From Aotearoamyces nothofagi (lineage: Eukaryota > Ascomycota > Leotiomycetes > Leotiales > Tympanidaceae), in assembly GCA_015345905.1 (NCBI GenBank), contig JADDTR010000011.1, positions 1 to 64,000 of the forward strand: a stretch of DNA of 64,000 bases, read 5' to 3'. Both the position numbers and the translations under genes were made by a program. The notes beneath the pieces were generated by a model. The model did no database searches. It worked only from the letters and a program-made list of their open reading frames with translations, and had not been told where the DNA came from. Positions within the stretch are counted from its first letter, which is position 1. Every line of letters starts with the position of its first letter. Of this stretch, positions 1 through 64,000 are shown in pieces.

Positions 1-1618
1 GGGCTCTACTTACAAGGTAACTCAAGTCGATTCTTGAAGAAGGTAAAAAGAGAGAAATCGAGGAGAGGAATTGACTCTTATATATCCCTGACTCAGTACA
101 GGGGTTACTACTATTCTTTGTTGTCAATAGACAGAGGCTTTCTTTATTATCAATAGGCAGAAGCTTTCTTTGTTGTCAATAGTGTACAGCTTAGTATTGT
201 AAAACCTTTTCTTTGTTTGATTGCTGCCTAAAATAAGCAATTCACTGAAAGGAAGCGATAGCTACCTAAAACAGTGAATTGCTTTTTCTCATCTATAAAG
301 AGAGCCTTCTTCTCCACTTCTACTCTCTCCTTCTTTTTCTTCAAGACCCTCCCCCTCTACTAAAGTAAGTACAGTAATGTATAACAGTAATACAGAGCAT
401 CTAGATTTTGGCTGATCTGATAGCATTACAATTCACAATGCCTTGGGTGAAAAAGTCACCTAAGAAGGTCAGCCTTCAAGACCAAGGTAAGTATACCCCC
501 TACCCCCCTCTATTACTTCGGACTATTAACCTTATATTACAGGCACTCGTGCCACTTTATATATCCCTTTGTACACCAAGGCAATTGTAAACCGCTGGTG
601 GTATAATATCACCAAGGCTGTATAGGATCGAATCTATAAGGCCAACAAGCCCTACCTCTACCTAAGGCCTCCTAGGGTCTCAGACAACCCTTACTCTACA
701 AAGGTAGGCAGTAAGTAATCCCCTGTCTAATGTATATAGTTACTAATCAAGAATAGCCTATACCCTGCTTGAAATCAGGCACTACCAGAAGGAGGTTGGG
801 TTCCTCCTACCAAAATTAGTATTCCAGCACCTGGTTCATAAAATCACCTAGGATATAAGGATAGACGGCAGTCTATAGTATTAGTCCTCTACTATTCTAG
901 TGCTCTAGAAGGCCAGCAAGGTATACCTGACCTTGTTCTTTAAGAGTAAGTTGAATCTCCCTACTAATTAATGATGAAATAACTAATGAATTCTAGCTTC
1001 CAATATATATACAATCTACACTAAGTATATCACCATCCAGAGCAAGGATATACAGCTGGTGAAGTGGTTTTGTACCTCTGTAGTAGTCCAAGGGGCCTAT
1101 AATTTGTAAATAAAAAAAATTTAACTGTAATCCTACTTTTGTAGTTATTAGTATAACAGTAACAGTAAACAGTAATACAATGACATCTAGAATTGTAGAT
1201 ATATCGTGCCTTTAAAATTCCTATATTTTCTAAACAGTAATACTCAATAGTAATACAATGACATGTAAAATCTTAAACTATTCCGATTTTAATATAAATA
1301 ATCTAATAATACATTTAATCGTTATAGACCGTTTCTTAGACCGGACTATTTTACTCTAGACCGAATCGGACCGTTTTAAAACGGTTCAGTTCGGTCTAGA
1401 GATTCCTAGACCGAACTATTTTGAAACGGTCTGGTCTAGTCTTACTATCTAAACAGTCTATAGTATTATAACCTAGACTAGACTATTAATATCGATCTAG
1501 TCCTAGACCAGACCATTCTGAAATAGTCCAGTCCAGTTTCAGAAGAAACGGTCCGGTTTATAAAACGGTCTATAAATTACCCTCAAGACTAGACTGAACT
1601 AGACTGTTGGCTAGTCTA
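1..1618 (-). mobile_element. hAT-type DNA transposon, terminal 1.6 kb of a copy cut by the window edge
   Basis: This stretch matches, base for base apart from scattered transitions, the reverse complement of 38720-40340 in the better-bounded copy at 38720-44603, and also 36794-38417. It ends at 1618 with the terminal sequence GGCTAGTCTA, the complement of the element's TAGACTAGCC end. The transposase part would lie left of base 1, outside the window. Decay is light compared with the copy at 32589-38417: many CpA sites survive. The segment holds the histone-H3-like gene and the start of the divergent promoter. No target duplication can be tested because only one end is present. Confidence 0.85.
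438..1109 (+). pseudogene. Histone H3-like gene carried by the hAT element (copy 1)
   Basis: Exon 1 (438-486) starts MPWVKKSPKK and ends at a GTAAGT donor; the intron runs 487-542; exon 2 starts at 543 with a basic, tail-like stretch. The exon 2/3 junction (about 703-750) is unresolved. Exon 3 (to 945) reads EIRHYQK, then an H3-like alpha1/alpha2 region containing SSTILVL and a KASKVYL segment. The last intron is 946-996. Exon 4 (997-1109) reads NIYTIYTK, ITIQSKDIQLVKW and a stop. These align in order and spacing with H3 EIRRYQK, ALQEA, CAIHAK and KDIQLAR. Loop 1 is two residues longer than in canonical H3. The core is interrupted only by TAG codons at positions where H3 or the sister copy has Gln, which fits RIP. 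Function is unknown; it may have been a histone mimic or a captured CenH3-like gene. The histone-fold assignment is strong, the CenH3 link weak. Confidence 0.8.
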
Positions 1619-4600
1619 ATATCTAGTAGTAGTAGTTGAGAAGAACTTAGTATATAAAGATCTTTAAGTCTATCTTCTAGAAACTATAGTATAATTGTAG
1701 TCAAAAGGTTTAATATCTAGATTTCCTATATTCTTTATTCTATTATAAGTATCTATTAATTGATCTACTTCTACTCCTTTAAATAAGTAGCTCTCTCCTT
1801 CTATTAAAACTCTTATAACTTACAAATTTCTTTTGCTTATTAGTTAATAATCTACTAAAATGTTTCACTTTATAGTATATATCTTCCTTTACTATAAAGA
1901 GAGCTTTAGTAGAGAAAGGTTTATAATAGTAAATATATAGATAAGTATTCTATTACTACTAAAGGAGAGATTTAAAGAGTCTTAATATCTTACTCTTCCT
2001 CTAAATATAATAAGGACAACTTATTCTATACCTTAGAAGAATTAGAAGTATCTATTAATATTAATATAGTAGCCTTCTTCTATAGTAGTATTATAGAGTC
2101 TTGTTTTTCTTATTATAATATAAAGACAATAGATTAGTAATCTAGTAATAGTTAGCCCTCTAGATAAAGAATTAGAATATAAGAGTATATTAGCTAAGGA
2201 TTATCTAATCTATATAGAAACTAATTCTTAAGGAATCAAAAAGCTTTAGAAGTATAAAGCTTCTAAATACCTCTCTTCTAAATAAAGTACTATTATAATA
2301 GTACTATAATTGAAAGTTAGAGCTATAGCTTTAACTAGATATATATATTAATTATATATATTAGTTATATACCTTTCTTATAATAGTCTAGACTAGACTA
2401 AACTATAAAAAGCAGTCTAATCTAGTCTTTAAATATTTTGATTTTTAAATAGTCTATATTATAGTTCTTAAGACTAGACTATAAATAAATAGTCTAGACT
2501 AGACTAAAATACTCTAATTACTACTTTTTTTACAATTCTAATACTAAGAGTATTACTATTAAGTATTACTGTTTTATATAGATAAAGAAAGTTATAAAAT
2601 CTTTTTTCTAAAAATAGTTATAAGAGTTCTAAGAACAGCTCTTTATAGTCTAGTTTAGTCTAGACTAGACTGTTTTTAGAAATGGTCTTTATTTTCTATT
2701 TAAGACTAGATTGTTTATTTATAGTCTAATTTAGTCTAGATCTAAATAGTTCAGTCTTTAAAACAGTTTATAAATTACTTTTAAGACTAGACTAGACTAG
2801 ACTATTAGATAGTCTAGTTTTAAGACTCTAGTTTATCTACTTATAACTATTAATATTTGTTTAAGATCAAAGGTCTCTATTTTAATACTTGTTTCTATTT
2901 TATCTAAAATAGTAAACTAATTATCTAGAACTAGCTTCTACTATTTAAGAATCTTTATATAAGTATTTTTGTTATATATTAGTTTATTCTAGTTATAGAA
3001 AGTAATAAACTTAGTAATTGACCTTTTTAGATCTTCAATCTTATTAAACTATACTTCTACTATAGAAAGATCTTTAAATTGAAGTTTATCTAAGTAGATA
3101 GTCTTATAATTACTGTCTTTATAGTTCTATTTAAGCTAAAGTTATTCTATAAAAGCTATACTTATCTTCTCTACTTCTATTCTAGTCTCTTTAATCTTTA
3201 TAAATATTATATTTAAGGTTCTACTCTTAATAGTAGTTACTTCTATAGAGTTCTTTAGATCTTTAGTCTACTATTAACTAATAAGTTCTAATTTAGCAAC
3301 TCTTTTTTAGAAGTCTTAAAACATTGTTTTAGTATTAATATCTTCTAGCCTTTATAAGTTATCTCTCTTCTATTAAGCAATTCTCAACTATAGTACTTCT
3401 AATTCTATTGTTATTTGTTATAAATATACTATAAACTGCTATTATAATATCTCTACTATTAATACTTATCTATTACTCTTAGACTTATATTCTAAGATTC
3501 TATATTCAAATTCTACAATCATTAAACAATATTGCTTTAATTCAACTGTTATCTCTTATTGATCTTAGTACTATTTTACTTATACAACTTGTATTTTATA
3601 AGTAGATTTATAATCTACAATTGTCCTTTCAAGAGTTTCTATCTTCTACTACTTCTCAATTAATTTAAATTGTACTTGTAAATTTTTATATAATTGATCA
3701 AGATTAATAGTCTCTAATTCTTTAATCTTATTTTAGTATAGCTAAATCTTAGTAAATAGCTGTTTAGAATTTGTCTAAGCCTTTGACAACTTTACTTTAT
3801 AAAGAGAGATCTTACTTTGTTATTCTACAATCTGTCTTTTATACTCTTCTAGATATAATATAAGTATAGTATCTTAAGCTATATCCTTGATTGATCTATT
3901 TATCTAGACTTGACTTATTACTTAATAAGTCTAATTATAATTATATTACTATTGTAATATACTATAAATATCTACAACTACTTTCTTTATCTTGTTGCTA
4001 TAATAACTAGCCTTAGAAGATAGTAGTAGAATATAAAAGAAATAGAGTATAATACCTTATTTAATAAATAAATCTATAATATACTTACTACTCTCTAGTA
4101 TTTTACAAATATTATATAAGAAGAAATAAGAAGTATAATCTTAGAGTATCTAGTTATATAGTCTTCTATACTATTATTTTATCTTGATATTTGAGAGTAT
4201 AGTAGTCTAGACTAATAGTCTAAGAAGTTCTTACTATCTACTATTGATATAGATTAAAAGCTAATAGTAGTCTATAATTTCTAATTTGAGATTATAATTA
4301 TATCTAGCTAGTAGTCTAGCTATTATAAGTATATTTCTAATATACTTTTAATCTATATCAATATTGAAAATACTAGTAATTATATTGGATTTAAATCTAA
4401 GAGCATTTATAAGTCTAGTAAATTCAAAGAGGTATTAGAAGTCTAGACTAATACTTAGTACCTTTTGTTTATTATCCAACTTTAGAACAAGGTTTATAAA
4501 ACAATAAAAATTGTATATAGTAAATATCTATAGTTGGATATATACTATCTTAAATCTCTTATTGTTGTCTATTTATATATTGCTATATTTGATCAATCTA

Positions 4601-6735
4601 TTAGTACTCTTTAATACTATATAGTCTTCTCTATATCTATATTATATATATTATATTATCTCTTTTAAGTAATACTTTATTAGATTGATAAGTATCTATA
4701 TTGTTTTTATATAGTCTTCTAGATATAAGAAATCTTTAGTAAGTATCTTGATTAAGAGAATTATTCTATTAATAGTAATAATATTCTATAGTAGTTCTAA
4801 TCTTTTGATATTATTATATAATAATAGAAATACACTTTTGCTCTTAATAGCTTAGATAATAAAGTCTCTATTAATTGATAACATTTTAGAGGCCCTCTCT
4901 TTAAATAGCTTTATAGTCTTAGAATCTAGATTATATATAAGCTCTTTATTACTATTGAATATAGAGGTCTAGATATATTTAATATAGTCTAAATATTATA
5001 TCAGTTTCTAAGATAATATATTAATATTATATATACTAAAGGAATTATATCTACTTTATTATATCTAAGCAATTTATACCAATATAAAGTATTTTTCTAA
5101 AAAGATATCTAGAGACTAATAAATAGTCTTAGAGATATAAAGCTCTTATATAAAGTTGGTCTCTTCTCTATAGCTTTAAGATTATTCTCTATATCCTATA
5201 AGAGGGACTTGATAAAAGAAGGCTCTAGTAGCAAAAATACAAGACAATTACAAGAGGAAAAGTAGATAGAAAGATATAGCTTAGAAATAGTCTTGTTATA
5301 AAGCTAAAGAGCAAAGAATAGTAGAGGTAAGCTTGCTATCTATAGTCCTAGAAACATCTAGCTAGGTACTTCTTCTTTAGAAACAAACTAGACAAACAAT
5401 AAACATCTAAAGTATAAACTACAAACAGAAGAGAAGCAAATAAAACAAATATAACAAACAACAAATAGAGGACTCTTAGAGTCTTACTTTAGTTTCTATA
5501 CTGTTCTATAATATATTCTTCAACTACTATACTATTCTCTAGTTAGACTCTATATCTAGAAATCAAAAGACAGTTCTATTATTATATAGAATTGACTTGA
5601 TATTATAGTCTTACTTTTATATATAATACTTATTGTCCTATCTCTTTATACTATTATAAGATTTACTTATATCAATATTAAAGGCTTATATATATCTTTA
5701 TTATAGAGCTTGATTGTCTACAACTTATTATATAGATAGATATACTACTTTATAGCTTCTAATTAATACTGTCTATAATAATATATCAAAAGAGCACCTT
5801 TTAGAAGATAAAGACACTTAATATACTCTATATTATAAAGATTACTAATTGTCAATTTAGACTAGACTAGAGTAGTAGTAAGAACCAGTTGAGAAATTTC
5901 AGCTTTAATATAGTTTCTATAGACATTTAGAAAGTATTCTTAAAGTCTGAATTCTCTTAGCTAGTACTTGGTCTTTCTTAGCTAGAGTAGAATTCAGAGC
6001 CTTTCTTTAGAAGATTGATATAATAGATTCTCTAGTATAACTAGAGCTATACTAAGATATACTATCTTATAAGAGCAATCTAGAGATTTGATATTATTAG
6101 AGAATACTGTCTAGCTAGATATCTTATATACTTACTTATAGACAAAGGTAGATAGATTATAGTTTTAGTATATAGATTTAGTAGCTGTTATATCTTGTTT
6201 ATATTTGTATCTTCTTTACTCTAGACTAGAATCTATTTCTAGACTATAATAATATTTGGCTATTTACTACTACTATACTTTATTAGTCTGGGAATTTTCT
6301 ATAAGTAGAATATTCTACTCTAGATGTTAATAGAGTATAGTATTCTATATATAGTTTTAGCTATATTTTAGAGTATTCTATCAGTAGAATATTCTACTTA
6401 AGATATTAGCTGAATCTTAGATTATTCCTCTAGTAGAATATTCTATATATAGGAATATTCTATCTGCTGGAATATTCTGTCTAAATGTTAGCTAAAATCT
6501 TAGAGTATTCCTTTAGTAGAATATTCTACTAGTAGGAATAACCTATCTAAAGAGTCTCAGAAATTTCTGTAAGAATATTCCAATATATTATCAATCGGGA
6601 TTGAAATTCATTCAGTTATAGTACAAGCTGATGTTTGCTACTCTTGTCTTTCTATCAGTATAAGAATTCTATATAATACAATAGTAAATTCAGCCCTTAT
6701 TTTACTTATCAATAAGTCCTTATCACCTCTCTCTA
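1619..6735. other. AT-rich RIP-decayed tract
   Basis: The tract is almost pure A/T with TAG/TAA-saturated frames. Short hAT-end-like pieces (TAGTCTAG-rich) lie near 2385-2511 and 2646-2822. Reading the minus strand from about 5260 down to 2840 gives a long frame broken mainly by TAG and TAA. Treated as former Gln codons, these would give a large Leu/Ile/Lys-rich protein whose second half is coiled-coil-like. I do not recognise its family. No intact gene is visible. Normal base composition returns abruptly near 6735. Confidence 0.7.
6309..6579. repeat. Cluster of seven GAATATTC palindromes
   Basis: The palindrome GAATATTC, usually within AGAATATTCTA, occurs near 6309, 6387, 6437, 6452, 6470, 6519 and 6572. 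The pieces between are loosely related ('TAGAGTATTC', 'GTTAGCTRAATCTTAGA'), so this looks like decayed repeats of about 60-80 bp. The core resembles a GAAnnTTC heat-shock element half-pair, but in this AT-rich setting that may be coincidence. It sits close to the right edge of the AT-rich block. Confidence 0.6.
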
Positions 6736-7080
6736 TTTTGTTGCCTAGACTGTTGGCAAACTTTCGAGGGCGGTGGACCAAACAGGCACTCTACTCACTT
6801 GCAGGTTGACCGAGGTGGGGCATACATGGCGGGGTAAGGGTTAATTAAGGTTAGCAGAACGGCCCGCGATAAGCGAGTCCTTCCCAGCAAATCAGCGCAC
6901 AGACAGCGAATTGTGCAGTTTGATCTGAGCGAGCGCTGTCTTCCCAAAGTTTTGATGACGAGGAGTCATCTGTCATCAATTTGCCATGGGTTTATAGGCG
7001 TTTCGAATTATATGCTGACTTTATGCTATACTTCAAATAGACTATGATTCTATAAAACCCGGCGCTGCCTCGTTAGCCAA
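6736..7080. other. Transition from AT-rich block to normal sequence
   Basis: GC content returns to normal here. I see no gene, tRNA or clear repeat. It is the presumed 5' flank of the kinase-like remnant that starts at 7081. Confidence 0.5.
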
Positions 7081-8068
7081 ATGGAAGGCAACAAGATGAT
7101 GCCCACCTCAGAAGCGATATCTAGGCGAGCCACGGGTATATAGCGCTTGAGAGGTACAGACCAAGACCAGAATGTCGAAAAGGAGCCATTAGCTATTAAG
7201 CAACCAACTATCGCCTCAGATCCTGCTCTTAACTACGATCATGTTGATGGTAGCTTCGAGTTCGGGGGGATCCGAGTAAGGCTCGTGACATACAAGTCAA
7301 TACCGGGCGTCATTCAGATCAATGCCTCGAAGACCATAAGCGAATGGAACACATTACGTACACTCAAACATATCAATATTGTCGGCTTTGATGATAGCAA
7401 CCCCAGTATCAGCCATTGGCTACCTACCAACGCCGATGACCACGAGGATGATCCCAAAGGACGGTGTGAGCTATATGTCTCGAAACCCCCATTATCTGTC
7501 ACCGTTGCAGCAGCGGCAGCCCAATATCCATGGTCTGTCTTAGACACGCATAGGATGTGCAAAGATGTAGGTTAAGTCAAAGAGGCTGCGGGATACTTTG
7601 CACTGACTAGTAGAGATCTTAAACGCACTCAAGTTTCTAGCTGATTATAACCTGTCTCGTGGTGATTTTACCACTGATCATGTACTAGTTACTGGAGAAG
7701 GATTTAAGCTTGGTAAGTCCTAGAATATCGCCACATGAGATTATACTGAGAATAATCCAGCAAATATCTATCTCTGTGAAGCTGTGAAGGCCGATACTAA
7801 TGTACGAGATCTTCGGTCGGCTGGACAAATATTAAGAGATGTCTTGATTGGGAAGAGCCGCGTCCCGGAAAACGTAGAGTGGCTCAATTTCTACACTGTT
7901 ATGATGAAGGAGATAGCTTTCAACGTGTATCGTGATGTTTTGCCTCGACTGCTCTTTGAACACTGGCCAAAAAGTAGCGGAGAGTATGAAACAATATCTC
8001 AGGATGACAGACTTCGCGGAATCGCTTACTTAGTCAGCCAGAGGCAACGAAATACCTTCCAATGGTAA
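7081..8068 (+). pseudogene. Degenerate protein-kinase-like gene
   Basis: The frame opens with ATG at 7081 and is stopped by TAG at 7141-7143, after which coding continues to 7575. Segments resemble a kinase fold: a strand-rich N-lobe with 'EWNTLRTLKHINIVGF', then (in another frame, about 7633-7780) 'LADYNLSRGDFTTDHVLV', which matches the catalytic-loop pattern with RGD in place of HRD and no Asn, then 'GEGFKLG' where DFG would be. The C-lobe continues to 8068. At least three further stops and one frame change separate these pieces. It looks like a pseudokinase gene that has since decayed; no catalytic product is expected. Intron positions cannot be assigned safely. Confidence 0.6.
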
Positions 8069-8532
8069 CCATCTCTGTCATATCAGGTATTGCGTAGGGT
8101 TGCTGCACATGTCTTGATTTTCATTGGATAGCTTGGGACTAGGATTATTTAGTAGGAGCTTTAGAAATGGAATATATACAATCTATATAGGTTCCACGTT
8201 ATGTTTAGTACAGTGGGCGTCGATTGGGTTTATATGCGCCACGCTTTATGAGCACTAGACCGAATAAAGTTAGTGTCCATCCAAGCCAGTATTTTAGCCT
8301 CAGGCTACCCAATCAAACAACAGGCACTATAAGAACGCTTGGCACGTGCTCGCTCCTCTTTTTACCCCGCACTTTTAATATAGAGAGCACATTCTACTTA
8401 CAAAAGAAGCCTCATGAACTCTGTTATTTGCACTTTTATATAAGTTAGGTCTTTTTTAGTCTTGAGGTATAATCGCTGAGCTACAAAGGTACAGCGAAGT
8501 TGTTTGAGAAGTATTGTCAATCCTGGCTTGCG
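8069..8532. other. Intergenic, no gene seen
   Basis: This lies between the kinase-like remnant and the BTB gene and presumably holds the promoter of the latter. I see no coding continuity on either strand that is not better explained as chance. Confidence 0.4.
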
Positions 8533-9733
8533 ATGGACTCCCAGGCAGTAATGGTAAGTTAAAAGACACGAGAAATTTCGAAGCTGACATTAAGTAGGAA
8601 TCCGAACAGTGTTCTGAGCTCTCTTGTGGTGAGATTGAACAGAAGCTTGTATCACTCGACCATAATGGAGATGCTATACTCGAGGTTAACGACATCGATA
8701 GCCCAGAGACTCTCAGATTTCTTGTCTCTACAAATGTTCTCCGTCTTTCATCTCCCGTCTTCGCTAGAATGTTCGGTTCAAATTTCAGAGAGGGAGAAAA
8801 TCTGCGCAATGAGGGGCGCGTTGTTGTCAAACTTGTAGATGACAACGCCCACGCCATTAAAACTATCTTGGAAATCCTTCATCACCAGCATCCGGCCGAA
8901 ATCGATCCTAACAAGAATGCTAAAGAATTAGCTTGTATTGCAATCCATTGCGACAAGTATGATTGTAGAGCCGCAATACGCCCATGGACCTACTACTGGT
9001 TTAGGGATCTAGAGACAGGACAATGGTCTCCAACGGAGCTGACTCTGCTCCTGGTAGCGGCGTACAGATTTGACGAGCCTAGACAATTTGCAAACGTTTC
9101 GGCAATGGCTGTGAAGTATATGCCACTCGAGGTTCTCACAACTTGGGAAGGTCATGAGAGGTTAGACCATTTCCCGGACATGGCTGCAGGTATATCACTA
9201 TGGAAGCTGACAAACTCTCCAAACGAAACTAAACTTTTATAGATGCTCTCAACAGCAAAATCCAGAGACTATTGAGTCACCTTCATAGCCAAGTCCAATC
9301 TGTTATTACGGTGCTAGGCCAAGATAAGAGAGGACACGAAATGGCACTTCAAGATTGCGTCCATTGTGGGAGAACACCCCCAATAGGAGCGAAAAAGTGC
9401 CATCCATGCAACAATTCAATGTTGTACCCAAAGTACTGTACGACGGGCTATAGGATAGCGGAGTTCATTGCAATCTTGGAGAAGGAAGAACTCTGGCCGT
9501 CTGTGAAGCCGTTCAACGAGTATGCGATTTCAGACCTGGTTCATAGAATCACTTGCGCGAATGCAGATATCAAGCATACGTGTACCGCTGGGGTAAAGTG
9601 CCCCTTACTCCAACAGCTGCAAGTATTAAGCGTTCTCGCACACCAAATCCAAAAAAATATCCAAGGCCTTTGTCTAGTATGCATTAAAAGTAGAAGATGG
9701 GCCGATAACAATAAATGCATATGCATAGCATGA
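8533..9733 (+). CDS. BTB/POZ-domain protein
   Basis: I read three exons: 8533-8553, 8598-9189 and 9243-9733, giving 367 residues. Intron 1 (8554-8597) is GTAAGT...GCTGAC...TAG and intron 2 (9190-9242) also has a GCTGAC branch site; joining them keeps one open frame. Residues about 25-130 form a BTB fold: 'AILEVNDIDSPETLRFLVST' is followed by 'RLSSPVFARMFGSNFREG', the typical BTB core helix-strand pattern. The C-terminal third has a 'CVHCGRTPP...CHPC' cysteine set and is otherwise unassigned. Fungal BTB proteins of this size are numerous and mostly uncharacterised; some are Cullin-3 adaptors, which is not shown here. Unlike its neighbours it has no in-frame stop. Confidence 0.8.
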
Positions 9734-10091
9734 TAATGCAGTAGTCTCAGATGTCCAGGGATCTGCAATGGTGATTAAGGGATGAGTGGAAAAGTCAAAA
9801 AGTGAACAGCTGAGCACAAGGAAACAGCTCTTGAATGAAAGCCTTCATCTTCTATTGTGAACGATCTCCCTATCCGTGTTCGACTATGCAATAAAAATGA
9901 TTTATATTCCGATTATACATCAAGCGCTTCTTAACAAAAATCTCTATCCTCCTCACGCTCCAAAGGTAGATCCAAATCTTCCTCGTCCCCTTCAATCTCA
10001 AGTCCTCTTGGGTGAACGAGAACAGGTTTTATGAACTGACAAAGTTGAGAACCTGCTATCTAAAGTAAGCTAATTGCAATATATAAAGCTT
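9734..10091. other. Convergent intergenic region
   Basis: This separates the 3' end of the BTB gene from the 3' end of the minus-strand pseudogene. No coding or structural signal was seen. Confidence 0.4.
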
Positions 10092-10894
10092 TTAATAAGG
10101 GTTTGGACCTTTGGTATCATTAGTTTCCAGACGCAAGGCCTTTAACGCCGCGTGGAACGGGCCTTCACTAAGCGGTTCCCATGTTGGATTTATATCGTAA
10201 GCCATATAGGACCTCCACCCATTTGACAGCTCGCTTATAAATAGCTCGCCATGCTCTAGGAGCGACATCGGCAGCGTTAAGTAGCTGATGGTCTTCTTGA
10301 AATTAAAGAATTCATAATGGCCAGCTAATACATCGAGGCCAAAGTCCTTTTTGAGCAGCTACATTGCAGAGTAAGCATCCGAAAAAAGACAGTATTGTAG
10401 TGTAATCCACGAAATTATACTCATCCGAAGAAGCTTAAGGAGAACGGTGGTGAACAGTAATGAATAAGGTTCTTTACAGTTTTTGTACTGCCGATGTAAT
10501 TCTTTTGAGGTGGCGGACCACCACGAGGGTCTAGTTTGCATCTCCAGTTATACCGGAAGTCGTTATGTCTAGATTCATGAGTCCCCGAGTCGGCTATAGC
10601 ATTGATGAGTTGTTTGTGAGGATTAAGCTTAATTATTGTTGAGAATTCGGCGATCTCATCAAATGTATAATGGTCAACTGGCCAGCATTGTTCTTGGAAG
10701 CAAGAATATTCCTGTTCCCATTGAGGCATTAACTCGGCCACATGCGCTTCAAAGATCTCGTCTTCGATCATCCTGAGGACTTCTCCTGGCAAGCTTGTTA
10801 TAGGTGCTGATTCCCTATACTTGTGGCATAGTCGCAGCGTCTGAAACAACAGTTTGCATGCACTGTAAGTCTCAAGGTGGCTTCCTAATTTCAC
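10092..10894 (-). pseudogene. Unknown fungal gene, interrupted by one in-frame stop
   Basis: On the minus strand, a frame from ATG at 10894 runs through 'SLPGEVLRMIEDEIFEAH' (an F-box-like 'LP.E' opening) and 'CWPVDHYTFDEIAEF'. The frame changes near 10480-10440; a 44 nt GTAAAG...AAG intron is possible. It then continues through an in-frame TAG near 10365 (reading AM-stop-LLKKDFGLD) to 'GHYEFFNFKKTISYL' and a stop at 10092-10094. The stop is in a context where CAG is expected. I do not recognise a named family. The gene probably encodes a ~250-residue intracellular protein in its intact form. Confidence 0.5.
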
Positions 10895-11443
10895 AGGGTC
10901 AATCTCATATGCCTATACGATGGCCGGATCCTCATAGTAGACACGTGCCATGTCGCAGTTTACTGAAGAAATTCTGCCACAATAGTACTGTACCACTACC
11001 TTTAGTCTTGTGTGGCCACTAGTTATTTCATACGTGTGAAGTAATAGCAGCAGGCTCAGATGGCATGCTATGATAGGGAAAGCCGTCATCAATACAATTC
11101 GTAGGTCGAGATGACATGTTAGAAACGAGCCCCAGGACAAAGCGGTCATCAATATGGTCCGCAAGGCAATAGAGACAATCACACAGATCAGTCAGGGGTT
11201 TGACCTGTCATCTCAACGCACTTGTTATCATCCAGTTAAAGCTAGCTTCGGTAATTTTCTGTCTCCATCAATCCTGTCAGCTCTATATTAAAGAAAATTG
11301 CCTTAAATAAACTTGGCAAATTTTAGACGTATCTGTGTACAGATACGTTGCTTCTAAGAATAAATTTCCGTGAGGCTTTGCATATATGTTTTTATAAGTA
11401 TATCTTCAAACGCCAAAGGACTACCTCTCCTGGCTAAAACACA
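10895..11443. promoter_or_regulatory. Divergent intergenic region upstream of the ferric-reductase-like gene
   Basis: About 550 bp separate the start of the minus-strand unknown gene from the start of the reductase gene, so both promoters should lie here. A TATA-like run (TTTTATAAGTATAT) sits about 45 bp before the reductase ATG. I see no confident binding-site cluster and no third gene. Confidence 0.35.
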
Positions 11444-13189
11444 ATGGATATCATAACTGCCGCTATGATTATCCCTGGAGGTGCACTCCTCGGGATGATA
11501 ATCTTAGCCTTTTTACAATGCCACCTACGAAACAACTCCCTTCCTTGTATCAACTCCCGTTACCTCAAGTTCTTCGCTCGCAAATATGCCTCCGATCGTC
11601 CACTCCATCGATACCTTAGAAGCATAGGCATTGTTACACCGCTTTATCTAATCGGTCTTCTCTCTATAATAGCAATTAATACCACAGTCCTCGCCATCTC
11701 TAAAAACCGAGCAGTGTTGATAAAACAATCCGGCGAAGCTGTTTTGATTAATCTGATTTTGCTCCTAGTTTGTGGCAGACCCAACGTGTTCTCTGAACAC
11801 ATCCACATATCACAGCAGTTTAAGAATTTCTTTCACAGATGGCTTAGCATCGTTGTCATAGTCGAATGTGCCGTTCACTTGACAGCTGCTTTGAGCCCGA
11901 TTCGCTCTGGCACGCGTCCTTTCACATCTGCATCAAGCGTAGCAGGTCTCACTGTAAGTCACAATGAAGTCTGGTCAAAAGTTCCCATGCTGAAAACTTG
12001 CTCCAGGCTGCTATTAGCATAGCTGTCTTGAGCATATTTTCATTGCCGTTCGTTCGACGCCATGTGTATAAATTGTTTCTAAACACCCACATAGCCTTGA
12101 CCGTCACTATAATCGTTGCGATTTTCTTACATCTCGCCCCCTTTGATTTTTCACAACCATCAATCATCCTCCTTATTATCGCAGGCTCGCTATGCGCCAT
12201 ACTTATTACAGTTCGAATAGGAATCTCTCTATGGAATAGAGCCGAAGTCAGGTTCTTTGAAGAAAATGGATTGCTAAAGGCTGACATCACCCTGGCCAAG
12301 GCTCGTCAAGTTCGCGCGGGCCAATACGTCTTCTTACGAATTCCTTCTACATCGGCACTCTCCATCAATGAATCACATCCTTTTTTTATAGCATCATGGG
12401 ACCAGGACAAAGATAACAGGACTAGGAACATCACTGCCCTTATCCAACGGCGGAAGGGATTCACTCGGCTCCTCCAGGTGCAACCCACGGCGGTGAGAGC
12501 CTTCTTTGAAGGCCCATACGGGGAGTCACCCTTGGCCGAGGATTACGGTAATGTTATCCTCTTCGCGTCGGGGATTGGAATTGCGGCTCATTTAGGATGT
12601 ATCAAGCAATTGCTCAACGCCCGAGACCAAGGGCCCACTAGGACCCAGGTGATCAGTCTCCTGTGAGAGGTGGACGAAATTGAGCCGTGGGACGCGGCTA
12701 TCAAGATGGTGCATAAGCTGCTCGATCAAGATGCAGACAGATGCGACAGGGAGACGCCTGATTGGAAAAATGCAAGAAGTCGATTTGTGAGCTACCTTTG
12801 ACCGGTGCCATAGCACACACAACTAATCCTTGCGGACTAGGTCTTTCAATACACCATGTTCGTTCGACACCACGGGCTTGATTGGCCTGAAAAATCCAGC
12901 GAATCAATGAGAGGTCGTCAACGCTGGAAATTTGGGGCTTTGAACGCCACTACTACTCTTACGCAAGAATTGACGAACGTAGAAGTTCAGGGCCAGCGTC
13001 TCACACGTACTTTGATCTCTGGTGGGTAGTTCTGTGATCAGACAAGAAAGATGCTAACTGAGCGTAGTCTGCGCCAATCGTGAGATGACTGACACAATCC
13101 GGTCAGCTTATGCGAGTACGCTTGAGGTGGAGGAAGCTGGGAGAGAGGAAGTCGTATTGCAGACCTATGATTTCTATCTAGATGTTTGA
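11444..13189 (+). pseudogene. Ferric-chelate-reductase-like gene with one in-frame TGA
   Basis: I read four exons: 11444-11953, 12007-12786, 12841-13021 and 13068-13189. All junctions have GT-AG ends and phases that join into 530 codons. Family role: plasma-membrane reductase moving electrons from NADPH through FAD and two hemes to extracellular Fe(III). The N-terminal half has several hydrophobic membrane spans, with candidate heme His residues in 'FFHRWLSIVVIVECAVHL' and 'NTHIALTVTIIVAIFLHL'. An FAD site 'HPFFIASW' and NADPH motifs 'GPYGES' and 'LFASGIGI' follow in order. The C-terminus 'VCANREMTDTIRSAY' fits the family's final nucleotide-contact motif. One codon, TGA at 12664-12666, interrupts it within the NADPH domain and would be TGG before a G-to-A change. 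It is either a recent pseudogene or a sequence error. Confidence 0.8.
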
Positions 13190-13318
13190 AATATAGTAAT
13201 GGTTTCTGCATGTAATGTCCGCATTAAATTGTGTTTAACTTCTTCGAAGACGGCTTACACATAGCAGTGAAGTTGAGAATAGCTTGTAGTAGTATAAACG
13301 TGCGTTAATTAGACAATT

Positions 13319-14517
13319 TTAAATATCTAGGGGAATAACCTTATCGCAATCTCCTATGAGAACATAATCACACAGGGACTTTACACTCCACATTGGCTCC
13401 TCCTTGCTAATCCAAAAACTTGACCCACCCACGCTCCGGGCAGCGTGGCAAAAGTCTGCGGCTATCGACCGAGCGCCAGGAATTGCTAGCTTCGTGCCCA
13501 CAATCAACACCACCTCCGGGCATATTCTCAAATCATGCTTAGCGGTTTCCAGAATCTCCTTGTCGTCTGGATGAGGCTCACCGTATATAAGAACGTTAGG
13601 TCTTAGCCTGCCAATTTTCAATGATCGCTTGCCCTGCAATGTCCGGGCCTGGCTTCTTTGCAAACACCTTTGACAGCATAGCGAATCGGAACCTTGGAAC
13701 AGATGTGGCTTATAGTCACACACCCAGTTGCATATCCCACACCGGGCTTGATCAACTCGACCATGGAGGCGTATCGTCTTAGCGTCGAGATCAGGTAATA
13801 GGCGCTCGACGCAATCGATATTCTGTGTGTAGTGCCGAAAATGAGGACGAGTCCGCGCAAGCTCGTCCATAACCTTGTGGAAAGGTGAAGGCTCGGTCAA
13901 ATCCGAATGTAGGCGTTCACACATACCACGGATTGTGGAGTGGAAGCTGGTCATCTCTTCGATAGAGGAGTAGAGAGAGCGGTGGAACGAGGTCTGTTTG
14001 GATTTCCGCATGTCCTCAAAGGTGGGAACTAGGGCAAATCAGTATCAATGAAGGGGTTTGCAAACAAGCTTGAACTCACAGCCTGCACTGACGGAGATGC
14101 CGGCCCCGCTAATGACGACAATCTTTTTACTTGATCGCATGAGCTCCCTCAATCGGCTGAAGTCATCCACGGGTTCGCGGGCGGTCTGAAATGATCCTCT
14201 CATTTTTGGGGCTCTCTTTCTGATTCGGTGCTTCTCGTTGATTAGTCCCTGAATAGAAGTCGTCCGTTTTGGCGAATCCTCATCATCGTCAATGACAATT
14301 GGCCGGTCTAGTCCACAATCAGCAAGGCTTCATGATACTGTCTGCATCTAGACCTCCTACCTCGAGAACCCTCTAGCGGGGATGCCCGCCTCTTCACTGA
14401 CTTGGGGCCCGCGATCAAATTGTCACACATCTTCTGAGTCCTTTTCAGACCAATGTTGGGATGGAGCGCGCGTCCATTGTCGTAGCATCTCACCAAGTCG
14501 GATTCTGCAGATGCCAT
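13319..14517 (-). CDS. SIR2-family (sirtuin) NAD-dependent deacylase
   Basis: Three exons on the minus strand, 14517-14361, 14307-14080 and 14028-13319, join in frame to 364 residues beginning MASAESDLVRCYD. Introns of 53 and 51 nt have clean GT-AG ends. Sirtuins remove acyl groups from lysines, using NAD+. The Rossmann motif GAGISVSAG is at about residues 120-128, split from 'PTFEDMRKS' by intron 2. 'TQNIDCVERL' (NAD/substrate pocket) is near 195, followed by LHG with the catalytic His and a Zn site C-x2-C...C-x2-C (CGIC / CQRC). A late 'VGTKL' matches the usual 'GTSL' NAD motif. The acidic/basic N-terminal ~110 residues suggest a nuclear member, like fungal Hst-type enzymes. No defect is seen. 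Subclass is not assigned. Confidence 0.88.
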
Positions 14518-16158
14518 CTTCGCGATGATATGAAGTGGAAGGATATTCGAAAAAATTGAAAGGAAGCTGGGAGAGAAGTAGTTTGGAGAAGGGAGCTGCT
14601 GCCTTCTTATACTTGAATGGAGAGTCGGATGGCGCAGCTGCAAAGCATCCAGGATCCATCTCGCTAACACAGTTGCATGAGCCTTTTCATGAGATGCCTT
14701 CAGCTCGGCCATGTTAACTCGTTGGAGAATGGTCAGACGGAGGCCTCACCGTCGATTTCTCAATTAGGAATCCTCTTGCCGGTGACAGCATGTAGCGCTC
14801 ATTGCATCAAACGTCCTCGGAGTTGATAATTGACCATGGCTGATGCATGGACTAGGTAATACTTCGAGTAGGCTATTGCGGGCAGCGAATGACAGCATCC
14901 AGGAAGATGTGGCGTCCTCAAATTCGGACAAGGTCCGTTTCTCTGAACCGCACTCACTGAGCCTTAGATATCATTGTTCTGCAATTAACGAAGTCTTGCG
15001 AGCTTGTGGAATACTGTTTCAATTCCATGAGTCAATTGACGTTGTTGGACAGGTCGTACAGGCTTCCTTGTTGCTGAATGATCATACCTCCTGGCCTCCC
15101 ATTTCATCCGTACAGAGGTATCACCTGTGGCTCGTCGAGTAAGCTGTGTCGGCATTGACGCATTGTACATGGTGCATAATCTGCCTGTCCTTGGAAGACG
15201 GCTAGAGTACCTTGTGAGAGCGGAGTTGAACCTTCGACTGAGGCTTCGGCGTTCCTCTAGCGCAGATTATACGAAAAGGTACGCCGCCAGAGGTATGGTA
15301 TGTATGAATGCATGCTGTCGCCAGGCACTCCTGAAAGACTTGAGTTGCATGGCGATAGTTGACGAGATATTGCTTTAACTTGACTCTCGATTCGTCGCCT
15401 GCTTTGAGATCAGATCAGCGACAGAGATGCAACCACCATCCAAACGTGCTGTAAGCTTACATTATAGGCTTTCCCCTTCTCATCCTCGCTTGTATCTTTG
15501 CGAACCTTCAAGCTGGCACCTCTTCCTGTTCCATGCTGCAACTTCCTCACTTTATAACATTGTGGATTTCGCTGTGGGACCGCCAATCCGTTAAGGATTA
15601 GACTATTGTCTCAAAATTGGTGGACGTGGTGCTCGATTGATAAAGATGTCATGGCAAGTACTAGTATAGCTGAAGTAATGTATGGTAGATAGTCGTCGTT
15701 GGAAAACAAAACTGGCGATGTCGAAGCGGAAGCTATATGCGGTGGGGCAGCGTCTAGCGCTAAAGCGACGTATTGTTGTCACGTGCAGAAATTTAAATCG
15801 GACTGACGAGCCCTATTCAGAATACTATAGCGTTGTGGTCTTACTAGTCTCTAAAAATCATAACAATGTCGCAAATATAGCAAGTGGACAAAATTTTATA
15901 TTATTTTTAAGATGATGCTGAGTTTATACCGTTGCTGCCGTCAGATATGATTTTTCAGAGGCGCTCCGAGCTCAGTTTCGACGAATCGTTTACTATTGCT
16001 GCCCGTCTTCGTTCTATAACATATATATACCTCAAAATATCTAACCCAAAATTCATTTAAGAAGCTGATAATAAGGATTAAATTTGTCTCTACAGCACAT
16101 ATAGAACCTACCCGTGACATTGTAGTTGACTTCTATATCTCTTCCTGTTTCAATATTG
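14518..16158. other. 1.6 kb with no convincing gene
   Basis: The SIR2 promoter lies at its left end. Short open frames at 14843-15142 and 15127-15378 (+) have no recognisable motif and no splice continuity. About 15930-16158 is the flank of the 2EXR gene and recurs in diverged form at about 20430-20620, so it belongs to a duplicated block. Confidence 0.45.
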
Positions 16159-17082
16159 TTAGTGGCTATATACTACAAAAGCTTGACTGGGAGGTTCTGA
16201 CCTAGTATATTCAAGGTTGGCATAACAAGGCGTTTGGGGAATCTGCCCAATCCTTACAATCCGAACAGTATGAGTAGTCCCTTTTGGGCATTGCCTACGC
16301 AGAGCTTCTGTAAATACTTCTTCCAGGGTTTCCTATCTTTCCATCAGCTCGAGTCCAAGAGCCCATTTGGAATCCAAGTCAAAGAATGTCATGCTCCTAC
16401 AATATCTAAAATCAAACACTGGTTCGTCAGGGTATCTTACAACTAACACCAATTCGGTGAGATTTTGAAAAGGGTGAAGGTCGAATGTCCTAGTAAAATA
16501 ATGACTATACGGATTATAGTCTAGGGCCACCGATTGAATTTCTTTTACCTCAGGAAATCTATGTACAAACTGCTCGTCTCTTAACGCGTTTGTTCCGGCA
16601 ATATAGAGAATGTCGCGTGCAGGACAAAAATATATTGGCCTCGACGCAGATTCCATCTCGCGATCAAACGCGAAGAAGGGCTGGTATATGGAGAGGGCTT
16701 CTTGGCGGGATTCCGAGCAGATATGCAATGCCACTGGAGGAGTACTACCGCTAAAAAAGGAGCCAGCATGGTCTTCACGGACGGTGAACTGAATAATGCG
16801 GGAAGCTGGGAGAGTATACTGCCAGATCAGTTTCCGGTTTTCGAGAGGAATCTTCCTCTCGAACGTCTCCTGTTTAAAGCCATCGGAGTCTGGTAGCGAT
16901 CCGCATCGAGATCGAGCTCTGAGCAGCCGATTCTCCTCCTGAAGATCATGCACTTTCACTTGGAGGAGAGAGATCCGCCCCGCACAAAGTCTTATTGCGG
17001 TAGAGGCAGAGTTTGAAGGCTCCGTTAATGTTGTTCGTGTTGGACCTTTTTCGACCTCTTCGTTCCTAGTGAAATCGTCCAT
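16159..17082 (-). pseudogene. 2EXR-family gene with one in-frame stop near its 3' end
   Basis: The minus-strand frame from 17082 has a coiled-coil-like start ('LLQVKVHDLQEENRLLRAR'), then the fungal 2EXR pattern: 'RKLIWQYTLPASRIIQF', 'PPVALHICSESRQEALSIYQ', 'PIYFCPARDILYI', and a C-terminal 'LVVRYP' block. A TAG at 16333-16335 ends the 249-residue frame, but the same frame stays open for about 57 more codons to 16159, with protein-like composition. The stop is therefore probably a C-to-T or G-to-A nonsense change rather than the native end. The family is widespread in Pezizomycotina and of unknown function. Diverged halves of a second copy lie at 20430-21010 and 25232-25609. Confidence 0.7.
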
Positions 17083-17748
17083 CTCGGGGATTCTCGAAAT
17101 GGTACCTAGATGGCTCGAGACGATAGAGACAGCGTGTATAACACAACCAGAAAGAGTGGTATTGATTTATAGTTCGAGGTGGCCCTGCAGCGGCCCCGGA
17201 ACGGCTGACCAGAAGTCATCCGATGTCAGGTTTGCATCCTTGGAATTCGAGATGATACCAAGATGGGAGTCACATCGATATCCCAAGCTGACGGCCCCGG
17301 GGAGATGACATGATGAAGCAGGGTATTAAGGTCGACCATACTTCCCTGTTAGGTGATGACTCTTAATGAAATGTCATCATCCCTCTATGAAGTTCCACGG
17401 CTTGCAAGGCGTCAATTGCCGACAGGTGGAGATGTAATTTTGATAACTGTTCAAACCGTCCTCACTTGCACGCAATGTTCCGGTTGCGGTAGTCAGCATG
17501 AGAATAGCGGCAACACAGCCAGCTTCTTGTGACGTCTTCGAGCAATTCTTGAGCACCATCGTTACACAACCATCACGTCATGGCTTCTGCAGAGCTGCAA
17601 AACCTCCGAGAGTATATGCGAGTGTATACTTTGGTGGAAGGGCTCCAGGCAGAAAGCGGAATGCCAGCCCCAAGAGCAGCTCTATCTTTTCAGAGGGAGA
17701 AAATGCTCCGTAACTCTTCACACAAGTAAAGGAGAGAGATGTCGACCG
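17083..17748. other. Intergenic, no gene seen
   Basis: This separates the 2EXR gene start from the next minus-strand gene end. In the duplicate locus (around 25610) these two genes are almost adjacent, so this 0.65 kb was lost there or gained here. The short frame at 17498-17713 has no supporting features. Confidence 0.4.
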
Positions 17749-18385
17749 CTATTCCCACTCGTAATCCGCAGGCACGGAGCCATAGTCCGTACTTTTGTCA
17801 TCATCTACAGAGACTGGATATAGAGGATGCTGTGTCGAAGGCTGAAGTTGCCCTGCCGAAGGTTGCACATGCCCAGCGGTTTCATTCGTAGCCCCTGTCT
17901 GCATGAAAGGTGTTAACCTGAAGCTCTCTCTGTCTAACCGTCGGAGCACTCTCTGGTGAAGCGCCATTTGGCATACGAGTATCGGGAGAACGGAGGATCT
18001 CCAGGAAAGGAGGGGCGTCGGGGTTTGTTCTATCTCTCCTTCCACACCTGCCCTCGACACCGTTCTCCACGCACTTCACAATCAAGGCCGTATCGTGTCC
18101 CAGCTCCCTGGGAGAGAAGAGTGTTGGGAAAGTAGCCTTAGCTGCTGAATCTGATTCGAATAAACGCGCTGCTAGAAGATCTCTCAAAATCCTGCAGGTT
18201 TTTTCCAAATCCATTGAATCGGCGAGTTGCTTATGGTGTAGGTGATCTTTGTGTTTCTCCACCACATTGCGTACCTTATTCCGCTTCCTCAGCTTCGCGA
18301 GTTTATCTTTGAAAATATCGCGATAAGCAAGATAAACCATCTTCTTGTCAAGGTCTGAATCCGACATGGTGGTGTCCGAGGACAT
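17749..18385 (-). CDS. Unknown small protein, acidic C-terminus
   Basis: The minus-strand frame from ATG 18385 (MSSDTTMSDSDLDKK) reads a Lys/Arg-rich helical region ('YRDIFKDKLAKLRKRNKVRNVVEKHKDH') and later 'PPFLEILRSPDT'. A short GT-AG intron (17938-17899, 40 nt, unusually short) would join it to a second frame ending 'KSTDYGSVPADYEWE' at 17749. Without that intron it ends at 17882. The C-terminal frame is supported independently, because a diverged copy of the same ending (DESTDYG...DYEWE) occurs at 25610-25800. I do not recognise the family. Confidence 0.45.
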
Positions 18386-18839
18386 AATGAAGCATCTGGA
18401 CGAAATTCCCGCTAGCGGGAGTTGCCATTCGATGAGGCTCCATCATGCTCGCAATTCTGGTGAGGCCTACGTGCACGGACCTCGATATTTGATACCCCGC
18501 GATTTCGACATACCGTTAGGCTAGCCGCCCACACCCAGGCTAGAAACGTATTAAATAATGCCCCAAGCACAAAGTGTCGTAGATACGGTGAGTTCACATT
18601 TGTGTAAGAACTAGCAGTGGCTGATGTGAGGCAGGTGTTTTCTGTTATTGATGCAGGATTTGAGATGATGGGTAGAATAGATGGGCTGTGCCTCTATATA
18701 GATAGCTGAACGCCAGGAAAAAATTATGATTATGCTTTAGGATGTCAATTTGTATCTCTCTACTTCTAGCCAGCCACCTGGTATCCCCGCCTCGCATACA
18801 TATATATAGGGCCTCCTCGCATGGCTGACCCGCCACAAC
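18386..18839. other. Intergenic, no confident gene
   Basis: A 61-codon minus frame at 18412-18597 contains one possible membrane span ('FVLGALFNTFLAWVWAASL') but has no supporting context. The rest shows no signal. Confidence 0.35.
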
Positions 18840-19373
18840 CTAAGCAGGCTCAAAGCGTACCTTCAATATTACACGAGATACTCGCTGCACTTCTGCCAGT
18901 ATAAAATCCTTATTAGAGTACTCACCATCTACACGACCAGCATTAAGCAACTGCTCACTCGGTAACCTGAACGCTTCGCATAGTTGATAAATCCTAGAAT
19001 TTGTCATCTGGCTCGCAAGGGTCTCCAAATCCAGTAGTGTGTAATCAGTTCTGCTGCTTTTATTATGTCAGAAATTTCATGGCTCGCCAGCATCGTATAA
19101 GAACACTTACATTATTTTCGTTGCAAAGTTTAGACCGCAAACGATAATGAATCCAGCCGTTAAAGCATTTAAAAATATCTTCCACCTCCTTCCATAGCGT
19201 AGATGCTCAGTCAAACCTGTCCTCGCCTCCTTCTCCTTTGCCTCGTCCAATTTCCAACCTTTGTAGAGGTATCTCAAATATTGGTCACGAGCCCTTTGAG
19301 AATTACGTTCCTTCTCTTTAGTATAGCCTGATTCATCAAGGAAAGCCTTATATGACCGCAGATGTTGAATCAA
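18840..19373 (-). CDS. Small two-exon protein with one membrane segment
   Basis: Exon 19373-19111 and exon 19050-18840 join across a 60 nt GTAAGT...CTGAC...CAG intron to give 157 residues. The first half is charged and helical ('YLRYLYKGWKLDEAKEKEARTGL'), followed by a single hydrophobic span ('IFLNALTAGFIIVCGLNFA') and a polar C-terminal region. The frame stays open upstream of the chosen ATG for about 25 codons ('RDDQIRWIWKGIKL') up to a TAG, so the true start may lie farther upstream or the gene may be 5'-truncated. No family was recognised. Confidence 0.45.
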
Positions 19374-20429
19374 CTTTATCCCTTTCCATATCCAGCGAAT
19401 TTGATCGTCTCTCGTTTCTTGAAGTAGCGCGAGCTAATCTAGCCGCCACGGAACTCTGTTCGACTGGAGACAAGGTGTCCCTATCAGCTATACTCTGTGT
19501 GAAGATATTTTAAAACTTGATATCCTTTCCTTCTACTAGTCACGCTCAGGATCCTCAAAAGCTATCCCAATATCACCTCTTGCTCTAGAGTGACCATCTT
19601 CACTGCACCAACGGGCGGTTTGAAGGACTGGAGAAACCTCAATAACGTTGTAGAAATTTGACCCTTTGAAAGAGGGTAGTGTTAAGGTAACTGGGTTTGA
19701 AGAGAGATCCGCGAGATGAACAATACCTTCTACAACAGTTATTGGTATTCGCGAAGAGAGGCTTCATGAAAAGTACCATGGTGACCAAGTCGAAGGCTTA
19801 ACGTTTGATCATTGTGAACTTGTGCGTATGCGTTCTACTACAGCATCCAGCTGGTGCAAGTGTGGTGCGAATGCATATACGGTCAACATATTCAGTACTA
19901 TCGCAGTGGCCAATGGTCACCGAGATGAATCTGTATGTGGTGCTGACACTTAAATGAAAATCTTTTATACAAAAGAAAAGAAAATATGTTGTGTCAGCAG
20001 TGACATTGTGACCACACTTGGAGTGGGGGTCAAAATCGCGAGGTGAAGATGAGGCTGACGCCTGTGCTCATCGAGTCAAGGATTTCTGAGAATCGACAAG
20101 TACCTGACGATAACTCAACCCCGTGAGAGGACATGGACACCTCACTATAATTCCATACATGTCATCACCAATTATAACATACCCATGTTTCTGGGCTCGT
20201 GAAAGCGGATCCCGCTAGTAAAAGTGGGTATCTTTCAATCTGGTCATCATCTTTTCAGGGTCTCTGCCTGTCCCCCGTCTACAATTGCATCTCATTTCCC
20301 CTCGTTTCTCTCCAACTTGGATATCGTAGTGAGGAGGAGCAATTCAATACCACCCACCAAAAAAGGCTCGGCGATCCTTGGAACTTCTAGTCAATACCTA
20401 TACATCACAGAATCAAAAATTTAAGTAGA
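19374..20429. other. Non-annotated stretch with two coding-like fragments
   Basis: On the minus strand about 19535-19750 has a ~70-codon protein-like frame ('VVEGIVHLADLSSNPVTL'). On the plus strand about 19733-19953 a different frame is also open ('SWCKCGANAYTVNIFSTIAV'). Only one can be real, and neither has a recognised domain. The remainder holds no visible gene. Confidence 0.3.
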
Positions 20430-21010
20430 AGATTGCTGCCGTTAGAGATGAAATTTCAGAGACGCTCTGAGCTCAGTAGCGATGAAACTTGAACGATGGC
20501 TGCTATTTTTATTTATTATATATTTCTCGAACATCTAACCCAGAATCTATTGCCTGTAATCCGTGAACTAAGGCAAAATCCATTTAAGAAAGTTGATAAG
20601 AAAGATGAATCTATCTTGTCTGGAAAGCTCAAAATTTGCGGCAAATAGAGAAATGCTTCAAAGCTTCCCATCTCCGCAGCAGCTCGAGCCCAAGAGCCGA
20701 TTCGGCATCCAAGTCAAAAGAATGTCGTGTTTCCACAGCATCTAAATTCAAACACCGGTTCATCAAAGTATCTCACAACTAAGATCAATTTGGTGAGATT
20801 TTGAAAAGGGCAGTGGTCGGATGACTCGGTAAGATAATGGCAAGATAATGGCAATGCGGATCACATGTAGTGCAAGCCTATCGATTGAATTTCCTCTATC
20901 TCAGAAAGTCCATAGATGGACTTCTCGTCTGTCAACAAGTTTCCTTCAACGAAATAGAGAATGTCGGCTGGTAAATGGAGAAGGGCTTCTAGGTGGGATT
21001 CCGTGCCGGA
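20430..21010 (-). pseudogene. Diverged 2EXR duplicate, 3' half
   Basis: This segment aligns in the same orientation with about 15930-16718 of the intact-looking 2EXR locus (for example the shared 'GAGCCCAAGAGCC', 'CAAATTTGGTGAGATTTTGAAAAGGG'-type stretches, with differences). It has many small differences and no open frame. Similarity stops at about 21010, where the left terminal inverted repeat of the 21011-25231 element begins, and resumes on the other side of that element. Confidence 0.7.
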
Positions 21011-21276
21011 AAACCCTACGTACCGGGGAAAAAAACAGGTACTTTGGCTTTAAATATTGTAAAACTGGGGCATACCTTAATATATCTTATATGTTCGTTC
21101 AAGTTAGGTTCTATAGCCACTCCCGATCACTTTTGATGCTTCCAATTAAAAAAGTTACGTTCGCGTCGTCGCTCTCACGCCTGATTTGTAAATAGTCTCC
21201 TCTTACAGCGTAACAGACTTCCTCTACTACAGTACTACTACAGTAGCACCACCGAGCTCACGTTATCCCTAAAACG
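21011..21276 (+). repeat. Left terminal inverted repeat
   Basis: It pairs with 25006-25231. The outer end reads AACCCTACGTACCGG and the inner end ACCGAGCTCACGTTATC. Differences from the right arm are mostly transitions and small insertions, so the element is not recent. Confidence 0.8.
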
Positions 21277-21678
21277 TTGGAAATGTTCATTGCCGTGTAT
21301 CGCAGGCCATCCCACTCCGCGAGAGATGGTTAACTGCCCTGTAGCGGTTGTGGCGTACAGAGTTATGCGAGATCGCCACACGGGTCGGTATGGAGATGGA
21401 GGTACTTCCGTACCTCGGATTGAAGCGAATGACGATCTGGTAGGGAGCACACCCCTAACAATCTTGTCGGTTGTTACTTCGTATCAGCCCAATCAAAGGC
21501 CTGATGGCTCGGAAGCTCGCCTACGTGCGGGGTAATGCATTGGGGATGTGCAGGTTGATATCTCCTCCATTTCATTTACAACCTCATCGCTTTCATCAAC
21601 ACAAACATTCAAGGAAGTCTCTAAATACATCACAAGGTCATCGATTATACGTACCGTCACCTTCCTTTCTCCAGCAGA

Positions 21679-22449
21679 ATGATTTTACGCTCAGGGAAGA
21701 TTATTAACCCGTTGATCATGCCTGCTGCGGCGACCGCAAACTCATTTAGATGCCCCCATTGCAGCCTCCGGTTTTCAACGAAAAAGACCGCCCACAAGCA
21801 TAATCAGAAGGAGCATCCAAAGTGCAGGCAATGTAACAAAAGATTTCTTAGTCTGGCAGGGCTGCAAAACCATCAACAAATTGCAGACCATTGCTATTGT
21901 CGCGAGTGTGATATTTACTTCCCAAGTCTTGAGAAGCACCTCACCCATGTACGAAGCATTACACATACGATTCCACATCACTGCTGCGACTGCGGTCGAG
22001 AGTACACCAACCGGGAAACCTTGAGCTACCATTGCTGCGACTGCGATAAAGTGCTTCAAAAACAAAGGTTTTTACGAACACACAGGGAGAAGCATATTCG
22101 CAGAGTCGGAGATCCGGTGTCGGGAATTTCTCGCAATCTCCCACACATGTGCAACGAGTGCGACGAGTCATTCCATCACAAGAAACAGCTGAAAGAGCAT
22201 AGCTCAAGCCATAGACCTCCTCGTAATATTCCTTGCCCAACCGGTGGAACATGTAATAAGAAGTTCGCGATACCATCTGCCCTCCTGAACCATCTTGAGA
22301 GCGGCTGCTGTAGCTCGGGAATGACTCGAGCCAAAATGCACCAACTCGTTTTCGCACACGATCCCAATCGTTATATTACATCGGCTGAGGCAGTCAAATC
22401 ATTTCGCTCTTTTGAACATATATCTGCTACGTACTACCTCCAATCTTAA
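21679..22449 (+). CDS. C2H2 zinc-finger protein
   Basis: A 256-codon frame from ATG 21679. Several C2H2-type fingers are visible in order: C-x2-C...H-x3/4-H around 'CPHCSLRFSTKKTAHKH', 'CRQCNKRFLSLAGLQNHQ', 'CRECDIYFPSLEKHLTH', 'CCDCGREYTNRETL', 'CCDCDKVLQKQRFLRTH' and 'CNECDESFHHKKQLKEH', followed by a fungal-type 'CNKKFAIPSALLNHLESGCC' ending. Such proteins usually bind nucleic acid, but no target can be given. It lies inside the TIR-bounded element and may be its cargo. The next frame (22500-23135) is probably a further exon: it begins right after a CTCTCAG acceptor, though I could not find a phase-matching strong donor. Confidence 0.7.
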   Translation: MILRSGKIINPLIMPAAATANSFRCPHCSLRFSTKKTAHKHNQKEHPKCRQCNKRFLSLAGLQNHQQIADHCYCRECDIYFPSLEKHLTHVRSITHTIPHHCCDCGREYTNRETLSYHCCDCDKVLQKQRFLRTHREKHIRRVGDPVSGISRNLPHMCNECDESFHHKKQLKEHSSSHRPPRNIPCPTGGTCNKKFAIPSALLNHLESGCCSSGMTRAKMHQLVFAHDPNRYITSAEAVKSFRSFEHISATYYLQS

Positions 22450-22499
22450 AGCATTGGGTTGAAGCTAATAATTAAAGTCAAACTTCACACCTCTCAGAT

Positions 22500-23135
22500 T
22501 TGGTCGAGTATTCATTCGAAAGCCCACCTAATGACCAATCCACACCACTTCCTCTAGTTTCTGACGGTAACAGCCTCAGCGAGTGGTCCGCTGTTGGCTG
22601 CGGACCATCGAGTCTTACTACTAGCGACAGCGACTGGTTAACCATCGGCGGGGCTGTCTTAACTCCTACTTACAGTGATAATGCCAGCGAATGGTCGTTC
22701 GTGAGCGAAGATTTTATACCCTTATCGTCGAATGCGTTTTCGTTTGATACAGATCTTGATGCCAGCTCACATAGAGGTACCATATCTCAGGAACGGCGCT
22801 GTCATCTCTGCGGGCCCAACCAAAAACCATTTCACAGCGTGAGAGCGTACCAAGCGCATATAAACTCAGCAGCTCACGCTCCGAAAATCTTTCATTGCCC
22901 TTTGACATTTATTCCAAAGGTCAAACCATTAGACTCATTAAAAGCCAGGAATTTCTCGACTCTGGGTGGATTGACTCAGCATATAGAGAGCGGTCGTTGC
23001 GATGGTGGGCTTGAGATGTATAGCAAAGCGGTCGCCTTCGTGAAGGAGCAGTTAAAACTCCTAGGGTTTAGTAGTTTCATGTTATCGTCAAGTCAATATG
23101 TTATTGCCATTGGTGGAATCTTGGTTCTATTCTAA
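22500..23135 (+). CDS. Probable 3' exon of the zinc-finger gene
   Basis: The open frame begins directly after a CTCTCAG splice acceptor, with no ATG at its start. It encodes a Ser/Thr-rich low-complexity region with repeated 'SEWS.V' motifs, one finger-like 'CHLCGPNQKPFHSVRAYQAH...H', and 'FSTLGGLTQHIESGRC', a motif typical of the C-terminal part of fungal C2H2 proteins. This last motif echoes 'SALLNHLESGCC' in the upstream frame. Either it is spliced to 21679-22449 or the two are separate fragments. Confidence 0.5.
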   Translation: MVEYSFESPPNDQSTPLPLVSDGNSLSEWSAVGCGPSSLTTSDSDWLTIGGAVLTPTYSDNASEWSFVSEDFIPLSSNAFSFDTDLDASSHRGTISQERRCHLCGPNQKPFHSVRAYQAHINSAAHAPKIFHCPLTFIPKVKPLDSLKARNFSTLGGLTQHIESGRCDGGLEMYSKAVAFVKEQLKLLGFSSFMLSSSQYVIAIGGILVLF

Positions 23136-23991
23136 GTGTTGCAACTATTATTGTAACTAGTTTGACTAGTAGATAACTTACCCGAATCCTCATTTGACCC
23201 AGCTACGGACATGAACTTCCTCTTCATTTCTTTTCTACGTTTTCTAATACCCAAGAAATTGGTAATCTTTGGCGGCTGCGTGATCTTCTAGTTCTAGAAG
23301 CATTACCACAATATCGACATCTCGAGAGGATTTTTGAAAATGAGCCTTTAGAAGGCAGAGATAAGGTGGATGCGTGCTTGTTGTCCACGAATACCGTCAC
23401 CATGAACTGGGAAGTTTCACATAGTTTGGTTGCAAAAACATAAACTTTATTCACATCACGTCTCATTCACACCAAGCAGTTGCTACATATTGACTGAGAA
23501 TTTCCATCTATAGATTGTGAGAAACCACTCGAATCTACTCGCCAACCTACGTATGAAGTTCGTATCCTTCCATCCGACTAAATCATACTGAATGGCCCAG
23601 TATTGTATAGCCCTGCATCGACAACTTCATCAGGCGAAGCTGGGCGCTATCTGATCATTAATCAGATATATGTCTACGGCCGTCCTGTAGTATAGTACTG
23701 TACTACCGACTTTCTAGCCGGTAATTCCAGTGTGCGGATCCGATGGTCTTCATGAAAACAACTCTTCTCAGACGCTATCCTTCTCTTTCCCTCGCTTCTC
23801 TGTAGTGTGGGACAGTGATTTTCAAGGTCTGACTAGGGGAAATATAAACATACCGGAAAGGAAAATGAATCGCAGGAGGAAGTAGATACAAATTTTCAAG
23901 ACCTAACGCACTATCAGAGAAGTCCCTTCCAGAAATTTAGAAGAAGAGTCATCGAACGCAATCCAAAGTGTCACCTTGTAATGTCGTCAAT
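23136..23991. other. Internal non-coding stretch of the TIR element
   Basis: This lies between the two convergent genes of the element. A short minus frame at 23224-23466 has no recognisable features. Nothing else was seen. Confidence 0.4.
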
Positions 23992-24534
23992 TCAGACTAG
24001 AAATTGCCCGTTTTGTTCGTACACTCGTTCAAGCCCATGGCGCTTATATGCTTTCCTCAGAACCTCTTCCACTGCTTTTATCGCCACTTCCTCAACATCC
24101 TTATATACGTGTCCAAGGCCTAAGTGGTAATCATATCGGACAACCACGACGTTACCTCTCCAGAATAATTGACCTGGAGATAGACAACCAACTATCCGCT
24201 CACAGCTTTTGTTCATAGGCAGGGCAGGAGATAAGGTGTAATATAAGCAGTATTGCCCACAAGCGGCAGGCTCCTCGGACTTGATGAAAGCTCGTCCTAT
24301 TGGGTCACAATTTTTCCTTGTTCTCATGTCGACGTGGAAAGCTGTCATAGCCCTGTCCTGATAGGCATCCGAAAACCATGATTTGAGGTCAGGTATAGGA
24401 TCGTAGAAATCTGCCATTCCACTATCCACTACATCTTCGTCGTCCTTCTCTTTAATATCATAGTCCACAATCCGGATGCTGGTTCCATCAGCAGGAAGGA
24501 GCAAGGCCTTGGCTGTTTGTGGCTCGCTCGTCAT
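23992..24534 (-). CDS. Unknown 180-residue protein in the TIR element
   Basis: A complete single-exon frame (MTSEPQTAKALL...QNGQFLV). It opens with a strand ('TSIRIVDYD') and an acidic linker, has five Cys of which several sit in 'AACGQYCLYY' and 'KSCERIVGCL', then a strand-rich 'RGNVVVVRYDYHLGLGHVYKDV' and a C-terminal basic helix. I recognise no family. Composition is normal and no stop interrupts it, in contrast with the decayed 2EXR halves flanking the element. Confidence 0.55.
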   Translation of the reverse strand: MTSEPQTAKALLLPADGTSIRIVDYDIKEKDDEDVVDSGMADFYDPIPDLKSWFSDAYQDRAMTAFHVDMRTRKNCDPIGRAFIKSEEPAACGQYCLYYTLSPALPMNKSCERIVGCLSPGQLFWRGNVVVVRYDYHLGLGHVYKDVEEVAIKAVEEVLRKAYKRHGLERVYEQNGQFLV

Positions 24535-25005
24535 TGTGGGAAGTGTGTTGCAACCGTGATGTCTCTTCGCCAGTCGTTACTTGGACAATGGGTCTTCTTC
24601 ACGCTTTTCATCAATACAAGGGGCTTCGATTTGACAGTAAACTCACAAGAATCCGCCATACGTAGACTAGTGGCCTGAGCAAACTTCGTTCTCGTGAAAG
24701 ACTTAGCGTGCAATCGAACGGCCCATTTATGGTTTTCAGAGCTTCACTTCGCTGCTGGGTGAAGTGTATTCAACGCCGATATTGGTGCTGTATAGCAGTA
24801 GATTGAAGCAAAGCACAAATTGTATCACAAAATTGAAGAGCTAGAATCTGCCATCAAGCTAGTGAAGTTTTACGGTTCAGTTCAGTCAGCAGCATCTGGA
24901 GCGGCTAAGCCTCAAGTAGAAGTCCACGTGATGATGTTTTGTCATCACTTATCACCAGAGATTCGCAAACAAGGCCTAAGAATTCGGCTTAGACCTGGCT
25001 TGTAA
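24535..25005. other. Upstream flank of the 180-residue gene
   Basis: Presumed promoter region inside the element, running up to its right inverted repeat. No gene was seen. Confidence 0.4.
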
Positions 25006-25231
25006 GTTTTAAAGATAGTGCAAGCTCGGTGGTATAGCTGTAGTAGAGGAAGCTGGTTGCGCTATAATAGGAGACACTCTGCAAATCAGGCGTACAGGCG
25101 ACGACGCGAAGGCAATTTGTAAAAAATTAGATATGGAATCTAACTTCAAAGAAAATATAAGAGATATTATAGTGTGCACCGATTTTACGATGTTTAAGGT
25201 CAGAGTACCTATTATTTTTTCCGGCACGTAG
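25006..25231 (-). repeat. Right terminal inverted repeat
   Basis: The reverse complement of this arm aligns with 21011-21276. It ends outward with CCGGCACGTAGGGGTT. Confidence 0.8.
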
Positions 25232-25609
25232 GGGTTAAGTTGAGCATTGGAAGACTGGAACTGGGTTTATCCACGGGACTATATACCCGTGGGCACGTGA
25301 CTACAATACACTTTACTCAGAGACTGGGATTGCCCAACCAACAGGTTTCCGGCACGCAAGGTTGGACGTTACTGCTGAAAAAGAAGTCATCATAGCCTCC
25401 ATCCCCTGTTTAAGGCAGCCGGAGTCTAGTAGTGTCCAGTGTCCAGATCGAGTTCTGAGTAATCGATTCTCTTCTTGAAGGTTATGCACTTTTGCTCGGA
25501 GGAGAGAGATCTGGCCCATGCATAACCTCATTTCGGTAGAGGTAGGGTTTGAAGGCTCCATTGACATTGATCGTGTTGATCCTCTCTCCACCTCTTCGTT
25601 CCCAGTCAC
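25232..25609 (-). pseudogene. Diverged 2EXR duplicate, 5' half
   Basis: A minus-strand frame from 25609 encodes the family N-terminus, close to that at 17082 (shared 'GNEEVE', 'EPSN', 'ISLLRAKVHNLQEENRLLR'). After about 75 codons it diverges. Nucleotide similarity to about 16740-17082 runs up to the right end of the inserted element. With 20430-21010 it forms one duplicated locus split by that insertion. Confidence 0.7.
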
Positions 25610-25800
25610 TATTCACGCAGGAAAAGATAGTGATGTTGATAGCTATTCCCACTCGTAGTCCGAAGATACCATGCCATAGTCCGTACTCTCGTCGTATCAT
25701 CTGTCGATAATTGATCGGAAGACGCCGTGTGAGGTGGAATGCTGAAGTTGTTCTGTCAAGACTGATTGCAATTGTGACCCGTACTATCAGACAGTCCAAT
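25610..25800 (-). pseudogene. Remnant 3' end of the unknown acidic-tail gene
   Basis: On the minus strand one frame reads 'DESTDYG' and 'SSDYEWE' before a stop, matching the end of the gene at 17749-18385. It abuts the 2EXR N-terminal fragment, whereas at the other locus 0.65 kb separates them. Confidence 0.55.
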
Positions 25801-26134
25801 TGACCGCCGCCATTGACCTCGATAACTACCTAATGTATCTACAGCGCAGACCAAACAATTTTCTATCTTCTCTAATGAGCATCAAGTTCTCAAACCTAAA
25901 GAGCCAATCTACCCCCCAGCACCCATTATTTCTCCAGTCCGGAAGTCCTCAATTCTCACCTTTGGATTATCTCGTCCCTTCCGGCCTTCACAGAGCAGAG
26001 ATTTGGTGCCTCGTTTCAAGAAGCTAGCTGGTGTATATCTCTCTGGCCTAGGATAACTCTGATCCTAAACTTTTTTTAGATTATAGGCCTTGGATCAAAA
26101 GAACGCTACTCACGACTTCTGTCAAGCTGAGTGG
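25801..26134. other. Intergenic, no gene seen
   Basis: An open plus frame (25800-26027) has no recognisable motif or splice support and is treated as chance. Confidence 0.35.
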
Positions 26135-26329
26135 CTAGGAAGGTCCATTTCCAGATGATTTTTTAGATGTGTAATTAAAGAGTTTTCCGTTCCTCCGTCC
26201 CAAAACGTAAATGTCACAGCCAAACTCGCTCCTTAGCTCGTCTGCCTTTTCCATAAAGGTGATTTTCCTTCTCCGAAAATTATCTGTCACGCCTTTGGTC
26301 GAGCGCTGTTCAGATCGCACCTTTTCCAT
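26135..26329 (-). CDS. Short MADS-box-like protein
   Basis: A 64-residue frame reads 'NFRRRKITFMEKADELRSEF' then 'CDIYVLGRRNGKLFNY'. This follows the MADS (SRF-type) pattern of basic residues, a 'RRKxTFxKKAxEL' helix and a hydrophobic 'D(I/V)YV' strand, though it is shorter and lacks most of the canonical N-terminus (MGRKKIxIxxI). Similar small MADS-like proteins occur in accessory regions of filamentous ascomycetes (from memory, not searched). An upstream minus frame (26287-26472) may be a 5' exon in another frame. DNA binding is inferred only from resemblance. Confidence 0.5.
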   Translation of the reverse strand: MEKVRSEQRSTKGVTDNFRRRKITFMEKADELRSEFGCDIYVLGRRNGKLFNYTSKKSSGNGPS

Positions 26330-26582
26330 GCTTCAAAGAGACTTCGAATATTCCTCCCAAGGTGTTGTAAGCTGTTCAATGCAATAATTCTCGAGCTCCC
26401 TTTGTGGTGGCCTCCGATAATCCGATAAAGAATATTTCCACATCCTGCGTACATTTTACCTCTTCTTGACATATTATATCGAATCTGCAGAGTTTTGCCT
26501 TCGAGTCCATCTTCTTAATTTCGGTCAGCGTTCAACTGCGGGAGAGAAGAACGAAATCTCACTAATACGATGTTACAGCTGA

Positions 26583-26712
26583 CATCAATGGTTACAGACT
26601 GAAGATGACTGAATCTTTTTGCCATTTTTAGGGGAGTGCTGACGCTGTAACATCAAATGGTTACAGACTGAAGATGACTGAATCTTCTTGCCATTTTCTA
26701 GGGCAGAGCTGA
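26583..26712. repeat. Tandem duplication, two ~60 bp units
   Basis: The unit CATCAA(A)TGGTTACAGACTGAAGATGACTGAATCTT...TTGCCATTTT is present at 26583-26642 and again at 26651-26712, with a few differences. It lies in the otherwise empty stretch 26473-27008. Confidence 0.85.
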
Positions 26713-27008
26713 TTGCGAAAGCAAATCAAGAGCGGAGATTCGCAGATGGTTGGAAGCTTGTACATTCGATACCAGGGTTGTGGTTCAATGAAAATCGTGC
26801 TTGTTCTACTAGCTAGCGGCTATAGCTGAAACAGGACGAGAACCCCATTTCAAAGATAGAATTGCAGAATCTTTGAATACTGTAGTAATCTATAATCTTA
26901 GTTGGCTGTTTCAATCGCTTAATCTCTTCAGCCACCAATACGACTTACGAACTCATACAGAAATGAGGACTTTTGGAGTAGCTTCAGCATTTCATCTCTC
27001 CAGTGCTG

Positions 27009-28045
27009 TCAACCATCCAGCCTTGTCATCTCTCCAGCAGGCTCCTTAGGCATTAATCTTACGCGCTTCAAAAGATCCCGTACAAAGGCGCCCCCACCTT
27101 CAATCAATGCCATAAACGAGGTATGCTCCGAGATTATCTCAACATTGGCAGCCAGGTAGAGGGAAATTAACTTTCTTAATCCATCGATATCAGTTTCTAA
27201 ATCTGGAGTCGAACTGTCCAAATACGTGTACCGTGCAAGATCAATAATTTCTTGAACCTTAGACGCATCGAGGCGGAGCATGCTCAGTGTTTGGTGTAGC
27301 TTGGATAGAACCAATATCTTCAGACTGTTGACTCCCCATTTTTCCGCTAAGACATACAGGGAAGCATGAGCAAGAAGGACCTCACCACTGCTCTCAACTG
27401 GACCATCGTTCAACGAGGACTTGCAGGTACAAAGGTTGGATCGAGATTCGATGGGAGGATATTTGAGAGAATTGAACATTTCGGATGCAGATGTCGGTGG
27501 CTCTGGACCAAACCTGTACAAGTTAAGCGGGCCATTCTTGGATTTCTTCCTTTTCTTCGATCGAACTTCAAACGGCCATTCGTCCTCGGGCTCTTGTGCG
27601 GAGGTACGGGGTGCGGGAGGGGCTACGGAGGAACGGGGCGCGAAGGAAGATCCCCATCCATCAAGCACTCGAGGCTCTTGCGATGACGATTCTGCCTCCA
27701 CAACCGCTTGAGCCGTAGAGCCCATCGAGATCGAATAATCTCCTGTATAGGCGAACTGAGCAAACCGTATGAATGTTCATTTGCCCACGTCCATCCACCT
27801 AGATTCGCCAGCTACGCTCTCTGCCATCTCTCCCCGCATGAGCGCAGCTAGTGCAGGGGATTGCTCTGCGAGTACCGCCTCGTGGACCACAATTGGAACC
27901 TCGTCAGGCCCGATAATAAACTTGAAAGGGCGAGAAATGAGTATCCTACGAGAGGGAGGTGTTAGTTCGTATAACTATAAAGTTTGCGAGGCAGTAGATT
28001 GCAAACCGTGGAAGATAGGACATACTCTTCAAACGTGGCCGGCAT
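27009..28045 (-). pseudogene. BTB/POZ-domain gene with one in-frame TGA
   Basis: Exon 1 (28045-28026, MPATFEE) and exon 2 (27945-27009) join across an 80 nt intron to 318 codons. The BTB core is clear: 'PFKFIIGPDEVPIVVHEAVLAEQSPALAALM', then 'RFAQFAYTGDY'. A basic linker (RSKKRKKSKNG) and a C-terminal helical region with 'HASLYVLAEKWGVNSLKILVLSKLH', typical of fungal BTB proteins, follow. The codon at 27777-27779 (minus strand) is TGA, between 'WMDVGK' and 'TFIRF', where family members usually have a charged residue; CGA-to-TGA is the simplest origin. Translation could also restart downstream at MGSTAQ, but that would lack the BTB core. Confidence 0.75.
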
Positions 28046-28751
28046 ATCGACTTTGAGCTAAAGATAGGTATTTCGACTATTCAGTATCTGCTTTCAAGGA
28101 GTGGGGAGCGATAATTATCAGAGAAATATGAGCATTGCAATTGTGGTGCGTTGATCCATCAATTCGCCTCTTTGCAGGAAGCTCCAAAGGCTCAGCTTAT
28201 CGGCACGTGTATATAAACCTTTTACTTTAGATTAGTAATCTCTCGACTTTCACTCCAGCTGTAATGTATTCTGACGATTGTCACTGTATTCCTCCCCTAT
28301 TCTCCTGAACCAAAAACCTTCCTCTTACTATGTACTATCCAAAACTTAGTAGAATACTGATTCAGATCCATGTAGGATGAGTCAAGCGGCGAGAACAGCT
28401 TTACTCTCAAGACGAGCAGAACTACAACACATCCTCGCCGAAAATGACGCTGGGAAGATACAGCAGGGACACCTGTGGAAGGACTTCGCAAATGGCCCTA
28501 CCAGCTCTATTTGTCGTTTTGCATTGAATAGGATACAGTATATCCTATTGGGTATAAACGCATAGGTGCAGCCAATCCTCTCGTGGGTGGTGTCGCACAG
28601 CAGGCACGCCAGGCGTTTGCACTGCCCATTCTCCTGTTGGATGAGTCGACGTAGTCTTTTCTAATCTTAACCACCAATTTATTTCGATGGTGTTTGAAAT
28701 TTTTACTTCTATCAGGTCATTCCAAACCCTCATCGACATCAACGATTAGAT
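28046..28751. promoter_or_regulatory. Divergent promoter region
   Basis: About 700 bp lie between the starts of the BTB gene (-) and the HET-SET-MYND gene (+). No gene is visible in it. No binding-site cluster was identified by eye. Confidence 0.4.
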
Positions 28752-31700
28752 ATGGATTCAGCTTCGGGCTCTCCCTTGCAACGCATTCAGTACAAGCCTC
28801 TCGACACTTCTCGCAACGAGATTCGAGTTTTATCCTTCGAGCCTCCCTCGACACCCGATGACTTGAGCAGTCGCCTAGATCGCATTCTAGGTTTACGTCT
28901 CGATCCCTTGCGCCTGACACTAGAGCACGTATCTTTGGACGACTTCAAGCCAGAATATACAACATTTCGTACCGAACGCCCTACGGAATGGAGCAGGAGT
29001 CAGGTTGACGACGCTTGGTGCGAGCAGTTTGACTTTGACCTAGGGTCAACATCCTCAGACGTGTTCCACACTATTGCTAGGTTCACATGGGGGGACTATA
29101 CAGCAATCAGTTATATGTGGGGAAGCCCAGAAGATGCGAAGACAATCACTATTAACGGGATGCCCGTTACCGTTGGGAAGAACCTGGCTGCTGCTTTGGA
29201 CTGCCTTCGGTCTTCCCTCGTGGACAAGGTCTGGATCGATGCTATTTGCATCAATCAGGACGACATCGACGAGCGCAATGCTCAGATCCTAAGGATAAGA
29301 GACATCTTCAGCCAATCGCTAGCAGTAACGGTATGGCTTGGAGAAGATGAAATGAGTGGTACAGGCCTGGACTCCTGGGTTGAGACTTCGTTTGATAACC
29401 TTCGCCTTTGCAACACAATTTTGGAGGCCCACGGCAGGCAAACATTGGAAGCAGCTTTGGGGATCGACGTAAAGGCATGGGAATCCAATCATGACTATGA
29501 CGAGCTAGAGGGCTTACCCTTATCAAGGGATGTCTTGTATTTTGACAACGAGTGGTGGGCCGACTCAGATGACGAGGATGAATTTGGACCCTCGCATTTT
29601 CGCGATCTTGTCGCTATGGCACTCTTTTACCTCTGTGGGAATCCGTACTGGACTCGTCTGTGGATAATTCAGGAACTAGCCGTCTGCCCGATCCGTTCGA
29701 CCCTCGACTGGGGCGATTCAAGCGTGCCCCTTCGGGTAGTTTTAACGCTTGCAGACATCTCTTGCAACAAAATTTTCGACGGCAGCATCTTAGATTCTCG
29801 TGGGGGGACCAGGATTTCACCTTGTCTGCAACTACTGAACTCCATTGGGCAGTGGCAGAAGTCGGGGGTCTTGTCTGTTAAGGAAGACGGGCTGAAGGGT
29901 ACGGCAGTGGACGACTTACATCGCTTGGCAGGATCTGCACAGTGCACTCTCCCCCACGACAAAGTATTCGGATTACTCGGCTTGCTGCCTCAAGCTATAT
30001 CTAGCAAGATCACGATTGACTATAAACGGGACGAAATAGAACTTTCGTCTGAGTTCACCGCGGCAATTTTCATTGCAAATGAGAATAGTGGGAACTTGAA
30101 GGGAGGAGGAGACGTAAAGGTACAAAGCACAACGGTTGATTCCATATACACCTTACAGGATTTGCCAGGGAGAGGGAAAGGTCTTGTTGCAAGGGAGAAG
30201 ATCTCCAAGGGCACGCGAATTCTCTCTGAAGAGGCCGTCGTTACAGTTAGTGAATCGGTCGGCAGCGAGCGGCTTCGAACATCCATCTGCCAGCAAGTTA
30301 AAGCCCTTAGCGAAAACCAGCGGCGAGACTTCCTATCCATGCACAATATCCACCCATACAGGAATGCTGCTGAGCGGTATCTCGGGATTTTTCGAACAAA
30401 CTCCCTACCTGCCGAAGCCGTTGGAGAAAAAGGGGCAATCTTCCTAGAAGCATGTCGCATCAACCACGCTTGCGATAATAATGCACAGAAGAACTGGAAC
30501 GAAAAGATTAAACGACACACAGTACATGCTCTGAGAGACATCAACAAAGGCGAAGAGATCACGATAACCTACCTAAGCCCTCTCAAGAACCGCCAAGCCC
30601 GGCAGAAGGCTCTTCAGGAAAAATTCGACTTTACATGTTTATGCCGTCTCTGCTCCTTACCACCAGAACAGAGCCAGGAAAGCGACAGGAGATTGGAGGA
30701 GATTCACCGCTTGGACGGCGTCATCGACCAACTCGGCACAGAGGGGATTTTGGTATCCCCACTCCGGAACCTCCGCTACTTTGATCAACAGCTACGTCTC
30801 TATAACGAGCAAGGACGAGAGGACGTTGGTTTTGCGCAGGTCTTTGTCCATGCCGCTCAGCTCGTTATCGCCAATAGCGACTTGGCAAGGGGACGCGTCT
30901 TCGCGGAGAGGGCGGCGTCTGTTTGGAAGACAACCCTTGGTGGTGACAGCACGCAAGCTATCAAGCACAGAGCTCTAGCACAGGACCCCTCGAGGTACGA
31001 GCTATTCGGAGTCTCAACGAAGTGGAAGACGAAAGTAGATGAAGCCCCTCAAAGACTCGAACCAAGCGACTTCGAAGACTGGCTTTGGAGGAGGGAGAAG
31101 CCAAAAGCCCTGGGACAGCTGGCGAATTTGCGGAGCCGAGCGACATTCCCCGGGTTCACTGATCTCCCAGACGAGAACGACGTCGACCCGGAGTTTTATG
31201 AGAGAAGCAATATAGGCACATACCGACCGCGACGCCATTGGTGCTTCTTTGGTGAGATTGTGGATTTCTCTTCGCTACTTCGTCTGCAGATGGAGATCAA
31301 GGATGTTGACGGTACGACAATTCCGCTATACTTCTATACCGATAGCCGAGGCGGCGAATTGGCACCAGGACAGGTTCAAAAGGGGTACACGGTCGCCATT
31401 CTCTACGCAGAGCGCCACGCATTTAAGTTCTGTGAGCCCGGTATCCGCCATGAGGATCCCCGGATGATCAAGGTATTATAAAATTGCTAATCTTTAGCTT
31501 GATCTATATTCGCTAACCGAACGGGATATCGTATAGGTCTTCCCACTGTCACTGGACAAGTTGCTAGCGTTGAACGACCAGGTCCAACAGTTCTCAACAG
31601 AGCTTGGCGGTATCAGAATATGTCACGGGTGCGGTAAGAAAGCAGCATCTCTGCAACGGTGTAGCAAGTGCTCGTCTTTCTGGTATTGCGATAGGGTAAG

Positions 31701-31911
31701 ACTGCCATTGGAAATCTTCCTCGCATTATGTTAACTCGGATGCTAATATGGGTGTGATAAGGCCTGCCAAGTAGCTGGCTGGAACGAGAAAGGTCACAAA
31801 GTTGATTGCAAGCTCCTCAAGGATCCCGATTTGCGAGGGATGTTCATTCTTAAATGGGACGAATTTGATAGCTATATTCGATTTCCTCTGCACGCTGTAA
31901 AGGAATCCTAA
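28752..31911 (+). CDS. HET-SET-MYND fusion protein
   Basis: Exons 28752-31472, 31537-31695 and 31762-31911 give about 1009 residues with clean GT-AG introns. Residues ~115-250 are a HET domain: 'AISYMWG', 'VWIDAICINQDDIDERNAQI' and 'VTVWLGED', with a later 'LPHDKVFGLLGLL'. Residues ~465-630 are a SET domain: 'GRGKGLVAREKISKGT', 'RINHACDNN' (SAM/lysine pocket) and 'INKGEEITITYL', then the post-SET-like 'FTCLCRLC'. A ~100-residue strand-rich domain follows, then a complete MYND zinc finger at ~936-976 (C-x2-C...C-x2-C...YC-x3-CQ...H-x3-C). HET domains trigger non-self cell death in filamentous ascomycetes; SET-MYND proteins are usually lysine methyltransferases. The junction lies inside exon 1, so no intron links the parts. 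The stop codon lies within a few bases of the AT-rich block. Confidence 0.88.
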
Positions 31912-32588
31912 AATAGTCTAGTTTCAATTGCCTAGAAAGAGAGCTTAAAGAGAATTCTGTACAACTTCATTTCCTGATATCTATAGCTATAGTCTTATTC
32001 CCCTTTTGTAAAAGTACTACTTACCTATCTAGTTGTAGATAGTTTGTCTACAATTTATTATTCTTTCCCTCTTGTTTCACCGAGGCAATTTTTTCTCTTC
32101 TATATATTTAGAAAGGCGCTTCTTAATATCTTCTAGTAGTATATTCTTTAAGAGAGGATAAGCAGTTTGCTATATAAGTGTTAGTACTACTTGTATATTT
32201 CAAGCAAGCAATTGCTTTTACTTACTATCTCTGCTATAGATAGTAGCTATAATATATAGTCTCTAGATCTGTATATAGTATATCAACTATTTATATAAAT
32301 AATTAGAGCTATATTAATACTATTGAAGTCCTCTAATTTATAAGCCTTCTTAATCAAAGTATCCTTTCTTCTATTTATTTCTTTGTTCTTTCTCTTTCTT
32401 CTTTTCTCCTTATTGTTATAGTTGATATTTATATTGTCTATTGATATTAAAAAGTAATCTGTCTAGATCAGTTTTGATATACTTCTAGTATTAAATCTAA
32501 TACAATTAAGAATTGTCTATTGTTCTAGACTATATTTTGTCAAAGACCCTCTATTTTAATTGTTGTCTTTAAGGACTTTTATATCAAC
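31912..32588. other. AT-rich flank of the hAT copies
   Basis: AT content rises immediately after the stop codon of the fusion gene. The tract is RIP-like and has no gene. It ends at the TAGACTAGC terminus of the left hAT copy. Confidence 0.6.
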
Positions 32589-33069
32589 TAGACTAGCTAG
32601 ACTAGACTGTAAATAAACAGTCTAGATCAAACCAACTTATAAAAAGTGGTCTAGTTTGGTCTTTAAATACCTTGATTTTTAAATGGTCTATATTATAGTC
32701 CTTGAGACTAGACTAGTATTTATAGTCTAGTTTAGTCTAGACTACTTTGAAAAACAGTCTATATTATATAGCTTAAGACTGAACTGTAAATAATAGTCTA
32801 GTCTAGTTTAGTTCAGTCTAGATCATTTATTAGTTATATAGACAGTAATACTTTATAGTAATACTAGAAGCTTCAATTATATTACTTGAGTTACTTAGAT
32901 AGTAATACTCAATAGTAATACTCAATAGTAACACTGTTTGATTTCAATTATATTTAAAATTGCAATTCTATATCTTAGACTTCTAAACTATTAGACTTCT
33001 AAACTCTTCTTTACTAAGTTGTCTAGCTCTTTATAGAATTTAATTTGTCTATACTCTAATTATTATCTA

Positions 33070-35760
33070 ATGTCCTCTTTTATCTTGGCCTTAGTATTGA
33101 TATTTCTATCCTCTATATTTGTTATAATACTTGCTATATAAGAGATAGATCTAATATATCTACCTTGTTCTCTAATATCTCTACTTCTACTACAATATCT
33201 CTCTCTCTCTTCTCAATTGACTTATTAATATCCTCTATACTATATCAATAATCGATATTGCTTTATTCTCTAAGTATCTTCTATTTAAATCTATTGAAGT
33301 ATTTAACTATTATAGATTTAGTAACTATATTAGAGTTTATCTAAGCTCTATAATATTTATATAGATTTTATATAATATTGAATGTTCTTTCAACTCCAAA
33401 GCTAACAGCTTTTATAAATAATTGTTAGCCCTTTATATTACTATTTAACATTACTGTTTATATATCTAGAATAGTAAGAATATTATAAGCTATCTATACA
33501 ATAGAAGAATAAGAACTCTTTAGTCTCTTCTATATAGCTAAGACTGAAGTTTTAATATCTATAAAATAAAGAGACAAAAGCAGATATTATTCTGCTTTGT
33601 TCTTTAGTATAGAGTTTAATATCAAAGACTTTATATCAAGTATTTGTTATTAATGTCTAAAAATCGAGTTGAGAGTTCTTATTATACTCAGAACTATAAA
33701 ACCTATATTAATAGTAAGGTTGTTAGATATAATATCTTTATAATTGTTCTTCTAATACTTTAGAAATATCTATTTATATTTTACTCTAAATATAGAACTC
33801 TATTGAAACTAAGTAAAGATATCTAGCTTTTATAAGAGATCTAGAATTATAGTAAGAGTATACTAGTCCTTAGTTTTACTACCAATATTTAAATAATATA
33901 CTGAAAGTTTTTAGAGTTCTATCTCTATTGTAGTAATAAACTCAGTAATCTAGAGGTCTTAAGATAAATCCTTGATTTCTAGCTTAGTCTAAAGCTGCTT
34001 GAGATAGATAAATAGCTTATTATAGACATTCTAGATATAGTTAATAGTAGTATTCTTTATAGTTCTAAAAAGTATTATAAATTCAATAAAAGGTCAAAGG
34101 AGAACAATAAGATATTATAGCTTCTTTTAGTCTATATTTATCAAGTTGAGATAGTCAAATACTAGCTCCTTTTCTATCTGAGTCTCTAACCAGCTTTTTA
34201 ATAGAATCTAAAGATATATTGTATAAAGAATTATATTGTATATAGAGTTCTATTATATATCAATATCAATCTTTATATATAAGAGTTGTTTAGATTCAAT
34301 CTCTAACTACTTAAATAATAAAAGCTCTATCCTTCTATTTAATTGACTAATAAGCTTGTTTAAACTATATATCTTCAAAAAGTAAATCGATTAGTATTAC
34401 TATTAGATATTACTATAAATAGAGTATTATAACTCTTAGAGTTCTATATTTATCTTTTAGATTATAGCAACTATACTACTATCCTCTTTGATATCAAGTT
34501 CAATTCTATTGCTTTTATCTTTATTCTCCTTATCTATATTTTCTCTTAGCTTTATATAAAATGATATTATTATAGCTTTTATAACTAGTTATATAATATA
34601 TACTATATATAGTATTGTTGTTGCTTAGACCTTCTACTCTATATCATCTAATATTAACTTCAACTCTCTTCTTATAATACTATTATTAGATATATTGTCT
34701 ATAGTTATATAAAATATCTAGTTGGTCAAATAGAATCTATTGATAATAGTATAGACTATATCTACTATATATCTTTCTATATATATATCTTTGATATATT
34801 CAAATCTAATAAGAATCTATATAGATTAGTAACTCTAAGTCTAAAAAGGAGCTACTTATTACTTCTCTCTACTTCTAATCCTTTATAATATAATAATCTA
34901 AAATAGCTATAAATGATTGTCTAAAAGGACTTTATCAACTATTGAAAGCTAGAAATATCTTACTAATTGAAGGTAGATCAATTAATAGTTTATCTATAAT
35001 CCTTTTATACTATTTGTTTAGAATTGAGTAAATAGTTATACAATCTAGAATCTTAATATTAGATCTGAGTATTATAAATATCTTATATAGCTCTTTGTTC
35101 TCAACAATTTAGAATAGGAAGCTTATAGATATAATTATAATATATAGTTGTTCTTATTAGCTATCAGTCAAAAATGATAATATTGAACTCTATTGAGTTA
35201 TATAGTATTACTGTTTAGTATTACTATTCAACTATCAAAATAAATATATCTATATAGATACAATATTTACTAGATCAATCTATATCTATATAGAAGTTCC
35301 AACTATATATCTTTCTAAATAATAGATAAGTATAGAAGTACTACTACTATATTACTTAGACTAAAGATAAAAATAAACCTTCTAATATAATCGATATACT
35401 ATCTTAGTACTCTTAGTCTTGATTTCAATAGTCTAATAGAAGGAAGACTAAGCTTAGAACCTCTTAGACTTTGTTTATATAATCTTAGTAAATTCACTTT
35501 TAAAGGGCCCTTTCTAAACCTTCTCTAACTACTATATATACTATTCTTACTCTTTGTTAGATATCTATATTGTATAATATAAGTTTAGTATTTTTTTAAA
35601 GTCTAGTATTTCTCTTTGACTTAAAAGGTTAAAAGAGCTATCAATGTTGATATTAATATTAAGAAGTGATATTATAGACATTGAGTCTTAAGATAGAAGT
35701 TAAGATATAATAAAGAGAAGTATTAAGATCTATATAATAGCTGATATAGTTTAGTAAAAC
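33070..35760 (-). pseudogene. hAT transposase remnant (copy A)
   Basis: This is the position-matched counterpart of the transposase at 41411-44120. No frame longer than a few dozen codons survives. Coordinates are by alignment to the other copy and approximate. Confidence 0.7.
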
Positions 35761-35884
35761 TAGTCTATAGTAATAGTCTATAGTAATACTTAAATACTCA
35801 GATTTACAAAAGATTTTAAACAAGGTATATAGATCTATAAGAATACAACTGACCTATAACAAATTGTAATATACAACTTAAATT

Positions 35885-36600
35885 AATCTATCTATCTATT
35901 TATTATCGATAATAAAGTCCTTTATTTCTTTATTATTATTGTTCTTATTGTTATTATTATTATTGCTGATAATAATCTTAATATTATTATCCTTATTCTT
36001 ATTATCTTTATTATCCTCCTTATCCTTCTTATTATCCTTATTCTTATCCTCCTTATTATCTTCTTTAGCAAGATTGCTAAAGAAGCAATAAACGTTTTTA
36101 GAATTGCTTGCTTTCTTAGCAAAAGCCTTTAGTTTAACTTTAGTTATATCTAGAATAATATCTATACTATTAGTAATAATAGTATATTCTTAGTACTTAA
36201 TCATCAGCTTTATATTTCTTATAAAGGCTCTGGTAATAGTACTCTCTACTTTATCTATTTTATCCTTCTTCTACTTTCTTTTCTATTTATATTTAATATT
36301 AATATTATACTCTAGAAAAGAAAGACAATTTGACTAACCTTTTTAGATAGGTTCTTAAGTATCTATTTATTTGCCTCTTTATCAATTTCAGCAATTGCTT
36401 CTACTTTAGTATTTATAATTACTGTTAGTTTAGACTAATAGTCTAGACTGAGCTCGATATAGTAAGCTATTAGCTCAGCTTCAGTAGTATCTAGCTTAGC
36501 CTTCTACTAGATAGTAGATAGCTTAGACTAATTGGCCTTCTTAGTCTAGACTTTATAATAGCAATTACAAGCCTATATATTGATATCAATATTATACTTA
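35885..36600 (-). pseudogene. Acidic coiled-coil protein remnant (copy A)
   Basis: Counterpart of 40396-41238. The former Asp/Glu-rich tail is recognisable as the run of TTATCCTT/TTATTATC repeats at about 35930-36070. Confidence 0.65.
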
Positions 36601-37211
36601 ATAACAAGTAGAGAAAATCTATTAACTTATCTAATAATCAACAGTTAATATCTTAGTAATAAGAGTATAACTATCTTCTTATACTATAGTATAGCAATTA
36701 TTGAAAGAGATAGCTATATTGCTAGAATTGAGAATTGGATATAATAGTATTACTATAGAGTGTTACTATAAGTTATAAAGAAAAAAGAGAAGAGGACTCT
36801 ACTTATAAAGTAACTCAAGTCGATTCTTAAAAAAGGTAAAAAGAGAGAAATTAAGAAGAGGAATTGACTCTTATATATCTCTAACTTAATATAGAGGTTA
36901 TTACTATTCTTTGTTGTCAATAGATAGAGGCTTTCTTTATTGTTAATAGATAGAAGCTTTCTTTATTGTCAATAGTATATAGCTTAGTATTATAAAACCT
37001 TTTCTTTATTTGATTACTGTCTAAAATAAACAATTTACTAAAAGGAAGCAATAGCTGTCTAAAATAGTAAATTGCTTTTTCTTATTTATAAAGAGAGCCT
37101 TCTCTTCTACTTCTACTCTCTTCTTCTTTTTCTTTAAGACCTCTCCTCTCTACCAAAGTAAGTATAGTAATATATAATAGTAATATAGAGTATCTAGATT
37201 TTGGTTGATCT

Positions 37212-37909
37212 AATAGTATTATAATTTATAATACCTTAGATAAAAAAGTCATCTAAGAAGGTCAGTCTTTAAGACCAAGGTAAGTATACCTTCTACCTTC
37301 TCTTCTCTCTATTACTTTAGACTATTAACCTTATATTATAGACATTTGTATTACTTTATATATCCCTTTATATATTAAAGCAATTGTAAACTATTGATAG
37401 TATAATATTACTAAGGCTATATAGAATTGAATCTATAAGGCCAATAAGCTCTATCTCTATCTAAGGCTTTTTAGAGTCTTGGACAACTCTTACTCTATAA
37501 AGACAGATAGTAAGTAATCTCCTATCTAATATATATAGTTACTAATCAAGAATAGTCTATACTCTACTTGAAATCAAGTATTACTAAAAGGAGGTTAGAT
37601 TTCTTCTACTAAAATTAGTATTCTAGTATCTAGTTTATAAAATCATCTAGAATATAAGAATAGACAGTAGTTTACAATACTAGTCCTCTACTATTCTAGT
37701 ACTTTAGAAGGCTAGTAAGGTATATCTAACCTTATTCTTTAAGAGTAAGTTAAATCTCTCTATTAATTAATAATGAAATAACTAATAAATTCTAGCTTCC
37801 AATATATATACAATCTATACTAAGTATATTACTATCTAGAGCAAGAATATATAGCTAGTAAAGTGGTTTTATACCTCTATAGTAGTCTAAGAGGTCTACA
37901 ATTTATAAA
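37212..37909 (+). pseudogene. Histone H3-like gene remnant (copy A)
   Basis: Counterpart of 438-1109 and 39229-39902, in the same exon order. It has many more stops than the other two copies, and the initiator ATG is lost. Confidence 0.7.
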
Positions 37910-38417
37910 TAAAAAAAATTTAACTATAATTCTACTTTTGTAGTTATTAGTATAATAGTAATAGTAAATAGTAATATAATAACATCTAGAATTGTAGATA
38001 TATTATATCTTTAAAATTCCTATATTTTCTAAATAGTAATACTTAATAGTAATATAATAATATATAAAATCTTAAACTATTCTAATTTTAATATAAATAA
38101 TCTAATAATATATTTAATTATTATAGACTGTTTCTTAGACTAGACTGTTTTACTCTAGACTGAATTGGACTATTTTAAAACAGTTCAGTTTGGTCTAGAG
38201 ATTTCTAGACTGAACTATTTTGAAATAGTCTAGTCTAATCTTACTATCTAAATAGTTTATAGTATTATAATCTAGACTAGACCATTAATATCAATCTAGT
38301 CCTAGACTAGACTATTCTAAAATAGTCTAGTCTAGTTTCAGAAGAAACAGTCCAGTCTATAAAACAGTCTATAAATTACTCTTGAGACTAGACTAAACTA
38401 GACTACTAGCTAGTCTA

Positions 38418-38711
38418 GTTTAGTCTAGTCTAGACTATTTATTTATAGTCTAGTCTTAAGAACTATAATATAGACTATTTAAAAATCAAGATATTTAAAG
38501 ACTAGACTAGACTGTTTTTTACAATTTAGTCTAGTCTAGCCAATCTATTTCTAAGTATATTAGCCAATTGAATATCTATAGACCTCCTTCTATTCTTTCT
38601 TTGATATTGATTTAATATCTATTTAAAGAATACCTTGAAAGTATAGTAAGAGATAGTCTATATTACTTAGATAGAATCCTTTTATATATATTTATAATAT
38701 CTATAAAGAGT
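38418..38711. other. Spacer between the two head-to-head hAT copies
   Basis: About 38425-38545 resembles the element's own subterminal repeat (compare 44480-44590) in direct orientation, so it is a fragment or small derivative of the same family. The rest is AT-rich sequence without features up to the target duplication at 38712. Confidence 0.55.
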
Positions 38712-38719
38712 GTTAGATT
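38712..38719. repeat. 8 bp target-site duplication, left copy (GTTAGATT)
   Basis: The identical octamer lies at 44604-44611, directly outside the other terminus. Eight-base duplications are the hallmark of hAT insertion. Confidence 0.92.
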
Positions 38720-39228
38720 TAGACTAGCCAACGGTCTGGTTCGGTTTGGTCTCAAGGGTAATTTGTAGACTGTTTTATAGACCGGACTGTTTCTTCTGAA
38801 ACTGGACTAGACTATTTCAGAATGGTCCAGTCTAGGACCAGATTGATATTAATAGTCTGGTCTAGGTTATAATACTATAGACTGTTTAGATAGTAAGACT
38901 AGACTAGACCGTTTTAAAATGGTTCGGTCTATAAATCTCTAGACCAAACTGAACCGTTTTAAAATGGTCCGGTTTAGTCTAGAGCAAAATGGTCCAGTCT
39001 AAGAAACGGTCTATAACGATTAAATGTATTATTAGATTATTTATATTAAAATCGGAATAGTTTAAGATTTTATATATCATTGTATTACTATTGAGTGTTA
39101 CTGTTCAGAAAATATAGGAATTTCAAAGGCATGATATATCTACAATTCCAGATGTCATTGTATTACTGTTCACTATTACTATTATACTAATAACTACAAA
39201 AGCAGGATTACAGTTAAATTTTTTTTAT

Positions 39229-39902
39229 TTACAAATTGTAGGCCCCTTGGACTACTGCAGAGGTACAAAACCACTTTACCAGCTATATATCCTTGCTCTG
39301 GATAGTGATACACTTAGCATGGATTGTATATATATTGGAAGCTAGAATTCATTAGTTATTTCATCATTAATTAGTAGAGAGATTCAACTTACCCTTAAAG
39401 AACGAGGTCAGATATACCTTACTGGCCTCCTAGAGCACTAGGATAGCAGAGGACTGGTACTATAGACTGCCGTCTATCTTTACATCCTAGGTGATTTTAT
39501 AAACCAGGTGCTGGAATACCAATTTTAGCAGGAGGAACTCAACCTCCTTTTGGTAGTGCCTGATTTCAAGCAGGATATAGGCTATTCTTGATTAGTAACT
39601 ATATATATTAGACAGGGAATTACTTACTACCTGCCTTTATAGAGCAAGGGTTGTCTGAGACCCTAGGAGGCCTTGGATAGAGGTAGGACTTATTGGCCTT
39701 ATAGATTTGATCCTATACAGCCTTGGCAATATTATACCATCGGCGGTTTGCAATCGCCTTGATATACAAAGGGATATATAAAGTGGTACAAGTGCCTGTA
39801 ATGTAAGGTTAATAGTCCGAAGTAATAGAGGGGGGAGAAGAAGGTGTACTTACCTTAGTCTTGAAGGCTGACCTTCTTAGATGACTTTTTCACCTAAGGC
39901 AT
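39229..39902 (-). pseudogene. Histone H3-like gene carried by the hAT element (copy B)
   Basis: The minus-strand reading from ATG 39902 has the same exon structure as copy 1. The core reads EIRHYQK, an alpha1 ending in 'FQHLVYKI', an extended loop 1 ('KIDGSL'), 'YQSSAILVL', 'EASKVYLTSFF', then across an intron 'SNIYTIHAKCITIQSKDI' and 'LVKWF'. Canonical H3 has [44 protein letters not shown] at the same spacing, including across the splice. Between the conserved Ile of alpha1 and LQEA there are 19 residues here against 17 in H3. In the core the stops are TAG at Gln positions; copy 1 keeps CAG at one of these and this copy keeps CAG at another, so the ancestral codon is visible. The tail replacing RRIRGERA is hydrophobic (CTSAVVQGAYNL). 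Confidence 0.85.
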
Positions 39903-40395
39903 TGCAAATTGTAATACTATCAGATCAGCCAAAATCTAGACACTCTGTATTACTGTTATACATTACTATACTTACTTTGGTAAAGGGGGGGAGGTCTTAA
40001 AGAAAAAGAAGGAGAGAGCAGAAGCAGGAGAGAAGGCTCTCTTTATAGACGAGAAAAAGCAATTCACTGTTTTAGACAGCCATCGCTTCCTTTCAGTGAA
40101 TTGCTTATTTTAGGCAGCGATCAAACAAAGAAAAGGTTTCACAATACTAAGCTGTACACTATTGACAACAAAGAAAGCTTCTGCCTATTGACAATAAAGA
40201 AAGCCTCTGCCTATTGACAACAAAGAATAGTAGTAACCCCTATACTGAGTCAGGGATATATAAGAGTCAATTCCTCTCCTCGATTTCTCTCTTTTTACCT
40301 TCTTCAAGAATTGACTTAAGTTATCTTGTAAGTAGAGCCCCCTTCTCTTTTTTCTTTGTAACTTATAGTAACACTCTATAGTAATACTATTATAT
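39903..40395. promoter_or_regulatory. Divergent promoter of the hAT H3-like and acidic-protein genes
   Basis: About 490 bp separate the two divergent genes. It contains an exact 13 bp inverted repeat AAGCAATTCACTG / CAGTGAATTGCTT (40057-40069 and 40094-40106) and three 26 bp tandem units starting at 40161, 40187 and 40213 (ATTGACAACAAAGAAAGCTT type). Both features recur in the other two copies (about 235-290 and 114-183 in copy 1), so they belong to the element. They are candidate sites for an element-encoded regulator. Confidence 0.6.
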
Positions 40396-41238
40396 CCAAT
40401 TCTCAATTCTAGCGACATAGCTACCTCTTTCAATAACTACTACACTATAGTGTAAGAAGATAGTCGTGCTCTTATTGCTAAGGTACTGACTGCTGATCGT
40501 TAGATAAGTCAATAGATTTTCTCTACTTGTTACTAAATGTAATACTGATATCAATATATAGGCTTGCAATCGCTGTTGTAAAGCCCAGGCCAAGAAGGCC
40601 GATTGGTCTAAGCTGTCTGCTGCCTAGTAGAAGGCCGAGCTGGACACTGCCGAAGCCGAGTTAATAGCTCGCTATATCGAGCTTAGCCTAGACTATCAGT
40701 CCAAACTGACGGCAATTATAGATACCAAGGCAGAAGCAATTGCCGAAATTGACAAGGAGGCAAATGAGCAGATGCTTAAGAACCTGTCTGAAAAGGTTAG
40801 TTAAATTGTCTTTCCTTTCTAGAGTACAATATTAATATTAAATATAAATAGAAAGGAAAGTAGAAGGAGGATAAGATAGATAAAGTGGAGAGTACTATTA
40901 CCAGGGCCTTTACAAGAAATATAAAGTGGATGATTAAGTGCTGGGAATATACTATCATTGCTGGTGGTACAGATGTTATCCCAGATGTAACCGAGGCTGA
41001 ACTGAAGGCTTTTGCTGAGAAAGTAAGCAATCCTAAGGACATTTGCCACTTCCTTAGCAATCTTGCTAAGGAAGATAACAAGGAGGATGAGGATAAGGAT
41101 AATAAGAAGGATGATAAGGATGATAAGGATAATGAGGATAAGGATAATAATATCGAGGTCATCATCAGTAATGATGATAACGACAATGAGAACGATGATG
41201 ATGAGGAGATAAAGAACTTCATTGTTGATAATGAGTAG
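40396..41238 (+). pseudogene. Coiled-coil protein with long Asp/Glu-rich tail, hAT-encoded
   Basis: Reading through TAG codons that look like former CAG, the first part gives 'SFNNYYTIV...EDSRALIAKVLTADR', a short Cys-containing 'ACNRCCKAQAKKADWSKL', and a helical heptad-like region ('AELDTAEAELIARYIELSLDY', 'EAIAEIDKEANEQMLKNL'). After a probable intron near 40795-40830 the frame from 40885 is fully open: 'WEYTIIAGGTDVIPDVTEAE', 'ICHFLSNLAKE', then about 55 residues dominated by Asp, Glu, Lys and Asn up to the stop. Acidic tails are typical of histone chaperones and of many other nuclear proteins; here the link is suggested only by the neighbouring H3-like gene. I recognise no domain. Confidence 0.6.
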
Positions 41239-41410
41239 ATAGATAGATTAATTTAAGTCATGTATTACAATTTGTTATAGGTCGGTTGTATTCTTATAGG
41301 TCTATATACCTCGTTTAAAATCTTTCGTGAATCCGAGCATCTAAGTATTACTGTAGACCATTACTATAGACTGGTTTTACCAAACTATATCAGCTATTAT
41401 ATAGATCTCA

Positions 41411-44120
41411 ATGCTTCTCTTCATTATATCTCAACTTCTATCTCAAGACTCGACGTCTATAATATCGCTTCTTAACACTGACATCAGCGTTGATAGCTCT
41501 CTCAACCTTTCGAGTCAAACTCTAATGCTAGACTTTATAAAAACGCTAAACTTACATTGTACAATATAGACATTTGACAAAGAGCAAGAATGGTATATAT
41601 AGTAGTCAGAGAAGGTCTAGGGAGGGCCCTTCAAAAGCGAATTTGCTAAGATCATATAGGCAAAGTCTAAGAGGTCCCGAGCTTGGTCTTCCTTCTATCA
41701 GGCTATTGAAATCAAGACTGGGAGTACCAAGATAGTATATCGATTGTATTGGAAGGTTTATTCTTATCTCCAGCCTAAGTAATATAGTAGTAGTACTTCT
41801 ATACTTACCTGTCATTTAGAAAGGTATACAGTTGGGACTTCTATATAGATGCAGATTGACCTAGTGAATATTGTATCTATATAGGTATATTTACTTTGAT
41901 AGTCGAACAGTAATACTGAACAGTAATACTATATAACTCAATAGGGCTCGATATTGCTATTTTCGACCAATAGCTGGCAAGAACAACTATATATCACGAT
42001 TATATCTACAAGCTTCCTATTCCAAATCGTTGAGAACAAAGAGCTATATAAGACATTTACAATACTTAGACCTAACATCAAGATCCTAGATTGTATAACT
42101 GTTCACTCAATCCTAGACAAACAGTATAAAAGGGTTATAGATGAACTGTTAATTGATCTACCTTCGATTGATAAGATATCCCTAGCTCTCAATAGCTAGC
42201 AAAGTCCTTTCAGACAATCATTTATAGCCATTCTAGATTATTATATTATAAAGGATTGGAAGTAGAGAGAAGTAATAAGTAGCTCCTTTCTAGACTTAGG
42301 GTTATTGATCTATATAGGTTCTTATTGGATTTGAATATATTAAAGATATATATATAGGAAGATGTATAGCAGATATAGTCTATACTGTCATCGATAGATT
42401 CTATTTGACCGACCGGATGTTTTGTATAACTATAGACAATGTATCTAATAATAGTACTATAAGAAGAGAGTTAGAGTTAATATTAGATGATATAGAGTAG
42501 AAGGTCTAAGCAACAACAATACTATATATAGTACATGTTATACAGCTAGTTGTAAAAGCTATAATGACATCATTTTATATAAAGCCAGGAGAAAATATAG
42601 ACAAGGAGGATAGAGACAAAGGCAATAGAATTGAGCTCGATGTCGAAGAGGATAGTAGTATAGTTGCTGTAATCTAAAAGGTAAGTACAGAACTCTAAGA
42701 GTCATAATACTCTACCTACAGTAACACTCGATAGTAATACTAATCGATTTACTTTTCGAAGATATACAGTTTAAGCAAGCTTGCTAGTCAGTCGAGTAGA
42801 AGGACAGAGCTTTTATTACTCAAGCAGTTAGAGATCGAATCTAAACGACTCTTATATATAAAGATTGATATTGATATATAATAGAACTCTATATACAATA
42901 TAATTCTTTGTACAATATATCTTTGGATTCTATTAAAAAGCTGGTTGGAGACTCAGATAGAAAAGGAGCCAGTACTTGATCGTCTCAACCTAACAAATAC
43001 AGACTAGAAGAAGCTACAATATCTTGTTGTTCTCCTTCGACCTTTTGCTGAATTTACAATGCTTCTTGGAACTACAAAGGACACTACTGTCAACTATATC
43101 TAGAATGTCTACAACGAGCTATTTATCTATCTCGAGCAGCTTTGGACCAAGCTAGAGATCAAGGATTTATCTCGAGACTTCTAGATTACTGAGTTTATTA
43201 CTGCAATAGAGATGGGACTCTAGAAACTTTCAGTATATTATTCAAATACTGGTAGTGAAGCTGAGGACTAGTATACTCTTGCTATAATTCTAGATCCCTT
43301 ACAAAAGCTAGATGTCTTTACTCAGTTTCAATGGGGTCCTACATTTAGAGCGAAATATAAATAGGTGTTTCTAAAGTATTGGAGGGACAATTATAAAGAT
43401 ACTATATCTGACAACCTTACTACTGATATAGGTTTTGCAGTTCCAAGTACAATGAGAACCCTCAACTCGATTTTTAGACATCAACAACAAACGTCTAGTA
43501 TAAGGTCTTTGACATCAAACTCTATACCAAAGAACGAAGCAGAACAATATCTGCTTTTGCCTCTTTATCCTATAGGTGTTGAAACTTCAGTCTTAGCTAT
43601 ATAGGAGGGACTAGAGAGTTCTTATCCTTCTGTTGTATAGATGGCTTATAATATTCTTGCTATTCTAGGTATACAAACAGTAATACTAAACAGTAATACA
43701 AAGGGCTAACAATTATTTATAAAAGCTGTTGGCTCTAGGGTTGAAAGAACATTTAATATTGCACGAAACCTACATGAATATTATAGAGCTCAGATGAACC
43801 CTAATATAGTCACTAAATCTATAATAGTTAAGTACTTCAATAGGTTTAAATAGGAGATATCTAGAGAATAGAGCAATGTCGATCATTGATATAGTATAGA
43901 AGATGTTAATAAGTCAATTGAGAAGAGAGAGAAGGATATTGTAGTAGAAGCAGAGATATCAGAGGACAAGGTGGATATATTAGACCTACCTCTTATACAG
44001 CGAGTGTTACAACAAATACAGAGGATAGGAACATCAACACCAAGGCCAAGACAAAAGAAGGCATTAGATAATAATCAGAGTACAGACGAATTAAGTCCTA
44101 CAAAGAGCCAGGCAACTTAG
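41411..44120 (+). pseudogene. hAT-family transposase, RIP-interrupted
   Basis: A frame from ATG 41411 to TAG 44118-44120 reads about 900 codons with scattered TAG/TAA. A BED-type finger-like region is near 41690-41830 ('SRAWSSFYQAIEIKTGSTK', 'SSSTSILTCHLER'). The RNase-H-like core follows ('SLALNS', 'SPFRQSFIAILDYYI', 'DWKxREV'), then 'YNELFIYLEQLW' and 'LAIILDPLQKL'. The C-terminal hAT dimerisation segment 'GVERTFNIARNLHEYYRAQM' is near 43740. Order and spacing match fungal hAT transposases. Probably more than ten stops are present, so no active enzyme is expected from this copy. Confidence 0.85.
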
Positions 44121-44299
44121 TGAAGAAGAGTTTAGGAGTCTAATAGTTTAGGAGTCTAAGATACAGAATTGTGATTTTAAATGTAATTGAAATCGAACAG
44201 CGTTACTGTTGAGCGTTACTATCTATATACCTCAAGCGATGTAATTGAAGCTTCCAGCATTACTGTAAAGCATTACTGTCTATGTAACCAGTAAACGGT

Positions 44300-44600
44300 C
44301 TAGACCAAACTGAACCGGACTGGACTATTATTTACAGTTCAGTCTTGAGCTATATAATATAGACCGTTTTTCAAAGTGGTCTAGACTGAACTAGACTGTA
44401 AATACTGGTCCGGTCTCAAGGACTATAATGTAGACCGTTTTTCAAAGCGGTCCAGACTGAACCGGACTGTAAATACTGGTCTGGTCTCAAGGACTATAAT
44501 ATAGACTGTTTAAAAATCGAGGTGCTCAAAGACTAGACCGGACCGCTTTTTATAGGCCGGTCCGGTCTAGACCGTTTATTTACAGTCCGGTCCAGCTAGT
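44300..44600. repeat. Right subterminal tandem repeats of the hAT element
   Basis: Three ~71 bp units beginning CTGAACYRGACTGTAAATACTGG...CTATAATRTAGACYGTTT lie at about 44304-44385, 44386-44456 and from 44457, followed by GGTCCGGTCTAGACCG near the end. Such arrays typically bind hAT transposase. The same motifs appear at 32589-32830 and near 38425-38545. Confidence 0.75.
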
Positions 44601-44603
44601 CTA

Positions 44604-44611
44604 GTTAGATT
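44604..44611. repeat. 8 bp target-site duplication, right copy (GTTAGATT)
   Basis: Identical to 38712-38719. Confidence 0.92.
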
Positions 44612-45300
44612 AGTAAATTCAATAGTAGAAGATAGTAGACAAAAAGAGAATAAGATATCTATTGATAGAAATTTCTCTCAACTATATCTAGAAGGAGAAG
44701 GCTACTATTATTATAGTTCTTATCTTTATTCTTAGATTTGTCTAAGTTATTCTCTTAGTTAAGGTAGTATTCTAGTAGATAGATATTCTCCTCTTTAGTA
44801 AGTTATTCTAGATCTAGTAGATCTATCTTATTGTCTCTATTTATATCAATATTAATATCTATCGACTTAGTCTTAGTATCAATCTTCTCTTACTTATCTT
44901 CTATATTAAAGAAGCTTTTAATGTTTGATCTATTACTGTTGAAGAAGGTAGAGCTTAGTATTAATTGTTAGCAATAATATATATCGACTAATTCAACTAA
45001 AGGAGACAATAGCAAGAGTAATTAAAAGTAAAGAAGTAGAATAGAAGATATAAGAAGGAGTCTACTATCTAAGTAATAGTAGTAGCTAGTAGAGAGATAG
45101 AAGAGAGATAGAGCAAGAGATAGTAATAGTTGAGTATAAGAGGTTTAGAAGAAAGAAGATAGAGAAGAAAGAGAGAGAGAGAATAAACGAAGATATAGAA
45201 TAGCTACTATCTTAGTAGACAGCTGTTTTCTACTCTTCTCTTCTTAGCAAATATTGAACAAGGATGATATAAGAGAAGTAGTTTTCCAAATGATGACTTG
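44612..45300. other. AT-rich right flank of the hAT block
   Basis: Purine-rich, RIP-like sequence with no gene. Normal composition returns at about 45290-45300. Confidence 0.5.
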
Positions 45301-46416
45301 ACCCACTCGCTTTTTTTCGTGTTTCTATAACAGAGGTCCCTACTGCCTTGCTGCCTTGGCTATAAGGTATACAAGCACTAGAGCAGTACAAGATTTTGGC
45401 AAGTCAGCTACAGAAAACAGCGACCAAACCAGCCGAAAACAGCAGCCAATTTGCTGTCTAGTCGTTAAAGTAGATAATATATTATATTTTCTTAAGAGTA
45501 GATATAGTAGTAATAGTATACGAAAGATCTATAGTCAGCCGATGTTTTACTGGGCATGGTCAGCCGACGTTTAACCGGGCTAGCAGTGGTCAGCCGACCT
45601 ACATCCTGTAATATAATGCCTATCCTAGTCCCAGCGGCACACGGCCGGCTCGGCCCTTTCTCCATTATCTCTGGCAAGACCCGTGAACTGTGGATGGCTC
45701 GAGATACGGAGGCATCCAATCATTAGGCGTGATCCACTTACCGCATCTAGGAGACTGCAGCAGCAGTGTTTGAATCGAAAGCAGCCTTGCACGCCTTCCT
45801 GTAGAATTGATAAGGCTGCCTAGGCACATGCAAAACGTGTGGTTTATGGTGACCGTTCGCGACCAGACCTGCAATGATACCGTTTTTGCATGACTCACAT
45901 TTTACGCACACATCCCCGCACCTTGCGGCGCAGAGCAGGTCCCATTTGAGGGGCTTATCATCTCTCAGCGCGGATGAGCAGGCGAAGGAGCAAGCCGAAG
46001 CTGCTAAGAAGGCCGAAGCCGAAAGACAGCAACGCGAGGACGCCGCGGCAGTCACGAAAGGGCTAAGCGATGCGACGACCATAAAACAGCTATCGTCAAC
46101 TGGAGACGCCGCGAAGAAGAAGAGGCAAAAGTGATATGGGGGCTGATGCTCATCACAATGAGCTCTTGTTAGTTCCGAGGCAGGAAGTCGGTCGTAGTAC
46201 CAGTTGGCGCATAATACTTTCATAGCGGTAATTCAGCAAAGGTCACGTGTTGAAACAATTTGATCTTAAAAAGCCCATTGGCCATCAGCTTAATCTAATG
46301 TGCCTAACCAAACCTTGCTAGCGGCGGGCGCTATCGGCAACTAAAAATAGCTCACAACCTCACAACAATCCTCAGACTGATCAATCACTCGCAAATTCTT
46401 CCTTTCAACGTCTTCG
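45301..46416. other. Mostly non-coding, with one coding-like fragment
   Basis: A plus frame at about 45965-46134 encodes 'ADEQAKEQAEAAKKAEAERQ', a short Ala/Glu/Lys coiled coil ending 'AAKKKRQK'. It could be the last exon of a lost or unmodelled gene, or simple low complexity. A plus-strand GCCGACGT/ACC repeat ('GGTCAGCCGA') occurs three times at about 45534-45600. The right end should contain the promoter of the APH-like gene. Confidence 0.3.
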
Positions 46417-48159
46417 ATGTTAAACATGAATGGCACTACTACAGAAATTGAACCGGCACCTTCCGGCCTCAAGGATCCGGCGAACTCCCCAGCAGACATC
46501 CCAGCAAAAAAAGCATCGGCATCAAAAGCACTCACCCTTCCACTTCTCCAGGGCAGAACGACATTAACTGAGGCTCTTGAAGAGGAGGAGAATATGCTCT
46601 TCCGATTGGCATATCCCAGCCAACGCTTTGAATTCTTTCTTTGGATCTTACAGCACCGCAAAGACTTCGAAGCTATCGTATCGTACCATCTATCCTTGGC
46701 CGCCAACGAGATTTGTCGATTTGGGGAAGTCGGAGAGTGGAAACACGGCAGTTTTAACGTTTGTATACCGATATACATTGATAATTGGAGCAAGTCTCCA
46801 AGGAGAAGAATACTGCTTAGGGTGCCTCTGCCCTATAAAGTGGGAGAATCGGCATATCCCGGTAACGCGAACGAGAAACTACGCACCGAAGCTGCCACCT
46901 TTGTCTGGATTGAGGACAATTGCCCCGATGTCCCAATACCTCACTTATGGGGTTTTGGGTTCCCAGGCGGTCAGAGTGTATGGATCCTCTTTGTAGTATT
47001 TCGGATTAATTTTCAGAACACATGCTGATCTAGACAGTTTATGAGGCCTGAAAACGCACCTTTCGGCACGAGAATGATCTGGCATCTCCGACGTGCCATA
47101 TCATCGTTCTTGAGATCTCCCCTTCCTTGTCGATATATAAGCTACAGCCGTCCAAACATTCTGGAGCATGGATATTTGATTATGGACTACATCGAGATAT
47201 CAGATGCGGAGATGCTTTCTGACACTTGGACCAACCTTTGTCAATGCCAAGACCTGAGGGTCAACCTCTTCCGGGATCTGTCTCGCATCATCCTCTCGTT
47301 GAGTCAGATGCCTCTGCCTCGCATCGGGTCCTGGACAATAGACGAACGAGGTGTCTTAACGCTAGCAAATCGTCCATTGATTCATCAATTTCAGTCCTTG
47401 GAAAATGAAGGCATTCCGACCAATATAGCGAGGACTCTCACCTATACGACTGCAGATGCATACTATATTGATCTCCTAGCATGCCATGATAATCGCATAC
47501 GAAACCAACCAAACTCTATAGTCGACGAAAAAGACGGCCGCGCACAGATGGCGAATCTATTCGCGATGCGAGGGCTTCTTCCCCACTTCACAAGCCGAGA
47601 TCTTCGGCATGGACCATTTGTGTTCAATCTCACCGACCTGCATGGAAGCAACATCTTTGTCGACTGCGATGGGCACATCAAATATATCATCGATCTCGAG
47701 TGGGCATGCTCGCTTCCTATAGAGATGTTGACTCCTCCGTATTGGATCACTAGCCGCGCGGTGGATGAGCTTGAAGGTGACGAGCTTCAAACATTCGAGA
47801 AGGCATACCAAGTTTTCGCGGATATATTCGAAGAAGAGGAGAAAAATTTCTCTCGCACTTATGGCAGTGCTACATACCGCACAGATATCATGAGGAGAGG
47901 TTGGAAGATTGGAAATTTCTGGTACTTCCACGCACTGAAAAGCCCCAAAGGATTGTTCAACCTTTTCCGGCAACACGTGCAGCCAATATTTGAATCACGA
48001 CGCGATAATTTCACGCCACATGTCGACGAATTTGCACAGATAGTATCGCCCTATTGGGCTTCTGATGCGCAAGAGGTTATTATTGCAAAACTTGCGGACA
48101 AGACGAAGTATGAACAAAACTTGCGAGAATTGTTTAAGATGGGTGGGCCAGTCCAATAA
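46417..48159 (+). CDS. APH-type phosphotransferase-family protein
   Basis: Two exons, 46417-46977 and 47038-48159, join across a 60 nt intron (GTATGG...CTGAT...ACAG) to 560 residues. The family has a protein-kinase-like fold; members phosphorylate aminoglycosides, choline or unknown small molecules, and most fungal ones are uncharacterised. An N-lobe with 'SFNVCIPIYI...ILLRVPLPYKVGE' (Lys-bearing strand) and 'LRTEAATFVWIEDNC' (the E helix) is followed by 'LIMDYIE', the catalytic 'LTDLHGSNIFVD' (Asp and Asn kept, the usual preceding His replaced by Leu) and the metal-binding 'IIDLEWA'. The N-terminal ~50 residues are low complexity. The frame is uninterrupted despite lying close to the AT-rich block. 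Confidence 0.82.
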
Positions 48160-48565
48160 CAAATCCTCAGCTACGCCCTACTTGGTTGATTGAGGTCGAG
48201 TATGTGCGGGTATCAGCCAGCCCGCGCTTCTCGCCGAAAGTAATCAACCCAATAAGCGAGCTCCATTGAGAAATGCTGCGAAGCGCCAGAGAACCAATCA
48301 AGGGATGACTCGCTGCCTCATGAAAGAGGCGAGGGCCTATATAAAGATGGTATGGCTAATCCATTTCTTATCGAATTCGAGGATCGCCGACATATTTCTG
48401 ACCAACATGTTTGTGACCGACACGCTTGTGACCAACATGTTTTGTGGTAGGGCTCAAAATCGCAGGGTAGAACGCGTATCCTTTTGATTTGAATAAATCA
48501 AGCTTCGCAACGTCCAAAAAGACTTCTAAGTTAAACTGCTTATAATTTACCGCAAGGTTTTCTTT
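48160..48565. other. Intergenic with a short repeated motif
   Basis: The motif TGTGACCAACATGTTT/TGTGACCGACACGCT repeats at 48399-48445. No gene was seen. Confidence 0.4.
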
Positions 48566-48763
48566 CTATTGTAGAACTAGCTCACGGAAACCATAGACTT
48601 TGTCTTTCGGAAGACTGCATTCGTGGTGTTGGCCGAATACTGTCATTGGCGATGGGGGACAGTGTTCCTGTAGCAAGGGCAGTCCTAAGGTGCTGAGCGT
48701 GCTAGAACTGCGACCCCAGGGTTGAATCGGTCCTGGGTCATCTGTCCTAGGACGGATGGCCAT
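48566..48763 (-). pseudogene. Possible HET-domain relic
   Basis: The minus frame includes 'CSLPKDKVYGFRELVLQ', which matches the late HET motif seen in the fusion gene of this window ('CTLPHDKVFGLLGLLPQ') and in HET proteins generally. Nothing else of the domain is recognisable, so it would be a small fragment. Confidence 0.3.
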
Positions 48764-48995
48764 CCAGGACCAACTATCCAGATTAGAGAGCTATTTAGGA
48801 CAGTCTCTAGAACAGGAAATTTGTCCTATATACCTCATCCTATAACTCATGTCCTACAGCGCCCTCACTCCTGTGACTGACGGAAATCTGAGAGTTGTTC
48901 TTCTATCCTCGTAACCAAGTCGTGCCGATCTTGGCCCAGCGTCGTGTTCCTCTTTGCCTGGAGCAACCTTGGCCACTGAAAGAATTGCAATTGTT

Positions 48996-49485
48996 TCACA
49001 GGAATGATAATGTGCTCAAGAGCGATATAAATGTAACAGACTGAAAACATATTAAATTACAACACAAGACTCTACTCGTGGACACAGAAAGGGAAATCCG
49101 TTGACAGTAGTGATCATCAGCTTCAAGCACACTCCGAGATCCACCTTGACGTTGTTCTTGCTGTGTCTCCTCCAATCTATCGCTTCTGCAATCGCCTGGC
49201 AGTATCACAGTAATGCTATAGCACCTATCCAACATTTTCCTTACCCATGATAATGTGGATTCCATATTCCCATTGGAGTGAGTCTGTTTCCTGCTGAGGC
49301 CCTTGGTCGATTCGAGTGTAGCGGAGGCCTTGCTCAAGGCGTTGACCAGTTGATAGAAGTCGTCAAGGAGTTGATACATTACTTCCGCTGTGACTACTTT
49401 TTGAGGTTCGTAGAGTACTGCACGAGGATCGCCCCTGGGGTCCGGTGCGAGAGGGCTGCATGGATCTCTTTCTACTATAATATAT
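48996..49485 (-). CDS. Unknown fragment with helical region
   Basis: The frame is open from about 49485 ('APDPRGDPRAVLYEP', 'VVTAEVMYQLLDDFYQLVNALSKASATLES') to 48996. The helical 'LLDDFYQLVNALSKASATLES' stretch resembles short conserved segments of fungal multi-domain proteins, but I cannot name it. There is no ATG at the left of the open frame, so it would be a 3' exon or fragment. Confidence 0.3.
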
Positions 49486-51033
49486 AGAAAGTATATAAAT
49501 ATCTACTTTTACTATATTGACACTCTGAATCAACTAAGTAGCTAACTCCAGCAAGAGCTCGACAGCGTATACAGACAAGTACACGAGGTGTTCATCCCAC
49601 GTGATCAAGATTCGATGCCACGTGACGGTGACATCATTGATGGGCCTGGGTGATAACGATAATGAAATGGGGCAAGGAATGTAAGGTAAATGATTTAGCA
49701 AGTAGCGATGTTTAAGAATCGCGAGGTACACAGCCGCCCAAGTATATAAACGCTGCCTCGCTCCGGATCTCAGACCCAGCGTGCAGCGATCTCTCAAGAG
49801 CCGAGCCCTCCGCCTGGTGGCAAGGAAGGGAAAGGTATAGGAAGCTTGCGCGGTCGCGATAGATGGATGCTGTATTTAGGGTCTGCCCCGCCAGACAAGC
49901 ACTTTAGCTGCAGGACCATGACGTTGCGACGCCCCTCGCCTCGTCCGCCGTTGTCTGCTTGGCCCGACCGTACTGGACTTTCCGTCATCTTATTGAGTCT
50001 TCACCTTCAATATAGCCCGCCGTGGCCGCGAGAAGCTGCCAGGGATGCTCGGGCAGTCGAGTACATTTAGGCCATGTATACTGTAGAGTGGTGGGGTCGG
50101 AATGGCCCATTCATGCCCCTCCACAGCTGGCTCGTCAGGCATTAATCCAAGAGCATCGGATCTCGCGGCCTTCCTGGGCACCGCAGCAGCACAGAATGTG
50201 CGCAGCCACCTCGAGAGATAGGCCAGAGCACGGCAAGAAGAGCCAGGGAGTCTTGTCTTGGGTGGCTGTGCCTGTGATGCAGCTGTCCCCGGCGTCTGAT
50301 GGGGCCTCGAGATGGCCTGCTGTGCGTGCTGGTCTCTATCACCGCGGGACTGCCCGGTATGGTTGAGCAGAAAGCAACAGCCGGCGCGTACCATACAGAG
50401 GCCGCAGATTCACTGTGAAACTGCTGCTGTCCTCTGTCCTGGCAGGCGTTCCGGACGCCCACGCTTCTTCTGCTCGGCCTCTTGTGACTGGACCCTGCAG
50501 GCATCAGCTCATCACTTGTCGCAAAAGTCACCGGCTCTGCACGGCGGACAAACAGGAAAAAGGGCATAACCTGCATCACCGCTGCCGCCACGCTGGCCCT
50601 AGCCTGCTTGCTGTGCTGTGCTTGCTGTGTGCGGGCTGTGTGCGTGCTGCATTTGCGAGTCGCCGCGCTGTCACCCGCCGCCGCACAAGCCTGACAGGTC
50701 TGAGGCACTGCCAGGCTCCCAGCCACCCGCCCTAAGCTGGCTGAGTCTTTCACCGCAACATGCCCTCCCCTCGTTGACTCTCTCACGTTATCGCCAACCA
50801 AGTCGTCATCCTGAAACGCCTCGCTCTCACATACCTCCCGACGTGCACCTTGAATCCCACATCCACATCCATATCCAACTTCTTTCAGGCTACAACATAT
50901 CTATTATCGCGGATCTTTGCAATTAACTTACCACAGCACAACGCGGAAGGGCTAAAATTTAGTGCCTTTGTCTACGAATTTCGAGCTCGGCAAGAGGACA
51001 AAGCCATTGTGTGGCCTGTATTCGCTGCCCAAC
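49486..51033. other. Upstream region of the DUF3824-like gene
   Basis: No convincing gene. The sequence from about 49800 is GC-rich with many overlapping chance frames on both strands. The right end (about 50750-51033), with pyrimidine-rich tracts, is the likely promoter and 5' UTR of the next gene. Confidence 0.4.
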
Positions 51034-53305
51034 ATGTCGACATACGACTCCTACGAGGTCTCCGACGCCCCGCGGCGTCACAAATCTCACTCTCATCGGC
51101 ACCATCGCGACAGAGACCCCGAGCCTCGCTATGTCGAAACCCAAGAGACATATGTGAGAAGCACTCCGGCCCTTGTTCCCGATCCACCGCTCTACTCTGG
51201 CCGCCAGACCGACCTAATCCCCAGGCCACATCGTGAGCGTGAGGATAGCGACTTATCAATTGAGGAAGTCCGACGTGACTTTCCACCACCGGGAGCAGGG
51301 GCTGCCTACGTTTCAAATCGCAGTATGGTTCGAGATGAGCGGTACGGTCCGCCAGTACGATCTCGATCTGCCGACCGCGCCTCTCAGTATGGTGCATATC
51401 TTGGTGACCCAAGGCATTCGGCATATGACATGAATGATCGTCGGAGTCGCCGGAAGGTCGTCAGAGAAGATTTTGAGGAACCCCGCCGCCGGTCGCTTTC
51501 ACGAAATGAAAAGATTATTGCGGCCGTTGGAGGTGCAGCACTCGCAGTGGGAGGGAAGGAGCTATACGATCGCCGCAAGAACCATGGGCAGGCACCCGAA
51601 GAAAGGAATTTACTAGCTTCGGCAGGTCTTGCTGCAGCAGGTGCATTTGCAGGCTACGAAGGAGCCGAGTTTGTGGCAAAGCGATTCAACAAAGACGAAG
51701 TCAAGGAGAAGAAGTACACTGCATACGAGGGCAGAAACGGAGAGGTTGATGAATATTACTCTTCCGATGATGAGATTAAAAAGCCAAAGAAGAGTCGTCG
51801 TAAGTCTATTGTTGAAGGTGCTCTCGGCTTGGCTGGCCTAGGAGCAGCTGCAAAGGCAACTAGTGGGCACAGTGATCGCGGTGGGCGCAGCCGCCGAGGC
51901 AGTGACGAGAGTCGCTATAGTAAAAGGGACCGCTCCCGAGGTAGGGAGGGGGAAGGGGTCGCTAAGTATCAGCAGGCCGCCAAGGCTGCCCTCTTAGCAG
52001 GTGCTGCTGAGGCATTCCGAGTTCGAAACGAACCTGGAGGATGGGGCGGAGCCAAAGGCAAGCGGATCTTGACGGCTGCAATTGGTGCGGGTGGTATTGA
52101 TGCAGCTGCTGACCGGGACCCCGACCACAAGAGCAAGCGTCATATCCTAGAAGCAGTCGTTGGTGGTTTGGCAGGAAACCGTCTAATCAACGGCTCCAGA
52201 AATAACGTCGATGACGATGGACGCTCCATTCGATCTGGAAGATCTCGGTCCAGATCTCGTGGTCCGAGTGGCAGTGGTGCAGGCCTAGCTGCTCTTGCTA
52301 CTGCAGGTCTTGGCGCCCTAGCAGGAAAGAAACTGTTGGATCGCTCGAGATCTAGATCGCGTGGCGGTGATCGTGAACGACGAAGGCGATACAGCTCAGA
52401 GGATAGTCTGTCTCCAGATAGGCGCCATCGACGCAGCAAGAGTGTGACTGATTATGCCAGAAATGGACTGGCTGCTTTAGGCATTGGTGGAGGAGATCGT
52501 GATAGAAATCGGGATGTTGTGGAGGAGACCCATGTTACGCGCAAGACAAACAGATATCGAGACTCCGACTCCGACTACGATCGCCCGCGTGGTGGAGATG
52601 GTGTTTATGCATCAGGTCGGCGCAATGGTCGTTCCAAAGATGGACGGAGAAACAGGAAAGTTGCAGAGGGCAGGATGTCGGATAGTAGTGATTCAGATAG
52701 CATCGGATCCTCATCCGGAGATGAGAGGAAGGCTAAGAAAATGAAAGGTAAGCAACTTCTTACAGCTGGTTTAGCCACGGTGGCGACCATTCATGCCGCA
52801 CACAATGTGTATCAGAGTATGGAGAAGCGGAACGCTCGACGCAAGGCAGTTGAGGAAGGCCAAATGAGTCCGGAAGAAGCTCGAAAGTTGAAAGCAAAAG
52901 CGAGATTACAAGATGTGGCATCTGTAGGCATTGCTGCATTGGGTATCAAAGGTGCTTATTCTGGTAAGTTTCCGCAGCCTATCGCTATACTGTTCACGGG
53001 AGTATCTAACATTTATTTCAGAATGGAAAGAGATGAAAGAGATGCGCGACCAGTGTAAAGAATTCGAGTTGAGCAAGGCAGACCGCCATAAGAAGCGTGT
53101 CGAGCGCTTTCAGCGGCAGAAGGGCAGTGGAGGATCTTCTCGCGATGATCGCTCAGACGATCTTCGTATCGCAGACACTCGCAATGCCTCGGCTCCTGAC
53201 CTTACATACGGTCGACGTTATCCATCTGGTCCACGTTACATCGATGACAATCCATATTCTGCTCTACCAGCTCCGCCTGTTGGATATACATCTAATGGGC
53301 GGTGA
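51034..53305 (+). CDS. DUF3824-like Arg/Ser-rich protein with repeated Gly/Ala modules
   Basis: Exons 51034-52963 and 53022-53305 (58 nt intron, GTAAGT...TTTCAG) give 737 residues. The ATG at 51034 is the first in frame. The N-terminus is His/Arg-rich. About nine Gly/Ala-rich hydrophobic modules follow, each 18-30 residues ('IIAAVGGAALAVGGKELYD', 'LLASAGLAAAGAFAGYEGAE', 'ILEAVVGGLAGNRLI', 'GLAALATAGLGALAGKKLLD', 'LLTAGLATVATIHAAHNVY'), separated by SR-type and KR-rich linkers. This is the arrangement of fungal DUF3824 proteins, whose function is unknown. The modules resemble glycine-zipper helices that can pack or insert in membranes. The C-terminus is charged and helical. Confidence 0.82.
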
Positions 53306-56283
53306 GAGGTAGAAGCATTGGCACATTGAGGCGAGCCTTGCCTGATTCCTTCACCACAATCTAAGAGAAGCTGTAAGGCGCACCTTCAATGTAGTCATCG
53401 CATTGTTCTGCGGACTCATCCTTCAACTTCAGCTTCAGCTTCGAGGTAGTAACAAATCAATCCCCAAAGCATACTCAGTCAGAAAAGCACATACACGACT
53501 CTACGAGAACACGATTACGAATTTATGAAAATGAAATAGAGGATAAAGGACATGAAGTCCTTGCGTCACGAGCGTCACGCTAAGCAACTCCTGCTGTTGC
53601 GGATCTGATACTCGTGCCCTTTTTTCCTTTCTATTGATGTTTGATCAGAGAGATAGACTTTTTATTTTCTGCTTGCTCGCGTAGGTTAAAGAATGAAGAC
53701 TGATATTTTCTCGATTGTGACAGCTCCGCGCCATTAAGCCTCACTTTACTACAATCCATTCTGAACAATGCAAGTGACCTGCCTCAACGCAAGCTTGCAT
53801 TTGAACCCGCTTGCTCGATCCGACCCGAGCGCACAACGCCTACACCGCGTTTCCCAAACGATCGTCGAATCACGAGCAAGCGTTTGCTACGGAGGAGTGG
53901 AACAAAACGTAAGGAGGGCCTTAGGAATGGTTACATTAGTGCTCGATTTCTTTTATGCATTTAGTTTGTATTCTCTTATCCGGGGGAAAGTTATCACGTT
54001 GGTGGTGATTGGGCTGGGTGGTTAGGCAAGGATAGGGCGGGATTGGACACGGGTTTGCAAACGTGCATGTGTGCAGTATGCATGCGTGGGCTCGAAGTGG
54101 TCGGACTCCTGCAGGGACATGAGATGACGAAGCAATTTTCCTTCTGCTTTAGTGAATTCACGATAGACACCTAGCGGTGTGACGCCGGGTCTGGCTACAC
54201 GATAGACTGTGGCTTTACGCATCCGCAGTTTTAGCAATGATGATCTTACGAACTGGAGCCGGCGGGTAAAGGAAGCGCTTATGAATGGACGGGAGGGAGG
54301 ATTACGATGCAGGCAATTAATGATCAATGATATTTATATTAAGCCAGCTAGTTCCTTGAAGCAAGATTCTTACAACGAGATAAATGATGTGTAGTGAAGT
54401 AGCATGCCAGTAGCAAACATACTGTAGGCCCAGTGTACTCGCACAACGATGGATGACTCCGGAATGACGGATTTACATACTTACTGTACGAGCGGGAACG
54501 CGAATGCACGCCAGCAGCCAGGCCCTTCGGGAGGCGGAACAAAGGGCCAGAGATGCGGCAGCAGCAGCGACAGCTGTAGCAAAAAAAAGCGGGCGTACTT
54601 TGGGTAACTCTCCGCTGGCCTGCTGGCAGAATGACGGCATAGTGCATCCAGCAGCCTCACCCCTTCCCTTCTCTCTCTCTCTCCGCCTCTGCCTCTACCT
54701 CTACCCCTCTCACGGCCAGACCTAGGCCAGACCAGAGCAGGGCAGGCCAGGAGCGGAACCTATGACTTGAACCGGGAGATGGGAGATGGTGCTGGGGCAG
54801 ATGGCGAGCGTGATGGCTCTGCTTGGTATGGATGGATGGACTCTGTCTGCTGTGGCGGACTTATGAGGCGAGCTTTTTCTGAGGTTACGGGGTGTGTGCT
54901 TTGCAAGGGGGCGTGGAGATGAAGGCGTGAAGGTGAAGGCGTAGATGCGTAGAGGGTATAGAGGGTATAGAGATGCATCTCAGCACATAGGCACATAGGC
55001 ACAGACACAGAAACAGGGATAGAGGGAGTGACAGCAAACGGTAACAAGCAACAGCAACCTGCGCCTGTTTCGCACATCGGGACGAGAGACGGATGCGGGT
55101 CTGGCTACTGGCCGGGCTGGGGGCAGGGCGGGACGGATAGGTAGGGCGTATCGGAGCGTAGCGTATGGTAGCGTATGGTAGCGGTCTGGTGGCGCGGCTT
55201 GGTAAAAGCTTGGTTTTGGGGTTGCATCGTGCGATGGGTGGTGATGGGAGAGGAGGGGAGGAGAGATGAGGATGGGGATGGGGGATACTGTAGGTGCTGC
55301 AATGGACCAGAGAAGGAGGCGCTGAGGAAAACGGAACTGCTGTGAACATGTGAGTAACTGCCGCGCTGACCATCTGCGATGCTATAGCCCAGTTATTGAT
55401 ATGCACGGTATGATATATACAACACGATATGTACAGCACAATACAACTCAACACCCACGCAGACAAGAGCCATGGTCGCTCTAGCTCTCCTAAGATGCAC
55501 GCCGGAACCAAGGGCACCAGAATCGACGGACAGCGCATGATAGTCTCTGTCCTCGAGCACGCACGCACGGGCAGGATCACACATATACATCTACTGCTGA
55601 GCTATAATGTATCCGCCAGCGGGTACGTACGCGGACGCTGAAATCCGCACAGGGGCCGGCCGGACCTGTCGAGGGTCTCGCAGACAGGCGGATGTGGAGG
55701 AGGAGATAAGGGAGTCGGGTCGGCTTTGGGCGAGTCTGCGATGGATGGATGATGTGGATAATGCTGTACGTACCTGTAGCAGCGCAGTGGTAGCATCTTC
55801 TTTTTTTTTCTTGGTTCGGAAGGAGACTCGGCATGTGTCCTGACGGGCGCGCGCGATTCAGCGAGGGCTTGATTATGCGGTGTGTGGTGAAGGTGGGAGG
55901 GGGGGGGGAGAGAGAGCCTTGTCGTCCTCGTACGTTTCGGATCCGCGGGGTCGTTTGATGCCGTTATTTTCCGCGATACCGGGCTGCCGGGGATGGGGAT
56001 GCTGTCTTGGTGTATGCGTGGTGCCTGTGGTGTGCAGCTGGCTTGCGGGCGTGTGACACTGCTGTTCTACATGTATGTAGACGGTAGAGTTGGCTGTAGG
56101 CTGCTTGGGGTTTGAGCAGGACGGATTATTATTGGAATATAGGTAATATCAATAATATCTGTAGCTAAGCAAAAGGATACTTGTAACTATCGCATTCATG
56201 CCATATCTATCCATCAACGCCCTTAGTTGTACATCTCTTGCCAGCGTATAAATTCCAGCAGATTCAATATCTTGTCCGCATCG
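53306..56283. other. 3 kb convergent intergenic region, low-complexity rich
   Basis: It lies between two convergent 3' ends. Several simple repeats are present: pyrimidine run at about 54660-54720, 'AGAGGGTAT' copies near 54950-54972, 'AGCGTATGGT' copies near 55155-55185, and a poly-G tract near 55897-55912. Long minus-strand Ser/Pro-rich frames at 54885-55580 come from this composition. I see no supportable gene, though a non-coding transcript cannot be excluded. Confidence 0.4.
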
Positions 56284-56921
56284 TCACTCCACCCAAACTC
56301 CATTCTCCTTATGCCATTGTTCGATCGAGACTTCTCCATTAAATGCTGTATGAACACTCTTTTCTCCCTCCGGCCACCGCACCCACTCCGGCTTGCTATC
56401 TGCTCTGACGCAAACCATCTTATCCGGCACCGGCAGCGCGGTATCAATAGCTGATGCGAAAGGGTGGATCAGTTCGGGCCAGGAGCTGTCCCATACCCAG
56501 AGCATGGTGCTGCAGATTCTACAGAAGCTGCGCTGTGAATGGCATTTCTGCTCTTTTGCGGTTCCGCGGTCTTTAATGGCGGTGTATTCACTGCATTGAG
56601 CGTTGGTGTTAGTATATAATAATATAGCAAAAAGAGATCTAGGTGGAATGGATAGAGGAAATATACGTGATATATTCCTTTCCCTTGGCGATCTTCATTG
56701 TAGCCGAGATAGCCCCCAGATTGACGCTCCCGCCATAGCCACCGCATTTACGGCAGATACTACAGGCACAGAGCTGATATGGCACCGGCGTGTGAGAGTC
56801 GACATTAAATTCGACCGCACCACATTGGCAGCTTCCTTCCAGTTTCCTGAAAGTTGCTCTGTATTAGCAGCTGTTGTAGCAATGGAGATAGTTGATGGAG
56901 AAGTCGGTCCTACATTGGCAT
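56284..56921 (-). CDS. GFA / CENP-V-fold zinc protein
   Basis: Three exons, 56921-56914, 56846-56667 and 56590-56284, join to 164 residues. Introns are 67 and 76 nt; the second has a perfect ACTAAC branch site. The Cys pattern is diagnostic: 'GSCQCGAVEF' (C-x-C), 'LCACSICRKCGGYGG' (C-x2-C), and 'SFCRICSTMLW' (C-x2-C) bind zinc in the S-glutathione/formaldehyde-activating family. Fungi have many paralogues, mostly of unknown substrate. The very short first exon (8 nt) was chosen because it alone gives an ATG in phase with a proper donor. No defect is seen. Convergent with the DUF3824-like gene; its 5' end faces COX19. Confidence 0.85.
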
Positions 56922-57169
56922 TTTGAAGAGCGACAAAGGTCGAGTTCGATTATATAAGACGGATGAGTAAAGGAGATTTTAGAAGAGCTTTCTACTGAGA
57001 ATCTCTTATAGAGTTGCATCATTAGTCTGTAATGGCTGGCCATGCCTTATCTTTAAACCCTGCCGTCATCGAAGTGTGGGGTCGGAGAAACGTTATCGCG
57101 ATCTCCATGATGCTTTAGCTCTCGAGGATCGCCGAGATCAAGATTGGCCTCTGAAAGAACATAAACAAA

Positions 57170-57714
57170 ATGAGCACTTATGGGTCACCGGGAGGTCGGC
57201 AGATCAATTCGAAGCCTACCCCGTAAGCTTCTCCTGCCTCCTTGACAAATCACTAGAGGTACTAATTCCGTTATAGGCCAGAGCGCGGTAGCTTTCCTCT
57301 CGATCACGATGGTACGATAACCTCCAAACGAAATGCAGGCATTGGACTTGATAGTCAATGATCGCTGGTCATTCCAGATGCAAAGATATAAAGTGCTGAT
57401 AGGATTGCCTTCTAGGAGAGTGCAAAGACGTCATGATTAGCTATCTGTCTTGCATAAAGAGGGTGAAGGGAACGAACGATCCGGAGTGCAGGAATCTGGC
57501 GAAATCATACTTGGCATGTAGAATGGATCGGTATGTGAAGGGCCATGCTGTTGGAACCGAAGAAGGCATCTACGGATTACAATGCTGATTGCAATTGACA
57601 CACAGAAATCTGATGGCGAAGGACGAATTCAAGAACCTGGGATTTGCGGAAGAGAAAGCACCAGAGACAGAAACCAAAAAGAAGGAAGGGGAACAAAAAG
57701 AGCTGAGATGGTAA
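57170..57714 (+). CDS. COX19: Cox19, cytochrome c oxidase copper-chaperone protein
   Basis: Four exons, 57170-57222, 57277-57311, 57416-57530 and 57606-57714, give 103 residues beginning [11 protein letters not shown]. The protein acts in the mitochondrial intermembrane space and cytosol in copper delivery for complex IV assembly. The twin CX9C pair that defines the CHCH fold is exact: [11 protein letters not shown] and [11 protein letters not shown]. The family motifs '[17 protein letters not shown]' and '[18 protein letters not shown]' are also present. The C-terminal Lys/Glu tail is usual in fungi. All exon joins preserve these motifs, which makes the splice model secure. Confidence 0.95.
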
Positions 57715-57967
57715 ATACTTGGGTCGTCAATATATGATTGAGAAGCACCTCAGGTGCTGTATTAGTAGATATCATCTGTAGCATAGCACTCGGCGTTGGG
57801 GTGGAGGCCTAGAATTGGGAATTTGACATCGCCATATGGCGGCCTGGCCACTCTTCTCATCATCGTAACAGCCATTGAGAGTAAATTATGCACACGCGTT
57901 TATGACTGCCTCCTATGTCAATACTTCACAAGGTTCCTCCATCAGATCAGCCAGTTCAATCTCAAAA

Positions 57968-60364
57968 ATGAAATCCAACGCGAGTCCCAGAGCCTCATCT
58001 ACACCTCCTGCCACTGCTGGTGACGAGGACGAGGCGCAAGGTCACATGACTTTGAGAGCGCGATTTACAACTCGGCTCGAAGACAGATTCCGCCATGGAG
58101 CAACATACGCAACACGAATAATTGATCCGAAAAGTAGCTTTCGCTCAAGATCATCAAATCTCATGCCCCTAGAGTCGAGACTACTGGGCGTTGCGCTGGT
58201 CGTACGCTCAAAGGACGGTCCGCGCTTCATTTTCAATTACCCACCGCGATTAAAGACCAATAAGAAGACCGAGAAGCCTCGGTACGGAACAGAGCTTGAT
58301 CCCACAACGCCAGAGGCAAGCGACGACGAAGATGGCAGTGATGATGATTATCTAGAGGATGCATATTATGTGCGTCACAAGAAGTTGGAAAAGCTCAGCA
58401 TAGGAAAGAAGGAACGTCACGTGAATCCTTGGGATGGCGACGACCATTTTGAGAGCGCCGATGGGCAGCAGATCGTTCCTTGGGAGCACATGGATGCGTT
58501 TGCTACCAAGGACCTGGCGAGTATTCTGACGCCCGCGAGAGCATATCACAAGAAATGCTTCGAGCTTACTCTCGATCCACTCACTTTCGTCACGTACCCC
58601 ATGCATCAGCGCGAGGATGGGCGGTGGAAGAAGAAGAAGAAAGAAAAGAAGCGGAGGAAGAATAGAGACGGCCTGGAGAATGGAACTGATAGTGTCAAGG
58701 TGGAAGACGAGCTTAATCCTGAATCTCCCACAACGCCAGAGGCGGAGGTAGGGGAGGAGAAGGCCAAGCTGGTTTCAACGACCTCGTTCACTTCGGAAGA
58801 GGGTGCTGACCAAGGAGGAATGACTATGTTTAACCTTGTCTTTATCATGAATCCTCGTCGCACAGAGGCCCCGTCTCAAGTCACCGATATGTTTGAGCAT
58901 GTAGCGAAAGACATCAACAAGGCTTTGAGGTATGCCCAGAGCTATAGTAACTACGTGTGGAAGGAATCAGAGATGATCCTGAGCTTGAAGGAGAAGGCTC
59001 GGGAAGAGAGTGAGTTCAGCTGAAATAGGTATATCAAGCATACTGATCTGGTAACAGGACAACCGATGAGCTCTCTGTGGAAGACCATCCTGGAGAAATC
59101 GTCTCTTGCAGGGGCTATCAAGACGATCCATGAATCTCTCTCGACCAATAACATTGCCGTGGTGCATCTAATGTCGAACCCTCCAGTTAGGCTATCCGTT
59201 CAGATACCCAGGCCTTACTTCCTCAGCATCCCCCCTGAGAATGACGAGGTTTCGATGCCGGGCATCTGGATCACCACGGCAAACTCCCTTGCCGACCAGG
59301 ACGGCGACGACGGTTCGATCCTGAACAAGCACTTCGCGCTGCTGCTGCTGGAGGACGAGCAGAAGATCATTGCCGATATCCAAGTAGATGGCGGCGAGCT
59401 CACTGGCCCCCTGCTTGAATACCTCAAGATCGTGAAGCCTACTCTCTCGTGCGTATCCCCGAAGCAAGCCCACCCCTCCAGATCTAACGTCGTCGACAGA
59501 TTCAGCCAGACGGCCCAGCAGCACGCCATCTCCCTCTCCGACATCCGCATCCTCGCACAGCACCTCATCTACCACCGCCGCGCCATGGCCATCCCCCCGC
59601 TCCACGCGCGCGACACCTACATCCTCTCGCCGAACGCCGACCACCACGCCCTCCCCGCCGCCTCGGAGCGCTGGTCCTCGCTCTTCCCCCTCGCGCCCCC
59701 CTTCCCCACCTTCCTCGCCAACCTCTCCCTCGCGCCGCGCCCCTACAAGTCCTTCGTGCCCTCCAAATCCCACCGCCCCGTCTACATGTCCATGCTCGCC
59801 TTCCTCCTCCGCGGCGGCTGGGCCACGCAGCTCCGCACCTTCGCCTGGGTCATCGCCTGGCCCGAGATCCGCTACGAGGTCCAGCACGCCCTCGACGGCG
59901 ACCGCCTCCGCGCCGCCCTGCGCGACCCCGACCCCGCCGCCCCCGCCGCCCCCGCCGACGACCCCGCCCCGCCCTCCCTCTCCTCGGAGGCCCAGGCCGA
60001 GCGCGCCCGCCTCGCGCGCCTCCGCGACAAGGCCCAGCAGGACCTCGCCGACTTCAACCTGCGGCCCCTCCCCGCCCGCACCGCGACCCCGAACCTCAAC
60101 CACGCCCCGCACGTGCTGCGCCTGCCGCCGCGCGTCATCCGCGACCCGTACCGCGCCGAGCACGTCGACAGCCTGTACCTGGCCGCCGTGGCGAAGCGCT
60201 TCCGCGACGACCGCGCCCGCAAGCTGTTCATGCGCTTCGCGCGCTACTTCGACGGCCGCACCGCCCTGGAGGGCGTCGCGCTGCTCGAGGGCATGAAGAG
60301 GAAGGAGGCGTGGAACGTGATGCTGCAGTTCGAGGAGTACTTGCTGGTCGTCAAGCACTGGTGA
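57968..60364 (+). CDS. NPR3: Npr3, nitrogen permease regulator (SEACIT/GATOR1 subunit)
   Basis: Exons 57968-59009, 59058-59448 and 59500-60364 join to 765 residues; an earlier in-frame ATG at 57902 is possible but has a poorer context. Npr3, with Npr2 and Iml1, restrains TORC1 at the vacuole when amino acids are scarce. Features: 'LLGVALVVRSKDGPRFIFNYPP' at the start of the longin-like domain, an acidic linker, 'TMFNLVFIMNP', 'PRPYFLSIPPENDEVSMPGI', 'HLIYHRRAMAIPPLHARDTYI', and a C-terminal 'FARYFDGRTALEGVALLEGM' helix block. Exon 3 is markedly more GC-rich at third positions than exons 1-2. That produces a 474-codon antisense frame, which is not a gene. Confidence 0.92.
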
Positions 60365-60984
60365 GCTGGCCAGATGGTGGCGGAGCGGACGAGGGGACGG
60401 CGTGGGAATCGTGTATATGGCAATTCCAGGGGGGAGGGGGGAACTATAAAAAAGGAACCGGTTGGCTGGATATCCACGGTAGATACTGTATAATGTCTTC
60501 ACTCCTTCGTTCCATAAGCAATCACTGGCACCAGCGATAGAACCACGCGTTTGAAGAGCTAGGTTGAGCAAAGCCTGGCTAGGCAGACAGTGACAGCTAC
60601 TTGGTAGATGAGACATAAAACTAAATTAAACAGGCAGAAGAGTTGCGGACTCCATGCAAAGGTATCATAGTGACGGATGTGGCACGCCAGACGCAAAGTA
60701 ATAAAAACCCATAAAACAGAATACCCAGATCCCAAGACCCTGAACCCAAAACATGACCGTGTCCCGTCCCGTGTCTGACATGTGTATGACGAAGCAACGC
60801 TAAAGCCAGAAAGCTCCAAAACGACCGCCGATGCAGCAATAACGCCGCGTGTGTAGTGGAGACCTGTGAACGAAAGAAAAGTAGGAAACCCGTACACGTG
60901 CTTGAAAATGATCCTAATCCAGTACAGTAGATCTACCATTGCCCTATTCCAATCCTTGATCGCGTGGTATATGAGTTCAAAAAT
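60365..60984. other. Convergent 3' region
   Basis: This carries the 3' UTRs of NPR3 and of the bHLH gene. No further gene is supported. Confidence 0.5.
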
Positions 60985-62760
60985 CTATTGCGTCAAGTCC
61001 ATTCCGTATTCATCCTCCTCTTTGAACGAGATGGATCCAGTCCCACTGCCACCACTGTTGTGACCACTCCAGTATTGGCCCGGTCCACCGACGCCTTGGC
61101 CGGCGTCACCGGTGCTGTGATTGTCGGGGCTGAGAGACGTGGAGTCGCCAGTGCTGCTGCCGATTGGATCTCCCTTGACATCAGTATGTTTGGGAACTCT
61201 CAGTCCAGTGCCAGGCGTTCGCGAATATTGGAAGCTGGAGACCCCATTCTTGTGCATGGCATCCATCAGCTCTGTCTGCATTCGCCTTTCATCTTCTGTG
61301 GGCTCGAAAGGATACGTCCCACCCAGGTCAGATATGAGATTCGCGAGCTCTTCCTGTTGTTGTAGCTTGAGATGCAACATCCACATGAGATCACGAGTCC
61401 AGCTTACAGATCCGTTCAATATATCACCCTTGTTCGGACCCTTGTCCTTCTCCTCCACGGGTATGCCTTGAGTTATATTGCCTGCCGTAGCCCTTCGAGC
61501 ACCTGGCCCAGCAAGGCCAGAGGTGGCTTGGGGTGGGCTCATGCTCGTGGAGCCAAGCGTCGGAGATAATGGCGAGTTGTTTTGTAGTGCTTTGCGAACC
61601 TTCTCATCCTCTAGTCGATGCATAGGGACTAGGTGACTCAATTCCTGGATTCGCTCATTGATGTTGTCCCGCCTCCTCCGTTCTACTAAGTTGTGTGACT
61701 CCCGTCTTCGCCTTCGCTTCATCTCTTGAGTTTGCATTGTTGGGGCGCTTCCTGCTTGTCCACCATTGAGCTTGGGTGGTAGGGACCCAGTCTTTAGAAT
61801 ATCAGATATTTGCGGATTGGGATGCATTCCAGCTTGCATCGGCGACGAGAAGCCAGATCCCGGAAACGACGTCATGCTACCGACACTATCACCCCAATTG
61901 CCCGAAGGGTTCTTTTGGTGTCGGTTGTGGTTGCTGGTCCTTATTGGCTGTGATGGGAAACTGCCTGGTTCTGTTCCGTTTAGGTTGAGAGACTGGACAT
62001 TAAGTCCAGGTGTTTTTGGGGTCAACGGACTTCGCGTATTTGAGCTCTTACGCTGCATGGACATGGACGGCCGGGACCGAGGTTTGGCGTTCATATAGTT
62101 ATCACCGGAGCCATTCTGCATATCAGCAGCAAGTGGGGAGCCGGCGAATGATGTTGGGGACTGAAGGGAGTTGCTAAACTGTTGCTGCTGCTGCATGTGC
62201 CTGAGTTGCTGATGGTTAAAATTATGAACAAAAGGACTTTGTATGGGATCGCCATCTGGCGTGCTCGAGTAAGCATTGTTAAGCTGGTTCTGTTGATCCA
62301 TCGATAGGCCAGTTCCGTTTTGTCCGTTGTACATATTTTGAGCGATATTAAAGTCGAAATCATCAAGAGTGGTGAAGTTCTGGTTGCTAGATTGCATGCC
62401 ATTCTGGTTCGACTGTTGTTGCTCCTGAAAGTTTCCTAGACTATCGAGCAGGTCATCGTCATCCAAAGCTGATATACCTTTCGAGAAGCTGGCATTCGGA
62501 TTTGACGCCTGTGGCGTGAAGTTGGTTTGGAACCCACCACCCATATAGCTTCCAGGCTGAATAGACATGGGCATGGTGAGATCGTTGGGGTTAATGCTAC
62601 CATTGGTGCCCGGCGTGGAACCAAATTGATTGAAGTGTTGCTGGGGCATGTTGAATGACTGATGACCGTTGTTCATGTATCGATGGTTGTTATTAGAGCC
62701 AAAGAGCTGGTCGTCTGGTTCGTCCTTAATGAAAGGGCTGGTCGATCCAGTGCCGGCCAT
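60985..62760 (-). CDS. bHLH transcription factor with long loop
   Basis: A single-exon 591-residue frame. Residues ~1-340 are Gln/Asn/Ser-rich with an acidic 'ALDDDDLLDSLGNF' patch that could act in activation. The basic region and helix 1 are at ~348-378 ('RRRESHNLVERRRRDNINER', with the H-x3-E-x3-R set that reads CACGTG-type E-boxes). A ~60-residue loop rich in Pro/Ser precedes helix 2 at ~440-470 ('NKGDILNGSVSWTRDLMWML'). The C-terminus ends 'ISFKEEDEYGMDLTQ', acidic. This matches the Pezizomycotina factors annotated as HLH transcription factor 'GlcD gamma' (recalled, not searched). Target genes are unknown. Confidence 0.88.
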   Translation of the reverse strand: MAGTGSTSPFIKDEPDDQLFGSNNNHRYMNNGHQSFNMPQQHFNQFGSTPGTNGSINPNDLTMPMSIQPGSYMGGGFQTNFTPQASNPNASFSKGISALDDDDLLDSLGNFQEQQQSNQNGMQSSNQNFTTLDDFDFNIAQNMYNGQNGTGLSMDQQNQLNNAYSSTPDGDPIQSPFVHNFNHQQLRHMQQQQQFSNSLQSPTSFAGSPLAADMQNGSGDNYMNAKPRSRPSMSMQRKSSNTRSPLTPKTPGLNVQSLNLNGTEPGSFPSQPIRTSNHNRHQKNPSGNWGDSVGSMTSFPGSGFSSPMQAGMHPNPQISDILKTGSLPPKLNGGQAGSAPTMQTQEMKRRRRRESHNLVERRRRDNINERIQELSHLVPMHRLEDEKVRKALQNNSPLSPTLGSTSMSPPQATSGLAGPGARRATAGNITQGIPVEEKDKGPNKGDILNGSVSWTRDLMWMLHLKLQQQEELANLISDLGGTYPFEPTEDERRMQTELMDAMHKNGVSSFQYSRTPGTGLRVPKHTDVKGDPIGSSTGDSTSLSPDNHSTGDAGQGVGGPGQYWSGHNSGGSGTGSISFKEEDEYGMDLTQ

Positions 62761-64000
62761 AGTGCTTAAAGGCCTTGATCACCGTCGGCAAGTTTGCGCG
62801 GCCAAGTTCAATAGTCGAGTTTGTGGCAATCGTGATATATTGCCTGGCGGTTGTAGAATGCTTGAGCGTGAGCTACCTATTGCTGTCAAAACAAACATTA
62901 GCATGGAATCCATGATAAGGGCCTATGTGGAAACGGGAAAAGCCACGACATCGTCTAGCACTTGCGAGACCCTTAAAAGATGCACCAAGGGCGGCACAAA
63001 GGGGCCGGCCCTACGCAGATTTGCCATCCCTCAAAAGCGAGATGCAATCGGCAGTCCTACGTAGGGCAGCAGAGTTTCGCTGTCGCATAGCATGACCCTT
63101 GCGGTATATTGGGAGACTCGATGCTTGGATCAGCTCACCGAACAGACAGACGCCACCGAAGCTTCAGGGCGGGAAATGGCCAGTGCTTGGAGATCAATAT
63201 CCTTCTCACCGCCGTGCAGACCTGGATCAAAATAGAAAAATCCCGAATGTCGAGCAATTGTGTAAGGATCGAGGGTCGAGGGGCTCTTCTGTGCAGCAAG
63301 CCGTCAATTGTCGCCCAAACAATGGAACGATGACGGCAGTGGAGGGATATCTCGAGCCAGACAGGAATCCCTCTACAGGCCTGTGATGGAAAGAGCTCGC
63401 TAGGGAAGGGAAAACACTCACTCGCTGCTAGACGGGAGGAGGGACTCCAATCGATGCTGCCGACAGCCGGGCCTTTACGAACCGCAACTACAGCTCAGAG
63501 ACTGCGCTCGAGGGACGGCGAGAAGGGCGCTTTAGATCGGCTTCAGTGGCCGACGTCGTACAGCGAGGGCGAGGGCGAGGGCGACGGCGGAGCGCGAGCG
63601 TCTGACGGCAGCGTGCAACGTCGGTCGGTATAACGAGCGCAGGGCAGCGATCAAAAGCACAGAGGCACAAAAGCGCACACGTCGAGCGACGTGGTTCTGT
63701 ACAGGTCGCTGGAGGCCAGGGTATTGGAGTTGCGGAAGAGCGACGACAACCGCAGGGCCAATGCCGCAGGGAAGAGGCACAGGAAAGAGGGTGCGGAGGG
63801 TGCGGAGGGTGCGATGAGTAAGGATGCGGTGTGCGATGGGCGAATCGGCTGTGGATGACGAGGGCGAGGGCGAGGGCGAGGGCGCGAGCGCGAGCGCTCA
63901 GATGTACGGAAGCGAAGCGTCGTGGTGCTGCGAAGCGGTCGGGAGGGGGGGGGCAAGAGGGCAGAGGGTAGAGGGTGGAGGGTGGAGGATGGAGGGCAGC
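62761..64000. promoter_or_regulatory. Upstream region of the bHLH gene
   Basis: Probable 5' UTR and promoter. The right half has G-rich hexanucleotide runs (GAGGGC four or so times at about 63564-63586 and again at about 63860-63884) and a terminal 'GAGGGTGGAGGGTGGAGG' run. Minus-strand Arg/Pro/Ser-rich frames here arise from that composition. No gene is supported before the window end. Confidence 0.45.

Follow-up and report, generated by a model that had tools for sequence, protein, structure and literature searches.

We find that positions 38,720 to 44,603 of the window, a 64,000-nt stretch of Aotearoamyces nothofagi contig JADDTR010000011.1 (positions 1 to 64,000, forward strand), hold a hAT transposon that contains a gene resembling histone H3 on the opposite strand. 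Judged by its likeness to published descriptions, this element is very probably a RIP-inactivated member of the fungal hATs whose cargo is a captured histone H3 gene. We refer to the element at 38,720-44,603 as copy 1 and to its histone-like gene as H3L.

Copy 1 (38720..44603, + strand) measures 5884 bp between its TSDs. The 8-bp TSD GTTAGATT is exact on both flanks (38712..38719 on the left and 44604..44611 on the right), and the termini are 9-bp inverted repeats that are likewise exact, TAGACTAGC at 38720..38728 on the + strand and its counterpart at 44595..44603 on the - strand, which reads GCTAGTCTA on the + strand. The transposase gene (41552..44122, + strand, bounds approximate) has several exons and many RIP-type stops. 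With one intron removed, its C-terminal piece matches the hAT C-terminal dimerisation region PF05699 (approximately 43524..43860, + strand) at E 7.2e-05 and 22.9 bits, over the cut-off of 21.4; a longer spliced query that includes an extra upstream stretch scores 19.9 bits, under that cut-off, and leaving the intron in gives E 0.069. Four N-terminal and middle pieces of the transposase had no match in a Pfam scan, and comparison of a transposase exon with viral contigs returned 12 pattern matches with no confirmed relative. A BED-like stretch was also noticed in the transposase, by eye only. On its 8-bp TSD, short terminal inverted repeats and PF05699 match (above the cut-off only with the intron removed), 38720-44603 is a hAT element.

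Two further copies of the element were observed when copy 1 was compared with the window by BLAST. Copy 2 (32586..38417, - strand) is the most RIP-mutated; its main piece, from 38417 to 32681, is 86% identical to copy 1 over 5738 columns, and its right end, from 32811 to 32586, overlaps the main piece and is 79% identical over 226 columns. Copy 3 (1..1625, - strand) is 92% identical to copy 1 over 1625-1 and is truncated by the window edge, with the left terminus alone in view. The termini of copy 2 are those of copy 1, and inspection of its flanks by eye found no matching TSD. The sharp repeat and TSD boundaries described in an earlier note on this DNA are therefore exact in copy 1 and shown for one of the three copies, since copy 2 has no TSD match and copy 3 presents a single end. 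H3L has a constant location in each of the three copies, at 37231-37905 on the + strand in copy 2 and at 438-1106 on the + strand in copy 3, as the note had said of its recurrence. Together with the TSD, the terminal repeats and the dimerisation domain, this recurrence bears out the note's view of a hAT element with H3L as an internal part. In a tblastn search of the window, a Neurospora H3 sequence detects H3L of copy 1 at E 1.5e-14 and that of copy 3 at E 1.1e-10; beyond these the same search found nothing in the window at E <=1, missing copy 2, the most decayed.

H3L of copy 1 lies at 39229..39902 on the - strand and has 172 codons once spliced, interrupted by internal RIP-type stops. Exon 1 (39854..39902) encodes a short basic start, MPxVKKSxKKVSLQD, and is followed by a 58-nt intron (39796..39853, GTAAGT..CAG). 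Exon 2 (39628..39795) encodes mostly an N-terminal extension without an H3 counterpart, and its 3′ end reaches H3 G44. After a 46-nt intron (39582..39627, GTAAGT..TAG), exon 3 (39393..39581) supplies the end of alpha-N, alpha-1, loop 1 and alpha-2, and after a third intron of 51 nt (39342..39392, GTAAGT..TAG), exon 4 (39229..39341) reads SNIYTIHAK..ITIQSKDI*LVKW, continues into a changed C-terminus and closes on a TAA stop; all exons and introns are on the - strand. The GTAAGT donors are kept in copies 1, 2 and 3. In MAFFT alignments, removal of intron 2 yields ..AGTYILLEIRHYQKE.. against ..PGTVALREIRRYQKS.. in H3, with a gap-free junction, and removal of intron 3 yields ..FFKASNIYTIHAK.., where the junction also aligns to H3 without a gap. 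The gene is thus spliced, as had been proposed, with three introns in the coding region in place of the single one first seen. The H3 motifs stand in the proposed order and with H3 spacing, except in loop 1, which has two residues more than that of H3.

The whole spliced H3L of copy 1, with its first 16 positions taken from copy 3 and its stops read through, matches the Histone family PF00125 at E 2e-17 and 64 bits, against a cut-off of 26.4, so the profile search that the earlier note had called for is significant and its H3-like gene on the opposite strand is confirmed. The two main exons of copy 1 suffice for E 3e-14 and 53.7 bits when most stops are entered as X. In the PDB, 173 distinct sequences match at E <=0.001; every one of the best 60 of the 173 bears the name of histone H3 or of one of its variants, and the best H3 match has E 2.4e-16. 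The canonical H3 N-terminal tail was not found, as alignment there is limited to the short basic start and the residues immediately preceding alpha-N. NCBIfam, a library that serves prokaryotes, gave no match. We also modelled exon 3, which does not include alpha-3, using two of the three copies, with TAG read as glutamine. This produced a two-helix hairpin (pLDDT 83, pTM 0.58), whose Foldseek matches in the PDB up to E 10 numbered 19, with no histone among them and none at E <=0.001. Since the exon lacks alpha-3, the model speaks neither for nor against a histone fold, and the assignment of H3L as a putative histone rests on sequence profiles. The internal stops in every copy are what would be expected if the H3 likeness were a product of chance in AT-rich, decayed DNA; however, E values of 2e-17 in Pfam and 2.4e-16 in the PDB, the presence of H3L in three copies and splice sites that restore the H3 register make such an accident practically negligible.

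Canonical H3 and the centromeric histone CenH3 were compared as sources of H3L by counting identities in the core against five reference sequences, among them an N. crassa H3, in a ranking by identity. Copy 1 matches this N. crassa H3 at 43 of 81 core positions and yeast H3 and vertebrate H3.2 at 41/81 each, with lower values for Cse4 (34/83) and CENP-A (27/83). Copy 3 has 33 to 36/81 for the H3s (33/81 for yeast H3) and 30/83 for Cse4; the corresponding values in copy 2 are 27 to 29/78 and 25/80. The ranking of H3 over CenH3 is alike in all three copies, by a small margin in copies 2 and 3. Of the 81 core positions, 45 agree with the N. crassa H3 in one copy or more, a further 19 can be reached by C-to-T or G-to-A changes alone in any context, and the remaining 17 are replacements that such changes cannot produce, which suggests that H3L is H3-derived and has diverged beyond RIP.

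The QSKDIQL motif in alpha-3 is typical of filamentous ascomycete H3. H3L shares this motif with canonical Pezizomycotina H3, along with the histone core and the order and spacing of the motifs, and differs from it by the two added residues in loop 1, the long N-terminal extension, the changed C-terminus and the 17 of 81 core replacements not of RIP type. With CENP-A and CenH3 it shares the histone fold, as predicted from the profiles, and a longer loop 1. The lengthening of loop 1 by two residues relative to H3, which CENP-A also shows, would fit capture of a centromeric histone; however, in all copies the core is closer to the three H3s than to CENP-A or Cse4, if narrowly in copies 2 and 3, loop 1 has Y before QSS where CENP-A and Cse4 have W, and the H3-like protein of Pyrenophora is placed in neither group in the alignments described by Manning et al. 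(PMC3538342). We rejected CenH3 capture on core identity and consider it very unlikely; the cargo looks nearer to H3 than to CenH3.

A central gene (40413..41238, + strand) sits between H3L and the transposase; its start and exon bounds were placed by eye. Its exons on the + strand include 40562-40798 and a last exon or ORF at 40864-41238, and they read ACNRCCKAQAKK.. and ..KAFAEKVSNPKDICHFL.., followed by a tail rich in D, E, K and N that is acidic and lysine-rich. The first 70 residues of the ORF at 40864-41238 are present in copy 2 with 67% identity. No Pfam family exceeded its cut-off for the central gene, comparison of the last exon with viral contigs gave 84 pattern matches and no confirmed relative, and AlphaFold2 (AF2) gave a low-quality model of this exon folded alone (pLDDT 47). 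From the tail, one could guess that the central protein is a histone partner.

The differences between copies are those that RIP gives. Alignment of copies 1 and 2 shows 795 differing sites, made up of 785 transitions and 10 transversions; 480 of the 785 transitions fall at CpA or TpG, and 724 have the T or A on the copy 2 side. The six indel events between these two copies all lie outside coding exons. Within the H3L frame the differences are transitions only, with 94 between copies 1 and 2, 49 between copies 1 and 3, and 93 between copies 2 and 3. Internal stops are found in H3L of all three copies, so that the present copies cannot make the full protein. We observe 16 codons that are a stop in at least one copy, three of which are stops in all three. 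Counting sites known from another copy, the mutated rate at CpA/TpG in the H3L region is 0.20 in copy 1, 0.74 in copy 2 and 0.23 in copy 3, and at these rates about 3% of sites would be hit independently in all three. The three common stops therefore hint that H3L may already have been damaged in the common ancestor of the copies, at a time when the element was still mobile, but RIP hot spots could also account for them. The transposase is in a similar state, since three stretches of it contain 11 stops in copy 1 and 30 in copy 2, and every one of the 11 recurs in copy 2.

The earlier note knew of no described hAT element with a core histone variant, and this part of it is contradicted by two published accounts. 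In Pyrenophora tritici-repentis, Manning et al. (2013, PMC3538342) describe a hAT of about 5.6 kb with terminal inverted repeats, a transposase, a central ORF and an H3-like gene. By that description it resembles the 5.9-kb element here in size, in its terminal repeats and in having the same three-gene content. Its 26 H3-like copies are near-identical, 12 of them identical ORFs and two with frameshifts, in contrast to the three RIP-mutated copies that we observe. ESTs are reported for the Pyrenophora gene, its protein has insertions in the N-terminal tail and falls, by the alignments given, in neither the fungal H3 nor the CenH3 group, and altered nucleosomes were raised as a possibility (PMC3538342). 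The earlier note suggested that H3L could mark element chromatin, steer integration or interfere with silencing. RIP-inactivated H3-bearing hATs were then described in six Mycosphaerellaceae (Dhillon et al. 2019, PMC6710886), including Pseudocercospora fijiensis, Cercospora zeae-maydis and relatives. By description these share with copy 1 the hAT type, the 8-bp TSD, the H3-like cargo, inactivation by RIP and a setting in AT-rich blocks. P. fijiensis has 784 H3-like stretches, and its full-length elements measure 9.5-9.9 kb and contain one or two such stretches each, unlike the 5.9-kb element here with a single H3L and three introns. Dhillon et al. infer that an intronless transcript was captured, and argue for transduplication (PMC6710886). 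H3L here has three introns, a difference that counts against our placing of the element: it may be a separate capture, or the published model may need revision. The 16-residue insertion that they describe in the second H3-like stretch is near in size to the 51-nt intron here and, by analogy, may be an unspliced intron of the same kind.

A captured H3 gene could have been kept by the element for use or carried along by chance, and these two readings are subdivisions of our best explanation. If H3L was held to the H3 fold, replacements not of RIP type should avoid positions that are invariant among H3 and CenH3. In a small test on the five H3/CenH3 sequences, no such constraint was detected: these replacements fall at 7 of 39 invariant and 10 of 42 variable positions (Fisher p = 0.59). 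The result counts against a tightly H3-like function, and the intact frame and introns count the opposite way. The absence of an H3-like constraint pattern agrees with H3L as a passive passenger, acquired by accident, that has no role in the element and is amplified only by hitch-hiking, that is, by transduplication as in the published view of Dhillon et al. (PMC6710886). The stops common to the copies in both H3L and the transposase also fit such a passenger. However, despite non-RIP replacements at 17 of 81 core positions and a reshaped N-terminus, H3L shows no frameshift and has kept its frame, its introns and most of the core, and the same cargo is reported from elements of both Pleosporales and Mycosphaerellaceae (PMC3538342, PMC6710886), which leaves the passenger at a little under an even chance.

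Alternatively, H3L may have served the hAT lineage as a functional gene whose product, perhaps in partnership with the acidic-tailed central protein, kept element chromatin open or steered integration, and selection on the element would have maintained it until RIP. The frame and the three GTAAGT donors are kept in all copies, with no exon indels among them, and the spliced product aligns without gaps to the H3 core save for loop 1. Additionally, the acidic tail of the central gene would suit a partner, and the Pyrenophora gene has ESTs and 26 near-identical copies, 12 of them identical ORFs (PMC3538342). This is set against non-RIP replacements that are equally frequent at invariant and variable positions, three of 16 stops common to all copies where independent RIP would hit about 3% of sites, and a central gene without a family above cut-off, and we regard a working gene as unlikely. 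More doubtful still is the broader idea of a permanent chromatin module, made up of H3L and the central gene, in a hAT lineage that extends across Dothideomycetes or beyond; in such a module an H3 variant captured as a gene with its introns, and not as a transcript, would act together with an acidic partner on the nucleosomes of the element or of its targets.

For the preferred explanation of a captured H3 gene, we propose that an H3 gene of Pezizomycotina, the group to which the RIP-like decay and the H3 residues point, was taken into a hAT element and diverged there, where it would have gained the two loop 1 residues and the new N-terminal extension. Ordinary hAT transposition would then have carried H3L along with the element, and RIP would later have killed the copies observed in the window. 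In an intact element, H3L might conceivably have been expressed from its own upstream region and have entered or disturbed nucleosomes.

Because H3-bearing hATs were described in 2013 and 2019, the A. nothofagi element is a further example and not a new phenomenon. The new details are the intron-bearing gene model, the loop 1 longer by two residues and the central gene with an acidic tail. The explicit intron-bearing model of H3L is relevant to the published view that the cargo was acquired from a spliced transcript. The question of a transposon with its own histone variant was posed by Manning et al. in 2013 (PMC3538342), and in our literature term searches we recognised no later paper as answering it. 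Should H3L prove to be under selection in intact relatives, this would be a case of a transposon equipped with a histone variant of its own.

The hAT elements sit in AT-rich RIP-like blocks, unlike the GC-richer host DNA of the window (8000-32000 and 44000-64000), which carries long ORFs such as those at 28698-31481, 50956-53058 and 60985-62778. Copy 1 (38720-44603, plus strand) and copy 2 (32586-38417, minus strand) of the element lie head-to-head, their left ends separated by ~300 bp (38417-38720). This spacer is similar to the right subterminal region, with 38448-38521 matching 44479-44552. Within copy 1, the histone H3-like gene, H3L, and the central gene that lies between it and the transposase gene form a divergent pair; their common upstream region (39903-40400) contains three 26-nt tandem repeats (40159-40236). 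By eye, the 5′ part of each gene has an intron there.

A 21-nt dyad of the pattern RGTARYRC N5 RGTARYRC occurs 14 times across the window, and half of these sites are within copy 1 (39082, 40367, 41909, 42720, 43679, 44200 and 44257). Shuffling the single bases of copy 1 yielded no dyad in any of 200 trials, versus 7 in the real sequence. The remaining sites are at 1236, 2550, 32844, 32901, 32914, 35205 and 36747. Two stretches, 2386-2479 and 2744-2829, resemble the ends of this hAT element, with one dyad (2550) between them; region 2386-2829 is perhaps an element fragment or a non-autonomous relative. The dyad is present in both subterminal regions; judged by eye, introns of the central gene and of the transposase gene also contain it. 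It may be a transposase-binding motif or an intron-borne motif.
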